Assembly (NCBI GenBank): GCA_951394045.1
Contig: OX595997.1
Span: 1,798,001 to 1,862,000, forward strand
Direction of reading: 5' to 3'
DNA from: Nitzschia sp. DOCU1
Taxonomy: Eukaryota > Bacillariophyta > Bacillariophyceae > Bacillariales > Bacillariaceae
Length of the DNA stretch: 64,000 bases
How positions within the stretch are numbered: position 1 is the first letter of the stretch; every line of letters begins with the position of its first letter. Made by a program: the position numbers and the translations under genes. This document shows positions 1-64,000 of this stretch, piece after piece. The notes under the pieces were generated by a model. The model worked only from the letters and a program-made list of their open reading frames with translations, made no database searches and was not told the origin of the DNA.

Positions 1-1173
1 ACCCTTTTAAGCAACCTTGTGGAGCGCATCGCCTGATCAGCGATTGTCGTTAGCACATGGTACCTGCGGTCTTGCTCGACAGAATGTGTGACTGAGCAAA
101 GTGATGTGCCGATTTCACCAATGCTGGAAAAATCCTCCAAAAAGATATCAAAAGGATCTTTCGTTACCGTACCCTCGTACCACGTTCGTCTCTGATCAAC
201 ATGGCTGCTGCTGTTGCTTTTCGTAATTACCTTGAGGCCACCCTTGGTTTTGATGGGACCCAGTCCACGGCTGTCACCGACCAAGGTTTTGATGACCCTG
301 AGGAGTTTCGCCAACTGACCGATGATGATGTTGATCGTTTGTGTGCTACCATTCGTCGTCCTGGGGGACAGGTTGGTGGCAACCCCAACCCTGGGGTCCT
401 CATTGGCCAGAACCATGCTTTGCGTTTGAAACAACTTGCCTATTATCTTCGTTATTTGTATGCTGTTGGTCGCCCTTGGAACGCTGCTGCTGCAACTCGT
501 AACGTTTTGAAAACCTTGTGGCAGTACAAGCTGCAGATTGATGAGGTGATTGCTGCCGGGAATCCCGACTTCCCCGAAAAGTTCACTACTTCCAAGAAAG
601 CGCGTGAAACTATCGAAAACATGGAAGCGTGGGTCCACTCGTCTTACGGCTTGGAGAGACTTCCGTTGGCTTACCTCGTTCGTACCGTTGCCAATGTTCC
701 GGATCCCGCAAATGACCCGCTTGGATATGGCCAGCCCTCATTCCACGAGGAGCTCATTCGTCGAGCATCTCACAACGGTGCTGTTTATACAGCCAACAAC
801 GAGAAACTGTGGCTCATGGTCCGCCATGTTACTCATGGCACCGAGGCGTGGTCTTTCGTGAAAGGCAATGCCTCGACCAAGAATGGTCGGGCCGCTTACC
901 ATGCCATCAAATCCCAGTATACTGGGGCAAGCCACGTTAATCAAGTGAAATTGGAAGCTGATCGTGTTATCGCTACAACGTTCTGGAATGGTAAAGCACG
1001 CAACTTTACCTGGCAGGGCTTCGTTGCTCGTTTAACTTCTGCCTTCACCGATTTAGCTGACCATGGTGAGGCTAGGAGTGAAAACTCCAAAGTTCGCACT
1101 CTCCTGGATGTTATCATCCATCGTATCGTGTGTTTGTGCTTGAATCGTCCGCCACTCCTTGCTAGATTTAATG
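1..1173 (+). mobile_element. Deleted Ty1/copia copy (5' part plus 61-bp tail)
   Basis: Bases 1-1110 match 1460-2569 of the full element downstream with offset 1459, covering the leader and the first ~300 codons of gag. The copy then jumps to a 61-bp stretch (1113-1173) that matches 7494-7554, just after pol in the full copy. The join lies at a short ATCA microhomology, so about 4.9 kb including pol is missing. The copy begins before the window. After 1173 the sequence is unrelated to what follows 7554, so both copies seem to end near here. Seen directly by comparing the two copies; the deletion mechanism is inferred. Confidence 0.85.
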
Positions 1174-1388
1174 GTTTATCAGACCCAAAGTCTCCATACA
1201 GCCTGGGAAGGCTACGACAATATCTGTTTCTCCATAAAGATGATGAGGAGATTCGGCGCAAAGAGGCAAAAAGGAAAGCCCATGGTCGTCGTTTCGTGTT
1301 TTGCATCCGACGCGGCAAAACTGGCGATCATGCTGCCATGCTCGCATACGGGCTGGTATGCGCGCGCCAACTAGGTGGACGCACCTAA
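201..1388 (+). pseudogene. Truncated copia gag fused to unrelated C-terminus
   Basis: The 395-codon frame opens at the same ATG as the full-length gag. Its first ~303 residues are the same as the Gag encoded from 1660. Past the deletion join at about 1111 the reading frame runs by chance through the element tail and 1174-1388, giving ~90 residues with no relation to Gag or Pol. The RGG-rich nucleic-acid-binding region and all enzymatic domains are absent. A protein could still be made because the frame is open, but it would be Gag-only at best. Treated as a broken copy. Confidence 0.75.
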
Positions 1389-1459
1389 ATATAAACCCTG
1401 CGTTCGGGGGTCAACGGCACGGGTATTTAAGAGAGAAAAATGTGCAATGCACGAAGTAT
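1174..1459. other. Spacer between the two copia copies
   Basis: This sequence separates the end of the deleted copy from the repeated leader of the full copy. It contains an AT-rich TATA-like stretch (AAATATAAA) near 1387 and TATTTAAGAG near 1423, so it may include the 5' control region or LTR of the full element. I found no match to it in the 3' flank of pol, so an LTR is not demonstrated. Confidence 0.4.
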
Positions 1460-1659
1460 ACCCTTTTAAGCAACCTTGTGGAGCGCATCGCCTGATCAGC
1501 GATTGTCGTTAGCACATGGTACCTGCGGTCTTGCTCGACAGAATGTGTGACTGAGCAAAGTGATGTGCCGATTTCACCAATGCTGGAAAAATCCTCCAAA
1601 AAGATATCAAAAGGATCTTTCGTTACCGTACCCTCGTACCACGTTCGTCTCTGATCAAC

Positions 1660-3150
1660 ATGGCTGCTGCTGTTGCTTTTCGTAATTACCTTGAGGCCAC
1701 CCTTGGTTTTGATGGGACCCAGTCCACGGCTGTCACCGACCAAGGTTTTGATGACCCTGAGGAGTTTCGCCAACTGACCGATGATGATGTTGATCGTTTG
1801 TGTGCTACCATTCGTCGTCCTGGGGGACAGGTTGGTGGCAACCCCAACCCTGGGGTCCTCATTGGCCAGAACCATGCTTTGCGTTTGAAACAACTTGCCT
1901 ATTATCTTCGTTATTTGTATGCTGTTGGTCGCCCTTGGAACGCTGCTGCTGCAACTCGTAACGTTTTGAAAACCTTGTGGCAGTACAAGCTGCAGATTGA
2001 TGAGGTGATTGCTGCCGGGAATCCCGACTTCCCCGAAAAGTTCACTACTTCCAAGAAAGCGCGTGAAACTATCGAAAACATGGAAGCGTGGGTCCACTCG
2101 TCTTACGGCTTGGAGAGACTTCCGTTGGCTTACCTCGTTCGTACCGTTGCCAATGTTCCGGATCCCGCAAATGACCCGCTTGGATATGGCCAGCCCTCAT
2201 TCCACGAGGAGCTCATTCGTCGAGCATCTCACAACGGTGCTGTTTATACAGCCAACAACGAGAAACTGTGGCTCATGGTCCGCCATGTTACTCATGGCAC
2301 CGAGGCGTGGTCTTTCGTGAAAGGCAATGCCTCGACCAAGAATGGTCGGGCCGCTTACCATGCCATCAAATCCCAGTATACTGGGGCAAGCCACGTTAAT
2401 CAAGTGAAATTGGAAGCTGATCGTGTTATCGCTACAACGTTCTGGAATGGTAAAGCACGCAACTTTACCTGGCAGGGCTTCGTTGCTCGTTTAACTTCTG
2501 CCTTCACCGATTTAGCTGACCATGGTGAGGCTAGGAGTGAAAACTCCAAAGTTCGCACTCTCCTGGATGCTATCACCGATCCGAAGCTCCAGGTCGCAAA
2601 AGGATTAATTGCTGGGGATGATCGTCGCTCCAACGACTATCAGCTTGCCGTTGATTTCTTGGGCGGGCAACTCGCTGCCAATGAATCGTCGGCTTCGCGT
2701 AACCCCTTGCCTCGTAATATTTCGTCCATGTCACAAAATGATAATTCAGGCCGTGGAGGTGGCCGAGGATACAATGCCTCAGGAAGAGGCGGAAGAGGGA
2801 GCAGGAATCAGGGGAGAGGCCGTGGCGTCGGTCGCGGTCGCGGAGGTCGTGGTCGTGGCGGCGGCGGTCGCTTCTCTGAGTCTGGACACCTGCTGAACAA
2901 CGGGTCGTACCCTCCAACTATCTGGGCTACTTTTACCAGGGAGGAACGAGACTATGTGAATGAACAGCGTGCCCGTAATCGTGAAAGAAATGTTTCCTCT
3001 ACCCAATCTTCCGGTGGAACTACTTTTACCTCGAATCAGAATGAAGCATCGACCACCCCAGCGACGAATAATAATAACAACAACAACATGGGGGACAATA
3101 TGACCAGGCGAAATAATAATGGAAATCGAAACAATGGTGGGAGCAACTGA
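1660..3150 (+). CDS. gag: Copia Gag-like protein, 496 aa
   Basis: This frame encodes the structural Gag that packages element RNA into cytoplasmic particles. The first ~310 residues are globular and are duplicated exactly at 201-1110. Residues ~363-405 form an RGG/RG-rich stretch (nt ~2750-2875) that probably binds RNA in place of a CCHC zinc knuckle, which I do not see. The C-terminus is Asn-rich. The ATG at 1660 follows a long leader and is conserved in both copies. The frame ends in TGA at 3148-3150, and the next codons in the same frame open directly into pol without any intervening stop. Family assignment rests on position and composition, because copia Gags are poorly conserved. Confidence 0.8.
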   Translation: MAAAVAFRNYLEATLGFDGTQSTAVTDQGFDDPEEFRQLTDDDVDRLCATIRRPGGQVGGNPNPGVLIGQNHALRLKQLAYYLRYLYAVGRPWNAAAATRNVLKTLWQYKLQIDEVIAAGNPDFPEKFTTSKKARETIENMEAWVHSSYGLERLPLAYLVRTVANVPDPANDPLGYGQPSFHEELIRRASHNGAVYTANNEKLWLMVRHVTHGTEAWSFVKGNASTKNGRAAYHAIKSQYTGASHVNQVKLEADRVIATTFWNGKARNFTWQGFVARLTSAFTDLADHGEARSENSKVRTLLDAITDPKLQVAKGLIAGDDRRSNDYQLAVDFLGGQLAANESSASRNPLPRNISSMSQNDNSGRGGGRGYNASGRGGRGSRNQGRGRGVGRGRGGRGRGGGGRFSESGHLLNNGSYPPTIWATFTREERDYVNEQRARNRERNVSSTQSSGGTTFTSNQNEASTTPATNNNNNNNMGDNMTRRNNNGNRNNGGSN

Positions 3151-3154
3151 CTAG
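3148..3154 (+). promoter_or_regulatory. UGA-CUA-G stop-codon readthrough context between gag and pol
   Basis: The gag stop is TGA followed by CTA and G, the best-known efficient readthrough context in eukaryotes and some viruses. Frame arithmetic shows pol continues in the same frame (1660 and 3172 differ by a multiple of three). The first Met in the pol frame lies after the protease catalytic Asp, so independent initiation would remove the protease. Readthrough is inferred and not demonstrated. Confidence 0.65.
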
Positions 3155-6100
3155 GAAGAAGAGCTGCATCCTTGCACCGTATTGCATCGTCGTCGTCTGG
3201 AGCTGTGGTTCAGGTGTGGAGATGTGAGCTCGATTCTCATGCGGATACTTGCGCTTTCTCTGAGAGCGGATGTTATGTGTTATATGTATACCAATATGAT
3301 ATTGAAGTGAATGGGTTTCATGCTTCGATGGGCCCAATTTCAAAAGTTCGCGAGTGTTTGGTCGCTGTTGCGTATGACTGCCCTCTCACCTATCAAACTT
3401 TTATTTTGTTGTTTGACCATGTTTTGGTCGTTCCGGGTATGGGTTGCCATCTACTATGCCCGGATCAATTGCGAGAAAACCAGCTGATTGTTAACGATGT
3501 TCCGTTGTTGAGGATTCCGTCGGCTCAGCGAAAGTCAACGGACCATTGTATCATTGAGGGGACTGCTGACCTGCGGATCCCCCTGCAGTATGACAAACCC
3601 TTTTCCTTCTTTCCGTGCAGAAAGCCCTCAAGAGAAGAGGCCACCAATCCGGTGAACAATATTCATGTTCGAATGACGAGTGAATTAGAATGGAAACCGT
3701 CCGATCCTCATTGCAACAATGCAGAGGAACACCTGCGACAAACGGTCGGCGGTAACAATTTTCACAATCTCGACTCTGTCGTGGCGAAGCGTCTTGTGTC
3801 AGCTTTCAATGTTGCGTCAATGATACAAAATCAGGCCCTTTCGGCATTCCTAGGGAACAAAGTTTCGGCTACTTTATCGGGAGTAAAGACCACTGCAAAA
3901 ACTACGTTGGTTAAAGCAGATGCCCTGGCGCGTCGTTGGAGAATCTCAATTGAATCTGCGCAACGAACGCTTAACAAAACGACTCAACGTGCCGTCAGAG
4001 ACTGGAGCAAGGTCTCAGGGGACCGTTTATTTCGGCCCTCCCATTATCAGCTCCGGTATCCAAGGTTGAAATGTGCTATGTATACCGACACGAAGTTTGG
4101 TCCCTGCACATCGCTTGAGGGGACTACTTGCCTCCAAGTTTATGCTACGACATTTCAATGGTGCCGAGCTTTCCCGTTGCGACAAGAAAAAGATGCTCAT
4201 ACATCGCTGGATAAATTATTTCGTGCATTCGGATTTCCTGAAGCGATTATTCCGGATTCGGCTACTACGTTAACGCAAGGAGAATTCTTGAGGCGCTGTC
4301 AAAAGGCGCAGGTTCCTATTTATCCGGTGGAGCCTTACATGCATAACCAAGCAAGAGCAGAGGACACAATACGGGAAGTTACCCGATTGTATGAAAGGAC
4401 GATGACCTCACGTAACGTACCAGCTGTCTTGTGGGACAGATGCTTTATGACTTGCTGCGAACAACGATCTCACACTGTTTTAAATCACCCCGAGCAAGAA
4501 GGTGAATGCGCCACTACGATTATTACAGGTAATACTGCAGATATTTCACATCTCGTGGACTTTGCGTTCTACGATTGGTGTTGGTCTCGGTCGCCGGCAG
4601 AATCAACCCAACCGAAAAAGCAGCTCACTCGCTGGCTTGGTCCAAGTTTTGAAGTTGGAGACGAGCTCTGCTTCGCCGTGCTGACCTCAAAGGGGACAAT
4701 TTTGCACCGTACCTCAGTCATTCCGCTGTTGCCCGAGGAGCATCGCTCCGAGGACATTAAGCAAACGAAAAAGGAGTTCACTGAAAAGTTAAAGGTGTCG
4801 CTTGGTAATCGAATAAAAGGGATTTCTGTCGAGCCGGAAGAAGATGACGATCGGTTTATCCATATCGAGGCAACCGTTCCGGAATATGAGAGGTACGACG
4901 ACGATGAAGAAGAAAGGGAGCGGAAATTCCAACAATGGGAACCCCCTCCAGTTGATGAAGAAGAGGACCAGCTCGCATTTGACAAATATGTGTCATCAAA
5001 AGTTCGTATGGCCTCGGGTGACGGTAATTCGTTTTTCACAGGTATCGTAAAGGGCCGGAAGCGTGGCCCTGATGGGAAATTCATTGGTTTCTACCATGAC
5101 AATCCTATCCTTGACACGAGCATCTACGAAGTTGAATTTGATGATGGTCATGTTGAAGCGTACAATGCTAACCAGATCGCGGAAGCAATTTATGCCACAG
5201 TTGATGATGAAGGCTACACCGTCATGCATTTGAAAGAGTTCGTCGACCACAAGCGTGATGGGAGTGCCTTGTCGAAAGATGATGCTTGGATTGAGCGTCA
5301 TGGCCAGAGAATACCCAAGAGAACAACAAAAGGATGGAAAGTTTGTGCCGAAATGGTCGATGGATCAACTGAATGGCTCTCGCTGAAGGATGCAAAAGAG
5401 GGCTATCCGGTGCAACTGGCGGAGTATGCTGTCGCAAATAAACTTGTTGAAGAACCGGTGTTTGTCTGGTGGGTTCCCTATACTCTCCGAAAACATGACC
5501 GGATTTTGAAAGCAGTTAAACGTCGCGCGATTCGTCGCAAAAATGAGAAATTTGGAATTGAAGTCCCGGGGCCCATGGATGTGGCCCGGGCACGAGCTAT
5601 TGATGCTGAAACTGGTACTGACCTATGGGAGAAGGCGATGGCCAAGGAAGTTAAAACTGTGCTGCCTGCCTTAAAAGTTCTTGAAGACAATGAACAACCA
5701 CCAGTAGGGTCGCAGCAGATCGACCTGATGATTATTTTTGATGTTAAAATGGATCTGACAAGAAAGGCCCGGATCTGCGCAAGAGGCGATCAAACCGAGG
5801 CGCCATCATCAATTACATATGCGTCGGTTGTGACGCGGGAAAGTATCCGGATTGCATTCCTCATTGCCGCTTTGAATGGTCTTAACATCTTGTCTGCCGA
5901 TATCGCAGGAGCTTACTTGCATGCGCCTTGCGCAGAAAAGGTTCACACAATCCTAGGTCCGGAGTTCGGCTCTCTCCAGGGTCGGACAGCTGTGATCATT
6001 AAGGCACTCTATGGATTATCGTCCGCAGGGTTTTCATGGAGGTCTCATTGTGCAAAGGTTTTGAGGGAAGAATTGCAATTTATTCCATGCCGTGCTGATA

Positions 6101-7233
6101 TGGATGTTTGGCGTCGTGAGGCGTTACACCCGAACGGCGAAAAATATTATGAGTATTTACTTGTGTATACTGACGACTTGCTGTGTGTCTCTCACGATCC
6201 AAAGTCAATCCTGAACGATCTTAATGATCGGTTCCTATTGAAAGCAGAGTCAGTGGGAGAGCCAACATCCTATCTAGGAGCCTCAATCTCCAAATATTGG
6301 ATTGACGGTGATGCTAATTTTAAATGGGCTATCGGTTCAGAGGAATACGTGAAAGAAGCAATCCGTGTGATCCAATTACGGATCGATGGGACCCTGAAGA
6401 ATAAGGTCAGCTCTGTACTACCGAATGGCTACAGACCAGAGCTGGATTCGTCGCCACTACTGAATGACGACGGTGTATCATTTTACATGCAATGTATTGG
6501 AATTTTGCGTTGGATTGTTGAGTTGGGGAGAATTGACATCTGCGGAGAGGTCTCGATGCTGTCAGCGTATAATGCGTGCCCGAGGAAAGGGCATCTGGAT
6601 GCGGTGCTACACATTTTTGCATATTTGAAGTCCCATGATCGATCAAAACTTGTCATGGATGACGCCTACATGGAGTGGGAAGAGTTACCCAAATGCAATT
6701 GGTCTGAATTCTATCCGTGGGCTAAAGATGAATGGCCGCCGGACGCACCAAAACCATTAGGAAAACCAGTGGTAATTACTATGTTCGTTGATGCTTCGCA
6801 TGCTGCTAACCTTGTTACTCGACAGTCGCGCACAGGTGTGTTGATTTTCTTGAACAGAGCGCCAATTGTTTGGTACTCAAAGAAACAGAACAGTGTTGAA
6901 ACAAGTTCGTTTGGCTCCGAGTTCATGGCTTTAAAAACCGGAGTTGAGTTGTTGGAAGCGTTGCGCTACAAGCTGAGAATGATGGGCATCCCTATCGAGG
7001 GCTATGCCTATGTTAGAGTTGACAACATGTCCGTCGTGAAGAATACAAGCGTTCCCGAATCGATGCTGAAGAAGAAGTCGAATTCTATCGCGTATCACTA
7101 CGTTCGTTCAAAGGCTGCGGCCGATATCATTCGTATTGGGTATGAGTCTACACAATCGAACCTGGCTGATATGCTGACCAAGATTCAAACTGGACCAGAG
7201 AGAAAGAGATTATGTTCGAAGGTTATGTTTTAG
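3151..7233 (+). CDS. pol: Copia Pol polyprotein (PR-IN-RT-RH), made by readthrough
   Basis: The frame is open from 3151 to the stop at 7231-7233, about 1360 residues. Protease: DSHADTC with the Asp at 3232. Integrase core: Asp at 4087 (YTDTKFG), Asp at 4255 (PDSATT) and Glu at 4360 (RAEDT), spaced D-55-D-34-E. A charged linker follows. Reverse transcriptase: ADIAGAYLHAP near 5900 and YTDD at 6166-6177, corresponding to the catalytic YVDD. RNase H: FVDASHAAN near 6785, then NSVETSSFGSEF and a C-terminal NLADMLTK. No frameshift or internal stop was noticed, so the element may be active or recently so. There is no ATG at the start, so expression probably needs readthrough of the gag UGA. Confidence 0.85.
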   Translation, partial: LGRRAASLHRIASSSSGAVVQVWRCELDSHADTCAFSESGCYVLYVYQYDIEVNGFHASMGPISKVRECLVAVAYDCPLTYQTFILLFDHVLVVPGMGCHLLCPDQLRENQLIVNDVPLLRIPSAQRKSTDHCIIEGTADLRIPLQYDKPFSFFPCRKPSREEATNPVNNIHVRMTSELEWKPSDPHCNNAEEHLRQTVGGNNFHNLDSVVAKRLVSAFNVASMIQNQALSAFLGNKVSATLSGVKTTAKTTLVKADALARRWRISIESAQRTLNKTTQRAVRDWSKVSGDRLFRPSHYQLRYPRLKCAMYTDTKFGPCTSLEGTTCLQVYATTFQWCRAFPLRQEKDAHTSLDKLFRAFGFPEAIIPDSATTLTQGEFLRRCQKAQVPIYPVEPYMHNQARAEDTIREVTRLYERTMTSRNVPAVLWDRCFMTCCEQRSHTVLNHPEQEGECATTIITGNTADISHLVDFAFYDWCWSRSPAESTQPKKQLTRWLGPSFEVGDELCFAVLTSKGTILHRTSVIPLLPEEHRSEDIKQTKKEFTEKLKVSLGNRIKGISVEPEEDDDRFIHIEATVPEYERYDDDEEERERKFQQWEPPPVDEEEDQLAFDKYVSSKVRMASGDGNSFFTGIVKGRKRGPDGKFIGFYHDNPILDTSIYEVEFDDGHVEAYNANQIAEAIYATVDDEGYTVMHLKEFVDHKRDGSALSKDDAWIERHGQRIPKRTTKGWKVCAEMVDGSTEWLSLKDAKEGYPVQLAEYAVANKLVEEPVFVWWVPYTLRKHDRILKAVKRRAIRRKNEKFGIEVPGPMDVARARAIDAETGTDLWEKAMAKEVKTVLPALKVLEDNEQPPVGSQQIDLMIIFDVKMDLTRKARICARGDQTEAPSSITYASVVTRESIRIAFLIAALNGLNILSADIAGAYLHAPCAEKVHTILGPEFGSLQGRTAVIIKALYGLSSAGFSWRSHCAKVLREELQFIPCRADMDVWRREALHPNGEKYYEYLLVYTDDLLCVSHDPKSILNDLNDRFLLKAESVGEPTSYLGASISKYWIDGDANFKWAIGSEEYVKEAIRVIQLRIDGTLKNKVSSVLPNGYRPELDSSPLLNDDGVSFYMQCIGILRWIVELGRIDICGEVSMLSAYNACPRKGHLDAVLHIFAYLKSHDRSKLVMDDAYMEWEELPKCNWSEFYPWAKDEWPPDAPKPLGKPVVITMFVDASHAANLVTRQSRTGVLIFLNRAPIVWYSKKQNSVETSSFGSEFMALKTGVELLEALRYKLRMMGIPIEGYAYVRVDNMSVVKNTSVPESMLKKKSNSIAYHYVRSKAAADIIRIGYESTQSNLADMLTKIQTGPERKRLCSKVMF

Positions 7234-7554
7234 GTTGATGTCGAAGATGCGTTTGGCTCCGCAGGGTGGCAGTGACCTTTTGCGAGGGATCTGTTGGAGT
7301 TAGACGTCCACCCAAAGAGGTGGTAACCCTTAGGCAAGAGATGACAATGCCATCGGATCATATAGTATCCGAGTAGCATTGAGGGGACCGTTAATTCCCC
7401 GTGATAGTCGCCAAGATTAGGGACTCAGGCGGGACTGGAAATGCCCGCGATATAAAGTAAGGTCACAATTTTTTTTCATCCAATGTTTGAATCATCATCC
7501 ATCGTATCGTGTGTTTGTGCTTGAATCGTCCGCCACTCCTTGCTAGATTTAATG

Positions 7555-8437
7555 TGGATGGACGGCCCAATCCCAACCGAATTTGATGCCGACGCCACCA
7601 CAATCCATCGCTATCGATCCTGCATTTCGTTTACTGACTGTGGTCCCACAATACGTGCGTGGCGAAACTCATTCCTTCGGTTTCTTCTCATTCCAATGAA
7701 GTTGTGCATGCGACTGTACCTTGCGAATTAATAAGACCTGGAGTGAAATGCCAAAAACAACCGGTAATTCGTATCTTTAGACTGATATGTGTGATAAAAC
7801 TTAAGTTCGCTGCTGGAACCATGGGTCCCATTCCAGCGAAAGGTTGAATTGTCGCCACGTTCTGGCAAACAAGATACCTTTCATGCCAGACGTCATTGAA
7901 GGACGAAACCCTGCAGTAGCCGCCACCACCACCGACGGTGTTATCCCCTTTCGCGGCAACAAGAAGCATGCTTCCAAGACCAGCTACGCCCCTTGGGCAC
8001 TATGTTATCTTTCCCGGTATCATAGCAGCACCAAGAATTTGGCGTATCCGGTATGATACTGGTATCGATGCCAACCCCCGCCCATTCACATTCTACTTCT
8101 CGTGCAATATTGCCCTTGGTTCAAATACATGAAAGAGAATAAAAAGAGAACCTTCTGGTGGATGTCCATACTTTCCGGTTTCTGTGAATTCATCTTGGCG
8201 GGAAAAGATCACCAGGCAGGAGGTTCGGAAACTACCGGTAGAAATGCTCCCCAACGACATCAATGATACACCGAGTGCTTGTTGCGGGTGTCTGAAAACG
8301 TACACTGCTTGGTGCCGACTTCGTCTCACAATAAAAAAGCTCCAGCTTTCTTTCCTCGTCGTCTCAGCTCCACTCTTTCCATCCTCCCACAAAGCAAGCT
8401 CCTGCATTCGTCTTGTTTGTCATCTCACCACAAGAAC
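7555..8437. other. Intergenic, no gene seen
   Basis: I see only short frames without coding character between the copia element and the next gene. It contains a CTACCGGTAG palindrome at 8232-8241, about 200 bp before the next start codon. Confidence 0.5.
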
Positions 8438-9040
8438 ATGATGACACCCCCACCACCTACATCCGAGGACGAAGAAGAACAATCTCTGAAAGTAGAAACC
8501 ACCTCCTCTTCCCGAGATGATGCTACGGCCGGCGCCGAGGACTCCTCTCAGAGCGATGAAGGAGTGAGTGGGTTCGAGCTTCAAGCGCAGGCTGTCGTCT
8601 CACGTCCTTTTCCAGTGGTTGCCAACGATGACACGACCACGTCGTCAAGTGCAACAGCACCCCCAGTTCCCATCAGGAGGAAACGGGGGCGGGGTATCGA
8701 TCTTTTGGTAGACCTCAACATGAATCAAGCCAACTCCTTTGTTCTTGCTGGAAGCCGACGCAAGACCACCGCGGCCCACTCATGCGCCGAAGCAACGGCG
8801 AAGAATTCTAATGGGAGCTTCTGCGCTTTTGGTCGCCACACAATGCAGGCGCGAGGAGGCGACAAGCATTCCGGTCCCATCAACACTTGTACCTCTGCTT
8901 GGAGTACATCTATCCAATCGGGGGGTAGTGCTGCTTCTTGTAGAGAAGGAACAAGGAAACTCCTCGTCGGAATTCTCGACGAGGCTCTTGCGATCGTCGA
9001 TGATTACCTGGAAGGCGAGGATTCTGACCTTGCAATGTAA
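8438..9040 (+). CDS. Small Ser/Glu-rich protein with C-terminal ILDxAL helix, 200 aa
   Basis: I chose the ATG at 8438; the frame is open further upstream, but only with a non-ATG start. The N-terminal third is Pro, Ser and Glu rich and looks disordered. A basic patch (RRKRGRG) may be a nuclear localisation signal. The last ~27 residues (KLLVGILDEALAIVDDYL, then an acidic end) form a likely amphipathic helix that recurs at the C-terminus of the next two genes. No known domain is recognised. The shared C-terminus suggests three members of one local family whose remaining sequence has diverged. Real gene likely; function unknown. Confidence 0.6.
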   Translation: MMTPPPPTSEDEEEQSLKVETTSSSRDDATAGAEDSSQSDEGVSGFELQAQAVVSRPFPVVANDDTTTSSSATAPPVPIRRKRGRGIDLLVDLNMNQANSFVLAGSRRKTTAAHSCAEATAKNSNGSFCAFGRHTMQARGGDKHSGPINTCTSAWSTSIQSGGSAASCREGTRKLLVGILDEALAIVDDYLEGEDSDLAM

Positions 9041-9985
9041 AAACACCCCGGGAGCCCGATTTTACCTCTGATCAAGAATGATGCGCTCGTTTTGCACTGA
9101 TTACTACTATCGATGCTTTGCCGCCTCCATTTTTACTCTATCCCGGCGGATTGACTACCGGTAGTAGCACCTCCAATTAATAAACCAAGTAGCCCATAAA
9201 GAACAGCTATCATCATCTACGAAATATCACATATTAGCCAAACGATTGTCTAAATTCGTGCCAGATGATGAATCAATCAGTCCATTTTTGCAGAATTGCC
9301 GACAGCGCCCGGCGCGGAAGCATCGCGCAGCTGGCGTACAGACGAAATATGCCACCATCAAAGAATTCATTCAGAAATGTTCTTCCCTTCGTTTCTCTTT
9401 TTCTCAATGGATCTGCTATTTTGTTATGCGGTCATAACAGCTGTCACTACCGGTAGTCTCCGCTTCAAAGACGCTGTCTATACGAACATATTCCCTGCTA
9501 AGTGAGGCATATATCCACATAATTTGATTTCCTGCCGAGGAACACCAACGAATAAAAACGAAAACGTGGCCAGACATTAATTCCAAGGCAAAACACACAA
9601 ACTTTACCTCCTTTCTTCTTAGATCCCAGCCCTCGTCATCTGCAAATCCAAACGCGAAACTTCATCTTGTATGCAACTTTCCATTTTGGCACGAACCAAT
9701 CTCGGCAGATGGTGGTAGTTCGAAAGCTAGCAGCAACGTGGGATTGTGCTTTCGATGAATTAAGGGGAGTGAACAAGAAGACGCGGCGGCATTGGTTCCC
9801 TCTTTGGCCCGTGCACGAACGAACGCTTTCTGCTCGCTGTCGATTTCAGTGATCGTGAATCCCACCATCCTTGCCACTATTCCACAAGCCACCGACAAGC
9901 TCAGATACGTGAGAGGATTGTTGTTAGGCAATGCCACCGGATTCCCAATCATTTATTCGGGTAATTCCTCATTTTAGAAGGCGTC
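9041..9985. other. Intergenic with two perfect ACTACCGGTAGT palindromes
   Basis: No convincing coding frame is present. Two exact 12-bp palindromes ACTACCGGTAGT lie at 9154-9165 and 9446-9457, between two members of the local small-gene family. Confidence 0.5.
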
Positions 9986-11056
9986 ATGCCGCATGATGAT
10001 TTCGAGGGGGAGAGCAAGGGCTATGCGGATGAAACCACAAGAAATGCAGATTTCAACTTTGATGGAAGCGAGACGATGCTGCAAGTACAGCCAGGGAATT
10101 CAGCACTTACACAGGAAGAGGAGCGAAAAGATGATCAGTATCTCCCCGATGACTCGATACCCTCGTTCATCGACCAGCCAGATGAGGACAACGACGAGCA
10201 GCAGGCTTCTACAGCCGCCCTTCTTCCTATGGACGATGAGGAGCATATCACTGCGACCGAGGCGGGAGTCTGGGAAGAACCTGATATGGCAAATCGACGA
10301 CACGTGGGGGCAACACACGGCGAGCAAAGTAACCATGGGCGCCCCGAAGAGCAATTATCGCAGCCGGCGCTCACCGCCGCGGGGACCTTCAGATTGGGCA
10401 ATGCGTTTGGGGGTGCGCTCTCTTGGCCACCTCCCCGCTCTTGTGCGGATAGATTTCTTCATAGAAGCTCCAGTATGTCATCAGCGACAGCAAATCGGAC
10501 GCTCTCCTCTCTCTCAATTCCATTTGATACCACCGCCAACGCTATACCCCTATCAGCTCTAATGTTCCGGGCGGACCGTCATTTGCGGACACAACAAGGA
10601 CAAGGAACAAGTCGAGGAGAAGAGCCACGGCCTCCACCGATAGGTATATCTGGAATCCCCAACATTAGCGGCTTCCCCTCTGGCCCAGTTTCAGTGTATC
10701 CTAGCGCCCCCGAACGAGGGCAGCAGCAACGAAGACGTGATCGCTCCTCTGAGGAATCGTCTTCTGCTTCGCCTAGAGAAAGGGTTCGGCGGGCTCGAAG
10801 ACATTCAGAGCTCATTCCAAACACACACAGAAGAAGGAATGTAGCCAACTTTATGGCACGACAGCGGGAATCGATCCCGCGCCAAATGGTGTCGACAGAG
10901 CAGGAGCAGGAGCAGGTAGTACATGATGATGAAGAACATCAACGTGTGGTTCGCCGTCGAAGCAGCAACTATGGAGAGGCTGTCAATATTCTTCTTCAAG
11001 TTATTGATTATGCTCTGGAAATTCTCGGGAGCGACGACGAGTCGGATGCGATTTGA
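9986..11056 (+). CDS. Acidic, low-complexity protein with C-terminal VIDYALEIL helix, 356 aa
   Basis: The start is the ATG at 9986. Residues 1-110 are acidic, with many Asp, Glu and Gln. The middle is Ser, Pro and Arg rich, including the basic stretch RERVRRARRHSE. An RRR(S) region precedes the C-terminal helix (VNILLQVIDYALEIL), which is followed by an acidic SDDESD tail. That terminal motif matches the end of the gene at 8438 and the frame ending at 11850. At the DNA level the segments near 11000 and 11800 still align through TATGCTCTGGAAAT and TGCGCTCTGGAAAT. No enzymatic domain is seen and most of the chain is probably disordered. A nuclear regulatory or scaffold role is only a guess. Confidence 0.65.
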   Translation: MPHDDFEGESKGYADETTRNADFNFDGSETMLQVQPGNSALTQEEERKDDQYLPDDSIPSFIDQPDEDNDEQQASTAALLPMDDEEHITATEAGVWEEPDMANRRHVGATHGEQSNHGRPEEQLSQPALTAAGTFRLGNAFGGALSWPPPRSCADRFLHRSSSMSSATANRTLSSLSIPFDTTANAIPLSALMFRADRHLRTQQGQGTSRGEEPRPPPIGISGIPNISGFPSGPVSVYPSAPERGQQQRRRDRSSEESSSASPRERVRRARRHSELIPNTHRRRNVANFMARQRESIPRQMVSTEQEQEQVVHDDEEHQRVVRRRSSNYGEAVNILLQVIDYALEILGSDDESDAI

Positions 11057-11441
11057 CGAGAAGAAAGAGGGTTGTCGTTTCCGATTCCGCTAGTATGCTT
11101 CGAGGAGGTGGACGAAGCTTTGAGATCGGACGCAGCATGATAGTGTCGAAGAGACACTTCTAGCTGTCATGGTCAGTGATGCCGAACTGATTGACGGAAG
11201 CATCATGCAACAGCAAAGCATGCTACTTCGTCCTAGTTCACCCTTCTGGTCGGCTATGAGGAGCAGTGCGGAGGAGCAGTGCGGAAGAATATCTTCTTTC
11301 TTCGCTCTTCTAACGCAGTCGGCTCTTCTTCTTCTTGTTGTTGTCGGCGGCGGCGGTCGTCGTGCTGTTGTTGTTCTCACCCCGTTTGTTCGGCCTAGAC
11401 ACCAATAAGATCTTTTACTTTTAAATATCGAAGACGATGGC

Positions 11442-11850
11442 ATGATCATCAACACCACGAACACCACGAACACCACTGCTGCGTCTAATACTAATGATAT
11501 GCGTGCTTCTTCACCAGCACCAACCTCAGCACCACCACCAGATACTAATGGTATCTCTCCTGGTCCTGCTGCTTCAAGAACGACGGTTTTCGTTGGGCAA
11601 GGGACTTACGCAAGGAGGATGGCATCATCACGATACAGCAAGAAGAAGAATCAAGTTTCCGCTGCTTGAGAGCGTTTCATTCAATGGCCCTGCAACGCCG
11701 TCGGAGGAGTTCCTGCTCTCATTTTCGGCAGAAGAAGCTCCTCGCACCACCAGTCTCAAGCATCTTCGCAACACTAGCGCAAAAGATATTGTCCAGATTA
11801 TCGATTGCGCTCTGGAAATCGTCCGGTTTGTTCATCATGACCAATGGTAG
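11442..11850 (+). pseudogene. Third member of the C-terminal helix family, frameshifted
   Basis: The ATG at 11442 starts a Ser/Thr/Pro-rich frame that ends at 11669. The family C-terminus (KDIVQIIDCALEIV) is in a different frame that ends at 11850. No credible GT-AG intron reconciles the two frames because the candidate intervals are 16-30 bp. A small indel near 11600-11665 is the simplest explanation. The acidic tail found after the helix in the two sister genes is also missing. It could be a pseudogene, a sequencing error or a mis-seen gene structure. Confidence 0.45.
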
Positions 11851-11856
11851 TGGCCT

Positions 11857-13551
11857 TACTAACAAGCAATCAGAACGTCTCTTCTTGTTTTGAGCGACAT
11901 CTCGCTGCCATCATACCTTCTTCTTTTTGAATACATACTTTCATCAGATCAGTTTATCTGTTGCCGCCCTGGCGGGCTTTTGCCGTGTATATATAACAGA
12001 ACCTTATGGTGTCGTGCCATTCCCAGGCAGCTAAATCTTAATAGGGGCGGTCACAGCATCATTTAGAAGCAAGTTCTTGTAGCTTGGGGCTTGATATTGG
12101 CGTCCTCGCCATGGTGAAAGGCTGCCAGCAACTGTAACCCCTTGTGGTGAGGAGGATGACCCATCTGATACTCGTGATAAGGTATGACGGGAGACGCAGG
12201 TCGTCTAATCCCTCGTCTCCACAGTTTCTGAAACAAACTTGCGACCAGCCAGAAGAAGTTGTCGTCGTGTCTCGAGAAAAGCGTCGCCACTTAAGATTCA
12301 ACGAGTGCAACTCCCGGAGGGGGCACAACAAGGGGTAGAAGTGGATAGTCATAGTTCCGATGGTTCTTGTACATTCCTTGCCCGGTGCTATCCAGTACTT
12401 GTATGCAGCAATTCTGGTTGGACCGATCATCACACCACCTCCACGAGTATCACTGTGCACTCCACCGCGCTTGCTCACACCCGATTAGTAGTAGCTTTTT
12501 CTTGGGATTTTTATCATGATCAACCAGACGCCACCACGGCCATGACTGTCGGCTACTTTTTCTGTTGATCTTGTTGGTAGAAGTGATTCGGGGGGCAACA
12601 ACCAGCAGTGGGCAGCCAAAATCGGCAGCACCAGGCCACTCCATTCGTAAGAAGAGGGAAATCAGTAGCATGCAAGTGGGCGGGGCTGAACATCCCTCTC
12701 CCCCAACCAAAAACAGTAAATTCTGGCAAACCATCTTAGCATGGAATCGCGGCGGAATGATACTTCCGAAGAAGCAAGAACAACGAGCGAGGCATGCTGT
12801 CACGTCGCCGTAACTGGTGCTGCTGAGGCTTCGTCTAGCGAGTAGGGTTGTTGACTGAAGGGCTAATTCTTTCCAGCCGGGATGGAATGAGGCGGATATT
12901 CGTCTTGTCTTTAGTTGGTTTGGATAGTTCACTTGCCGTCCAATCTCAGTCATCGCGCCGTCTGGTATGAACAGATCGTTGTAAGTAGGAGAATCGTCAA
13001 TCATAACCAACAAAAACAGGAGTTTTGGCGGTTGTAGACTACCAGCCATCCAGCGTTTGGATCCATGACCACCATAACATTAAGGACGCAGCTACTCCTA
13101 TCGAAGCAGAAGTATCCATGGTGGAAGTTCGTTTAGTCTTGGTTAACCGAGATGGACGACGACGTCCTCTACGAAAAGAGTGCTGACCGCCGCGCTCGGA
13201 AATTTTTGGCGCCAAATTTTATTTAGCCATCAACGGATGGCACGGCACTATCGAACTTCTTCAATCGCCGAGACGGCCGAGTCGAGTCTATTGGTATGCA
13301 TCGCTAAATTTTCAACACACGCTAACTAGGCATGCTACGGGAATCACTGGTATTTCTACGGGACTTGCCGGCGCACATGCGTGGGGCGGAAGCAACTTTT
13401 TTCCTTCGGAGTGCTCGGGCGGGAACTATGAGCGAGGCCTCGGTAGTTACACACAACAAGCAAAGAGGGAGAAGAAGAGCAAGCGTGACACGTTGCATCA
13501 TTATTTGTTTGAGACACCACTAGTAAGACAACAATAATAATAACAACAACA
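11857..13551. other. Region without a supported gene
   Basis: Minus-strand open frames at 12059-12478 and 12450-13049 overlap and reach 199 codons, but they show no motif, no membrane segment and no compositional bias that supports coding. The A/C-rich leader just before 13552 (CAACAACAACAATGG) probably belongs to the next gene. Confidence 0.35.
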
Positions 13552-14298
13552 ATGGTGTTTGGACTACCCTCTACGACGAAATTACAAAATGACATCTTTT
13601 GCTTGACGGAAGAGCGTGATTTCTTTCAAGCCAAGTTTCTGGAACAAGTCTCTGAAATTGCCAATCTCAAGGAAGAACTCCGCAAATCCAAAAAGGAAAT
13701 TACACGACTTCGTCATGAACTCATGGGGCAAAGTCATGCAAACTGCAGTGTCAGTATGACGGCATCTTCGCCACCAAGATCGCCAGTATCACGCCTAGTG
13801 GACGCGGGAGAATTTCAACCTGCCAAACAACAACGACAGCGACCAAAAGAACAAGAAGAAGAAAAGAAGGACGATGATGCGAGTTCTTTGACAAATGAGG
13901 ATATTCATCGTGGTGCTGAAGACGACGAAGATGATGATGATGGCGAATCTGTAGCTAGTATGGCCAGTAGCCGCGACGGAGCGGATCAGGATTCCGTCCA
14001 GGAGATTCGACAATCGGCAGAAAAGTTATTGCAATGGGCGTCGTATCGATCGAGTATGCGAACAAGTGGTACTAGCACGACGCCCACTATGCCCAGGTCA
14101 CCGGATCATTCGACATCCAAGATAGCAAGCGGGCCTGCTTCGGTACCTGCTGTTGTTGCTGGGACGGCTGACGAGGAACCATCCTCGTTACTGCCCCACT
14201 TTCCAGATGCAATCGACATTTATGCGGATGGAGACAAGGATGGTGACGAACATCATCAGCATCAACATCATCAGCCCCTGCAGGCGGATGTATACTAA
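13552..14298 (+). CDS. Coiled-coil, acidic protein of unknown function, 248 aa
   Basis: The ATG at 13552 sits in an A-rich leader (ACAACAACAATGG), a favourable eukaryotic start context. Residues ~15-62 have a heptad-like pattern (FLEQVSEIANLKEELRKSKK) and probably form a coiled coil. This is followed by a Ser/Pro-rich linker and a Lys/Glu/Asp-rich block (KEQEEEKKDDD and DDEDDDDGESV). A short helix (VQEIRQSAEKLLQWASY) and a His/Gln-rich end complete the protein. A dimerising nuclear or cytoskeletal adaptor is possible, but nothing identifies a family. The frame is continuous, and its composition differs from the flanking noncoding DNA, so I regard it as a real gene. Confidence 0.6.
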   Translation: MVFGLPSTTKLQNDIFCLTEERDFFQAKFLEQVSEIANLKEELRKSKKEITRLRHELMGQSHANCSVSMTASSPPRSPVSRLVDAGEFQPAKQQRQRPKEQEEEKKDDDASSLTNEDIHRGAEDDEDDDDGESVASMASSRDGADQDSVQEIRQSAEKLLQWASYRSSMRTSGTSTTPTMPRSPDHSTSKIASGPASVPAVVAGTADEEPSSLLPHFPDAIDIYADGDKDGDEHHQHQHHQPLQADVY

Positions 14299-15221
14299 TA
14301 GTCACGCTTAACACTGTAACGTGACAGTGGTGATGTGATGTTGTTGCTGAAGACTGTTATTCGTTTGATGAGGGAATGTGGTGCCAGGTGTATGCATGCA
14401 GGTCCAGCTGCCATTGCTATTGACTATTCCATCATCGCCATCGCGATCCAAAAAACGATATTTCATCATTGTAGCATGATAGATTATATTACTAGACGTG
14501 TTTATGCTTATTCGATCATAGAACACGTAAAAGGTTGTCGCTTCCAATTTCGTAGGATTATTACTCCGGCGAACAAAGAGATGTGCTTCGATCGTCAAAG
14601 TAGTTGCTAACTGAAGGGTGCGTATGCTACTAAATAGCTATGCCCTTCATGCGGGAGGCTCCTCGCGCCGATTCGCTCTCCGCCCACCGTCGCGATGGAC
14701 ATTGACATCCTCGTATCATCCTTGTTACGGTGTTAATAGTAGCAGGCCAAGGGCGATTGCTTTGATTCGACTTTCGCTAGTGGGATCATCGAATAGCTAG
14801 CAATGCTCGTGAGAGGCCAATCGAGTTTGACACCGAACAGCATATCGTATAACAAATTCTGGATAGCATCGTACTAGCGATAGATCTGTCACGGCAACTT
14901 TTCTTATCTGCAATAGGGGCTCTTGTGGCATATCCTAGTGATACAAAACGAGAATGGGCGAGCAACGGCAACTGTGATTGAAAACATTTGCGTTCTAGAG
15001 TGATCGTATCTGGTAATTATTCTTAGTCCTATTGTTCCCATTTTCTGTGTATGTACCTTGAAGCCGTTTCGACGATCATCGCTGGGCAAAACACTTGACA
15101 TGGCAGTGTCTTGTCACCAAAAGTTTCATTCACGACGACACAGACGTCCACACCCCTACGGCAAGGGATGTGATGATAGAACAACGACGACGACGTCCCC
15201 CTCCTTTAACTACGACTCTTA
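14299..15221. other. Intergenic, no gene seen
   Basis: Only short random frames are present between the 3' ends of two convergent genes. Confidence 0.5.
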
Positions 15222-16037
15222 CTAGAATCCCATGGTGAATCGTCGAAAGCGGTTCTTCATTTTCCCCTTTTTCTTGTCCTTCTTATTATCCACTGGTGAC
15301 TGCAAAAACTCGTCTCCCATCTCCTCGTCGGCACCTGGAGAGGTGGGTGATGCCATCACCTTGGCATGACCCTGCTGAGTTGGTAGAGGAGACTGCGGAA
15401 TCATATCTAATGTGGGATTCGCACGAAGCCTCTCAATGATTTGTTCATGAGTCTCGTATTCTTTTTGAACAGTATCCTGGGCATCCAAACTGTACTTGGT
15501 AACGGATCCTCTTCGACGATAACGTTGTCTTCTTGGTTCGCCGGTTCCGGCGTATTCTCCGTAGGATTCTGCTGTGGCGGCAGAATGATTGCTGCTAATA
15601 CTTATATCGTCTGATTTGGAGCGAGGATTTCGACGAAACTTATCCCGTCGGTCATCGGGTTGCATGTCCCCACCGGAGCTTCCATGAACATTCGATTCAT
15701 CATTATAACCTGTATGATAAACCTGGCCATAGTCATTAGAGTCTTCCCCGTATCCGTACTTGTCGGCAGCTGGAGCGGCATCCCCGTATCCATACTTGTC
15801 GGTATCTGGAGTCGCATCCCCGTATCCATACTTGTCGGTATCTGGAGTCGCATCCCCGTATCCATACTTGTCAGTATCTGGAGTCGCATCCCCGTATCCA
15901 TACTTGTCAGTATCTGGGGTGGCGTCGCCATAACCATATGGGTCATCCGGTCCAGCCGGCTCGTAGCCGTACTTCGCAGCCGTATCTTGATGCTTTGCCG
16001 AATCTGGCGTTGCATCCCCGTAGCCGTAGTCTGCCAT
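15222..16037 (-). CDS. YGYGDATPD-repeat protein, 271 aa
   Basis: The start codon is at 16037 on the minus strand. Residues 4-100 hold five YGYGDATPD copies plus YGYGDAAPA and YGYGEDSND variants, mostly as perfect 12-residue units (YGYGDATPDTDK). The rest has a basic RRRGSVTKYS segment that looks like a basophilic kinase site, a helical stretch (DTVQKEYETHEQIIERL), an acidic region and a Lys/Arg-rich end (KKDKKKGKMKNRFRRF). No signal peptide is visible. I recall YGYGD-type proteins as common and uncharacterised in diatoms. The related motif YGFGDAKPEYG occurs in the RGLE protein at 55257. The repeats suggest a Tyr/Asp sticker array; function unknown. Confidence 0.75.
   Translation of the reverse strand: MADYGYGDATPDSAKHQDTAAKYGYEPAGPDDPYGYGDATPDTDKYGYGDATPDTDKYGYGDATPDTDKYGYGDATPDTDKYGYGDAAPAADKYGYGEDSNDYGQVYHTGYNDESNVHGSSGGDMQPDDRRDKFRRNPRSKSDDISISSNHSAATAESYGEYAGTGEPRRQRYRRRGSVTKYSLDAQDTVQKEYETHEQIIERLRANPTLDMIPQSPLPTQQGHAKVMASPTSPGADEEMGDEFLQSPVDNKKDKKKGKMKNRFRRFTMGF
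15781..15935 (-). repeat. 36-bp coding minisatellite (YGYGDATPDTDK units)
   Basis: About four consecutive 36-bp units differ by only a few bases (for example GTCGG and GTCAG), which indicates recent expansion or homogenisation within the coding sequence. Confidence 0.8.
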
Positions 16038-17988
16038 GGTGACGAAAGATAGTCTCGTAGTAGGGGGGAATAAGCCCGATGAAATTCCACAATTCGACCT
16101 CAGGTGGGGGCTTGATCGTAACCCCGTCCGGATTCTTTTTTGTTCGATGCTTGATCACACAAAATCAAAGCCCAGACAACAATTCCAACAAGGAATAAGG
16201 TTCGATCAGGAATGGTTCAGGGATGATTCAAATCCACGTTCCAAAATCTTTGAATTCCGAGCAGCTGACCACTATAAGCAGCGGTAGATCCCACTAAACA
16301 CTTCTCTTCTTGAAGGATCCCCTGACAAAAATCAAAGCGTATCTGAATTCAAAGCAGCCACTATTCAGTTGGGGCACAAAAACAGCGCCTGGTCTCGAAG
16401 CACCACAGTCCACCCGCTTCACAAGTAGGTTGTTGTTGATGCCAATGGAAGCCCCAAACGTTCTAGGTATTGGTCCCGCTTCGTCGGCTGAGTTAAAATA
16501 GTACAAGGACGACAGTGAAACTCGCCAATCCTCGTCCGAGATGCTGATTTATAATAGCCTGAAACCGAACTTGTGCTTTCTCGAAAATTACCCCGTTCCC
16601 CGTGATCAGATCGTAGAACAACGAAATCGTCCTTTTCTGCTGGGTTCGGTGATTTGTAGTAATAACTAATTACAATAACACGGACAACGCGGTACTGCTG
16701 TGTTGTGTAGCTTTCCTTCAAATGCAGTGATGAGGCTACAGTACGATACGTCTTTCAATGGGTTGGATGAGAGAGTCGAGCGACGGCGGAGCAGGGCAGC
16801 CGAGATTTCGTCCTCGCCCCGCATGCACAGCGGAAGCCCGCCGCTCTCCTTCGTCGTCCTCCAATCCATCATCACAAGAAAGACATCCATCGACCAATCG
16901 CGAACGGCATGCTGAAATACCCGGAGGTGGTCATCATTCTTCGGTCATTTCAATGCAGGAATGAACCCGTGAGCTAAACTCAAGTAGAGGGCATACACGC
17001 CTGACCGCCACCCGGATGAAAACGTCATCCTCCCGCACCACCGAAGGTGCGGTCATGTACGGCAACCCTTGTCACGTTCGTGCGTGCACGACTTGGAGAG
17101 ATGGAAGGCAGCAACTGGCCAATTCTGGCGGCAATTTGATGAATGGACGCAACGGCTCCGATCTACAATAAGAGAATCTGGGTTCGAGCTGTGGTTGGAC
17201 TAATCATTAGTAATATCATTAGTAATAAACTAGTAAAATGATCGCTAGAGTCAATGGCAGCCCCACAGAACAACTAACTAGTGCTAGCAATCATTCTACT
17301 AACTACATGTTTCATATGTCACTAGTGATGTGAGCTAGCAATTGGAATCAATGGCCACATCTCATTACTTTATTGTGATGCTGCTATAGTTTAAAGTGGG
17401 GTAGAGTACGGAAGTGTTCCTCCTCGCTTCGCTTGTCGGTACTATTTACCGCCGGCGGTACCACCAGCATGGAATAGGCGCCGAAAAATTTCTTAAGCGT
17501 CTCCTAGAAAGTCAAATATGATGCTACTACTATCTATAGAGCCCGCAATACTTGAGTCGATTGTAATAGGTCGGCGAAATGCAACTTTTCCAACGTTGGA
17601 GAAATATGACTCGGATTTCCGGTGACCTAGGGCGTTATTAGGCATTAGATATACCCGGCATTTGCAGCTTCAAATGCAAGGTGCCAGGAGTCTCTTGAGG
17701 AAGTTCACTTGCCAGCCTGCAGCTCTAGCCCAGTTGTTGGCACGAGCCCCTCCAGCCGCAGATAACTTTAGATTCCCCCGCAGGTTGCCTTTTAATGTAA
17801 GGGCGGATTCAAAAAATGGTCGGTCGATTGCACGTAGTGCAAACCTTGCTGCGACAACTCCTCGAAGCAGAACTTGGGCTTTGTGTCATTTGTTGCGACG
17901 CCCAACAACAATGCGACCAATGTGCTCGAACAATTCAAACTGGCTTTGATCCATGGGTCGTGGCGCTCATCTCGAGGATATGCCAGAT
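16038..17988. other. Long intergenic region with a small inverted repeat
   Basis: No coding frame is supported. At 17232-17248 and 17284-17300 two 17-bp arms (AGTAAAATGATCGCTAG and CTAGCAATCATTCTACT) are inverted complements with two mismatches around a 35-nt loop, in an AT-rich stretch with TAGTAA repeats. It could be a decayed MITE or a hairpin. Confidence 0.4.
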
Positions 17989-18617
17989 CTATAGATCCAA
18001 CAGCTTTCTTTTACCTGTTCTGACAAGCAACTCAAAAGGGCGGTAGCCATATTCCTCCTGCTCTTGCACATTTGGTCTGCGCGACCCATCATTGAAAATG
18101 TCCGTATTCGGCATCCATCGTCGACTGCATGAGAGATCATAGTATGCGCTCTTTGGTATCAGTGACGAGCGAAAACTTTTTTCAAGGAGATTGTTCGAAG
18201 AAAACGCGAACGAGCCGGCCGCGGCACCTCTACCGCCGCCGACCCCACCACCATGATGCCCAAGAACAAACGCTGCGTTCGTCGATTTTTCTTCGGCATC
18301 CAAACTTCTTGATTGATCGTCAGTCGTCGTAGCACCAGCGGCTGTCGTATTCTTCAGGTGTTGCTTGTTGTTGCCATCATTGTCGTTGTTTTAAAACTCA
18401 TGTCGGTCGCCGCGCCAGTATTTGCCAGGCACCTCCTGCTGCTGGGGCTATCGTCGCCACTACCATTCGTTTGTGTCACCGTCGTGCCACTGCAGATGGA
18501 GATGGTGGCGCTCATGGTCGTCGAAGCGGGGGAGACATGACAGCTATCGCATCTGGCAGTTTCATATGGCGGTGTCACGACGACGTGGTCGTCATCATGA
18601 GAAGGATAGCCTTTCAT
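17989..18617 (-). pseudogene. Eroded ankyrin-like fragment
   Basis: On the minus strand an ATG at 18617 opens a Ser/Thr-rich frame that stops at 18354. A second frame (18303 to 17989) contains EEYGYRPFELLVRTGKRKLLDL-like sequence, which resembles half an ankyrin repeat (GxTPLHxAxRxGxxxLVxLL), and then ends. The two frames do not join cleanly, and no further repeat is seen downstream. This looks like a truncated relic next to the retrotransposon, but the ankyrin similarity is short. Confidence 0.3.
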
Positions 18618-18761
18618 GGTAGGAAAACATGAGATAGGCGGACGTCACCACATCTGGCTCTGTCAGGAAAGGATTGCCCGATTACCCCTTTTCATTGGTT
18701 GGATTTCGTTGAAGAGAGAGAAGGAATTTGTGGAAGATAACCTTGTCTTGGCTGTCAATTG

Positions 18762-18803
18762 GGAAACCCAGAAATGGAAAGGTTGACGCAGGTCGTCATA
18801 TAT
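18762..18803. repeat. Left flank of the gypsy insertion, related to the SLC4 promoter spacer
   Basis: The segment GGGAAACCCAGAAATGGAAA at 18762 also occurs in the spacer upstream of SLC4 copies 2-4 (e.g. near 28500). The retrotransposon therefore split a diverged version of the SLC4 upstream region. Confidence 0.6.
18799..18803. other. Target site duplication TATAT (left)
   Basis: TATAT precedes the 5' LTR and is repeated directly after the 3' LTR at 24440-24444. Five-base duplications are typical of LTR retrotransposon integration. Confidence 0.85.
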
Positions 18804-19223
18804 TGAAGGTCCCCCGTCTGTTCGTCGGTGGTCCTCCAAGTCCATGTGCGTTATCGATGCGGCTTTGGTAACTCATGTGGTTCGCCCCCCCAAGTCCGAG
18901 GGCTTATACCTGGGAATCGCCTTGATGAATCGATAGGGCATATTCCTGGGCGTATGTGTATTCTCTCGGCAAACCCGGCAGTCTAATTGATCGGCACTCA
19001 GGACTGCTTTGGGACTCCACTCTACACTTTTCTATACTACTCGTAAGACCCCTTGGTCTACTCCATCCAGGCCCGACAAGAGATCCGTATCTGTCCTATC
19101 TACTACTAGGTCGTTATCCTGGTACTACTTCTTAATCTTGGTTCGGGAAGAGCAGCTTCCGAATTAGGATACTACATCTTTAAAACTAGCTCACTCTTTT
19201 ATTACGAACCCGGGATTACTGCA
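18804..19223 (+). repeat. 5' LTR (420 bp)
   Basis: The LTR starts TGAAGGTCC and ends GATTACTGCA; the sequence matches 24020-24439 base for base as far as I could compare. It should carry the element promoter. I could not identify a primer-binding site beginning TGG directly after it; the downstream sequence starts CTCTGATCAG. Confidence 0.9.
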
Positions 19224-19323
19224 CTCTGATCAGAAACTACGTGAGACTTCGTAACGAGCCGTGTATCGCAACGATAGGCGACCCCTTTCAAAACAACTTT
19301 CAAGACAACTTATCTCCAAGACC

Positions 19324-22300
19324 ATGGCGCCAACCAAGGCCCATGTTATCCCCCTCGAACCAGACTATGATGAGTCGGAAATCGAGTTTGTTCGTCATCG
19401 CAGAAGCGAGAGAGACGCCCATGGCGTTGAGGAATCCACTGAGCTTCGAGTTCCTCGTCTCAACGATGAAGCAACACCTTTTGCGATCCTGACGTTCCTT
19501 TCGCTCTTTGCTAGAGCACGATCAACCTTGGTCTGGACGACTGGACCTAAGCTTTTCGCCAAGTTCCCAAGCCACTTGGACGGATATCCCATGGCAGTGT
19601 GGGAACTCGTGAGCAACGGTTTGAACCCAACTGTTGCCAACTTTGATCAAGCCTTGCAAGCTTTCAAATCGGAGCTATTGGCAGGCTATCGCTATGTTGA
19701 TCAGATGGACTACCTACGTTCCATCAAGAAGCCAGTGAGCATGACGCCTGGCAAGTTTCTTTTGTGCCTTCGAGCAGCGTCAAGGATGGCGGCTCAACTG
19801 GCTGATGCCCCAGATGATGGTGGCTTTGACGACGACGAACTGGCTAGAGTCTACGTAAAAGCCATGCCGTCTACCTTTCAAGTCAATTTCGAAAACGCGA
19901 ATATGACCTACTCAACTACTCCAATCGCTGAGATCCGCGAGTACATGGATCGGCAGGCGATTCGAAACCCTCCACAGCAAAGTGGAAGCAGCGGCAATGG
20001 TGCCAGCAGCAACAACAGCGGAGGCAACCGCAGCTCCGGTGGCCGATCTGGCAACCGTGGAAGAAGCAATCGCAATCAAGGTGGAAATCGCAACCGCTTT
20101 GGCAATGGCGGTGGACGCCACAACAACAACAACAACAATCGAAATGGAAACCGCAATGGCGGTGGTGGCCGTGGCGGTGGCGACAATCAAGGCTATCGTC
20201 GCATTCAAGCCAACGACCCATGCCCTCTCCCAGGTCATGGCAATCATACCTGGGGCCAGTGTCGTGCCAATCGATACGGCGAGGCCAACAACCAAGGCGG
20301 CAATCAAGGAGGAGGCCGTGGTGCCAATCAAGGACGCCGAGGTGAGGCCCATGCAACTGATGGGAATGCTAGGACGGCAATTGCTTCGAACGCCTCCAGC
20401 AACCCTCAAGGTGCCGAGTCTAACTTGACTCAAGGCCGCAGCTACTTCTTTGAGCAAGAGGAAGCCAATGAAGACGAAAAGGCCAAGGAATCGTTCTTCA
20501 ATCACATGGAAGAGCTCGACCCCGAGTATTATGATCCTGAAGAAGCAAGCAAACTTCGTTGCAAGAGCAAGAAGTATCAGTCGAATCTGTCGACTGCTGC
20601 TCGACTCGAAGAAGTCGACATTGATCTAGTTCCTACGACGTTGACTGTCGTCGGACAAGTGAACAACAAGAAAGGCAAGTACTTCTACAAGACCTTGTTT
20701 GATCACGGTGGAAGTCACCCAATGGCCAAGAAGGGTAGCTTGCCCAATGGTATCGAGGTGTTCAAGGACGAATCCATGACGTTCACGACTACTTCTGGGG
20801 CCTTGCAAGCCACTGAGTACGTCTACTTCCACAACGTGCGCTTTCCCGAGTTTTCCTACACTCGGTCTATCAAGACAGTGAAAGTTTATCTATTCGACAA
20901 TCCCAATGTCGAGTACGACCTTATCCTTGGTCGATCATTCCTGAACAAGATGAAGATTGACGTCTTGTCGTCCTCATTGACATGCAAGTGGTATGACGAT
21001 GAGATTCCGTTCCATAACAGGCAGTACTTCAACAACAGTGCCGCCCTTCGACGTCTTCTTGATGTTGCTCCAGCGCCGATCACTCGGGCTGAGAGTCATC
21101 TTAATGAGATCCAAGCAAACAAGTCAACTGTCGCCGATGTTCGAGAAGTCGCCGACGCTCAAGTACATTTGACTCCAGAGCAGCGAGAGCAGCTCTACCA
21201 AATCTTGATCAAGTATGATACCCTCTTCGATGGTACTCAGGGTTACTACCCTCATCGAAAGTTTCACATCGACTTGAAGCCAGATGCAATTCCGTATCAT
21301 TGCGCTCGACCCTATCCAGTTCCAGATAGGCATGCCAAGGTCTTTCGCGACGAGCTTAAGAGGCAGTGCGAGACTGGAGTTCTTGAGCAAGTCTTTGAGT
21401 CCGAGTGGGGCATGCCAATGATGGCTATCCCCAAGAAAGATGGAACCATCAGGACTGTTGATGACTTTCGTGAACTCAACAAGTGGGTTCAGCGCAAGGT
21501 CTATCCTTTGCCAAGGATTCAAGACATCTTCCGCCGACGACAAGGCTATGAGTATTTCACCAAGATAGATATCACTGGTGCTTATTACTCCTACGAGCTT
21601 GACGACGAGTCATCGTGGCTCTGTGTCCTCGTCACACCATTTGGCAAGTATCGCCGCAAACGTGTACCTCAAGGATTGACTCAGTCGCCTGACTGGGCTC
21701 AAGCAACCATCGAGGAAGTTCTGTCCGACCTCCTCTATGAGTGTGTTGAGGCCTTCATTGATGATGTCGGTATCTTCAACAAGACTTGGGATGAGCATCT
21801 CCAAGTTATCGATCGAGTCCTTCATCGATTGCAACAAAACGGCTACTCAGTCAACCCTGCTAAGTGTGAGTGGGGCGTGAAGGAAACTGACTGGCTAGGA
21901 CATTGGTTGACCCCCGAGGGTCTGAAACCTTGGAAGAAAAAGATTCAAGGCATCCTTCAGCTTGATCGCCCGAAGACTCTCCGCCAGCTGCGAGGGTTCA
22001 TCGGCATGATCAACTTCTATCGAGATTTCTGGGAGCGGCGTGCCCATATCCTGGCACCACTCACCGCATTGACAAAAGTCGATCCCAAGGCCTTCCGCAA
22101 GGCTTGGAATGCCGATTGCGATAAAGCCTTCAAGCAGATCAAGGCAGTGATTGCGCAAGAAATTCTTCTTGCCTATCCTGATCCTAACAAGCCATTCGAG
22201 ATTGAGACGGACGCCTCTGACTATGCTCTGGGTGCCCGCATCATGCAAGAAGGCAAGACTGTTGCCCTCTTCAGCCGCAAGCTTACCGATGCGCAACGCC

Positions 22301-24006
22301 GCTATCCTGCCTCTGACAAGGAAGCTCTTGGCATCACGGCAGTGTTGGAAGAGTATCGGCCCATGCTCTATGGTGCACCCATTACTATCTACACTGACCA
22401 CAAGAACTTGAGCCAAAGCATTCTCAAATCACAACGTCTGCTTCACTGGCGTCTCCTGATTGAGGAGTTTGCCCCACAATTGATTTACAAGCCTGGCATC
22501 GACAATGTTGTGGCTGACGCCCTGTCACGTCTTCCTATGGGCGCGAAAAATCCTCCCTGGGTCATCAAAAATCCGCTCAGGGTCATCGAAAATCCGCTTA
22601 GCGGCATCGGCTCGCCCGGCTTGCCTGCTGCGCCTGCTCATATGCCTGCACATGTGCCCCCCAGCGCGCACTATGCGCCTCCCAACGAGCAAGGCCTTCC
22701 TCTGGAGACGACTGACGAGACTCCCCCTGACGGCAATTTCTCTCGCCTTTCACTTTCAGGGGAGAAGCAGGAAGACGAAGACCTCGACTCGTTGTTGGCC
22801 GAATGTCTTCTCTTTTACCCTCAAGAAGTTGATGGTTTTCCACTCAACTTTCCGAGCATTCGTGATGCTCAGGATGCTGATCCAGCCTGTCTCGCTTTAC
22901 TGGAACAAGACGGCTATGAGCGACAAGAGTTTCATGGCTATGAACTCGTCTGTTACCGCCGAGCAAACGATAACGAGTGGAGGATTGTCATCCCTGAAGC
23001 TCTGGAGCAACCAGCGCTCACCTGGTATCATCAAGTCCAAGGTCACTCTGGTGCAGATCGACTCTACAAGTCTCTTCGAACATTCTTCTGGATTGCTGGT
23101 TTAAAGCAAAAGGCTCGAGACCATGTCGACAACTGCGGCTGTGACCAAATCAAGGAAGGAGGAATGGCTTATGGCCATTTGCCTCCACGCAATGACACGA
23201 CCTATCCTTTTGAAGTCGTCGCTGTCGACCTCATTGGACCATGGTCAATTGAAGTCCCTTACACTGGACGCATCACGATCGAAGCTCTGACGATCGTCGA
23301 CGTCGCAACTACTCTATCTGAGACTATCAGGATTGAAAACAAGTCGGCCCATCATGCAGCTATGTTATTCGAGAATCATTGGCTGGCAAGGTACCCTCGC
23401 CCGCTCGAATGCATCTTTGATGCTGGCAACGAATTTGTTGGAGCTGGCTTTCAAGCAACCCTTGCTATTGAAGGAATTGCAGGTCGTCCCATCACCGTCA
23501 AGAATCCTCAAGCCAATGCTGTGTGCGAGCGAATGCACAAGACAATTGAAGACACGCTTCGCATACTCTGCAAACGTGAACCCCCTGCCAATGTTGCAAC
23601 TGCTTTGGAACATGCAGACTCTGCCATTGCGACTGCCTCTCGTGCCATTCGAATTGCAGTTCATCGTACTCTTGGAGTGTCTCCTGGCTCTCTTGTCTTC
23701 GGCCGAGACATGCTCCTACCAATCCCTCTCATTCGAGACTTCGAACTGATCCGTGAGAGACGTCAAGCTGTTATTGACGATAACAATCGTCGGGCCAATC
23801 TCCGTCGCCGCTTCAAGGACTATGAAGTGGGAGACCAAGTCTTGATCCACACCTACAACCCAACTACCTTGCAGGAAAGGGCGGTTGGTCCCTTCACCAT
23901 TGAACAAGTTCATGTCAACGGCACGGTAACTATCCATCGAGGCAACGATGTCTTTGAACGTATTAATATACGTCGCCTCCGTCCCTACCGTGGTACTCCA
24001 GCATAG
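19324..24006 (+). CDS. gag-pol: Gypsy Gag-Pol polyprotein, 1560 aa
   Basis: The first ATG in frame is at 19324 (ACCATGGCG, a strong context); the frame is open a little further upstream without an ATG. Residues 1-215 are Gag-like. Residues ~220-345 are Gly/Asn/Arg rich and probably bind nucleic acid. Protease: FDHGGS, with Asp at ~459. Reverse transcriptase: FIDD at 811-814. RNase H: ETDAS around 961-965. Integrase: an HHCC-like zinc region starting at H1236, then catalytic D1302, D1366 and E1402, the classic D-x63-D-x35-E. No chromodomain is obvious at the end. Gag and Pol are in one frame without a stop, unlike the copia element at the left end. No lesion was seen, so the element may be autonomous. 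Confidence 0.92.
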   Translation: MAPTKAHVIPLEPDYDESEIEFVRHRRSERDAHGVEESTELRVPRLNDEATPFAILTFLSLFARARSTLVWTTGPKLFAKFPSHLDGYPMAVWELVSNGLNPTVANFDQALQAFKSELLAGYRYVDQMDYLRSIKKPVSMTPGKFLLCLRAASRMAAQLADAPDDGGFDDDELARVYVKAMPSTFQVNFENANMTYSTTPIAEIREYMDRQAIRNPPQQSGSSGNGASSNNSGGNRSSGGRSGNRGRSNRNQGGNRNRFGNGGGRHNNNNNNRNGNRNGGGGRGGGDNQGYRRIQANDPCPLPGHGNHTWGQCRANRYGEANNQGGNQGGGRGANQGRRGEAHATDGNARTAIASNASSNPQGAESNLTQGRSYFFEQEEANEDEKAKESFFNHMEELDPEYYDPEEASKLRCKSKKYQSNLSTAARLEEVDIDLVPTTLTVVGQVNNKKGKYFYKTLFDHGGSHPMAKKGSLPNGIEVFKDESMTFTTTSGALQATEYVYFHNVRFPEFSYTRSIKTVKVYLFDNPNVEYDLILGRSFLNKMKIDVLSSSLTCKWYDDEIPFHNRQYFNNSAALRRLLDVAPAPITRAESHLNEIQANKSTVADVREVADAQVHLTPEQREQLYQILIKYDTLFDGTQGYYPHRKFHIDLKPDAIPYHCARPYPVPDRHAKVFRDELKRQCETGVLEQVFESEWGMPMMAIPKKDGTIRTVDDFRELNKWVQRKVYPLPRIQDIFRRRQGYEYFTKIDITGAYYSYELDDESSWLCVLVTPFGKYRRKRVPQGLTQSPDWAQATIEEVLSDLLYECVEAFIDDVGIFNKTWDEHLQVIDRVLHRLQQNGYSVNPAKCEWGVKETDWLGHWLTPEGLKPWKKKIQGILQLDRPKTLRQLRGFIGMINFYRDFWERRAHILAPLTALTKVDPKAFRKAWNADCDKAFKQIKAVIAQEILLAYPDPNKPFEIETDASDYALGARIMQEGKTVALFSRKLTDAQRRYPASDKEALGITAVLEEYRPMLYGAPITIYTDHKNLSQSILKSQRLLHWRLLIEEFAPQLIYKPGIDNVVADALSRLPMGAKNPPWVIKNPLRVIENPLSGIGSPGLPAAPAHMPAHVPPSAHYAPPNEQGLPLETTDETPPDGNFSRLSLSGEKQEDEDLDSLLAECLLFYPQEVDGFPLNFPSIRDAQDADPACLALLEQDGYERQEFHGYELVCYRRANDNEWRIVIPEALEQPALTWYHQVQGHSGADRLYKSLRTFFWIAGLKQKARDHVDNCGCDQIKEGGMAYGHLPPRNDTTYPFEVVAVDLIGPWSIEVPYTGRITIEALTIVDVATTLSETIRIENKSAHHAAMLFENHWLARYPRPLECIFDAGNEFVGAGFQATLAIEGIAGRPITVKNPQANAVCERMHKTIEDTLRILCKREPPANVATALEHADSAIATASRAIRIAVHRTLGVSPGSLVFGRDMLLPIPLIRDFELIRERRQAVIDDNNRRANLRRRFKDYEVGDQVLIHTYNPTTLQERAVGPFTIEQVHVNGTVTIHRGNDVFERINIRRLRPYRGTPA

Positions 24007-24019
24007 GGGAGAAGCAGAA
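24005..24019 (+). other. Polypurine tract
   Basis: AGGGGAGAAGCAGAA directly precedes the 3' LTR, as expected for the plus-strand primer of reverse transcription. It overlaps the end of the stop codon of the gag-pol frame. Confidence 0.75.
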
Positions 24020-24439
24020 TGAAGGTCCCCCGTCTGTTCGTCGGTGGTCCTCCAAGTCCATGTGCGTTATCGATGCGGCTTTGGTAACTCATGTGGTTCG
24101 CCCCCCCAAGTCCGAGGGCTTATACCTGGGAATCGCCTTGATGAATCGATAGGGCATATTCCTGGGCGTATGTGTATTCTCTCGGCAAACCCGGCAGTCT
24201 AATTGATCGGCACTCAGGACTGCTTTGGGACTCCACTCTACACTTTTCTATACTACTCGTAAGACCCCTTGGTCTACTCCATCCAGGCCCGACAAGAGAT
24301 CCGTATCTGTCCTATCTACTACTAGGTCGTTATCCTGGTACTACTTCTTAATCTTGGTTCGGGAAGAGCAGCTTCCGAATTAGGATACTACATCTTTAAA
24401 ACTAGCTCACTCTTTTATTACGAACCCGGGATTACTGCA
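24020..24439 (+). repeat. 3' LTR (420 bp)
   Basis: It matches the 5' LTR over its full length, with no difference noticed. It ends 441 bp before the SLC4 copy 1 start codon and so may supply promoter or terminator activity to that gene. Confidence 0.9.
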
Positions 24440-24444
24440 TATAT
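24440..24444. other. Target site duplication TATAT (right)
   Basis: It is identical to the five bases preceding the 5' LTR. The host sequence that follows (CACATATTGCGATTGG) is a diverged form of the region upstream of SLC4 copies 2-4 (ACTGCGATTGG). Confidence 0.85.
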
Positions 24445-24880
24445 CACATATTGCGATTGGATGCAGTTTGCTTGCGCTCCTTCTGAGGCTTATTAAACGA
24501 GTACCGGATTCGACGGATTGTCAGCAAAGATGGAAAGGTACACCTACGTGATTTCCGCACCCTCTATCTGGCCTGACCTTGCAGGCATACCAGGTATTAA
24601 GCCTAATAAAGGTAAGGTGTTGGCGTAGAGCAACCCGAGACTCAAATTCCTTAAGAGAATCGGAAAGGAACGTAATCAAAATGCCGAGACGGAAAGATGT
24701 AATGACGACAGTATCCGGATCGAAATTTGGTAAACGTAAACTCGTTTCCTTCTGACACCAGGATAGGCTCATATTTTCTGAGACAGAGAGAGACGACTGC
24801 AAAGCCTCTTTCTTTCTAACATCCGGACAGTCTCATAACTTTTTATTTGCCAAAGCAAAACAAACCAGAGCTGCTGCAAC

Positions 24881-26893
24881 ATGGCACCAAAAGCATTCGA
24901 GGATGGCGCAATTGCCGTCAACACTACTAAGCCCAAGAGCACGAACAACGAAGACTTGGTACCTAATGCAGGCAAGGTCTTCATCGAACCGGGAAAGCCA
25001 TGGGGTCGTGGAGTTGTGGAGGAGCTGAAAACAACCATCGGAACCCACTGGGTTTCTGAAATGACCAACTTCAACCAAAAGACTGTTGCCGTTTCGGCTT
25101 TGATGTTCATCACTGTTGTTGCCCCCACCTTGACCTTCGGCGCCGTTTATGGACGAAACACGGTGAATCAAATCGGTGCCGTCGAGACAATCCTGGCTTC
25201 TGCCTGGGTGGGTTGCTTCATGGCTTTCTTCAGTGGCATGCCAACGGTACGAGACAAGAACTCCTCGACGACATGTTTTTCTACAGTGCAGCAGCAAATT
25301 TCTCACCTGTTAACCACCGTTCCTCTCTCCCAAAACGTAGGTTGTTATTGGATGCACTGGTCCCGTCTTGATCATGACTACTGTTATGTATGAAATGTCG
25401 ATTAACCTCGACATTCCCTTCCTTCCTTTCTATGCATGGGTTAGCGTCTGGACGTGTGCGTACACAACATTCACGGCGTTTTTTGACTTGACCCGATACG
25501 TGCGATACGCGACTCGATTCACCGACGATATCTTTGCCTTGTTGATCGTGTCCATCTTCATTCTCAATGCCATCGGCAGTCCCTTCGGACCAGGTGGTTT
25601 GCTCCGATACTTGGACCCTGAGAACACTTACCACGAGGACAATGCCGATCTTGAAGAGGAGTACAGCATGCAGGAGACCGCTTTGTTGGCTATCATCCTT
25701 GGATTTGGAACGACTGCCACCATCTTTTGGCTGCGTGGTTTCAAGACTAGTGGTTTCTGCTGCAACCAAGATGTTCGCAACTCCATTCATGACTTTGCTG
25801 TGACCTTTTCTGTGATTATCTGGGCCATTGTTTGTCGAGTTGGTTTCCCTGACATTGAGATACCGGGACTTTCTGTCCCTAGCAAGTTTGAACCAACGTA
25901 CACTTGCTGCGATGCTACGTGCACTACTTTCTGGCCCGATGACTGCGAAGGCCAAACGGAGCCTACTGGAACTCGTCCTTGGTTTGCCAACATGGGAGAT
26001 TTGAACGGAAAAGGTTGGGTTCCTATCATGGCTGCTGGACCGGCTGTTCTCGCTTTCATCCTCTTGTACCTGGATAACGGCAGTAAGTAATTTCCCATGC
26101 GTCTAATCCATGCTACTCGGTAAAACGATTCCGGTCTCTCATCACTTCTTTTCCTGCAGTTACTTGGCACTTGATTTACAACCCTGGAAACAACCTTCAA
26201 CACGGCGAGTCTTACAACTGGGATCTTTTTCTGAACGGATTGACCAACATGATCAACGGTATGTTGGGTCTCCCATGGCTCGTCGCTACCACCGTCCCAT
26301 GCATTGTTCACTTGAACAACTTGGCTGAGAAGGATAAGGACGGAAACATCATTCAAGTGCAAGAGACTCGATTGACCCTCTTGTTGTCGCATTTGTTGCT
26401 CGGACTTTCGTTGCTATTCCTGAACGCTCTCAAGCAAATTCCTCTGCCAGTTCTCTTGGGTGTTTTCCTTTTCATGGGTCTCTCATCTTTGCCAGGCATT
26501 CAATTCTGGGGCCGATTCTTGTTGTTTTTCCATCAACCATCCAAGTTCCCGGAGAAACCATTTACCAAGTACATCTCGGCAAAGCGCATCCACATGTACA
26601 CTGTCTTCCAGATTGTCTTCTTCTTGGGTGTTTTCTTTGTGCAAAACACTCCTTCTGTTGCCATTGTCTTCCCCTTCATGACGCTGCTGTGTATTCCCGC
26701 GCGTCTCTTCTTGGCCCCTCGTATCTTCCATGGATGGGAACTTTGCCTCCTGGACGGATACGACGAGGAAGTATCTGAGTGGATCGCTGCCAAGGAAGCC
26801 GCCCTTCGTCAAGAAGATGGCCTCAGTGAGTTTGGTGAGGAACCATCTGAAATGGGCGCCGACGCCGAAGATCAAAAGGTTGTTGACGTATAA
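24881..26893 (+). CDS. SLC4-family bicarbonate transporter, copy 1 (613 aa, 3 exons)
   Basis: Exons are 24881-25246, 25341-26082 and 26160-26893, with GT-AG introns of 94 and 77 bp. Splicing restores the hallmark SLC4 stretch across intron 1 (FFSGMPT joined to VVIGCTGPVL). Other family signatures are TRFTDDIFALLI, GLPWLVATTV with HLNNL, and VFLFMGLSSLPGIQFWGRF. About 10-12 hydrophobic segments are visible, and the C-terminus is acidic and cytosolic in character. There is no large N-terminal band-3 domain, so it resembles compact plant, fungal and algal members. Diatom SLC4 proteins are known to take up bicarbonate for the CO2-concentrating mechanism; borate transport is the alternative. The promoter differs from that of copies 2-4 and abuts the gypsy 3' LTR. 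Confidence 0.9.
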
Positions 26894-28961
26894 AGGAAAT
26901 CATGATACCTTGACACTTTTTCTCCTTTTCCACCCGGAACAATCCGCTTCATGCATGTCCTCAAAGAATCTTCTGAAACATGATAAAGAGCGATAACTTT
27001 TGTACATAAACTTCATTGAAACAGCTTGATTACTGTCTTCTAAAACACTGTTGCGTTGAGAACTATCTACTATCTGCCGAACCGCTCTGCTCTTCAGCAT
27101 AAGATCTTCCATTTGTGCTGACCGTGGCGCCGTAGTCCTATTAGTAAATGCCGAATGTTCACACGCCGCCAGTATGGTTCGTCGTCAATAGGCACGACCA
27201 GGAGCAGTAGCTACTACTAATAGCCTCCTAAAAGAACAAGTATCAATACTACTAGTACAACTGATAAAACCACGTGAGAACAGCTATACTGTCTCTAACA
27301 ACTATAGTCGTTGTGAACGGAGCGCACTTCACTGGAAGATTCGGTGCTATCAATTGTATCCCGGGTGGGATTGACTTCGTTTCATGCCTGATCCGAACTT
27401 CAAATCAATGAATTGCAGATTGCTGGTGGTGCCATGCCTGCCTGCTCCCAGCAGCTCACCTCCACTCAGCATGCCGACATGCTCCAAACTACAATGGCGG
27501 CATCAGCCCATTCAAAGAACTGGTAGCTGCTGACTTATTCCCGCCGATCAGTGAAGACAACCAAAGTAGCCCAAGGCAAGACTAGGCAGAGCATGATGGT
27601 GGCAGCGTGCTGCTGCTTCCATAGTGCAGCCGCTGCTATAGTACCCCCTGGTGACCTCAAAGCCGGTCCCAAGAACCCCACCCCGTAATTTCTCCTTTTT
27701 TCTCCCTTTTCTGGGCTGGCCAGGAACGGTCAAAGAATCTTTGATCTCCAATAAAAAATAACTTGATGGATGGTTAAGAAATTGAGAACGGCCATGTTAA
27801 AGCCATTGCAATGATTCAGTGCTGCCGGTTCAAGAAGTCCTTCCACCAGGAGGATCCGACTTGCGCCCAGCTAGCGTTTTTGCAGCCCCCCCCCCCCTCT
27901 CAAGCGAAAAAAAGCAACGCTTCACAAGGTCCACCGAATTCCAGCATTGTCTCCAAGCAATGATTGCCAGATTGAAATCCATTCAAGCAAGCGCGAATCA
28001 ACTCGTCCAGGTAAATAGTACGTCAACGATTTTGAAACAATCTTGGTGTAGCAAACGCTTCATCACACTTCGTTCCACGTTTTGTCAGCTCGCCAGCAGT
28101 GCAATCTCGTCCACTATGCCCTCCAATGAACCATATGGGGGTGCGCAATCAAGCCCACCAGAACTTGGTACCCAAAGCAGAGAACGACCCCGCCAAATCC
28201 CAAGCCAAACAGGGCTCGCAAATTCATGCTTGACCCACATGGGGCAACCTCATGTTGTCATTATAGATTGCAATCTTGGAGAGACATGACCTGTCGTTCC
28301 CTGAATTTGACCCCACACTGCTCAGCGACGCGTTCCCGCAACTTTGGGGCCAAGAGAACGCAATCCACTGGACCTCATCTGCAGATAGACTCACTCTGCG
28401 CTTCTCCTCGGGGCATTATTCAATACCTGCTTCTTTACTTGGCCTGGTTTAGTTGGCCTATTCAACCTGAGCTCGTTGACGGTCGCGAGGAAATTGAAGG
28501 GAAACCCAGAAATGGAAAGGTCAAGTTTGGTATTCGATCGCGAACCTTTCCATGAGACAACAAACTGCGATTGGTTGGCATATTTTGCTTGCGCTTCTTC
28601 TGGGGCATAATCTAATTAGGACGAGTCAGCAAAGATGGAAAGGTCGTCGTGATTTCCTCACCCTTTATCTGACCTTGCAGGCATATTGAGCCTAGAAGTG
28701 GGTGTTGGCGTAGAGCAACCCGAGACTCAAATTCCTTAAGAGAATCGGAAAGGAACGTAATCAAAATACCTGGACGGAAAGATGTAATGACGACAGTATC
28801 CGGGTCGAAATTTGGTAAACGTAAACTCATTTCCTTCTGACACCAGGATAGGCTCATATTTTCTGCGACAGAGAGAGACGACTGCAAAGCCTCTTTCTTT
28901 CTAACATCCGGATAGTCTCATAACTTTTTATTTTGCCAAAGCAAAACAAAACCGGAGCAGT
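26894..28961. other. Spacer between SLC4 copies 1 and 2
   Basis: It holds the 3' UTR of copy 1 and the promoter and 5' UTR of copy 2. A run of 12 C lies near 27886-27897. Open frames here (for example 27819-28289) recur only because the whole unit is repeated, and none has coding character. The same spacer follows copies 2 and 3, with one- or two-base differences such as 27519 and 31008. Confidence 0.6.
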
Positions 28962-30974
28962 ATGGCACCAAAAGCATTCGAGGATGGCGCAATTGCCGTC
29001 AACACTACTAAGCCCAAGAGCACGAACAACGAAGACTTGGTACCTAATGCAGGCAAGGTCTTCATCGAACCGGGAAAGCCATGGGGTCGTGGAGTTGTGG
29101 AGGAGCTGAAAACAACCATCGGAACCCACTGGGTTTCTGAAATGACCAACTTCAACCAAAAGACTGTTGCCGTTTCGGCTTTGATGTTCATCACTGTTGT
29201 TGCCCCCACCTTGACCTTCGGCGCCGTTTATGGACGAAACACGGTGAATCAAATCGGTGCCGTCGAGACAATCCTGGCTTCTGCCTGGGTGGGTTGCTTC
29301 ATGGCTTTCTTCAGTGGCATGCCAACGGTACGAGACAAGAACTCCTCGACGACATGTTTTTCTACAGTGCAGCAGCAAATTTCTCACCTGTTAACCACCG
29401 TTCCTCTCTCCCAAAACGTAGGTTGTTATTGGATGCACTGGTCCCGTCTTGATCATGACTACTGTTATGTATGAAATGTCGATTAACCTCGACATTCCCT
29501 TCCTTCCTTTCTATGCATGGGTTAGCGTCTGGACGTGTGCGTACACAACATTCACGGCGTTTTTTGACTTGACCCGATACGTGCGATACGCGACTCGATT
29601 CACCGACGATATCTTTGCCTTGTTGATCGTGTCCATCTTCATTCTCAATGCCATCGGCAGTCCCTTCGGACCAGGTGGTTTGCTCCGATACTTGGACCCT
29701 GAGAACACTTACCACGAGGACAATGCCGATCTTGAAGAGGAGTACAGCATGCAGGAGACCGCTTTGTTGGCTATCATCCTTGGATTTGGAACGACTGCCA
29801 CCATCTTTTGGCTGCGTGGTTTCAAGACTAGTGGTTTCTGCTGCAACCAAGATGTTCGCAACTCCATTCATGACTTTGCTGTGACCTTTTCTGTGATTAT
29901 CTGGGCCATTGTTTGTCGAGTTGGTTTCCCTGACATTGAGATACCGGGACTTTCTGTCCCTAGCAAGTTTGAACCAACGTACACTTGCTGCGATGCTACG
30001 TGCACTACTTTCTGGCCCGATGACTGCGAAGGCCAAACGGAGCCTACTGGAACTCGTCCTTGGTTTGCCAACATGGGAGATTTGAACGGAAAAGGTTGGG
30101 TTCCTATCATGGCTGCTGGACCGGCTGTTCTCGCTTTCATCCTCTTGTACCTGGATAACGGCAGTAAGTAATTTCCCATGCGTCTAATCCATGCTACTCG
30201 GTAAAACGATTCCGGTCTCTCATCACTTCTTTTCCTGCAGTTACTTGGCACTTGATTTACAACCCTGGAAACAACCTTCAACACGGCGAGTCTTACAACT
30301 GGGATCTTTTTCTGAACGGATTGACCAACATGATCAACGGTATGTTGGGTCTCCCATGGCTCGTCGCTACCACCGTCCCATGCATTGTTCACTTGAACAA
30401 CTTGGCTGAGAAGGATAAGGACGGAAACATCATTCAAGTGCAAGAGACTCGATTGACCCTCTTGTTGTCGCATTTGTTGCTCGGACTTTCGTTGCTATTC
30501 CTGAACGCTCTCAAGCAAATTCCTCTGCCAGTTCTCTTGGGTGTTTTCCTTTTCATGGGTCTCTCATCTTTGCCAGGCATTCAATTCTGGGGCCGATTCT
30601 TGTTGTTTTTCCATCAACCATCCAAGTTCCCGGAGAAACCATTTACCAAGTACATCTCGGCAAAGCGCATCCACATGTACACTGTCTTCCAGATTGTCTT
30701 CTTCTTGGGTGTTTTCTTTGTGCAAAACACTCCTTCTGTTGCCATTGTCTTCCCCTTCATGACGCTGCTGTGTATTCCCGCGCGTCTCTTCTTGGCCCCT
30801 CGTATCTTCCATGGATGGGAACTTTGCCTCCTGGACGGATACGACGAGGAAGTATCTGAGTGGATCGCTGCCAAGGAAGCCGCCCTTCGTCAAGAAGATG
30901 GCCTCAGTGAGTTTGGTGAGGAACCATCTGAAATGGGCGCCGACGCCGAAGATCAAAAGGTTGTTGACGTATAA
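28962..30974 (+). CDS. SLC4-family bicarbonate transporter, copy 2 (613 aa)
   Basis: Exons are 28962-29327, 29422-30163 and 30241-30974. The translated protein appears identical to copy 1. The leader differs: it ends AACCGGAGCAGTATGG, whereas copy 1 ends AGAGCTGCTGCAACATGG. This leader is shared with copies 3 and 4. The promoter segment is shorter than that of copy 1, through loss of the ACGAGTACCGGATTCG-type stretch. Identity of protein and intron sequence with copy 1, despite a diverged promoter, points to recent duplication or gene conversion of the gene body. Confidence 0.9.
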
Positions 30975-33042
30975 AGGAAATCATGATACCTTGACACTTT
31001 CTCTCCTTTTCCACCCGGAACAATCCGCTTCATGCATGTCCTCAAAGAATCTTCTGAAACATGATAAAGAGCGATAACTTTTGTACATAAACTTCATTGA
31101 AACAGCTTGATTACTGTCTTCTAAAACACTGTTGCGTTGAGAACTATCTACTATCTGCCGAACCGCTCTGCTCTTCAGCATAAGATCTTCCATTTGTGCT
31201 GACCGTGGCGCCGTAGTCCTATTAGTAAATGCCGAATGTTCACACGCCGCCAGTATGGTTCGTCGTCAATAGGCACGACCAGGAGCAGTAGCTACTACTA
31301 ATAGCCTCCTAAAAGAACAAGTATCAATACTACTAGTACAACTGATAAAACCACGTGAGAACAGCTATACTGTCTCTAACAACTATAGTCGTTGTGAACG
31401 GAGCGCACTTCACTGGAAGATTCGGTGCTATCAATTGTATCCCGGGTGGGATTGACTTCGTTTCATGCCTGATCCGAACTTCAAATCAATGAATTGCAGA
31501 TTGCTGGTGGTGCCATGCCTGCCTGCTCCCAGCAGCTCACCTCCACTCAGCATGCCGACATGCTCCAAACTACAATGGCGGCATCAGCCCATTCAAAGAA
31601 GTGGTAGCTGCTGACTTATTCCCGCCGATCAGTGAAGACAACCAAAGTAGCCCAAGGCAAGACTAGGCAGAGCATGATGGTGGCAGCGTGCTGCTGCTTC
31701 CATAGTGCAGCCGCTGCTATAGTACCCCCTGGTGACCTCAAAGCCGGTCCCAAGAACCCCACCCCGTAATTTCTCCTTTTTTCTCCCTTTTCTGGGCTGG
31801 CCAGGAACGGTCAAAGAATCTTTGATCTCCAATAAAAAATAACTTGATGGATGGTTAAGAAATTGAGAACGGCCATGTTAAAGCCATTGCAATGATTCAG
31901 TGCTGCCGGTTCAAGAAGTCCTTCCACCAGGAGGATCCGACTTGCGCCCAGCTAGCGTTTTTGCAGCCCCCCCCCCCCTCTCAAGCGAAAAAAAGCAACG
32001 CTTCACAAGGTCCACCGAATTCCAGCATTGTCTCCAAGCAATGATTGCCAGATTGAAATCCATTCAAGCAAGCGCGAATCAACTCGTCCAGGTAAATAGT
32101 ACGTCAACGATTTTGAAACAATCTTGGTGTAGCAAACGCTTCATCACACTTCGTTCCACGTTTTGTCAGCTCGCCAGCAGTGCAATCTCGTCCACTATGC
32201 CCTCCAATGAACCATATGGGGGTGCGCAATCAAGCCCACCAGAACTTGGTACCCAAAGCAGAGAACGACCCCGCCAAATCCCAAGCCAAACAGGGCTCGC
32301 AAATTCATGCTTGACCCACATGGGGCAACCTCATGTTGTCATTATAGATTGCAATCTTGGAGAGACATGACCTGTCGTTCCCTGAATTTGACCCCACACT
32401 GCTCAGCGACGCGTTCCCGCAACTTTGGGGCCAAGAGAACGCAATCCACTGGACCTCATCTGCAGATAGACTCACTCTGCGCTTCTCCTCGGGGCATTAT
32501 TCAATACCTGCTTCTTTACTTGGCCTGGTTTAGTTGGCCTATTCAACCTGAGCTCGTTGACGGTCGCGAGGAAATTGAAGGGAAACCCAGAAATGGAAAG
32601 GTCAAGTTTGGTATTCGATCGCGAACCTTTCCATGAGACAACAAACTGCGATTGGTTGGCATATTTTGCTTGCGCTTCTTCTGGGGCATAATCTAATTAG
32701 GACGAGTCAGCAAAGATGGAAAGGTCGTCGTGATTTCCTCACCCTTTATCTGACCTTGCAGGCATATTGAGCCTAGAAGTGGGTGTTGGCGTAGAGCAAC
32801 CCGAGACTCAAATTCCTTAAGAGAATCGGAAAGGAACGTAATCAAAATACCTGGACGGAAAGATGTAATGACGACAGTATCCGGGTCGAAATTTGGTAAA
32901 CGTAAACTCATTTCCTTCTGACACCAGGATAGGCTCATATTTTCTGCGACAGAGAGAGACGACTGCAAAGCCTCTTTCTTTCTAACATCCGGATAGTCTC
33001 ATAACTTTTTATTTTGCCAAAGCAAAACAAAACCGGAGCAGT
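30975..33042. other. Spacer between SLC4 copies 2 and 3
   Basis: This is the same sequence as the preceding spacer, containing 3' UTR, 12-C run and promoter. One visible difference is TTTCTCTCC at 31008 where the other copies have TTTTTCTCC. Confidence 0.6.
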
Positions 33043-35055
33043 ATGGCACCAAAAGCATTCGAGGATGGCGCAATTGCCGTCAACACTACTAAGCCCAAGA
33101 GCACGAACAACGAAGACTTGGTACCTAATGCAGGCAAGGTCTTCATCGAACCGGGAAAGCCATGGGGTCGTGGAGTTGTGGAGGAGCTGAAAACAACCAT
33201 CGGAACCCACTGGGTTTCTGAAATGACCAACTTCAACCAAAAGACTGTTGCCGTTTCGGCTTTGATGTTCATCACTGTTGTTGCCCCCACCTTGACCTTC
33301 GGCGCCGTTTATGGACGAAACACGGTGAATCAAATCGGTGCCGTCGAGACAATCCTGGCTTCTGCCTGGGTGGGTTGCTTCATGGCTTTCTTCAGTGGCA
33401 TGCCAACGGTACGAGACAAGAACTCCTCGACGACATGTTTTTCTACAGTGCAGCAGCAAATTTCTCACCTGTTAACCACCGTTCCTCTCTCCCAAAACGT
33501 AGGTTGTTATTGGATGCACTGGTCCCGTCTTGATCATGACTACTGTTATGTATGAAATGTCGATTAACCTCGACATTCCCTTCCTTCCTTTCTATGCATG
33601 GGTTAGCGTCTGGACGTGTGCGTACACAACATTCACGGCGTTTTTTGTCTTGACCCGATACGTGCGATACGCGACTCGATTCACCGACGATATCTTTGCC
33701 TTGTTGATCGTGTCCATCTTCATTCTCAATGCCATCGGCAGTCCCTTCGGACCAGGTGGTTTGCTCCGATACTTGGACCCTGAGAACACTTACCACGAGG
33801 ACAATGCCGATCTTGAAGAGGAGTACAGCATGCAGGAGACCGCTTTGTTGGCTATCATCCTTGGATTTGGAACGACTGCCACCATCTTTTGGCTGCGTGG
33901 TTTCAAGACTAGTGGTTTCTGCTGCAACCAAGATGTTCGCAACTCCATTCATGACTTTGCTGTGACCTTTTCTGTGATTATCTGGGCCATTGTTTGTCGA
34001 GTTGGTTTCCCTGACATTGAGATACCGGGACTTTCTGTCCCTAGCAAGTTTGAACCAACGTACACTTGCTGCGATGCTACGTGCACTACTTTCTGGCCCG
34101 ATGACTGCGAAGGCCAAACGGAGCCTACTGGAACTCGTCCTTGGTTTGCCAACATGGGAGATTTGAACGGAAAAGGTTGGGTTCCTATCATGGCTGCTGG
34201 ACCGGCTGTTCTCGCTTTCATCCTCTTGTACCTGGATAACGGCAGTAAGTAATTTCCCATGCGTCTAATCCATGCTACTCGGTAAAACGATTCCGGTCTC
34301 TCATCACTTCTTTTCCTGCAGTTACTTGGCACTTGATTTACAACCCTGGAAACAACCTTCAACACGGCGAGTCTTACAACTGGGATCTTTTTCTGAACGG
34401 ATTGACCAACATGATCAACGGTATGTTGGGTCTCCCATGGCTCGTCGCTACCACCGTCCCATGCATTGTTCACTTGAACAACTTGGCTGAGAAGGATAAG
34501 GACGGAAACATCATTCAAGTGCAAGAGACTCGATTGACCCTCTTGTTGTCGCATTTGTTGCTCGGACTTTCGTTGCTATTCCTGAACGCTCTCAAGCAAA
34601 TTCCTCTGCCAGTTCTCTTGGGTGTTTTCCTTTTCATGGGTCTCTCATCTTTGCCAGGCATTCAATTCTGGGGCCGATTCTTGTTGTTTTTCCATCAACC
34701 ATCCAAGTTCCCGGAGAAACCATTTACCAAGTACATCTCGGCAAAGCGCATCCACATGTACACTGTCTTCCAGATTGTCTTCTTCTTGGGTGTTTTCTTT
34801 GTGCAAAACACTCCTTCTGTTGCCATTGTCTTCCCCTTCATGACGCTGCTGTGTATTCCCGCGCGTCTCTTCTTGGCCCCTCGTATCTTCCATGGATGGG
34901 AACTTTGCCTCCTGGACGGATACGACGAGGAAGTATCTGAGTGGATCGCTGCCAAGGAAGCCGCCCTTCGTCAAGAAGATGGCCTCAGTGAGTTTGGTGA
35001 GGAACCATCTGAAATGGGCGCCGACGCCGAAGATCAAAAGGTTGTTGACGTATAA
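33043..35055 (+). CDS. SLC4-family bicarbonate transporter, copy 3 (613 aa, D171V)
   Basis: Exons are 33043-33408, 33503-34244 and 34322-35055. The only protein difference from copies 1 and 2 that I noticed is Asp171 to Val (GAC to GTC, base 33648) in the segment FFDLTRYVRYATRF, just before the conserved TRFTDDIF motif. The change removes a charge at the membrane boundary and could alter transport, or it may be a sequencing error. Promoter and introns match copy 2. Confidence 0.9.
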
Positions 35056-37123
35056 AGGAAATCATGATACCTTGACACTTTTTCTCCTTTTCCACCCGGA
35101 ACAATCCGCTTCATGCATGTCCTCAAAGAATCTTCTGAAACATGATAAAGAGCGATAACTTTTGTACATAAACTTCATTGAAACAGCTTGATTACTGTCT
35201 TCTAAAACACTGTTGCGTTGAGAACTATCTACTATCTGCCGAACCGCTCTGCTCTTCAGCATAAGATCTTCCATTTGTGCTGACCGTGGCGCCGTAGTCC
35301 TATTAGTAAATGCCGAATGTTCACACGCCGCCAGTATGGTTCGTCGTCAATAGGCACGACCAGGAGCAGTAGCTACTACTAATAGCCTCCTAAAAGAACA
35401 AGTATCAATACTACTAGTACAACTGATAAAACCACGTGAGAACAGCTATACTGTCTCTAACAACTATAGTCGTTGTGAACGGAGCGCACTTCACTGGAAG
35501 ATTCGGTGCTATCAATTGTATCCCGGGTGGGATTGACTTCGTTTCATGCCTGATCCGAACTTCAAATCAATGAATTGCAGATTGCTGGTGGTGCCATGCC
35601 TGCCTGCTCCCAGCAGCTCACCTCCACTCAGCATGCCGACATGCTCCAAACTACAATGGCGGCATCAGCCCATTCAAAGAAGTGGTAGCTGCTGACTTAT
35701 TCCCGCCGATCAGTGAAGACAACCAAAGTAGCCCAAGGCAAGACTAGGCAGAGCATGATGGTGGCAGCGTGCTGCTGCTTCCATAGTGCAGCCGCTGCTA
35801 TAGTACCCCCTGGTGACCTCAAAGCCGGTCCCAAGAACCCCACCCCGTAATTTCTCCTTTTTTCTCCCTTTTCTGGGCTGGCCAGGAACGGTCAAAGAAT
35901 CTTTGATCTCCAATAAAAAATAACTTGATGGATGGTTAAGAAATTGAGAACGGCCATGTTAAAGCCATTGCAATGATTCAGTGCTGCCGGTTCAAGAAGT
36001 CCTTCCACCAGGAGGATCCGACTTGCGCCCAGCTAGCGTTTTTGCAGCCCCCCCCCCCCTCTCAAGCGAAAAAAAGCAACGCTTCACAAGGTCCACCGAA
36101 TTCCAGCATTGTCTCCAAGCAATGATTGCCAGATTGAAATCCATTCAAGCAAGCGCGAATCAACTCGTCCAGGTAAATAGTACGTCAACGATTTTGAAAC
36201 AATCTTGGTGTAGCAAACGCTTCATCACACTTCGTTCCACGTTTTGTCAGCTCGCCAGCAGTGCAATCTCGTCCACTATGCCCTCCAATGAACCATATGG
36301 GGGTGCGCAATCAAGCCCACCAGAACTTGGTACCCAAAGCAGAGAACGACCCCGCCAAATCCCAAGCCAAACAGGGCTCGCAAATTCATGCTTGACCCAC
36401 ATGGGGCAACCTCATGTTGTCATTATAGATTGCAATCTTGGAGAGACATGACCTGTCGTTCCCTGAATTTGACCCCACACTGCTCAGCGACGCGTTCCCG
36501 CAACTTTGGGGCCAAGAGAACGCAATCCACTGGACCTCATCTGCAGATAGACTCACTCTGCGCTTCTCCTCGGGGCATTATTCAATACCTGCTTCTTTAC
36601 TTGGCCTGGTTTAGTTGGCCTATTCAACCTGAGCTCGTTGACGGTCGCGAGGAAATTGAAGGGAAACCCAGAAATGGAAAGGTCAAGTTTGGTATTCGAT
36701 CGCGAACCTTTCCATGAGACAACAAACTGCGATTGGTTGGCATATTTTGCTTGCGCTTCTTCTGGGGCATAATCTAATTAGGACGAGTCAGCAAAGATGG
36801 AAAGGTCGTCGTGATTTCCTCACCCTTTATCTGACCTTGCAGGCATATTGAGCCTAGAAGTGGGTGTTGGCGTAGAGCAACCCGAGACTCAAATTCCTTA
36901 AGAGAATCGGAAAGGAACGTAATCAAAATACCTGGACGGAAAGATGTAATGACGACAGTATCCGGGTCGAAATTTGGTAAACGTAAACTCATTTCCTTCT
37001 GACACCAGGATAGGCTCATATTTTCTGCGACAGAGAGAGACGACTGCAAAGCCTCTTTCTTTCTAACATCCGGATAGTCTCATAACTTTTTATTTTGCCA
37101 AAGCAAAACAAAACCGGAGCAGT
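35056..37123. other. Spacer between SLC4 copies 3 and 4
   Basis: This is the third occurrence of the spacer, with 3' UTR, 12-C run and promoter; no independent gene is supported. Confidence 0.6.
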
Positions 37124-39136
37124 ATGGCACCAAAAGCATTCGAGGATGGCGCAATTGCCGTCAACACTACTAAGCCCAAGAGCACGAACAACGAAGACTT
37201 GGTACCTAATGCAGGCAAGGTCTTCATCGAACCGGGAAAGCCATGGGGTCGTGGAGTTGTGGAGGAGCTGAAAACAACCATCGGAACCCACTGGGTTTCT
37301 GAAATGACCAACTTCAACCAAAAGACTGTTGCCGTTTCGGCTTTGATGTTCATCACTGTTGTTGCCCCCACCTTGACCTTCGGCGCCGTTTATGGACGAA
37401 ACACGGTGAATCAAATCGGTGCCGTCGAGACAATCCTGGCTTCTGCCTGGGTGGGTTGCTTCATGGCTTTCTTCAGTGGCATGCCAACGGTACGAGACAA
37501 GAACTCCTCGACGACATGTTTTTCTACAGTGCAGCAGCAAATTTCTCACCTGTTAACCACCGTTCCTCTCTCCCAAAACGTAGGTTGTTATTGGATGCAC
37601 TGGTCCCGTCTTGATCATGACTACTGTTATGTATGAAATGTCGATTAACCTCGACATTCCCTTCCTTCCTTTCTATGCATGGGTTAGCGTCTGGACGTGT
37701 GCGTACACAACATTCACGGCGTTTTTTGACTTGACCCGATACGTGCGATACGCGACTCGATTCACCGACGATATCTTTGCCTTGTTGATCGTGTCCATCT
37801 TCATTCTCAATGCCATCGGCAGTCCCTTCGGACCAGGTGGTTTGCTCCGATACTTGGACCCTGAGAACACTTACCACGAGGACAATGCCGATCTTGAAGA
37901 GGAGTACAGCATGCAGGAGACCGCTTTGTTGGCTATCATCCTTGGATTTGGAACGACTGCCACCATCTTTTGGCTGCGTGGTTTCAAGACTAGTGGTTTC
38001 TGCTGCAACCAAGATGTTCGCAACTCCATTCATGACTTTGCTGTGACCTTTTCTGTGATTATCTGGGCCATTGTTTGTCGAGTTGGTTTCCCTGACATTG
38101 AGATACCGGGACTTTCTGTCCCTAGCAAGTTTGAACCAACGTACACTTGCTGCGATGCTACGTGCACTACTTTCTGGCCCGATGACTGCGAAGGCCAAAC
38201 GGAGCCTACTGGAACTCGTCCTTGGTTTGCCAACATGGGAGATTTGAACGGAAAAGGTTGGGTTCCTATCATGGCTGCTGGACCGGCTGTTCTCGCTTTC
38301 ATCCTCTTGTACCTGGATAACGGCAGTAAGTAATTTCCCATGCGTCTAATCCATGCTACTCGGTAAAACGATTCCGGTCTCTCATCACTTCTTTTCCTGC
38401 AGTTACTTGGCACTTGATTTACAACCCTGGAAACAACCTTCAACACGGCGAGTCTTACAACTGGGATCTTTTTCTGAACGGATTGACCAACATGATCAAC
38501 GGTATGTTGGGTCTCCCATGGCTCGTCGCTACCACCGTCCCATGCCTTGTTCACTTGAACAACTTGGCTGAGAAGGATAAGGAAGGAAACATCATTCAAG
38601 TGCAAGAGACTCGATTGACCCTCTTGTTCTCGCATTTGTTGCTCGGGTGTTCGTTGCTATTCCTGAACGCTCTCAAGCAAATTCCTCTGCCAGTTCTCTT
38701 GGGAGTTTTCCTTTTCATGGGTCTCTCATCTTTGCCAGGCATTCAATTCTGGGGCCGATTCTTGCTGTTTTTCCATCAACCATCCAAGTTCCCGGAGAAA
38801 CCATTTACCAAGTACATCTCGGCAAAGCGCATCCACATGTACACTGTCTTCCAGATTGTCTTCTTCTTGGGTGTTTTCTTTGTGCAAAACACTCCTTCTG
38901 TTGCCATTGTCTTCCCCTTCATGACGCTGCTGTGTATTCCCGCGCGTCTCTTCTTGGCCCCTCGTATCTTCCATGGATGGGAACTTTGCCTCCTGGACGG
39001 ATACGACGAGGAAGTATCTGAGTGGATCGCTGCCAAGGAAGCCGCCCTTCGTCAAGAAGACGGCCTCAGTGAGTTTGGTGAGGAACCATCTGAAATGGGC
39101 GCCGACGCCGAAGATCAAAAGGTTGTTGACGTATAA
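37124..39136 (+). CDS. SLC4-family bicarbonate transporter, copy 4 (613 aa, diverged 3' half)
   Basis: Exons are 37124-37489, 37584-38325 and 38403-39136. The first two exons match copy 2. Exon 3 carries four substitutions in 35 residues: I418L, D430E, L445F and L452C, plus silent changes near 38705, 38765 and 39060. The 3' UTR differs at more sites, and homology with the unit ends at 39684. Most changes are conservative, so the protein is probably functional. As the last unit, it has escaped homogenisation at its right edge. Confidence 0.9.
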
Positions 39137-39684
39137 AGGAAATCATGATGCCTTGACACCTTTTCTCATTTTCCACTCCGAACAATCCGCTTCATGCATG
39201 TCCTCATAGAATCTTCTGAAACATGATAAAGAGCGATAACTTTTGTACATAAACTTCATTGAAACAGCTTGATTACTGTCTTCTAAAACACTGTTGCGTT
39301 GAGAACTATCTACTATCTGCCGAACCGCTCTGCTCTTCAGCATAAGATCTTCCATTTGTGCTGACCGTGGCGCCGTAGTCCTAGCAGTAAATGCCGAATA
39401 TTCACACGCCGCCAGTATGACTCGTAGTCAATAGGCACGACCAGGAGCAGTAGCTACTACTAATAGTCTCCTAAAAGAACAAGTATCAATACTACTAGTA
39501 CAACTGATAAAACCACGTGAGAACAGCTATACTGTCTCTAACAACTATAGTCGTTGTGAACGGAGCGCACTTCACTGGAAGATTCGGTGCTATCAATCGT
39601 ATCCCGGGTGGGTTTGACTTCGTTTCATGCCTGATCCGAACTTTAACTCAATGAATTGCAGATTGCTGGTGGTGCCATGCCTGC

Positions 39685-40581
39685 TCTCTTGGCAGCAAAA
39701 GATACAATGAAAGTTATGGAGTATTGGCAATGAGGGATTGCATGGACATTAGCTCCACCACGAGTTTGTCCATAGTATTGGAGTGCAGTAGAAATGGCTA
39801 CTCGGCGGAGGATTGCCGTAGCCATTCACTGCTAGCGGCAGCATTGCAGGAGGACGGTCGAGTCGAAGCGTTGGCGGCTAGTGGCTTTGTCCAAGGGAAT
39901 CTCATGACAAACTTTGGGTTTCCAAAAATGGCGCCTGGTTATCGAGTGGCCGGTACGGACGACCAAGACACTCCTTCAATACTACACTCTAGCTAGGTGC
40001 AAAAATTCGAAGAACAGGCAGGCAATCGTTCGAGGAATACTAACAACGCCAAAAAGGAGCTAATGGATATTATGAAATAAAGCAAAACGACGAAATATAT
40101 TGTGTCCAATGCTGCTGTTTGTGATTCCATTTGGGACGGGGACGACGGCCATAGCAGCAGGCCAAGCACTATCCCAGTTTGTTGTCGCTCGACTCGAAGA
40201 CTAGAAAAGCGTGTCAATGTCACTAAAGGCGATTGATGGATCCTATCTCGAATTGATTCGTGCGACGAGAAGTCCCAATGGCGATATCATTCGGACCAGC
40301 TCAGAATAGCTGCATGATCGGCCAAAAGAAATGACCCATGAGAAACCTAATACAGGTAGAGAAACGCAAGGTGGTCTTTCCTCGACGGACTGGCAATTAC
40401 CGACCGCCGCGGCTTGAATGTCGCGCTCTTTTTTGCTTGCGTAACAGTGTGCGGCGCTTTATAGGCGGTAGTACGCATACAGTCATTGAATCATCGTTCA
40501 GGACGCAAACTGTTGGCCGTGCGACTACTAGAATAGAGAAGGTCGTATCGGCAGTAGTCGCAGTATGGAATCCCATCATTG
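39685..40581. other. Unique sequence after the array, no gene seen
   Basis: This is single-copy sequence between the array boundary and the 3' end of the next minus-strand gene. The frame 39724-39996 has no coding features. Confidence 0.45.
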
Positions 40582-41679
40582 TCATGGAACGGCATAGACC
40601 GGTGGTGGTTGAAGAACTATGGAAGTTGACGTCAATAACGTCTCACCATCGTCGTGAGGGTGGTCGTCATTCTCCATTTGTGCATCTTGAAATACATCAT
40701 CATCGTCGTCGTCTTCGTCGTCTTGACTACTATTGTCGTCTTTGTCTTGGTCTTCGTAGAGACTAGCTGTTCGTCGAGGTGTCGGCGATATAGATTTATC
40801 CGTGGCCTTGCTTTCTGTCCATCGATTGATCGATTTACCCGTGGAATTCTTGAGAATACTTTTGGTGGGGGTTGTCAAACTTGACGAAGATGACTTTGGA
40901 AGAGGAGAGATTGGCGGAGTACTACTACTAGTAGTAGTAACACTGACTGTGGAAGGACCCACTTTCAGCAGTAGTCGTTGTATCATTTGCGATTGAATGT
41001 CCAAATAGTGTCGTTGCAACTGTTGTCGTTGTGCCAAGTATCGTTCGGTTTGAATAATGACTGCCATAAATTTCTTTGGCAAGGTAGTTTTGTGTCGTTT
41101 TTCCTGTCCCAAACGTTCCGCATACACTTCCATTAACAATGCATTGCAATTTCGTTGGGCAATATCCAATTGTTCCTTGGTCATCATGGCTTGATGTAGA
41201 CCCCGTAATAAAAATCCTTCACACCATCCATACCAGCTATACGACGGCGACGACGGCGACGCCTCTTCTTCTTCTGTCTTGCTTTCCTCAACAGGAGCAT
41301 CAAATGTTTCTCGAATGATTCTACAATATTCAAAATAGGAAATGTGTTGTTTGGCACGTGGTGTCGCTTTGGCGAGTTGGAATCGTTTGGCTTGCAAATT
41401 GGCTTGTAGCTTTGCTACTTGTTCTGTATGGCTATGCCGTGTAATCCTGGCCTGTTCTCGAATGTCTGTCAGCTCTTGTTGGACTCGTTCTAGCTCGTCT
41501 AGTTCTTTGTTCAAAGCAGCAGTAGCATTGGCAACTGCAGCGCAAGTGTCGTCGCTAGTCGTCCTTTCTGTTTCTTCTGCATCTGGATCATCATCGTCGT
41601 CGTCATTCTGTTCAGCATCTGAATCTTTCGCCTTGCTGCTGCTGCTGCAGTCTTCTCGTTGCGTCCAAAACCAGAACAT
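40582..41679 (-). CDS. Coiled-coil protein of unknown function, 365 aa
   Basis: The ATG at 41679 is preferred, because the further upstream frame lacks an ATG. An acidic N-terminus (DDDDDDPDAEETE) is followed by a probable coiled coil at residues ~50-110 (ALNKELDELERVQQELTDI). A conserved-looking central region (SYFEYCRIIRETFD, then WYGWCEGFLLRGLHQAMM) and a second helical block (AERLGQEKRHKTTLPKKF) come next. The end is a Ser/Pro/Lys-rich tail with an acidic DDEDDDDDDVFQD block. I do not recognise a named domain. It is transcribed away from the I29/SYMPKSYK gene and shares its 900-bp upstream region, including the TGACGT elements, so co-regulation is possible. Confidence 0.6.
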   Translation of the reverse strand: MFWFWTQREDCSSSSKAKDSDAEQNDDDDDDPDAEETERTTSDDTCAAVANATAALNKELDELERVQQELTDIREQARITRHSHTEQVAKLQANLQAKRFQLAKATPRAKQHISYFEYCRIIRETFDAPVEESKTEEEEASPSSPSYSWYGWCEGFLLRGLHQAMMTKEQLDIAQRNCNALLMEVYAERLGQEKRHKTTLPKKFMAVIIQTERYLAQRQQLQRHYLDIQSQMIQRLLLKVGPSTVSVTTTSSSTPPISPLPKSSSSSLTTPTKSILKNSTGKSINRWTESKATDKSISPTPRRTASLYEDQDKDDNSSQDDEDDDDDDVFQDAQMENDDHPHDDGETLLTSTSIVLQPPPVYAVP

Positions 41680-42058
41680 GTGTTGTTCTCTTGGATAGGA
41701 TGTGTCGAAATGCAACCCTAGTGGCGTTGCTTCTAGAGATGCAGGCACAACCCACCACAACAAAGAAAGTAGGCGTGAGCAAATCGTCGTCGGTCGTCCC
41801 CTGCAACAACAATATCAACAACGGCTTTCAATCTCTAATAATGGCAACGAATCAGAAGCGCCAGGTTGGATAGTTCGCAAACGACCAGAGAAAGAGCAGC
41901 GACTAACAAGAGAAGAACAAGATTGATAGTTGCTACCATCGCGACTTCCCTTTCTTCCTTCTTTCGGGGGGTCATTTTCTCACTCCGTCCCATCGATGAG
42001 ACATTTTTGGACTCACCCGGGTCTCAAATTTGACTTTCTTCCTGTCAAATTTGACTTT

Positions 42059-42192
42059 TGAAATTCCCGATTCCAAATTCTCATGACGTAGACTGCGATC
42101 TTTTGACGTCAGCAAGTTAGTCTGTTTTCATCTCGAAATCGAAATTCCTGATTCCAAATACCCGTGACGTAGATCGCGATCTTTTGACGTCA
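42059..42192. repeat. 81-bp tandem duplication carrying TGACGT and TGACGTCA
   Basis: The block GATTCCAAAT ... TGACGTA ... GCGATCTTTTGACGTCA occurs twice with an offset of 81 bp (TGACGT at 42084 and 42165; TGACGTCA at 42104 and 42185). Confidence 0.85.
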
Positions 42193-42269
42193 TAACATGC
42201 GTCCAAGTGGAGGCTGAACAGACAGTGACGCAAATCCACGCACGCCGCCCTCCCGTTTGCGAATGACGC
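42084..42269. promoter_or_regulatory. Cluster of CRE/CCRE-like elements in a shared divergent promoter
   Basis: TGACGT lies at 42084-42089 and 42165-42170. The palindrome TGACGTCA lies at 42104-42111 and 42185-42192. TGACGC lies at 42226-42231 and 42264-42269. These are bZIP-type sites. The same three cores (TGACGT, ACGTCA, TGACGC) are the CO2/cAMP-responsive elements reported for the Phaeodactylum PtCA1 promoter. They sit 310-500 bp before the ATG at 42581 and 400-590 bp before the minus-strand ATG at 41679. The function here is inferred from the motif. Confidence 0.6.
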
Positions 42270-42497
42270 ATGTCAAAACGCATATCCGAAGTTGGCAACA
42301 AGGATGTGATGTGATGTGATGTGTGTGGACCATCTGCGAACTGAGAAAAGCTGCATTTTGGTTGGTTCTTGGATGCGATCCACCCATCACTTCTGGGCTT
42401 GCGATTGGAAGATTTTGTGTCGACCGCAACGCCAACGACCCATCACATCTCGAACCTAACGGCATCGTTTCACATTCTGGATCGCCGACACTTTCTT

Positions 42498-42522
42498 TTT
42501 GCTTTGCTTTGCTTTGCTTTGC
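42498..42522 (+). repeat. TTTGC microsatellite (x5)
   Basis: Five TTTGC units lie in the probable 5' UTR, about 60 bp before the start codon at 42581. Confidence 0.8.
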
Positions 42523-42580
42523 TAACATTACAAACTCACACTCAAGGCACAACAGCTCTACTAGCCTTACTCCTTTCACC

Positions 42581-45500
42581 ATGAAGATTAGCAGCGCTGC
42601 CTTGTGGGCAGTGATCGGTGCTTCCCTCCAATGGGAAGTCCTTTCGTTTGCCACGCTTCCTCGACCGGTCGCTTCGCGAACGCCCGTCGTTGCTGGCCTG
42701 CCACACTTTCATTCGGTAGGACGAGTGGCCTTACAGTTGGCGGCTCTTCCAACGATTGATATTCGTACGGCACCGCCCGAACAAATTGATTCGCTAGTAA
42801 GAGATGAATACATGGCATGGGCACTAAAGTTTGGCAAGCCTACCAGTGATTCTCGTTATCCAATCTTCAAGAGAAACTATTTGATGCAACTCCAATACGA
42901 TCAACAGACAGGCGTCTATTGTGGTCTCAATGAATTTGGAGACATGACGCCACAAGAATATGAACAATTCACGGCACAAAAACCTGAAAAGCCTACTAAT
43001 CCAACGCCGACTGTCGGAGATGTCGATGGCAAGATTCGTTCCGAATATCAAGCCTGGGCCAAGGACTTTGGCAAGGAACTGTCCGAAGAACGTTATAGTG
43101 TATTCAAATCCAATTTTATGGAAAATATGAAATACTACGAACAAACGGGAACCTACTATGTCTTGAATGAATATGCCGATTGGACACCTCAAGAATATGA
43201 AGCCTTGAAGCAAGAGGTACGCAAACGACATGTGTCTCCTGTGCTACTGTATTGTGCTTCTTATTCTGACCATTGAATTCTTTGCATATTGTTATTTGTC
43301 ATGAAACAGCCGGCAGTGGACAGTGTCGAAGCTGTGGCTGCCGCAAATTACATGGAATCCTTGGGTGGTGGTAGTAGTGGCGGAGCTGCTGCTGTCAAAG
43401 CATCGTCCTACATGCCAAAATCGTACAAGCCAAGTTCAGGAAGTGGAATGCCATCGTATTTTGATAACATGAACAGCAGTGGTGCAACTACGACGTCGTC
43501 GGCTTCGTTGACACCCGCTGGACCTGCCGACCATCATTCTGCTGCTCCTCCATCGGGGGCAGGAATGCCGTCATATGCCGATCGACTGGCGGGTGGAACT
43601 GGCGGCGGCAAAATGAAGCCGGCTTCTTACATGCCGAAATCTTACAAGCAAAGCTCTGGAAGTGGCATGCCATCGTATTTTGACAGCATGAGCGGCGGTG
43701 GCGGTGGAGGTAGTGCTCCATCAAGTTTTACAGCACCACCGGCCTCGTCGTCGCAGGCTGCCGGTACTCCCCCAACTGGCGCAGGAATGCCATCGTATGC
43801 TGATCGTTTGGCGGGTGGAACTGGCGGGAAGATGAAACCTGCGTCGTATATGCCGAAATCTTACAAGCAGAGTTCCGGAAGCGGTATGCCTTCGTATTTC
43901 GACAGTATGAGTGGTGGTGGCGGTGGAGGCAGTGCTCCATCAAGTTATACAGCACCACCGGCCTCGTCGTCGCAGGCTGCCGGTACTCCCCCAACTGGCG
44001 CAGGAATGCCATCGTATGCCGATCGTTTGGCAGGTGGATCTGGCGGGAAGATGAAGCCTGCGTCGTACATGCCAAAATCTTACAAGCAGAGTTCCGGAAG
44101 TGGCATGCCTTCGTATTTTGACAGCATGAGCGGCGGTGGCGGTGGAGGCAGTGCTCCATCAAGTTATACAGCACCACCGGCCTCGTCGTCGCAGGCTGCC
44201 GGTACTCCCCCAACAGGCGCGGGAATGCCATCGTATGCCGATAGGCTGGCAGGTGGATCTGGCGGGAAGATGAAGCCTGCGTCGTACATGCCAAAATCGT
44301 ACAAGCAGAGTTCCGGAAGTGGCATGCCTTCGTATTTCGATAGCATGAGTGGTGGTGGCGGTGGAGGTAGTGCTCCATCAAGTTATACAGCACCACCGGC
44401 TTCATCGTCGCAAGCTGCCGGTACGCCCCCAACAGGTGCAGGAATGCCATCGTATGCCGATCGTTTGGCAGGTGGATCTGGTGGCAAAATGAAGCCAGCC
44501 TCTTACATGCCAAAATCGTACAAGCAAAGTTCAGGAAGTGGCATGCCTTCGTATTTCGACAGTATGAGTGGTGGTGGAGGTAGTGCTCCATCAAGTTATA
44601 CAGCACCACCGGCTTCATCGTCGCAAGCTGCCGGTACTCCCCCAACTGGCGCAGGAATGCCATCGTATGCCGATCGTTTGGCAGGTGGATCTGGCGGGAA
44701 GATGAAGCCTGCGTCGTATATGCCAAAATCGTACAAGCAGTCGTCGGGATCTGGAATGCCTTCATATTTCAACAGTATGGGAAGCAGCGGCGGCTCTTCG
44801 CCCAGTTATTCGGCACCTCCTGAAGCCGCAGCAGCTCAGCAAGCCGCCAGTAGCAGCACCCCACCTTCTGGAGCAGGTATGTCCTCCTACACAGAAGCTC
44901 TTTCAGGAGGCGGAAGCACGATGAAGCAGTCGTCGTACATGCCCAAATCATACAAGAAGTCGTCCGGCTCTGGAATGCCTTCCTACTTTGATAGCATGGG
45001 TGGTACTGGTTCTTCTGGAGCTGCCGCTGGCCCTTCCTCATACGCCGAATCGCTTTCTGGAGGATCCGCAAAGATGAAGCAGTCTTCCTACATGCCCAAA
45101 TCGTACAAGCAATCGTCGGGATCTGGCATGCCGTCGTACTTCGACAACATTGGAAGTAGTGGCGGCGCCACACCCAGCTATTCGGCGCCTCCCGCTTCGT
45201 CCGGGCCTGCTCCAGCCCAACAGCAAGCCGCCAGTAGCAGCGCCCCGCCTTCTGGAATGCCTTCCTACTTTGATAGCATGGGTGGAACTGGTTCCTCTGG
45301 AGCTGCCGCCGGGCCTTCCTCATACGCCGAATCTCTTTCTGGAGGATCCGCAAAGATGAAGCCATCTTCCTACATGCCCAAATCGTACAAGCAATCTTCG
45401 GGGTCTGGAATGCCGTCGTACTTCGACAACATTGGAAGTAGTGGTGGCGCTGCACCCAGTTATTCGGCGCCTCCTGCTACGTCCGGGCCTACTCCAGCAC

Positions 45501-46585
45501 AGCAGCAAGCCGCCAGTAGCAGTGCCCCACCTTCGGGAGCAGGTATGTCATCCTACACAGAAGCTCTTTCGGGAGGCGGAAGCAAGATGAAGCAGTCGTC
45601 GTACATGCCCAAATCATACAAGAAGTCGTCCGGCTCTGGAATGCCTTCCTACTTTGATAGCATGGGTGGAACTGGTTCCTCTGGAGCTGCCGCCGGGCCT
45701 TCCTCATACGCCGAATCTCTTTCTGGAGGATCCGCAAAGATGAAGCCATCTTCCTACATGCCCAAATCGTACAAGCAATCTTCGGGGTCTGGAATGCCGT
45801 CGTACTTCGACAACATTGGAAGTAGTGGTGGCGCTGCACCCAGTTATTCGGCGCCTCCTGCTACGTCCGGGCCTACTCCAGCACAGCAGCAAGCCGCCAG
45901 TAGCAGCACTCCACCTTCTGGAGCTGGTATGTCATCTTACACAGAAGCTCTGTCGGGTGGCGGAAGCAAGATGAAGCAGTCGTCGTACATGCCTAAATCA
46001 TACAAGAAGTCGTCCGGCTCTGGAATGCCTTCTTACTTTGATAGCATGGGCGGCGGTGGTAAGCAGTCTTCGTACATGCCCAAATCGTACAAGCAATCGT
46101 CGGGATCTGGAATGCCGTCGTACTTTGACAACATGGGCCCCGCCTGGGGAACGGCGCCCAAAACTCCGTCTCTAGGCTTCAAAGAAACTTCTCCACCACC
46201 AAATGTCCGACCGAATATTGCTCCTGCTCGACCGGCGAATGCTCAAGCAACCCAGCTTGCTCGCGTCACCAACAGCCCCACACAAGCCAAGATTAATACT
46301 AAACTCAAGTGCGATCAGACCATGATCATGCGAGAAGGAGAGTTCTTTTTGCCGCATGCCATGGATCCTGTCATTAAGCGAAAAAATCTCCAGCCGGATC
46401 AGGACAGTAGCTCGCGCTATTTCTTTACCGGCCGTCTTTGTGCTTCTGAACCATTCCGCCCCGTTCCCATGGAGAGTCGGTTCCCATCGGATCAAGAACG
46501 AGCCGACGTTCAAACCAGACGAACTCTCATGTATTTCCAACAAGCCAACCGCAGGCGCTTTTCGAATCCCAAGATTCAAGAGTAA
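42581..46585 (+). CDS. Presumptive plastid protein: two I29-like domains plus 14x SYMPKSYK array, 1303 aa
   Basis: Exons are 42581-43216 and 43310-46585, with a 93-bp GT-AG intron in phase 0. The N-terminus is a signal peptide (residues 1-22) followed at VLS-FATLP by Phe at the predicted +1 position, like the diatom ASAFAP plastid motif, and then an Arg/Ser transit-like stretch. Residues ~75-130 and ~154-209 are two copies of a cathepsin-propeptide (I29)-like fold with ERFNIN-type spacing and LNEFGDMTPQEY or LNEYADWTPQEY; no protease domain follows. The rest is Gly/Ser/Pro/Ala rich, with 14 copies of SYMPKSYK, each followed by a GSGMPSYFD-type motif. The first half has a 73-residue period. 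A basic ~150-residue C-terminal region ends the protein. Probably a disordered multivalent scaffold; a pyrenoid role is a hypothesis. Confidence 0.75.
43404..46130 (+). repeat. Coding tandem repeats of the SYMPKSYK array
   Basis: Successive repeats start 219 bp apart (ATG of SYMPKSYK at 43631, 43850, 44069, 44288, 44507), then 213 bp to 44720. The second half uses a compound unit alternating KKSSGSGMPSYFDSM and KQSSGSGMPSYFDNI versions. High DNA identity between units shows recent expansion. Large antisense frames here are by-products of the repeat. Confidence 0.9.
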
Positions 46586-47349
46586 ACAATCCAGCAGGAA
46601 ATGCAAATCAAATTACCACACGCGCGCTATATCAAACTAGCAAAGCGGCTATTAGGCAACCACCCACTTGAGAGATACCATTAAAATAGACAACTATCCG
46701 CTTTGATTATGTTGCTGCTTCTAGCAATTATCATTAAAGGAATGTCATGAATCGTAGAGACGAATTCGAGTTTCTTGTTCCAAGAAACTACTCCACTACT
46801 AGTCGTTCCTCTAGAGTAGAGCTGTTACTGACTACTAGTAGTAGCTACTTTTCAAGAAGCGCTGGTCGTGATGGCTCGAATTGGTACCACTTCAATATGA
46901 GGAGCTCCGCTTGATTCCGAAAGATGAAATCATATTGACGCTGTCGCTTGCTCGTCGCTACTGCCATAGCTTTGGAGTACGGAGAGAGCTACTTACTACC
47001 ATGTCCATAGACTACTAGTAGTAGTTCCCTAGTCTAAACCTTTGTTTTATTTCTGCCGTTATGGGAACCCAAATGCCTGAAGCTTGCTGTGCACCACCAG
47101 GCGGCAGCATCCTACCACGTACTATCTTCGTCATTCATTTCGCAAAGTCCTAGTATCCATAACCTCGACGACCGAGCGAGAGGATTGATCCCTTTGCTCA
47201 CCTGAACGGTATTCAATACCTGACAAGTAATTAAACTCGTTTGGATCTCTCACCTTCTTTTGCCTTCATTTTTGTTTTAGCTTTTGTAGTTTCCATTCGC
47301 ATTAGTATTGTTATTCCATGTCCCCATGATTACAAACCGTATCATTTTC
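46586..47349. other. Intergenic between convergent genes
   Basis: No gene is seen. Short CTACTAGTAG-type palindromes occur near 46835 and 47015, a motif common in the noncoding parts of this window. Confidence 0.5.
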
Positions 47350-48864
47350 CTAAAGGTAAGAAGAGTAGTCGAGTCGTGGTGTGGAAGACGACGACGACGT
47401 TTGTAGCGAGGAGGAAGGTCCCGCAAGTTTGCGTTGCCACTCATTCAAATGGTGGGCTACAGATCGTGTATATACCAGTGGTTGTTGACCCGCAGAACCA
47501 AACACGGCTTGGGAAGGTACACGTTGTAAAAACGACAAGGTGCGTCGGACCGAAGAACAAAACAAATCCACCCGCTCTAAATGGGGTGAAGTCGATGTGG
47601 CATGTAACAAGGCATCGTCTTGGGCTTTCAATAACTGGTCCAAATGAGGATGAGGCTGGTATTCAAAGGCTTCAATGGACAACTCGCCAGGTGGAGTGTG
47701 ACGCGTATGAATGACCGACAAGGAATTTCGACAACGATTCATGGCCCGTGCCCAGATTCGAGCCTGACGTACTTCGAGGGCCGGACCTTGAAGCTGCACT
47801 GGGATTTCCTCTAGAGAAAAGACACGACCCGTCCTCGTTTCAATGCCCATGCCGCGCGCATACAACAAGTTTTCGTTGGAAACAACATTCAAACCCGAAA
47901 TAGCGGCCGTCACGAGATGGATGGTGAGTTGGGAAGCATACTTGTCGGCTAACATGGCCCAGGTTTCCATCAAGTCTTTGGATAGTTTGTGGGAGGTTCC
48001 TTCGTTACAACCTCCCACTAAATGAAGATCCATTTGAATGTTTGAGATTTGGAGTTTTTTGTTGTTGTTGCTGCTGTGGGGAAGCATGGCAGGCAAAAAG
48101 CCAGGAAACTGAAATGTTTCGGTAGGACTTGTCGTTGGTAACCAATTGCTCTGGCTGTTGTTGTTGTTGTTGTTGTTATGATGATTGTAGCTGTCATTAT
48201 CGTTTTCGCCTGCATCTTCTTCGTGTTCATCCACGGCATCAAAAAATCCAAAATCGTCGTCGTGATCATGCACTTGAGCCGTCTTGGCACTATCATCATC
48301 GTCATCGAGCTCATCATGAGCGTCGGCTACAAGTGACTTTAGTATTGTTTCGTTTTCTTGATGATGCCGCAAATGTTCCAAGAGCATTTCTTCCAAACAG
48401 TGCGGTACGCATTCATCCAAGTGGGCCAGCGTTGTTAATGTACTGCTTGTAGTGCTCTTCTTGCTATGCAAGGCCAGTACATGACACGTCGTGGCATATC
48501 CACTTATCAAAATATCAATTTGTTGATGAGTCGCATGAGCGACTTCTCCTTGCAAGACGTTTAGGCACGTCGTTGCGGTAGCATCCATGCGTTCTTCCAA
48601 GAAGGACAAGCATGACGATTGATGATGGAGATCTCGGGCTCGTTTGGCTAGTGTAGGATGTGTTTCCAAATAACGATTCAAGTCTGCCGGACTGGATTCT
48701 CGTCGTGGCAAGCGCAATACTTGACCACACGGCAAATGCAGGGCTGTTCGAGTCGTTGAGTGATTGCCCGATGGGCTGCTGGAATCTTCTTCTTCGTGTG
48801 CTGCTGCCGCCGCCGTCAAGCACAAGTGGAGGCAAGATTGCGACTTGGAGATTCTTCGGGCCAT
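47350..48864 (-). CDS. NTAN1: Protein N-terminal asparagine amidohydrolase (NTAN1), 504 aa
   Basis: The enzyme deamidates N-terminal Asn to Asp, feeding the Arg/N-degron pathway in cytosol or nucleus. The sequence shows the family's ATTCH motif with the presumed catalytic Cys at residue 127 (SGYATTCHVLALHS). It also has MDLHLVGGCNEG, the IHLVTAAISGLN segment, a GPALEVRQARIW region and the C-terminal YQPHPHLDQLL with TSPHLE. Family members are usually about 300 aa. The extra length comes from a low-complexity Asp/His/Asn insert at residues ~175-250 and a Ser-rich tail. The start at 48864 gives a basic N-terminus; no intron is needed. The gene is convergent with the 42581 gene and divergent from 49372. 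Confidence 0.85.
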   Translation of the reverse strand: MARRISKSQSCLHLCLTAAAAAHEEEDSSSPSGNHSTTRTALHLPCGQVLRLPRRESSPADLNRYLETHPTLAKRARDLHHQSSCLSFLEERMDATATTCLNVLQGEVAHATHQQIDILISGYATTCHVLALHSKKSTTSSTLTTLAHLDECVPHCLEEMLLEHLRHHQENETILKSLVADAHDELDDDDDSAKTAQVHDHDDDFGFFDAVDEHEEDAGENDNDSYNHHNNNNNNNSQSNWLPTTSPTETFQFPGFLPAMLPHSSNNNKKLQISNIQMDLHLVGGCNEGTSHKLSKDLMETWAMLADKYASQLTIHLVTAAISGLNVVSNENLLYARGMGIETRTGRVFSLEEIPVQLQGPALEVRQARIWARAMNRCRNSLSVIHTRHTPPGELSIEAFEYQPHPHLDQLLKAQDDALLHATSTSPHLERVDLFCSSVRRTLSFLQRVPSQAVFGSAGQQPLVYTRSVAHHLNEWQRKLAGPSSSLQTSSSSSTPRLDYSSYL

Positions 48865-49371
48865 GCTGATGGATATCGATGCAATGACTAGCTATGTAGT
48901 TAGCTAGTTCCTTGGGATGGAAGGGGCTGAGGTTGTGTTTGTTGTGCTGATCCTTGGAGGTCGAAGCAGTGCCATTGACATATATTTGGAGCTACCGCCG
49001 ATCAAAGTTTCGCCTTTTTGCATGGGAGAGAGAGAAAGTTCAATTCGCACAAAGTGACGTCGGCTTGGTGGCGTCGTCCAAGTTCAACAGAGGGCATATT
49101 CGAAAGTTGATCCGGGTGTCAACTAAACACTATGCCCCAGATATGCTAAACCCGCTACCGGTATGTCTCAGACGACATTTGATTAGCCCTTCCGGCGGCC
49201 GACTCAATGGAACCAAAAGCTAAAGAAATCAGTTTGTCTGTCTGTATCGATTTCCATTTGGTTTCCCACGAATTCGGTCTCCCAAAACTCCACTCGGCAA
49301 AACACACTTTCGAGCGTTGACAATGAGATGTGATCACTTTCTTCGCTTTCACATATCTCATCATCATCATC

Positions 49372-50694
49372 ATGACTTCTATTCCTGTACCCCGCACGCC
49401 CCCCAGCATGCTATCGTCCCTGCTGGGTACGTGGACGTTGCAAACCCGTGCGAGTAGTGACTTGGGTTTGTACAAAGGCCGCTCGTGGTTTGTGATGCAC
49501 GTGATGCGAGATCCCTTGCAAGCCCTGAGTTGTCAACTAGGTGAATGCGACGAACGACAAAATCATCTGTGTCAACACACTAGTGGATGTATCGATACTT
49601 CCACTAGCATTTCTCAATGGAGTGATGGTGAGTGCTAGAGTAGAGGGTGCTTGGACTGTGATTGTGTGTGTTATGCCTGCTAACACTCCTAAACAGTCTC
49701 CATCTTTTTTCAATTTGGATTCGAGATCGAATCCGGCACGTATCCTTGGCGGACCCATGTCGTCCAGAATACCAGCGACTGGCTGGGTCCTTACAATCTC
49801 GTGTTGCCGCAACATTCCTACAAGATTGAAAGTCGTTATGTCGCTACCGTCGCGACGGATTATCTACAAGTTCCCACCAATTTTACTCTGAATGACAAGA
49901 CCTTGTTTGATCAAACCGTAGGAGCCACGGCTGTCCATCATTCCATTGCAAGTCAAACTTTGCTAAAGCCGACTCAAGATCCTTATCAGGCACAAGCCGA
50001 TTCGTGTGCCAATGGCGACCTTCATCCGATTTTGCCAAGATTACAACTCCGAGAATACAATCATTGGCAATTGGATTTTATTCTATTGAATATGGACACG
50101 GAACTCACCAAGGTATGGCCTACCATTGACAAGCACTTGCCGGAGTTTCCCGTAGTAGGGCCCTATTGTTTTCAAGGAGATCCCAATCGCGCCTATGGTT
50201 TGAATATTAGTTTTGATTCCGATGCGGGAGCCAATAATACTTGGGACTTTACGCAAGGCTGCCAAGGAAATTTACCGTGTTGGCCGACGGATCCAAAACC
50301 TCCCAAACCTCCTCAACCCAATGATGACGGCGGCGACAACAACAGCAGCATGGTATGGAGGCTGTTGCAATCCTATGGAGTGTACTTTTTAGTATTGGCA
50401 TTGGTGATTTCGTGGACTTGGAATTGTCAATTGTCCTATCAACTACAACGAGATCGAGAAGAACATGGTGTGTCAGAACAACGACGACGACGAAGACGCA
50501 CAACGACTACACGGCAACCACAAACGGAAAATGAGCAACTACAAGAACCATTACTACCACTAGCATCCCAAGAACAAGAACCACGATCCGACGAATCCGC
50601 GTCTATGGTTGCTACTGCTACGGACAAGAATCCCGCTGCCGACAATGCCGCTTCTTCCGAGGATGCTGCTGTTGCTGCGACGAACGCGGTATAA
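49372..50694 (+). CDS. Single-pass membrane protein of unknown function, 417 aa, 2 exons
   Basis: Exons are 49372-49627 and 49697-50694, with a 69-bp GT-AG intron (GTGAGT at the donor). The join keeps frame and reads SQWSDVSIFFQFGFEIES. The large N-terminal part has several Cys residues and possible N-glycosylation sites (NTS, NFT, NIS, NNT), suggesting a lumenal or extracellular domain. One membrane segment follows near residue 320 (VYFLVLALVISWTWN), and the C-terminal tail is Arg, Gln and Ser rich. A cleavable signal peptide is not obvious at the chosen ATG, so the start or first exon may be wrong. No family is recognised. Confidence 0.6.
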
Positions 50695-51494
50695 TATCGT
50701 GTCGCTAGAGGGATACTGCTCGTGCGGGTGGAGAGGTATTAGTTTCTTGTGTGTTGTACGTTGATTGTTGTGATGGATTTCCTAGTAGCTCCAGGCTGCA
50801 ACGGAATGGTATCGCTGTTGACGATGAAATGACCAAGGCTTCCTGTAAAGTAGCAACCATCGTTGATCATAGCTTTGTTGTAGTACAAACGCTCGCCGGA
50901 GTATACATCTACTCTAGCTCGCTCGTATAGTAGAGGCCAAGCTGGTAATAGTAAGTTGTCCTTGAGGTACGCTCAATCGTTTCTTGCCATGCACCAGAGG
51001 AAAGAGGTAGATAGAACAACTAACTCGTAGTTGGATATATGCTACTCTATACATTCTGATGAGATCAGGTAACCTACCTGCTGACTTTTCGTTCACTATT
51101 ATTTGTGTCTGCAAAACCACAAGTTACCAACTACTAATGCCGTTTGATGACGAATAGAAGATTTTAAAACGTAGCAACCATCGTTGACAATAACTTTGTT
51201 CTAGTAGTAGGAAAGCTCACCAGAGCACATTCATCTTGAGTGGTCATTTAGAGGCCAACCTGGTATAGTACACTATCCTTGACGCTCAACCGTACGTTTC
51301 TTGGAATGGTAGCATGAGCCAGCTGAAGACGTAGATAGAACTACTAGCTACTATTATTACAGCGAAGAGCGCGCGCTAAAAGCTAGTAGAATAGATAGTA
51401 CTCTAGATATTCTGCATAGATCATGAGAAAACGACCTTCTCACTATTGTTTGTGTTAATAGCTAAAAGCAGTCCTCGATGCATCGAGAGATGAT
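50695..51494. other. Intergenic between convergent genes, with a degenerate direct repeat
   Basis: No gene is seen. Sequences near 50850-51120 and 51165-51440 resemble each other (for example GTAGCAACCATCGTTGA at 50851 and 51173, and GAGGCCAA around 50932 and 51250), suggesting an old ~320-bp tandem duplication. Confidence 0.45.
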
Positions 51495-53165
51495 CTACTC
51501 CTGTCCTGGCTCGGCTATTAGGCCGCGCCCGTTTCGAATAGGCCCTCCAGCTGCAGCTGCCATAGCCCTGAGCATGGAAAAGCCCTGCGTGGCCGATTGA
51601 GAGGACGACGACTCGGACGTTGTCGGCGAAGTCGGAATCCCATCGTCATCTTCGTCCAGCGTCATGGGAAGTGGAAGTAAGGTCATTGAATCCCTGCGAA
51701 AGTCGCGGGGGTTATGGAAGTTGTTGTTCTCGCGTAGCGGGTGAGGAGATGAAGGGGCGTCCCGGAGAGTTCCTTCCGACCGGGTGGGATCGTCAATGGA
51801 AGTTACAATAGACTCTGGGATGTCAGAGTAGTAAGCTGCCACTTTCGATGCGGCCCCAGCCACCGAAAGGGAATCCCGGCGATAGTCGCGAGCACGTGGG
51901 GGCTTGCCAACACTGGAAGCACTGCTTCGTGACGATGTACTGCCACGTCGAGAAGCAGGCGAGTGATTCTGGTGGCTAGTAGTGGAGGACTTGAAAGTAA
52001 TACCCCACTCTTGGAGCTCCTCTGCAAGATACTTTGCAACAAATTGCTGATCTTGCTGGGCAAGACGGCGTGCCACCTTAATGCACTGGCTAGAAGTGTC
52101 CCTAGAGGCCTGGGCCAAGTGGGCAGGCAAGGACTGATGAATCTTGTCTTGACGTTCTTGCTCGTCCAGAACAGCATTCCATGTCTTGGCGACATTTTCT
52201 TTGCGAGTACCGATCTTGGAACTGAGAAGATACGGCTCGAGACCCCGAATGCACACATTCGAAGGTTTGGGAGGAGAGGGACCATCCTCTCGCCTACTTT
52301 CGTCCAATTTCGGCTCCTCAACTTCAAACTCCGGAAGGACCAACTTGGACTTGAGCAGGCTCTTGATGAGGCGCTTGCTTTGAAGCTTGAATTGCTGAAT
52401 ATCCTTTTCAACATACCACGTTTCCACAACCTCTTCTGGAGTATACTCATTCAAGTGCAAACCCGTTTGAACATGCACCATGGGAGAAAATTGAACCGTT
52501 CGAGACTTTCTCGGAAGTCTTCGTCTTCTATGACGACGGTTTGAACCGGTCTCCTTCGCTTCCTCTTCCTCGGGAGCTTCCGCAATAGCTTTGGCCACTT
52601 CTTCATCTTGAAGACCGATTCGTTGCGCAATGTTCGAAGCCCGTAGAGCAATCGGAGCGTAAACCGCCGCTACTCCTTCCGGGGTGGGCGTAGGTCTATT
52701 CTCCTTTTCGTATTGTCTATCCTGTTCATCCAACACCGCATCTACCGCCTCATCGCGCAACCTTTTCCGCCTCTTGATTTCCTCCTCGGTCATGTGCTCT
52801 AACCCCCGCGATGTCACTTTCCCTGAAGATTCCCCCACCAGGCATCCATACTGCGTAAGCTGGTCAATTAGCTTTGAGTTCTCTCGCGACATCTCTGAAT
52901 ACTCAGTAGGCTGATACCATGTAACTCTTATACTTGTGGGGGTGTATTCCGATAGAGGTGTGATAGGGTATATCCGAGCAACGCCCCAGTGCACTGCCCT
53001 CTGTTGCCTCACTATTTCTTCGCTACAAGAAGTGCTTGTTATGCTGCTTGTGCTAGCGCCATACTCCAGTCGTTCCTGCTGGGGCTTCGTCCCAGCCGAA
53101 CTGTTACTAGTAGTAGAGGGAACCGGCTCATCCTCCATTATCATTGACGCTGAGGATGGGGGCAT
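51495..53165 (-). CDS. Protein with two RGLE-type domains, 556 aa
   Basis: I chose the ATG at 53165 (MPPSSASMIM) because the Ser-rich, acidic start suits the family; the frame stays open to an ATG at 53498. Domain 1 spans residues ~58-192: VHWGVARIYPI, SEYTPTSIRVTWYQPTEY, SRGLE, AVLDEQDRQ. Domain 2 spans ~223-382: VQFSPMVHVQT, NEYTPEEVVETWYVEKD, IRGLE, AVLDEQERQ. The two share order and spacing of motifs, so the protein contains an internal duplication. The C-terminal 165 residues are Ser rich, with repeated RRDS. No enzyme fold is recognised. The gene is head to head with the single-domain paralogue at 55257. I recall such EYT/RGLE proteins as numerous in diatoms, without known function. Confidence 0.7.
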   Translation of the reverse strand: MPPSSASMIMEDEPVPSTTSNSSAGTKPQQERLEYGASTSSITSTSCSEEIVRQQRAVHWGVARIYPITPLSEYTPTSIRVTWYQPTEYSEMSRENSKLIDQLTQYGCLVGESSGKVTSRGLEHMTEEEIKRRKRLRDEAVDAVLDEQDRQYEKENRPTPTPEGVAAVYAPIALRASNIAQRIGLQDEEVAKAIAEAPEEEEAKETGSNRRHRRRRLPRKSRTVQFSPMVHVQTGLHLNEYTPEEVVETWYVEKDIQQFKLQSKRLIKSLLKSKLVLPEFEVEEPKLDESRREDGPSPPKPSNVCIRGLEPYLLSSKIGTRKENVAKTWNAVLDEQERQDKIHQSLPAHLAQASRDTSSQCIKVARRLAQQDQQFVAKYLAEELQEWGITFKSSTTSHQNHSPASRRGSTSSRSSASSVGKPPRARDYRRDSLSVAGAASKVAAYYSDIPESIVTSIDDPTRSEGTLRDAPSSPHPLRENNNFHNPRDFRRDSMTLLPLPMTLDEDDDGIPTSPTTSESSSSQSATQGFSMLRAMAAAAGGPIRNGRGLIAEPGQE

Positions 53166-55256
53166 GATGAACACTGCAGACAGTGAACTTAATGGGAAGA
53201 AGTCGTCGTGGTTGCTATGGCGGCGAAGGTGCTTTTGTTGGGTTGGACAATGCTCTGTTTGCGAAGGGAGCTTCATTTGGAACTCCAGTGACAAAAATTC
53301 GAGATGAATCTCGTGAATTTGCTCTCCTTTGCTTCTCTCACGAGGGTTACTTCCGACACCAGGGGGAGAAAGGAAAGATTCGCTTCGGAATTTGCAAACT
53401 CGTGAGCTCCGTAGCGTTTCTACCACATGCATACTTCCTGTAGCACTGTACATAAACAGTCTTCTTCCGCCCTTCAAGCAGAAGAAGCGTCCGGACATCG
53501 GATATAGTACAATTTCTCAGGAATTGTCTTGACGTGGCTGTGGGCAACTGATAAGCCTTTTACGACTGCAGAAAATTTGATTTCATCAAAAAGGACTCTG
53601 GAGTGTTCTCTCGCAATACGCTCAGAACATAGACATGTGCCGTCAAACCTCTTAAGAAACCGGCCCAATGCGGTTTCTACACCAGCGTCTCAAAACACTG
53701 TTTATCGTTTGTAATCGGAAGAGGTTACGAGTGCGATGCCTTCTGAAGTCTTCTTTAACGAAAGAGAGCCCTAACTGTCAGGCTTAAATAACCCACCACA
53801 TGACCCCTTCCCAAAACGTACCAATCATCTTTCGGGGGCCTCGACGTGGCGACGGTGTCATCGGACGATTTGATAAGAACATTGGGCGTGCCTGTGATCG
53901 AGGACCACGTTACCTCCCCAAGAACCTACCCATCAATCTGTCGGGGCGTCGACGTGGCGTCTTTATGATTGAAACGCGTGATAGCATTGGATAACCACTT
54001 GATGTAAGCAATCGACAACATCTGCCCAAGGAACAAAGCAATCATCACCTCACAGTAAACAACACTGCCAACATCAAGATGCCAAGCTGCTGCTGGATCG
54101 TTTCTGGTTTTCTCGTTCTTCTTCAAGCAAGCCCTCTACTACCGCTAGTAAAAGGACAACTGCACTTTGAAGTTGTGACATCAATCGACTTGAAGGGGGC
54201 ATTCGTAATACCATAGAGTTTACTACAGATGACCGGCGAGCAAGTGGTTTGCCAAGAGGACGCATCTCTTCATCGTCGAGGACTATCAGCGACTTTTCTG
54301 GTACGCTACAGTGCGCGTCTAGTAGGGGAAATTGCTACAACTGCTAGTAGCTGATTAAAGGGAAGGCAGTAGTGGAACGGGAGTGTTGATGCCAGCAACA
54401 GAAAGAAATGGGTGATCGACATGGTAGTAGGGCGGTACTGTGTAGAAGCACCGCAAAAGGAGCCCATCATTGGCTGTACTACCGTAATAGAAGAAGATAA
54501 GAAAGTCGCACCACCACCACCACCAGATGGCGGCGCACCAACAAGGGTTCCATTCCTCTTGAATAGATCTGCCCTGCTCGTCCTTTACTATTTTACTAAT
54601 GTAATACTACCATTACTTTGCTAGGAAGACATGTACTACCAGCTGGTACATTACCCCTCTAGATCCTGCTGCCTGCTGTAGTCCTTTTTTATCCAATCAC
54701 GAAAGTACCGGTAGTGCGGGACTCAAATGGAACGCGAATCGCAATGAAGAACAACCTTTTGTTTTATCAAAAGCGCATAGCCTTCGGGGGTGGATTATAC
54801 CTTTTTGGAGTGGTTCTGGTAGAGAACTTCAAGGCGATTCTCCCTTTTCCGTTCTACCGATTCTGGTTCTTCTTTAAGCCAAAGACAGAAGGTTCGGTCA
54901 AGGGCTTAACCAGGATTTTCTCGCCATTGGGCAATTCAGGAACTTGTGGAACTGCTATTTCTCGTGGCAGGAAAAGTCATAAGCCAGACCCCTCCGCTTA
55001 TTCGCGAGAATATCAATTGTGCAAGGGCATCGCCCACCACCTATGTGATAGGTCGTGCTCTTCGAAAAGCGAAAGTCGGTTCTTCTCTCCCGTTTTCCCG
55101 ACCCCATCGAAAAGCATTCCCAACATATGTTGGGTTTCCTTCACCGAAACGCTCCTGCTATTGCTGTCAAGGATGTTTCCACAAAATCCAATTGCCAGCA
55201 TTGAACAGCTTGAGAGAAAATAACAACAGCAAAAACAACAACTCAACACAAAAGCA
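53166..55256. other. Intergenic region between head-to-head RGLE genes
   Basis: No independent gene is supported. A TACCGGTA core lies at 54706-54713. The frame 54714-55223 directly before 55257 starts with GTG, lacks motifs, and probably belongs to the 5' UTR. Confidence 0.45.
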
Positions 55257-56321
55257 ATGATCCTCTCCACTACGCAGCCAGAGTCTCCGACGTCCGCTGT
55301 CACAACATTTTCCAACGAATCAATCCTCTCCTGTAACAACAACGAAGTCGACCTTTACGGCTTCGGCGACGCCAAGCCTGAATATGGACCTCAAGATCAA
55401 GATAACTCGTTGATCTCGTACGGCTCCATTCATGGCCGAGACAATGGGCAAGAAAACGCTACACCGGCGTTGACCTGCCCTGAAACCCCCCTTACTACGC
55501 CAATGCGCCCACGGAGCACGGATCCTACCGCTTATGTTAAGGCCGGAGTCTCCCCTGATCAGATCGCCTCCGTACCAACTATTACCCGCCGGAAAAAGAC
55601 TTCCTCGTCTGTCTACGGAGAAGATGGAAAGCTCATTTCTCGTCCTGGGCGCCGTTCTTCCATTCAGTGTGGTCGAGAATTCAAAGTCCACTTGCCTGGT
55701 AAAGAAACCCCAGTTGTCCGCCGTTCCTCCATTACATTCCATGACAAGGTACAAGTGAAGTGTGTCACGTCTGTCACGGACATGATCCCCGACTCGGAAA
55801 AGCTTTGGTTCCAAAAGGACGAGTACAAGCAAATTCGCCGAAAGTCAGTGGAACTTGTCCAACGAGCTGAAAAGGAAATGGCGACTCTGCAAATCCTGGG
55901 AAAGCTGGGCGTCCCGAACATTTCAGTTCCGACGGCTACTCCAGGTCGTGACACCAAGCAACATCGCAACTTCTTCAACAAGAAGAAGGCACTAGGGCCC
56001 CTCAAACTATCTTCGGATGAGAATGAGATCGACTTGTCTACCCACAAGAAACGTTATTGCTTGCGGGGACTGGAAAAGTTATTGAGTCGGAACCATTATC
56101 GCTCCAAACTCCACCGAATGAATGCGACGGATACCGTCTTGGCAGAACAATACTACCAACGTAACTTGGCTCTACACGATGACGAGGACCTCGCCGAACA
56201 ATATAAATTGCAAACCATTGCCACCAGCGTAGAAGCTGCACAACGGGGCGAAGAAGATGCCCAAGAGATTGTTGCCTACTTGGCGGAGACGCGCCGACAG
56301 TGCCGTCGATTTTCCATGTAA
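55257..56321 (+). CDS. RGLE-domain protein with YGFGDAKP motif, 354 aa
   Basis: The ATG at 55257 lies in an A-rich leader. Residues 34-44 (YGFGDAKPEYG) match the motif that is tandemly repeated in the protein at 15222-16037. A Ser/Arg region with RRSSIQ and RRSSIT resembles basophilic kinase sites. The domain at ~157-345 follows the same order as in the 51495-53165 protein: FHDKVQVKCV, a W-containing helix (EKLWFQKDEYKQIRRKSVEL), LRGLE at 269-273, then ATDTVLAEQYYQ and a helical end. The central EYT motif is replaced by MIPDSE. It links two families that otherwise seem separate. Function unknown. Confidence 0.75.
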   Translation: MILSTTQPESPTSAVTTFSNESILSCNNNEVDLYGFGDAKPEYGPQDQDNSLISYGSIHGRDNGQENATPALTCPETPLTTPMRPRSTDPTAYVKAGVSPDQIASVPTITRRKKTSSSVYGEDGKLISRPGRRSSIQCGREFKVHLPGKETPVVRRSSITFHDKVQVKCVTSVTDMIPDSEKLWFQKDEYKQIRRKSVELVQRAEKEMATLQILGKLGVPNISVPTATPGRDTKQHRNFFNKKKALGPLKLSSDENEIDLSTHKKRYCLRGLEKLLSRNHYRSKLHRMNATDTVLAEQYYQRNLALHDDEDLAEQYKLQTIATSVEAAQRGEEDAQEIVAYLAETRRQCRRFSM

Positions 56322-57759
56322 TGCGATCCAACTCCAGCAAGCGTTGGTTCTAAATCGTTTGGGGTCTACTACTGGCCCGCGTCTTGTTCAAATTCTATTC
56401 ATCCTGTACGTCATCACCATTTACTTCATCTTCCAGAAGAGTTTTGCAACGAAGAAGGCCCCCGAGGCCTACTGAGTTGAATTTTGTTCTTCCTGGAGGA
56501 CTTATAAACTATAAAAGTCAAATTTTGTCCTAGGATTTACTACTAGCTTGACAAAGTCAAACGAGTCTCATGCCTAGTACTGAATGAGACTATCCTGTGG
56601 GGCGAAGATAATCTTGGCGAGCGAGCAAGAAGGGTTCGTTTTTTCTTTCTTGTCCGTCAAGGTAGTAGTTGCTTACTGCATAGTTCGATGCTGAAAACTC
56701 CGCTTTAGCTCATCCCCCGTACTCGTTACGTTGCTTTAACTATGACGACAAGAAGTATAGTTAATGCGGCGTACAGTTACAGGACAGTACTAGTGCTGTT
56801 GCTATGGTGGGATAGTACTAATAGTTCTTACTCTTTCTGGCTAGTAGTAGGCGCAGCAGCGTCTTGCTTCTGCATAGCGGAGTTTCCACCGACCCCCATT
56901 GTTTGCCTAATTCGTTCTCCGAGTCCATCGTCAAATCGCAATTTCTCCTACTTGCATGAGCGTTGCTCTTCCACATGCTTCCGACCGATAGCTATCGTAA
57001 AATACATCGAGCACAGTAAGATCCGTTGGAGGAGGCGAAGATCGTGGCGAAAATATATGTGCAAATTTGGCCAGCTCTGCGCGTGACACATAATAATCTT
57101 TCGGGACTTAGATTTGGGCTTCCGTTGAAGACTTAGTTCATGTCGCAAAGCGTTGGAATCCCGGTCGTTCCGTGTAAGTAAGCGTGGCGCGAAATCCCAA
57201 ATTCTGTCGATCTACTATTTGAGAATGTCCGTTCGGCCCAGATGCGCAGAGTCCCAACCCTTCCGCCTTCCCGCCCAAAACGTTGCTACTAGCACGCGGG
57301 TCTTTCTTCCATGAGAGTGATTAGTGGCATCATCAATTTCTTCTCTGTTGAATGGATAGAAGTGTCGAAGAAGAAATCCTCTCTTGGGCGTTTTCAAATC
57401 GCCCCTGGTAATCTTTCTTCTTCGTGGACAATCCACCGCCGTGTTGGTTGGTAATTCTTATTGTGGGGACGCTACAACCAAAAGACTGCTCCTGCTATCC
57501 GAAGTTGCTGCTGAAGAGTCCGTTCTGCGAGGAGTTGGCAGTTAGGAGCGTGGAAGATCCGTGAGGTGCAGCGGGATTTGGGCTCGGTCCTTCCAGCGCT
57601 GGGTGACAACGAAGGTGGCCGTGCTGAAGTTGTTATTCACTTATTCACTTGGGAGAGCTACAGAGACGGCGCCCTTCGATTCCCCCGGCGTGTTAATCGG
57701 ATCTACATTTACTTCCTTTCCAGCAAATACATCACCTATTCGGATTGTAACCCCAACGC
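56322..57759. other. Intergenic, no gene supported
   Basis: The frame 56742-57086 has an ATG and some hydrophobic sequence, but no domain and no clear context. The rest is unremarkable. Confidence 0.45.
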
Positions 57760-59588
57760 ATGTCGCCCCAATTAGATCCCATGCCGATAACCTATGTCAA
57801 TGTGACGGGGGAAGACTCTTCATCATCTCGTCTCGAAGGTTACATCCCTTCTTACAATATCTTTCCGACGATGGCACCCAGCGCCGTTTTGAACCGCCCC
57901 ATAGATAAGCCGGGGTCATCCTTCTTTGACCCAACTGCTGATGGATGGGGCCCCGAGCAACAACCAGTTCCTTCACCGGAACCACAAAACATGGCGGTGG
58001 TGTCCATATTGATTGCCTTGATTGTGATTCTGTGTATCATTTTGATGTTTGTGACGATTCCACCTTTAATTCACATGATTCGTCGAAAGATGCCCGTCCC
58101 CCAAGCAAGGATTGATCGACGATATGCAACCATCGATGGATGGCTTATAACCAAGGTATGTGATCAATTGATACTATCACTCGTAGAAGCGAACGAGTCG
58201 CAGCCGGGGTTTGGCTTTGTTGGTTGCTGGATATTGCTAACAATTCGTTTACTTGTTGTCCGCCGCTACTTTGATAGCGTGTCCAACCGCATGATTCCGT
58301 TTGCGAATGTATACAACATCGATATGGCCAAAAGGAGCCACATATGATTACCATGCCGAAGGGTCCAGCTGGGAATAATTCGGAAAGTGCTAGCCCAAAG
58401 GATGAACATGGCGCCACTCAGGACGATGTAAAACCAAGACGAATTACCCTGACAGCTGCCATTTTGATCGAGAAATTAGCCCCCGCTTCTGACGAAAACG
58501 AGGAGTCTGGCAAGCTGAAAACATCAGACGAATATAGTAGGTGCGAAGAGGATAAGGCTACACCAAACGATTTGGAGAATCCGTCTGAGGACGACCGAAG
58601 TTCTTCTCAAGACAGTTGTGAAAAGCCAGAATGTGCCATTTGTCTCGAAGCGTTCAAGATTCATGACAAGGTGTCCTGGTCGACCAATCCTAGCTGTGGC
58701 CATGTCTTTCATCATTCCTGCATTCGAGAATGGCTCTTGCGTCGAGTTGGATGCCCATGCTGCCGCAAAGTCCTCTTACCTGTAGATCGGTCCTTGGTCC
58801 AAGCACTACAACAGCAACAGCAACAGCAACATCCAGTAGGACCAGAAGACACAGCCCAAAGCACAACGATTGCCATGGGAAGCACCGAATCTTCCCCGTC
58901 ACAACAGTATTCGCAACCGTCACGCTCTGCAACCTCGTCCTTTACAGCCCGTAACCACGTTTCAGGTCAAATGCTAAAGAGCTACGCTCGGGAAAGGGCA
59001 AAGCGCACAACCACCACTTACTATTGTATTCATGAAGGGCTGGTTACACTTCATGGCTTTGGCTTGTTAGACGCCAACCGAGAAAAGACAAGAGAAAAAG
59101 CAGAAGGTCAACCCGATGCAACGACTCCCGACGAAAACGGCGTACTGCCTTCGAAACCCGAACATGCGATCGTTCCGCCCTCTCGCCATCGAGCTGGTGG
59201 GGTGGCGCAATGGTTGGATTCAATGGTTCAGTCTGCAATTCCCAGCTTCTTTTTGACGTCGTTGCGTCGACCTCGTAGTATGCATCGCTCCGAAACCAAT
59301 GGAACGACATCCGAAGAATCGTCGAGAGAAGGAGATATCAATCGAACCTTTTTGCAAGATGACAAAGAGTCCAGTAGCAACGGCAGCCAACGGAATACCG
59401 ACGATGTGTCCTCCATTGAACTCATCTTTGAGCGAGCATCGGCTTTCACAAGTAGCGACGCAGTCTTATCACTGCATCATTTGGAGGATCCGTCGCTAGG
59501 GGGGACGGAAGGTGAGGCTGCACCGACAGGTACGGCAGAAGAGCTAGTGGCGGAACTTTCGGCCATTTTGTCATTGGTCGAAATATGA
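57760..59588 (+). CDS. Membrane-anchored RING-H2 protein (probable E3 ubiquitin ligase), 568 aa
   Basis: Exons are 57760-58155 and 58278-59588, with a 122-bp phase-0 intron (GTATGT donor, TTTGATAG acceptor). A Pro-rich lumenal N-terminus precedes one membrane segment at residues ~79-101 (VVSILIALIVILCIILMFV) followed by RRK, indicating a cytosolic C-terminal part. The RING-H2 ligands are C251, C254, C272, H274, H277, C280, C291 and C294 (CAICL ... CGHVFHHSC ... CPCC). A Gln-rich stretch and a long Ser/Glu-rich tail follow. RING-H2 proteins recruit E2 enzymes and ubiquitinate nearby substrates. The tail is partly duplicated at 62.4-62.9 kb. Confidence 0.85.
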
Positions 59589-59948
59589 TTGAAAGAGGAA
59601 GCGCTAGCAAGTAATAACTATTATATTTGCTCCGACTTCTGGCGTGAGACCGAACGCCCCTATCTTCAACCTGTTTTCATGCCGCTACTTGTACTAGCAG
59701 CCATTGTCCATGATGACAGCGCCATCATTGCTGGATCATGGCAGTATCACTTGCGTTTGACACCACGATATGTGCCATATCCAGGTGAGTTGTTGTTTCT
59801 ATTGATGCTCGTTGCCCGCCTGGATGGCGAGCAACTACCGGTAGTAGCGGCTACTTCGTTTCTACGTAATGGCATCTTCGACTGCCGACAGATCACGCAG
59901 CAGGGCTCTCATACTGGTGGCGACGGCATTGGGATTAGCACCCCTTTG

Positions 59949-59990
<42 letters not shown>

Positions 59991-60884
59991 ATCGTGGCAG
60001 CTTCTTGCAGCATTGGCTTGGTTGGAGGCTGTGGTTCGAGCGTGTCTTCGAACATGTGCTTTAGACCATCAATGTCTGTACATCCAAACGAAAATCTCTC
60101 TCAGACTATCAATCAAAGTCGCGTCCTTGCCATTTTTAAAATCATTGTGTGTCCAATAGTAGTGGTTGATTGAGTCCCTGTCATTGTACGGTGTACTGGA
60201 ATTACTCTCGTCATGATATCTATTCGTAATTGTTACTGTAAGAGTTCAACTGCAAAGTGTCGTCGATTCCTCGTCCCGGGGCGGATTCTTCGTTCTACAC
60301 TTTCATGGATTCTTTGGGATGAAAGGTCTGAATTCAGATCCTTGACTATCTTTCCACTTTGGGAGGGAGGGAGGGAGGGGCTCAAACCCTGAAGCAATGC
60401 CCCATGGGAACTTTGATTAGCGTCCACCGACGACAGCGGCTTGCGAGCTATTTGCATGTAGAGACAACAAGGAGTCGAAAAGATAGAAAGGACCATCGGG
60501 GTAGGAGGATGGCGTTTGCCCAGTGGGAGTTGACAAAGGTGATGGAGTCGAAAGAGGAATTGCTGCCTGGGTAAGACTAGGAATCGTTGGAGCCAGAGCC
60601 GAATGCGGCGTCGCTGTGGACTCCGCAGTAGCTCCTGCTCATCGTCGTCATTGGATTATTCGCTTCGGCCGTTTCTTGTTCTGCCAAAAACCATCATCTA
60701 GCCAGCGCTGCGCTAAGCCTGTACTTTGCTTTCGAAGTATCCGATCCCCGGCACCGTTTCTCTGCAGAGTTGCCCCATTCAGTGTCTGTGGGTCCCTTCT
60801 TTCTCTCCTATTTATCACAATGGGGTTGGAATGTCAGAGTAAAGTCGATAGTTTTAATCAAAACTGAATTGAAAATGCGTCAAT
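59589..60884. other. Intergenic, with (TGC)14 microsatellite and palindrome
   Basis: An exact ACTACCGGTAGT palindrome lies at 59834-59845 and 14 TGC units at 59949-59990. An ATG frame from 59869 reads a hydrophobic, signal-like start into poly-Ala, but it is short and depends on the microsatellite, so I do not call it a gene. Confidence 0.45.
59949..59990 (+). repeat. (TGC)14 trinucleotide microsatellite
   Basis: Fourteen uninterrupted TGC units were counted. Confidence 0.9.
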
Positions 60885-61560
60885 TCAGTTGTTGATTGAA
60901 TCTATCGACCTTAGCCCGTCCTTAAGCTTGGCGATTGTAAGTTTGGACAAGTCTCGATCAAAGGTCTGGCTAGAAGCGCTACTAGCCTTCCGGATATTAA
61001 AAGATGAAAACACCATCATTTTCTCAAAACCCTGGAATGCGCCACCTTCCTCCTTCTCCTCTTCACCATGTTCGTTTCCTCCGGCAAAGGCTTCCACTGC
61101 TTGTCTAGCCGCACTTGCAAGTTCTTCCGAGTCCACACTGGCTCGTAAGTTGTCCCAGAAGTTTTCATCCTCTTCATCTAGATCCGCTATTTCTCGACGG
61201 CGAAATGAGCAGCTCGCCCAAGCGCGTCGAGATCCAAGTCATCGTCGTAGCTTCTTCAGGACTCGGAATGCTTCCTTCAAATTGGATTTTGCATTTTCAT
61301 AGTCATCGACTGCACCACGAAGCACGCCCAGATGAAACAAAGTAGTAGCTGCAACAATTGCCAGTCTCGATGCCCACGGCCCCCAGTCCAACACTCAAAA
61401 TGTTACAGATTTGATTCACTCCACGCTGTCGGCGCCAAACGCGGCCTTTTGACGATCCTGGCGTTCGTTCTCATCATGCATCGATGCCTTCTTTCCAAGC
61501 ACCGAGCAAATCGGCCCAGGAAGTTCGCAAAGACGAGGGGGGCGCCATGTTCAGGGTGAT
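60885..61560 (-). pseudogene. Possible broken TPR-like gene
   Basis: On the minus strand one frame gives a TPR-like helix pair (ATTLFHLGVLRGAVDDYENA) near 61350-61270. Another frame gives DEDENFWDNLRASVDSEELA and an acidic helix at 61180-60885. An upstream frame has MAPPSSLRTSWADLLGAWKE near 61550. The frames are separated by stops and do not join by obvious introns. Decay or unrecognised splicing are both possible; confidence is low. Confidence 0.3.
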
Positions 61561-61600
61561 GACGATGAACGAATGAACAACAAGCAGTTTCACAAGCCCA

Positions 61601-61799
61601 TTGTCACGCTCGCGCATAGAAGCCTCGAGGGGATAGCATCGACGAGTAGTAGCAATGAGAAGAATGAGATCATTGGCGGGGTGGTCGTTGTCGCTGTCAT
61701 TGATTGCGAATGACCGTATCTTTTGTCGGCACTCCCACGATATCGTTTTAGGTCGACACTTATGTCGACATTTATTGCATGCTTGTCACGCTCGCGCAT
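61601..61799. repeat. Direct repeat TTGTCACGCTCGCGCAT
   Basis: The 17-mer occurs at 61601-61617 and 61783-61799. No function is evident; no gene is seen between 61561 and 62370. Confidence 0.6.
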
Positions 61800-61982
61800 G
61801 CACGCCTCGCCCCGTTCTTCGCAAGACTAAAACTGTCCGATGTACGTGAAAATGAACCTATTTTGTCCGTATGTGTCGTTTTAGCGAATTTGTTGGAATT
61901 GGGACATACCACGGCTCTACATACGTGATGTAGGATTTTACGGAGTTGTTGGTATGCGTAATAAAAGGCTTGCGACTCTTGG

Positions 61983-62046
61983 CGCGCCAGCCTTTAAAAC
62001 TTCACGAGATCATAAATAGTTTCGTGAAGTTTTATGGGCTGGCGCG
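61983..62046. repeat. Near-perfect hairpin, 25-bp stem with 14-nt loop
   Basis: Arms 61983-62007 and 62022-62046 are inverted complements with two mismatches (CGCGCCAGCC ... AAAACTTCACGA). It could be a fold-back element, MITE relic, or structured RNA. Confidence 0.75.
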
Positions 62047-62369
62047 TTTTCAGACGTCGCACAAGACTCCTATTGCATTCACAAATATCCATTTCCTATG
62101 CACAATATCTTTTCAGAGCGGATTTGGATGGCCTCTATTGTGTGACGGACGGCTATTACGATCATAGGCTCTATGCTATTCAAGCGACTGAAACAAAGGC
62201 ATTTCGTCGTTCGAGCTATGATTCATTCATTCGACAATGCTTTGAAGCTATAGGAGCATGATACTCATGGTGGAAACCATAGTAGTAGCAATAGGCAAAG
62301 GAGGCGACAGGGGGGCTCTCTCCGCCCGTCATTTCGTCTGCATCCGCCTCGAGCCCTGACGAGGATCGG

Positions 62370-62984
62370 GGTTTGCAAGTGTATACAACATCGTTACGCC
62401 CGGAGAATGAAGCCACAAACGGCTGACTTGACGGAAGGTCCAGCTGGTGATATTCCGGAGAGCACAATTAAGGGCTGGTTACGCTTCATGGCTTTGGCTT
62501 GTTGGGTGCAATCCGAGAAAAGACAAGAGAAGGCCAACCCGATGCGACGACTCCCGACAAAAATGGCGCACTACCTTCGAAACCCGAACATGATATTGTT
62601 TCTCCCTCTCGCCATCGAGCTGGTGGGGCGGCTCAATGGTCGGATTCAGTGGTTCAGTCCACACTACCCAGCTTCTTTTTGACGTCGTTGCGTCGTTCTC
62701 GTAGTATGCATCGCTCCGAAACCAATGGAACGACATCCGAAGAATCGTCGCGAGAAGGAGATATCAATCGAACCTTTGTTCAAGATGACAACGTGTCCAG
62801 TAACATCGGAAGCCAACGGAATACCGACGATGCGTCGTCCAAGTTGTCGATGCCATCTTATAATGTGTCGAGAATGAATGGAACCGTTCCTTCTAGCAGT
62901 CCCTTCGTCGTCGCCGTCATGCGCAAGAAAGCATCGGCACAAATTCTACCGACTAATTCTACGCCGGCTGATGGGCATGCTTAA
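62370..62984 (+). pseudogene. RING-less partial duplicate of the 57760 gene
   Basis: The segment GTATACAACATCG ... GGTCCAGCTGG near 62381-62450 matches the start of exon 2 of the RING-H2 gene. The copy then jumps to sequence matching 59035 onward (GGGCTGGTTAC, ATGGCTTTGGCTTGTT) and follows the tail to about 62845. The ~640-bp gap removes the whole RING finger. A frameshift lies between the two homologous parts, although the tail frame (62499-62984) remains open. Spelling differences throughout indicate an older duplication than the SLC4 array. Confidence 0.75.
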
Positions 62985-63240
62985 CGGATGGAAAGAATGG
63001 TTCCGTCCACACCCCTACTAATTTCCCACTACTGGAAAGATAGCCTACCGGTAGTTTCGGCTGGGAAGATCCGAGAATTCACAATGACGGTTGACTACTT
63101 TCTGCTCAATATCTCACAACCACGAGCGTTGTATTATTGACCATCAGGGAGGAATCCACCCAGAGAAGGACGATTGCAAGACAGATGAGCGTTCCATACT
63201 CTACACTAGTTCTCCAAGTCTAGCATTTTAGGAGCAACCA
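62985..63240. other. Short intergenic stretch with CTACCGGTAG
   Basis: The palindrome lies at 63045-63054; no gene is seen. Confidence 0.5.
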
Positions 63241-63248
63241 ACAACGCC

Positions 63249-63878
63249 TTGCGAAACACCAAAATGACAATTCTAAGGCAAGTTGACGGGGAGTTGTGGC
63301 CAAGATCAATATTGACACTTTCACGGAAGAATGGATTCCCCAATTTCCAGCCGACTTTAAAAACTGGGTCACACATTGTCGAGTGGACAATAACAATGGC
63401 GCCATTTATGTGCCACAAATGCATCTTGCTGTCCGTATGGATTGGTCGAAGCAACAAGTGCCCCCCCCCGATAATCAATGAGGGCGGTACTATCCAATGG
63501 AGCAAACAAGTGGGAACGGTAGGTAATGAACTGCCAGCTGGAATCGAACTGGGCAACATGAATCAAATTGTGGTCCATGGCGAAACAACCGGTAGTATGT
63601 TTCAAGACAATCCAACTGGCACTTCGCAAATTGTCTTGTGGAGTATGAATGCCGATTCCGGAGCACTCGAAGATCCAATCTTGGGGGAGGCTCCCACCGA
63701 TTCCCCTACCGCAGAGCCCGTCTTGACGCCAACCTTTCCAGAAAACGAAGAAGACATTGACGAGGACGACCGTGTAGAAGAGTCGTTCGGCGACGACGAA
63801 GAAGAAGGCGACGACGTTGTACTTTCTGTCGATATCGACCCGGATTTGGAGGAACCGCCACCCGAAGAAGAGTGGTGA
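63249..63878 (+). pseudogene. SBBP-like beta-propeller fragment, frameshifted at a C9 run
   Basis: The last ~130 codons in this frame include GGTIQWSKQVGTVGNELPAG and IVVHGETTGSM, which fit the SBBP/beta-propeller repeat pattern (W-K-x-G-T ... G-x-T). An acidic tail ends at 63878. The preceding protein-like sequence (TFTEEWIPQFPADFKNWVTH, YVPQMHLAVRMDWSKQQ) is in another frame (63296-63481). The switch occurs at nine consecutive C near 63461-63469. It may be a homopolymer sequencing error in a real gene, or a true lesion. The 5' end is unresolved. Confidence 0.5.
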
Positions 63879-64000
63879 AGACGAATCACTCTCATCTTCG
63901 TCGCATACATCGCTCGTTTCCAAGATATCTTCCAAAAGTTCGGGGCTCCGATCCGACATGGGGCCAACGTATGCGGGCAGTATGGTCTATGATTTTGAGA

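Follow-up and report, generated by a model that had tools for sequence, protein, structure and literature searches.

A candidate plastid-targeted repeat protein with two I29 domains and a putative pyrenoid-assembly motif in the diatom Nitzschia sp. DOCU1

We analyzed a window of 64,000 nt from the Nitzschia sp. DOCU1 genome, in which the forward strand carries at 42581-46585 a two-exon gene with a spliced product of 1303 amino acids. The ATG at 42581 and the end of the stop codon at 46585 agree with the preliminary description of the locus. Exon 1 (42581..43216, +) encodes a signal peptide, a transit-like stretch, and two I29 domains, and exon 2 (43310..46585, +, including the stop codon) encodes the repeat region and a C-terminal module. 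The 93-nt intron between them (43217..43309, +; GTACGC...ACAG) obeys the GT-AG rule, keeps the frame, and was picked on donor, acceptor, and the resulting protein; seven alternative GT/AG pairs likewise preserve the frame. The disordered repeat region (residues 225-1154; 43346..46135, +) was delimited by its Gly/Ser/Pro/Ala linker and DNA repeats, and the conserved C-terminal module (residues 1211-1289; 46304..46540, +) by alignment with the proteins P0001-P0004, P0009, and P0010, which gave the consensus LKCDQ..FLPH..DPVI.R..SDQE.A...R..LMYFQ. AlphaFold2 predicted a single helix (46490-46561) in the zone of this module. Similarity scores are inflated by the Gly/Ser-rich repeats, and several matches were judged to be artefacts, namely those of exon 2 to the Pfam families Phage_tail_T (30.2 bits, cutoff 25.9) and Phage_term_smal and, in NCBIfam, the adenylate kinase and SurE matches of exon 1. 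A putative second C-terminal module at C12:1813289 (E 0.011) was rejected; it contains an internal stop, and its six-frame reading revealed no related gene.

The gene begins ~3.4 kb downstream of four tandem genes for SLC4 bicarbonate transporters. In this array (24901..39681, +), a 4081-bp unit occurs three times in full and a fourth time in part; every unit has one SLC4-type HCO3- transporter gene, and the PF00955 domain was detected in all four. The region immediately upstream of the ATG harbors a TGACGT/TGACGC cluster (42084..42269, +) with two TGACGTCA palindromes at 42104 and 42185. Eight of the 53 TGACG[T/C] sites of the window, counted on both strands with each palindrome counted twice, fall within 42001-42580, where their density reaches the window maximum; two neighboring 81-nt stretches, identical at 56 of 81 positions, account for six of these eight. 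In Phaeodactylum, TGACGT/C is described as a CO2-responsive element (PMC11142338).

A signal peptide (residues 1-22; 42581..42646, +) was recognized by sequence, hydropathy, and residue counts. Its putative cleavage site lies between MKISSAALWAVIGASLQWEVLS and FATLPRP, so that Phe23 takes the position described for it earlier. The stretch that follows (residues 23-59; 42647..42757, +) resembles a transit peptide in its residue counts, since the 37 residues starting at Phe23 include three Arg/Lys and no Asp/Glu. The protein is apparently plastid-targeted, and of the plastid or pyrenoid location expected of a linker it displays the signal plus Phe only. The closest relatives, P0001-P0004, are predicted proteins without an N-terminal signal, probably because the prediction misses a 5' exon. 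A check of homologues for a plastid signal, set beforehand as a possible refutation, covered bestrophins and DPC2-like proteins; the bestrophins P0006 and P0007 have a signal plus Phe, as the 1303-aa protein does.

Both I29 domains proposed from the initial inspection were recovered by the Pfam model PF08246, at 44.6 bits versus a curated cutoff of 24.4 and in two separate stretches. The first domain spans about residues 66-132 (42776..42976, +; best stretch 89-127) and the second about residues 145-211 (43013..43213, +), the outer bounds being taken from AlphaFold2 helices. The model's top PDB match, a cathepsin propeptide, was weak (E 0.16). Pfam detected no protease domain in either exon, including any Peptidase C1 domain downstream of I29 as in a papain-type protease, and the protease-less status assigned earlier therefore holds. 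As a separate observation, protease-less I29 proteins with plastid-like N-termini form a family in the Nitzschia sp. DOCU1 genome. In 12 I29 open reading frames with a visible N-terminus and no papain active-site string, the residue after the signal-like stretch, scored by eye, was Phe in ten, Tyr in one, and Leu in one, and some protease-less members bear extended charged or membrane segments instead of stickers. This family search was incomplete, the 1303-aa gene itself being missing from its list.

The repeat region contains exactly 14 identical copies of SYMPKSYK, the number given previously. The regular spacing of ~73 residues that had also been claimed is found in the first half of the array, whereas the second half is irregular (73, 73, 73, 73, 73, 71, 73, 51, 94, 77, 51, 77, and 29 residues). 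The 14 copies are written in 11 DNA spellings with zero nonsynonymous differences and hence are not a product of chance. A second motif, G-M-x-S-Y-x-D-x-(L/M/F), is commoner than SYMPKSYK in this protein and likewise cannot be due to chance, with 23 copies in exon 2 versus 0.002 on average over 2000 shuffles. With the relaxed pattern [SNT]Yx[DEN]x[LMFI], residues 225-1154 contain 28 motifs beside the 14 SYMPKSYK copies. The pN/pS ratio is 0.11 in the 22-residue motif block versus 0.39 elsewhere, and the repeats have a pI of 9.6. As a proxy for disorder, AlphaFold2 assigned pLDDT below 50 to 572 of 628 residues in a model of 44699-46582 only, and by this proxy, over 628 of the 1303 residues, the protein is largely disordered as expected of a linker. 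Further features described for pyrenoid linkers are repeating structured elements and the binding and condensation of Rubisco (PMC11570498). The model, built on a shallow four-sequence alignment, placed no helix inside the motifs despite the presence of the repeats, and the idea that the motif caps a helix (Ser, x, x, Asp/Glu) was left without AlphaFold2 support. The sole PDB match of the motif was a nanobody (E 0.35).

Related motifs were found in proteins of other families. The metagenomic bestrophins P0005-P0007 (PF25539) carry four, five, and four copies of the second motif in their tails (shuffle means ≤0.0005) and none in the channel part. These tails resemble the 1303-aa protein in having SYMPKSYK-like and GSGMPSYFDNF-like repeats, the final one at most two residues from the C-terminus, although their owners are membrane channels. 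Of the Nitzschia bestrophins, the one most similar to P0007 (68% identity) carries a tail of another kind, with the motif absent from its open frame, and the 20 examined of the 25 own-genome bestrophin matches showed neither motif. A regular-expression search for both motifs over loci L024-L057 gave no match; L061 lay outside that search. When the pattern for G.GM.(S/T/C)Y.(D/E).L was run over the 52-Mb genome, 14 matches were obtained (reversed control, 0), of which nine lie in the 1303-aa gene, four in two DPC2-like genes on C3, and one elsewhere, the last being probably a chance site. The one GMPxYFD match outside the gene, at C2:3316311, sits in a 21-residue frame and was judged to be chance. 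The two DPC2-like genes match PF25195 at E 1.3e-12 and 2.8e-11, both under the cutoff score of that family; an earlier PF25195 search of the genome at E 0.001 had returned nothing.

PF25195 (Pfam "Diatom pyrenoid component 2") is one of the nearest points of comparison. The DPC2-like P0008 and the two C3 genes have repeats of G-(M/L/I)-x-(S/T)-Y-x-D-x-L with Gly/Ser linkers; in P0008 a looser pattern counts 18 copies and the strict pattern 12. In contrast to them, the 1303-aa protein possesses I29 domains and SYMPKSYK, the latter absent from all three DPC2-like proteins examined, and exon 2 gave no match to the PF25195 profile at E up to 1 (curated cutoff 70 bits); the relative P0001 scored 36.8 bits. 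PYCO1 of Phaeodactylum tricornutum is likewise a basic, disordered plastid protein of a diatom, with aromatic stickers on ~80-residue repeats (PMC10288592). Homology to PYCO1 was rejected, as the coding pattern of its small-subunit sticker KWSPRGGS had no match in the 52-Mb genome; KWSP is absent from the 1303-aa protein, and the PYCO1 passages of that study make no mention of I29 domains, of which the Nitzschia protein has two. A likeness of the motif to the PYCO1 large-subunit helix AAEWGSMNQ is not claimed, the alignment being ambiguous. EPYC1-type Rubisco-binding motifs follow (D/N)W(R/K)xx(L/I/V/A), a pattern with no match in the spliced 1303-aa protein. By sequence, then, the protein is a member of neither the PYCO1, the EPYC1, nor the DPC2 group. 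The Chlamydomonas system nevertheless offers a parallel, since a single short motif is found there on the matrix linker as well as on membrane and further proteins (EPYC1, RBMP1/2, SAGA1/2; PMC10473226), just as the diatom motif occurs on a putative linker, on channel tails, and in a third family; the Chlamydomonas pyrenoid belongs to the green lineage, and its motif is unrelated in sequence to the diatom one.

On balance, we are inclined to regard the 1303-aa protein as a nucleus-encoded, plastid-targeted, mostly disordered multivalent scaffold of the diatom pyrenoid that most likely links Rubisco. After import, two folded I29 domains would head a basic chain, some 930 residues long, on which SYMPKSYK and G-M-x-S-Y-x-(D/E)-x-(L/M) recur many times as stickers. 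Every copy would bind weakly to a common partner, most likely Rubisco, and the numerous copies would cross-link it into the pyrenoid matrix, while the same sticker on DPC2-type repeat proteins and on the bestrophin tails of some diatoms would recruit these to the same condensate. The gene and its neighbors, the domains, the motif copies with their conservation and their occurrence in other proteins, and the disorder proxy are observations; we infer the steps of plastid import, pyrenoid location, Rubisco partnership, and condensation. The scaffold is supported by the preservation of the motif copies, the signal plus Phe, the disorder proxy, the pI, and the SYMPKSYK spacing of 29-94 residues, which falls within the 20-120 residues described for pyrenoid linker elements (PMC11570498). 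The requirement of the C-terminal extension of PtBST3 for pyrenoid location in Phaeodactylum (PMC11142338) also counts in its favor. The absence of the motif from the closest own bestrophin and of both motifs from the 20 bestrophin matches examined counts against it, as do the failure of exon 2 and P0001 to reach PF25195, the lack of predicted helix in the motifs, the nanobody as only PDB match, and the inflation of similarity scores by the Gly/Ser-rich repeats. The plastid or pyrenoid scaffold suggested in the preliminary description is now supported in part, by the motif common to DPC2-like proteins and bestrophin tails, the SLC4 neighbors, and the TGACGT/C sites upstream; the motif shared with DPC2-like proteins is, however, GMxSYxDxL and not SYMPKSYK.

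A less probable reading, to which we still give some weight, is that the protein resides in the pyrenoid as an adaptor between sub-compartments, its motif binding not Rubisco but another component (the protein shell, the penetrating thylakoid, or itself). The presence of the motif on the P0005-P0007 channels and DPC2-like proteins would suit such a role, as would the protein shell reported for diatom pyrenoids (PMC13159521), whereas copy number and spacing resemble those of a matrix linker. The wider plastid-type I29 family, with its prevalent Phe and its sticker-free members with charged or membrane segments, would fit a plastid scaffold outside the pyrenoid (e.g., at the envelope, at the thylakoid edge, or related to import); we consider this improbable in view of the motif shared with DPC2-like proteins, the SLC4 neighbors, and the TGACGT/C sites. 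Some extracellular proteins have similar Gly/Ser/Lys-rich repeats, but a secreted or frustule-associated low-complexity protein with Phe after its signal peptide by chance is very improbable given the acid-free stretch behind signal and Phe and the motif on the similarly equipped bestrophins P0006 and P0007. Least credible is a plastid cysteine-protease inhibitor with the repeats as spacer, for I29 is a cathepsin propeptide inhibitor fold but the motif residues are constant between copies while the linker varies, and P0001 and P0002 share both the repeats and the C-terminal module.

Returning to the pyrenoid scaffold, the repeated G-M-x-S-Y-x-D-x-(L/M/F) is a candidate for a common pyrenoid-assembly motif of diatoms. 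More tentatively, diatoms may have an assembly motif of their own, G-(M/L/I)-x-S-Y-x-(D/E)-x-(L/M/F), on a giant linker, on DPC2-type proteins, and on the bestrophin tails of some lineages, with I29 co-opted without its protease in a plastid scaffold family; on the same tentative reading, the diatom motif would have arisen by convergence as the equivalent of the Rubisco-binding motif in Chlamydomonas, with no relationship to that motif or to PYCO1. Diatoms account for as much as roughly one-fifth of the CO2 fixed globally, and a BLAST search of other sequenced algae for PYCO1 is reported to have returned no homologue (PMC10288592). A 2023 review held that assembly via common Rubisco-binding motifs of differing sequence may apply across algae (PMC10473226), and the 1303-aa gene supplies a concrete short peptide for testing this idea. 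The tail motif suggests a route by which a channel tail could steer bestrophin to the pyrenoid, and the protein itself is a candidate red-lineage linker for pyrenoid engineering. Among the titles and abstracts listed, none dealt with the GMxSYxDxL motif or with plastid I29 proteins; the word I29 appears once in a Chaetoceros genome paper, and an earlier account may exist in pyrenoid proteome papers. Two 2024 papers in Cell are reportedly such studies of diatoms.

The relatives were collected with the first 500 residues as query, scoring only the 7995 candidates that shared most words, and their list is possibly short. The P0007 tail as query returned seven proteins, every one already in it, and residues 296-343 of P0009 returned P0009 alone. 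Among the relatives, the metagenomic P0003 has the same layout of two I29 stretches, both motifs, and the C-terminal module, but is 43% identical in the exon 1 alignment and carries an additional C-terminal SYMPTTYKK...GSGMPSYFDHF.

The window corresponds to C13:1798001-1862000 in a genome of 52 Mb on 63 contigs. The gene at 42581-46585 contains a single intron (43217-43309) and encodes a product of 1303 residues. A signal peptide followed by Phe and an acid-free stretch with Arg/Lys is the known layout for diatom plastid import. Residues 1-22 of the product resemble a signal peptide, and the 37 residues from Phe23 include no acidic residue and three Arg/Lys. This transit-like stretch is followed by two I29 domains (Pfam, 44.6 bits in two stretches), and no peptidase domain was found by Pfam in either exon. 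In an AlphaFold2 model from a two-sequence alignment, the I29 region forms helices (mean pLDDT 62); its best PDB match, with a TM-score of 0.69 (by target length), a probability of 0.99, and an E of 0.16, was the propeptide of Toxoplasma cathepsin L, and no PDB match reached E 0.001. Exon 2 encodes a repeat region, which is basic with a pI of 9.6, and a C-terminal module that is conserved.

The signal with Phe, the I29 pair without a protease, and the 14 SYMPKSYK copies noted in the preliminary description were confirmed, but its regular spacing of ~73 residues holds only for the early ones among the 13 intervals (73, 73, 73, 73, 73, 71, 73, 51, 94, 77, 51, 77, and 29), the later ones ranging from 29 to 94. 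The protein also contains 24 copies of a second motif, G-M-x-S-Y-x-(D/E/N)-x-(L/M/I); a stricter pattern matched 23 copies compared to a mean of 0.002 across 2000 shuffles. The SYMPKSYK copies use 11 DNA spellings with no nonsynonymous differences, and dN/dS is 0.05 across a 22-residue motif block. When the units were aligned by codon, pN/pS was 0.11 in this block versus 0.39 elsewhere, with similar pS in both parts (0.65 and 0.61); the motifs are thus maintained by selection, and recent copying alone is not enough. The modeled repeats are unstructured (pLDDT <50 in 572 of 628 residues), with one helix near the C-terminus, and a PDB search with a motif string matched only a nanobody (E 0.35).

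A protein search using the first 500 residues, with scoring limited to the 7995 candidates sharing the most words, returned at least 10 proteins (P0001-P0010). Exon 2 was matched by P0001, P0002, and P0004 at 62, 59, and 61% identity to window positions 44699-46582, including the C-terminal module. The metagenomic protein P0003 has both motifs, the C-terminal module, and two I29 stretches, and the motifs and module are also present in P0009 and P0010. The module of P0003, P0009, and P0010 contains repeated SDQ..E..R units and falls outside any Pfam family in a Pfam search; the three proteins themselves end in a SxMPxxxxK...SGxGMPSYFD(N/H)F tail. P0005, P0006, and P0007 are channels of the bestrophin type. 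Their tails bear 3, 4, and 4 motifs resembling SYMPKSYK and 4, 5, and 4 resembling GMPSYFDNF, the latter being absent from the channel part. Signal and Phe are present in P0006 and P0007, and no signal is in view at the N-terminus of P0005. P0008 resembles DPC2 (PF25195, "Diatom pyrenoid component 2"; 66.6 bits, cutoff 70), as do P0001, P0002, and P0004 weakly (36.8, 35.2, and 26.5 bits); PF25195 is also the precomputed database label of these four proteins.

Genome-wide, GMPxYFD gave 15 matches, 14 in this gene and one in a frame of only 21 residues (none in the reversed control), and G.GM.(S/T/C)Y.(D/E).L gave 14 (control, 0), nine of them in this gene and the others at C3:1222909-1223363 (three), C3:1268459 (one), and C2:2613501 (one, with Cys in place of the expected Ser). 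The pattern search located two DPC2-like repeat genes ~45 kb apart on contig C3 (L089:1134-2057 and L090:280-1059), whose 307- and 259-residue products have signal-like N-termini and match PF25195 at 1.3e-12 and 2.8e-11 (48.5 and 44.2 bits, cutoff 70). Judged by these two patterns, the motif is carried in this genome by this gene and by the DPC2-like genes. Single BLAST comparisons of exon 2 gave E values, inflated by low complexity, of 1e-7 for the first C3 gene, 1e-41 for P0008, and 1e-24 for P0007. Both C3 genes were missed by a Pfam search of the genome at E 0.001. Bestrophin_2, a large channel family, had 25 exon-level matches on many contigs; neither motif was found by regular expression in the 20 of these examined, and the bestrophin closest to P0007, on C15 at 68% identity, ends in a tail whose open frame does not contain the motif, although further exons may exist. 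Membership of PYCO1, EPYC1, or DPC2 was rejected by the tests made, exon 2 having no PF25195 match at E up to 1.

The earlier proposal of a pyrenoid role is better supported than sequence alone could show, although the motif that matters most is probably GMxSYxDxL and not SYMPKSYK. Known linkers are characterized by disorder, repeated binding elements, and a spacing of 20-120 residues (PMC11570498), and in Chlamydomonas one motif shared by linker, membrane, and sheath proteins has been proposed to assemble the pyrenoid (PMC10473226). In Phaeodactylum, the pyrenoid location of PtBST3 requires its C-terminal extension (PMC11142338). In the simplest reading, GMxSYxDxL would be the diatom counterpart of the shared Chlamydomonas motif and the protein a matrix linker, with Rubisco as the presumed partner of the motif and the pyrenoid location of DPC2 taken from its Pfam family name. 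Counting against this reading are the motif-free tail of the C15 bestrophin, the lack of either motif in the 20 bestrophin matches examined, the missing PF25195 match of exon 2, the unstructured model of the repeats, and the nanobody as sole PDB match to a motif string. On balance, we lean slightly toward the protein working like a linker.

Two family searches combined, one of which misses this gene when taken alone, revealed I29 at E 0.001 in 18 distinct places, one of them this gene. The GSCW string marks three as papain-type proteases (C12:629313, C8:2424675, and C5:2590788), and C2:2794281, C28:5057, and C10:382553 were left out of the counts. Among the 12 places with a visible N-terminal region and no GSCW in frame (later exons could hold a protease), the residue after the signal-like stretch, read by eye and counted without a genome-wide baseline, was Phe in 10, Tyr in one (C9:335252), and Leu in one (C1:2480232). 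The Phe-type places are C3:3254275 (L061), C9:2412059 (L045; start codon beyond the locus edge), C1:4040664, C1:5727611, C16:160965, C16:173017, C1:2485248, C9:336646, C13:41876 (L075), and this gene. In this genome, I29 thus seems to serve as a module in proteins of plastid type. C3:3254275 has two I29-like units and contains FSYMPKSN. Some I29 proteins without the papain string carry disordered or charged tails, with open frames of up to 3836 residues.

Upstream of the gene, an array at 24901-39681 comprises three complete copies of a 4081-bp unit plus an incomplete fourth, each with an SLC4-type bicarbonate transporter gene (PF00955 in all four, E down to 1.3e-55). The full units are mutually 99.95% identical, reflecting either an amplification of very recent date or an effect of the assembly. 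The final SLC4 frame stops at 39136, ~3.4 kb ahead of the ATG, an adjacency observed post hoc, and an unassigned minus-strand frame (40582-41763) lies between. A fifth, inverted copy on the contig is 53 kb away (C13:1787502-1789255). Genome-wide, PF00955 had 40 exon-level matches and the silicon-transporter family 18 (best E 8e-181), the latter marking the source as very probably a diatom. SLC4 proteins are described as bicarbonate pumps of diatom CO2-concentrating mechanisms (PMC13159521), and TGACG(T/C) has been linked to the CO2/cAMP response in Phaeodactylum (PMC11142338). The 580 bp upstream of the gene hold eight of the 53 TGACG(T/C) sites in the window, each of two palindromes being scored twice, and are their densest place (window mean, 0.48 per 580 bp). 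Six of the eight sit in two adjacent 81-nt stretches that, being identical at 56 of 81 positions, look like an old duplication with the sites retained. The next downstream frame of at least 200 residues (47350-48864, minus strand) is an N-terminal asparagine amidohydrolase gene (PF14736), and retroelement frames are open at 3172-7233 (RVT_2 type) and 19261-24006 (RVT_1, RNase H, and integrase zinc-binding domain).
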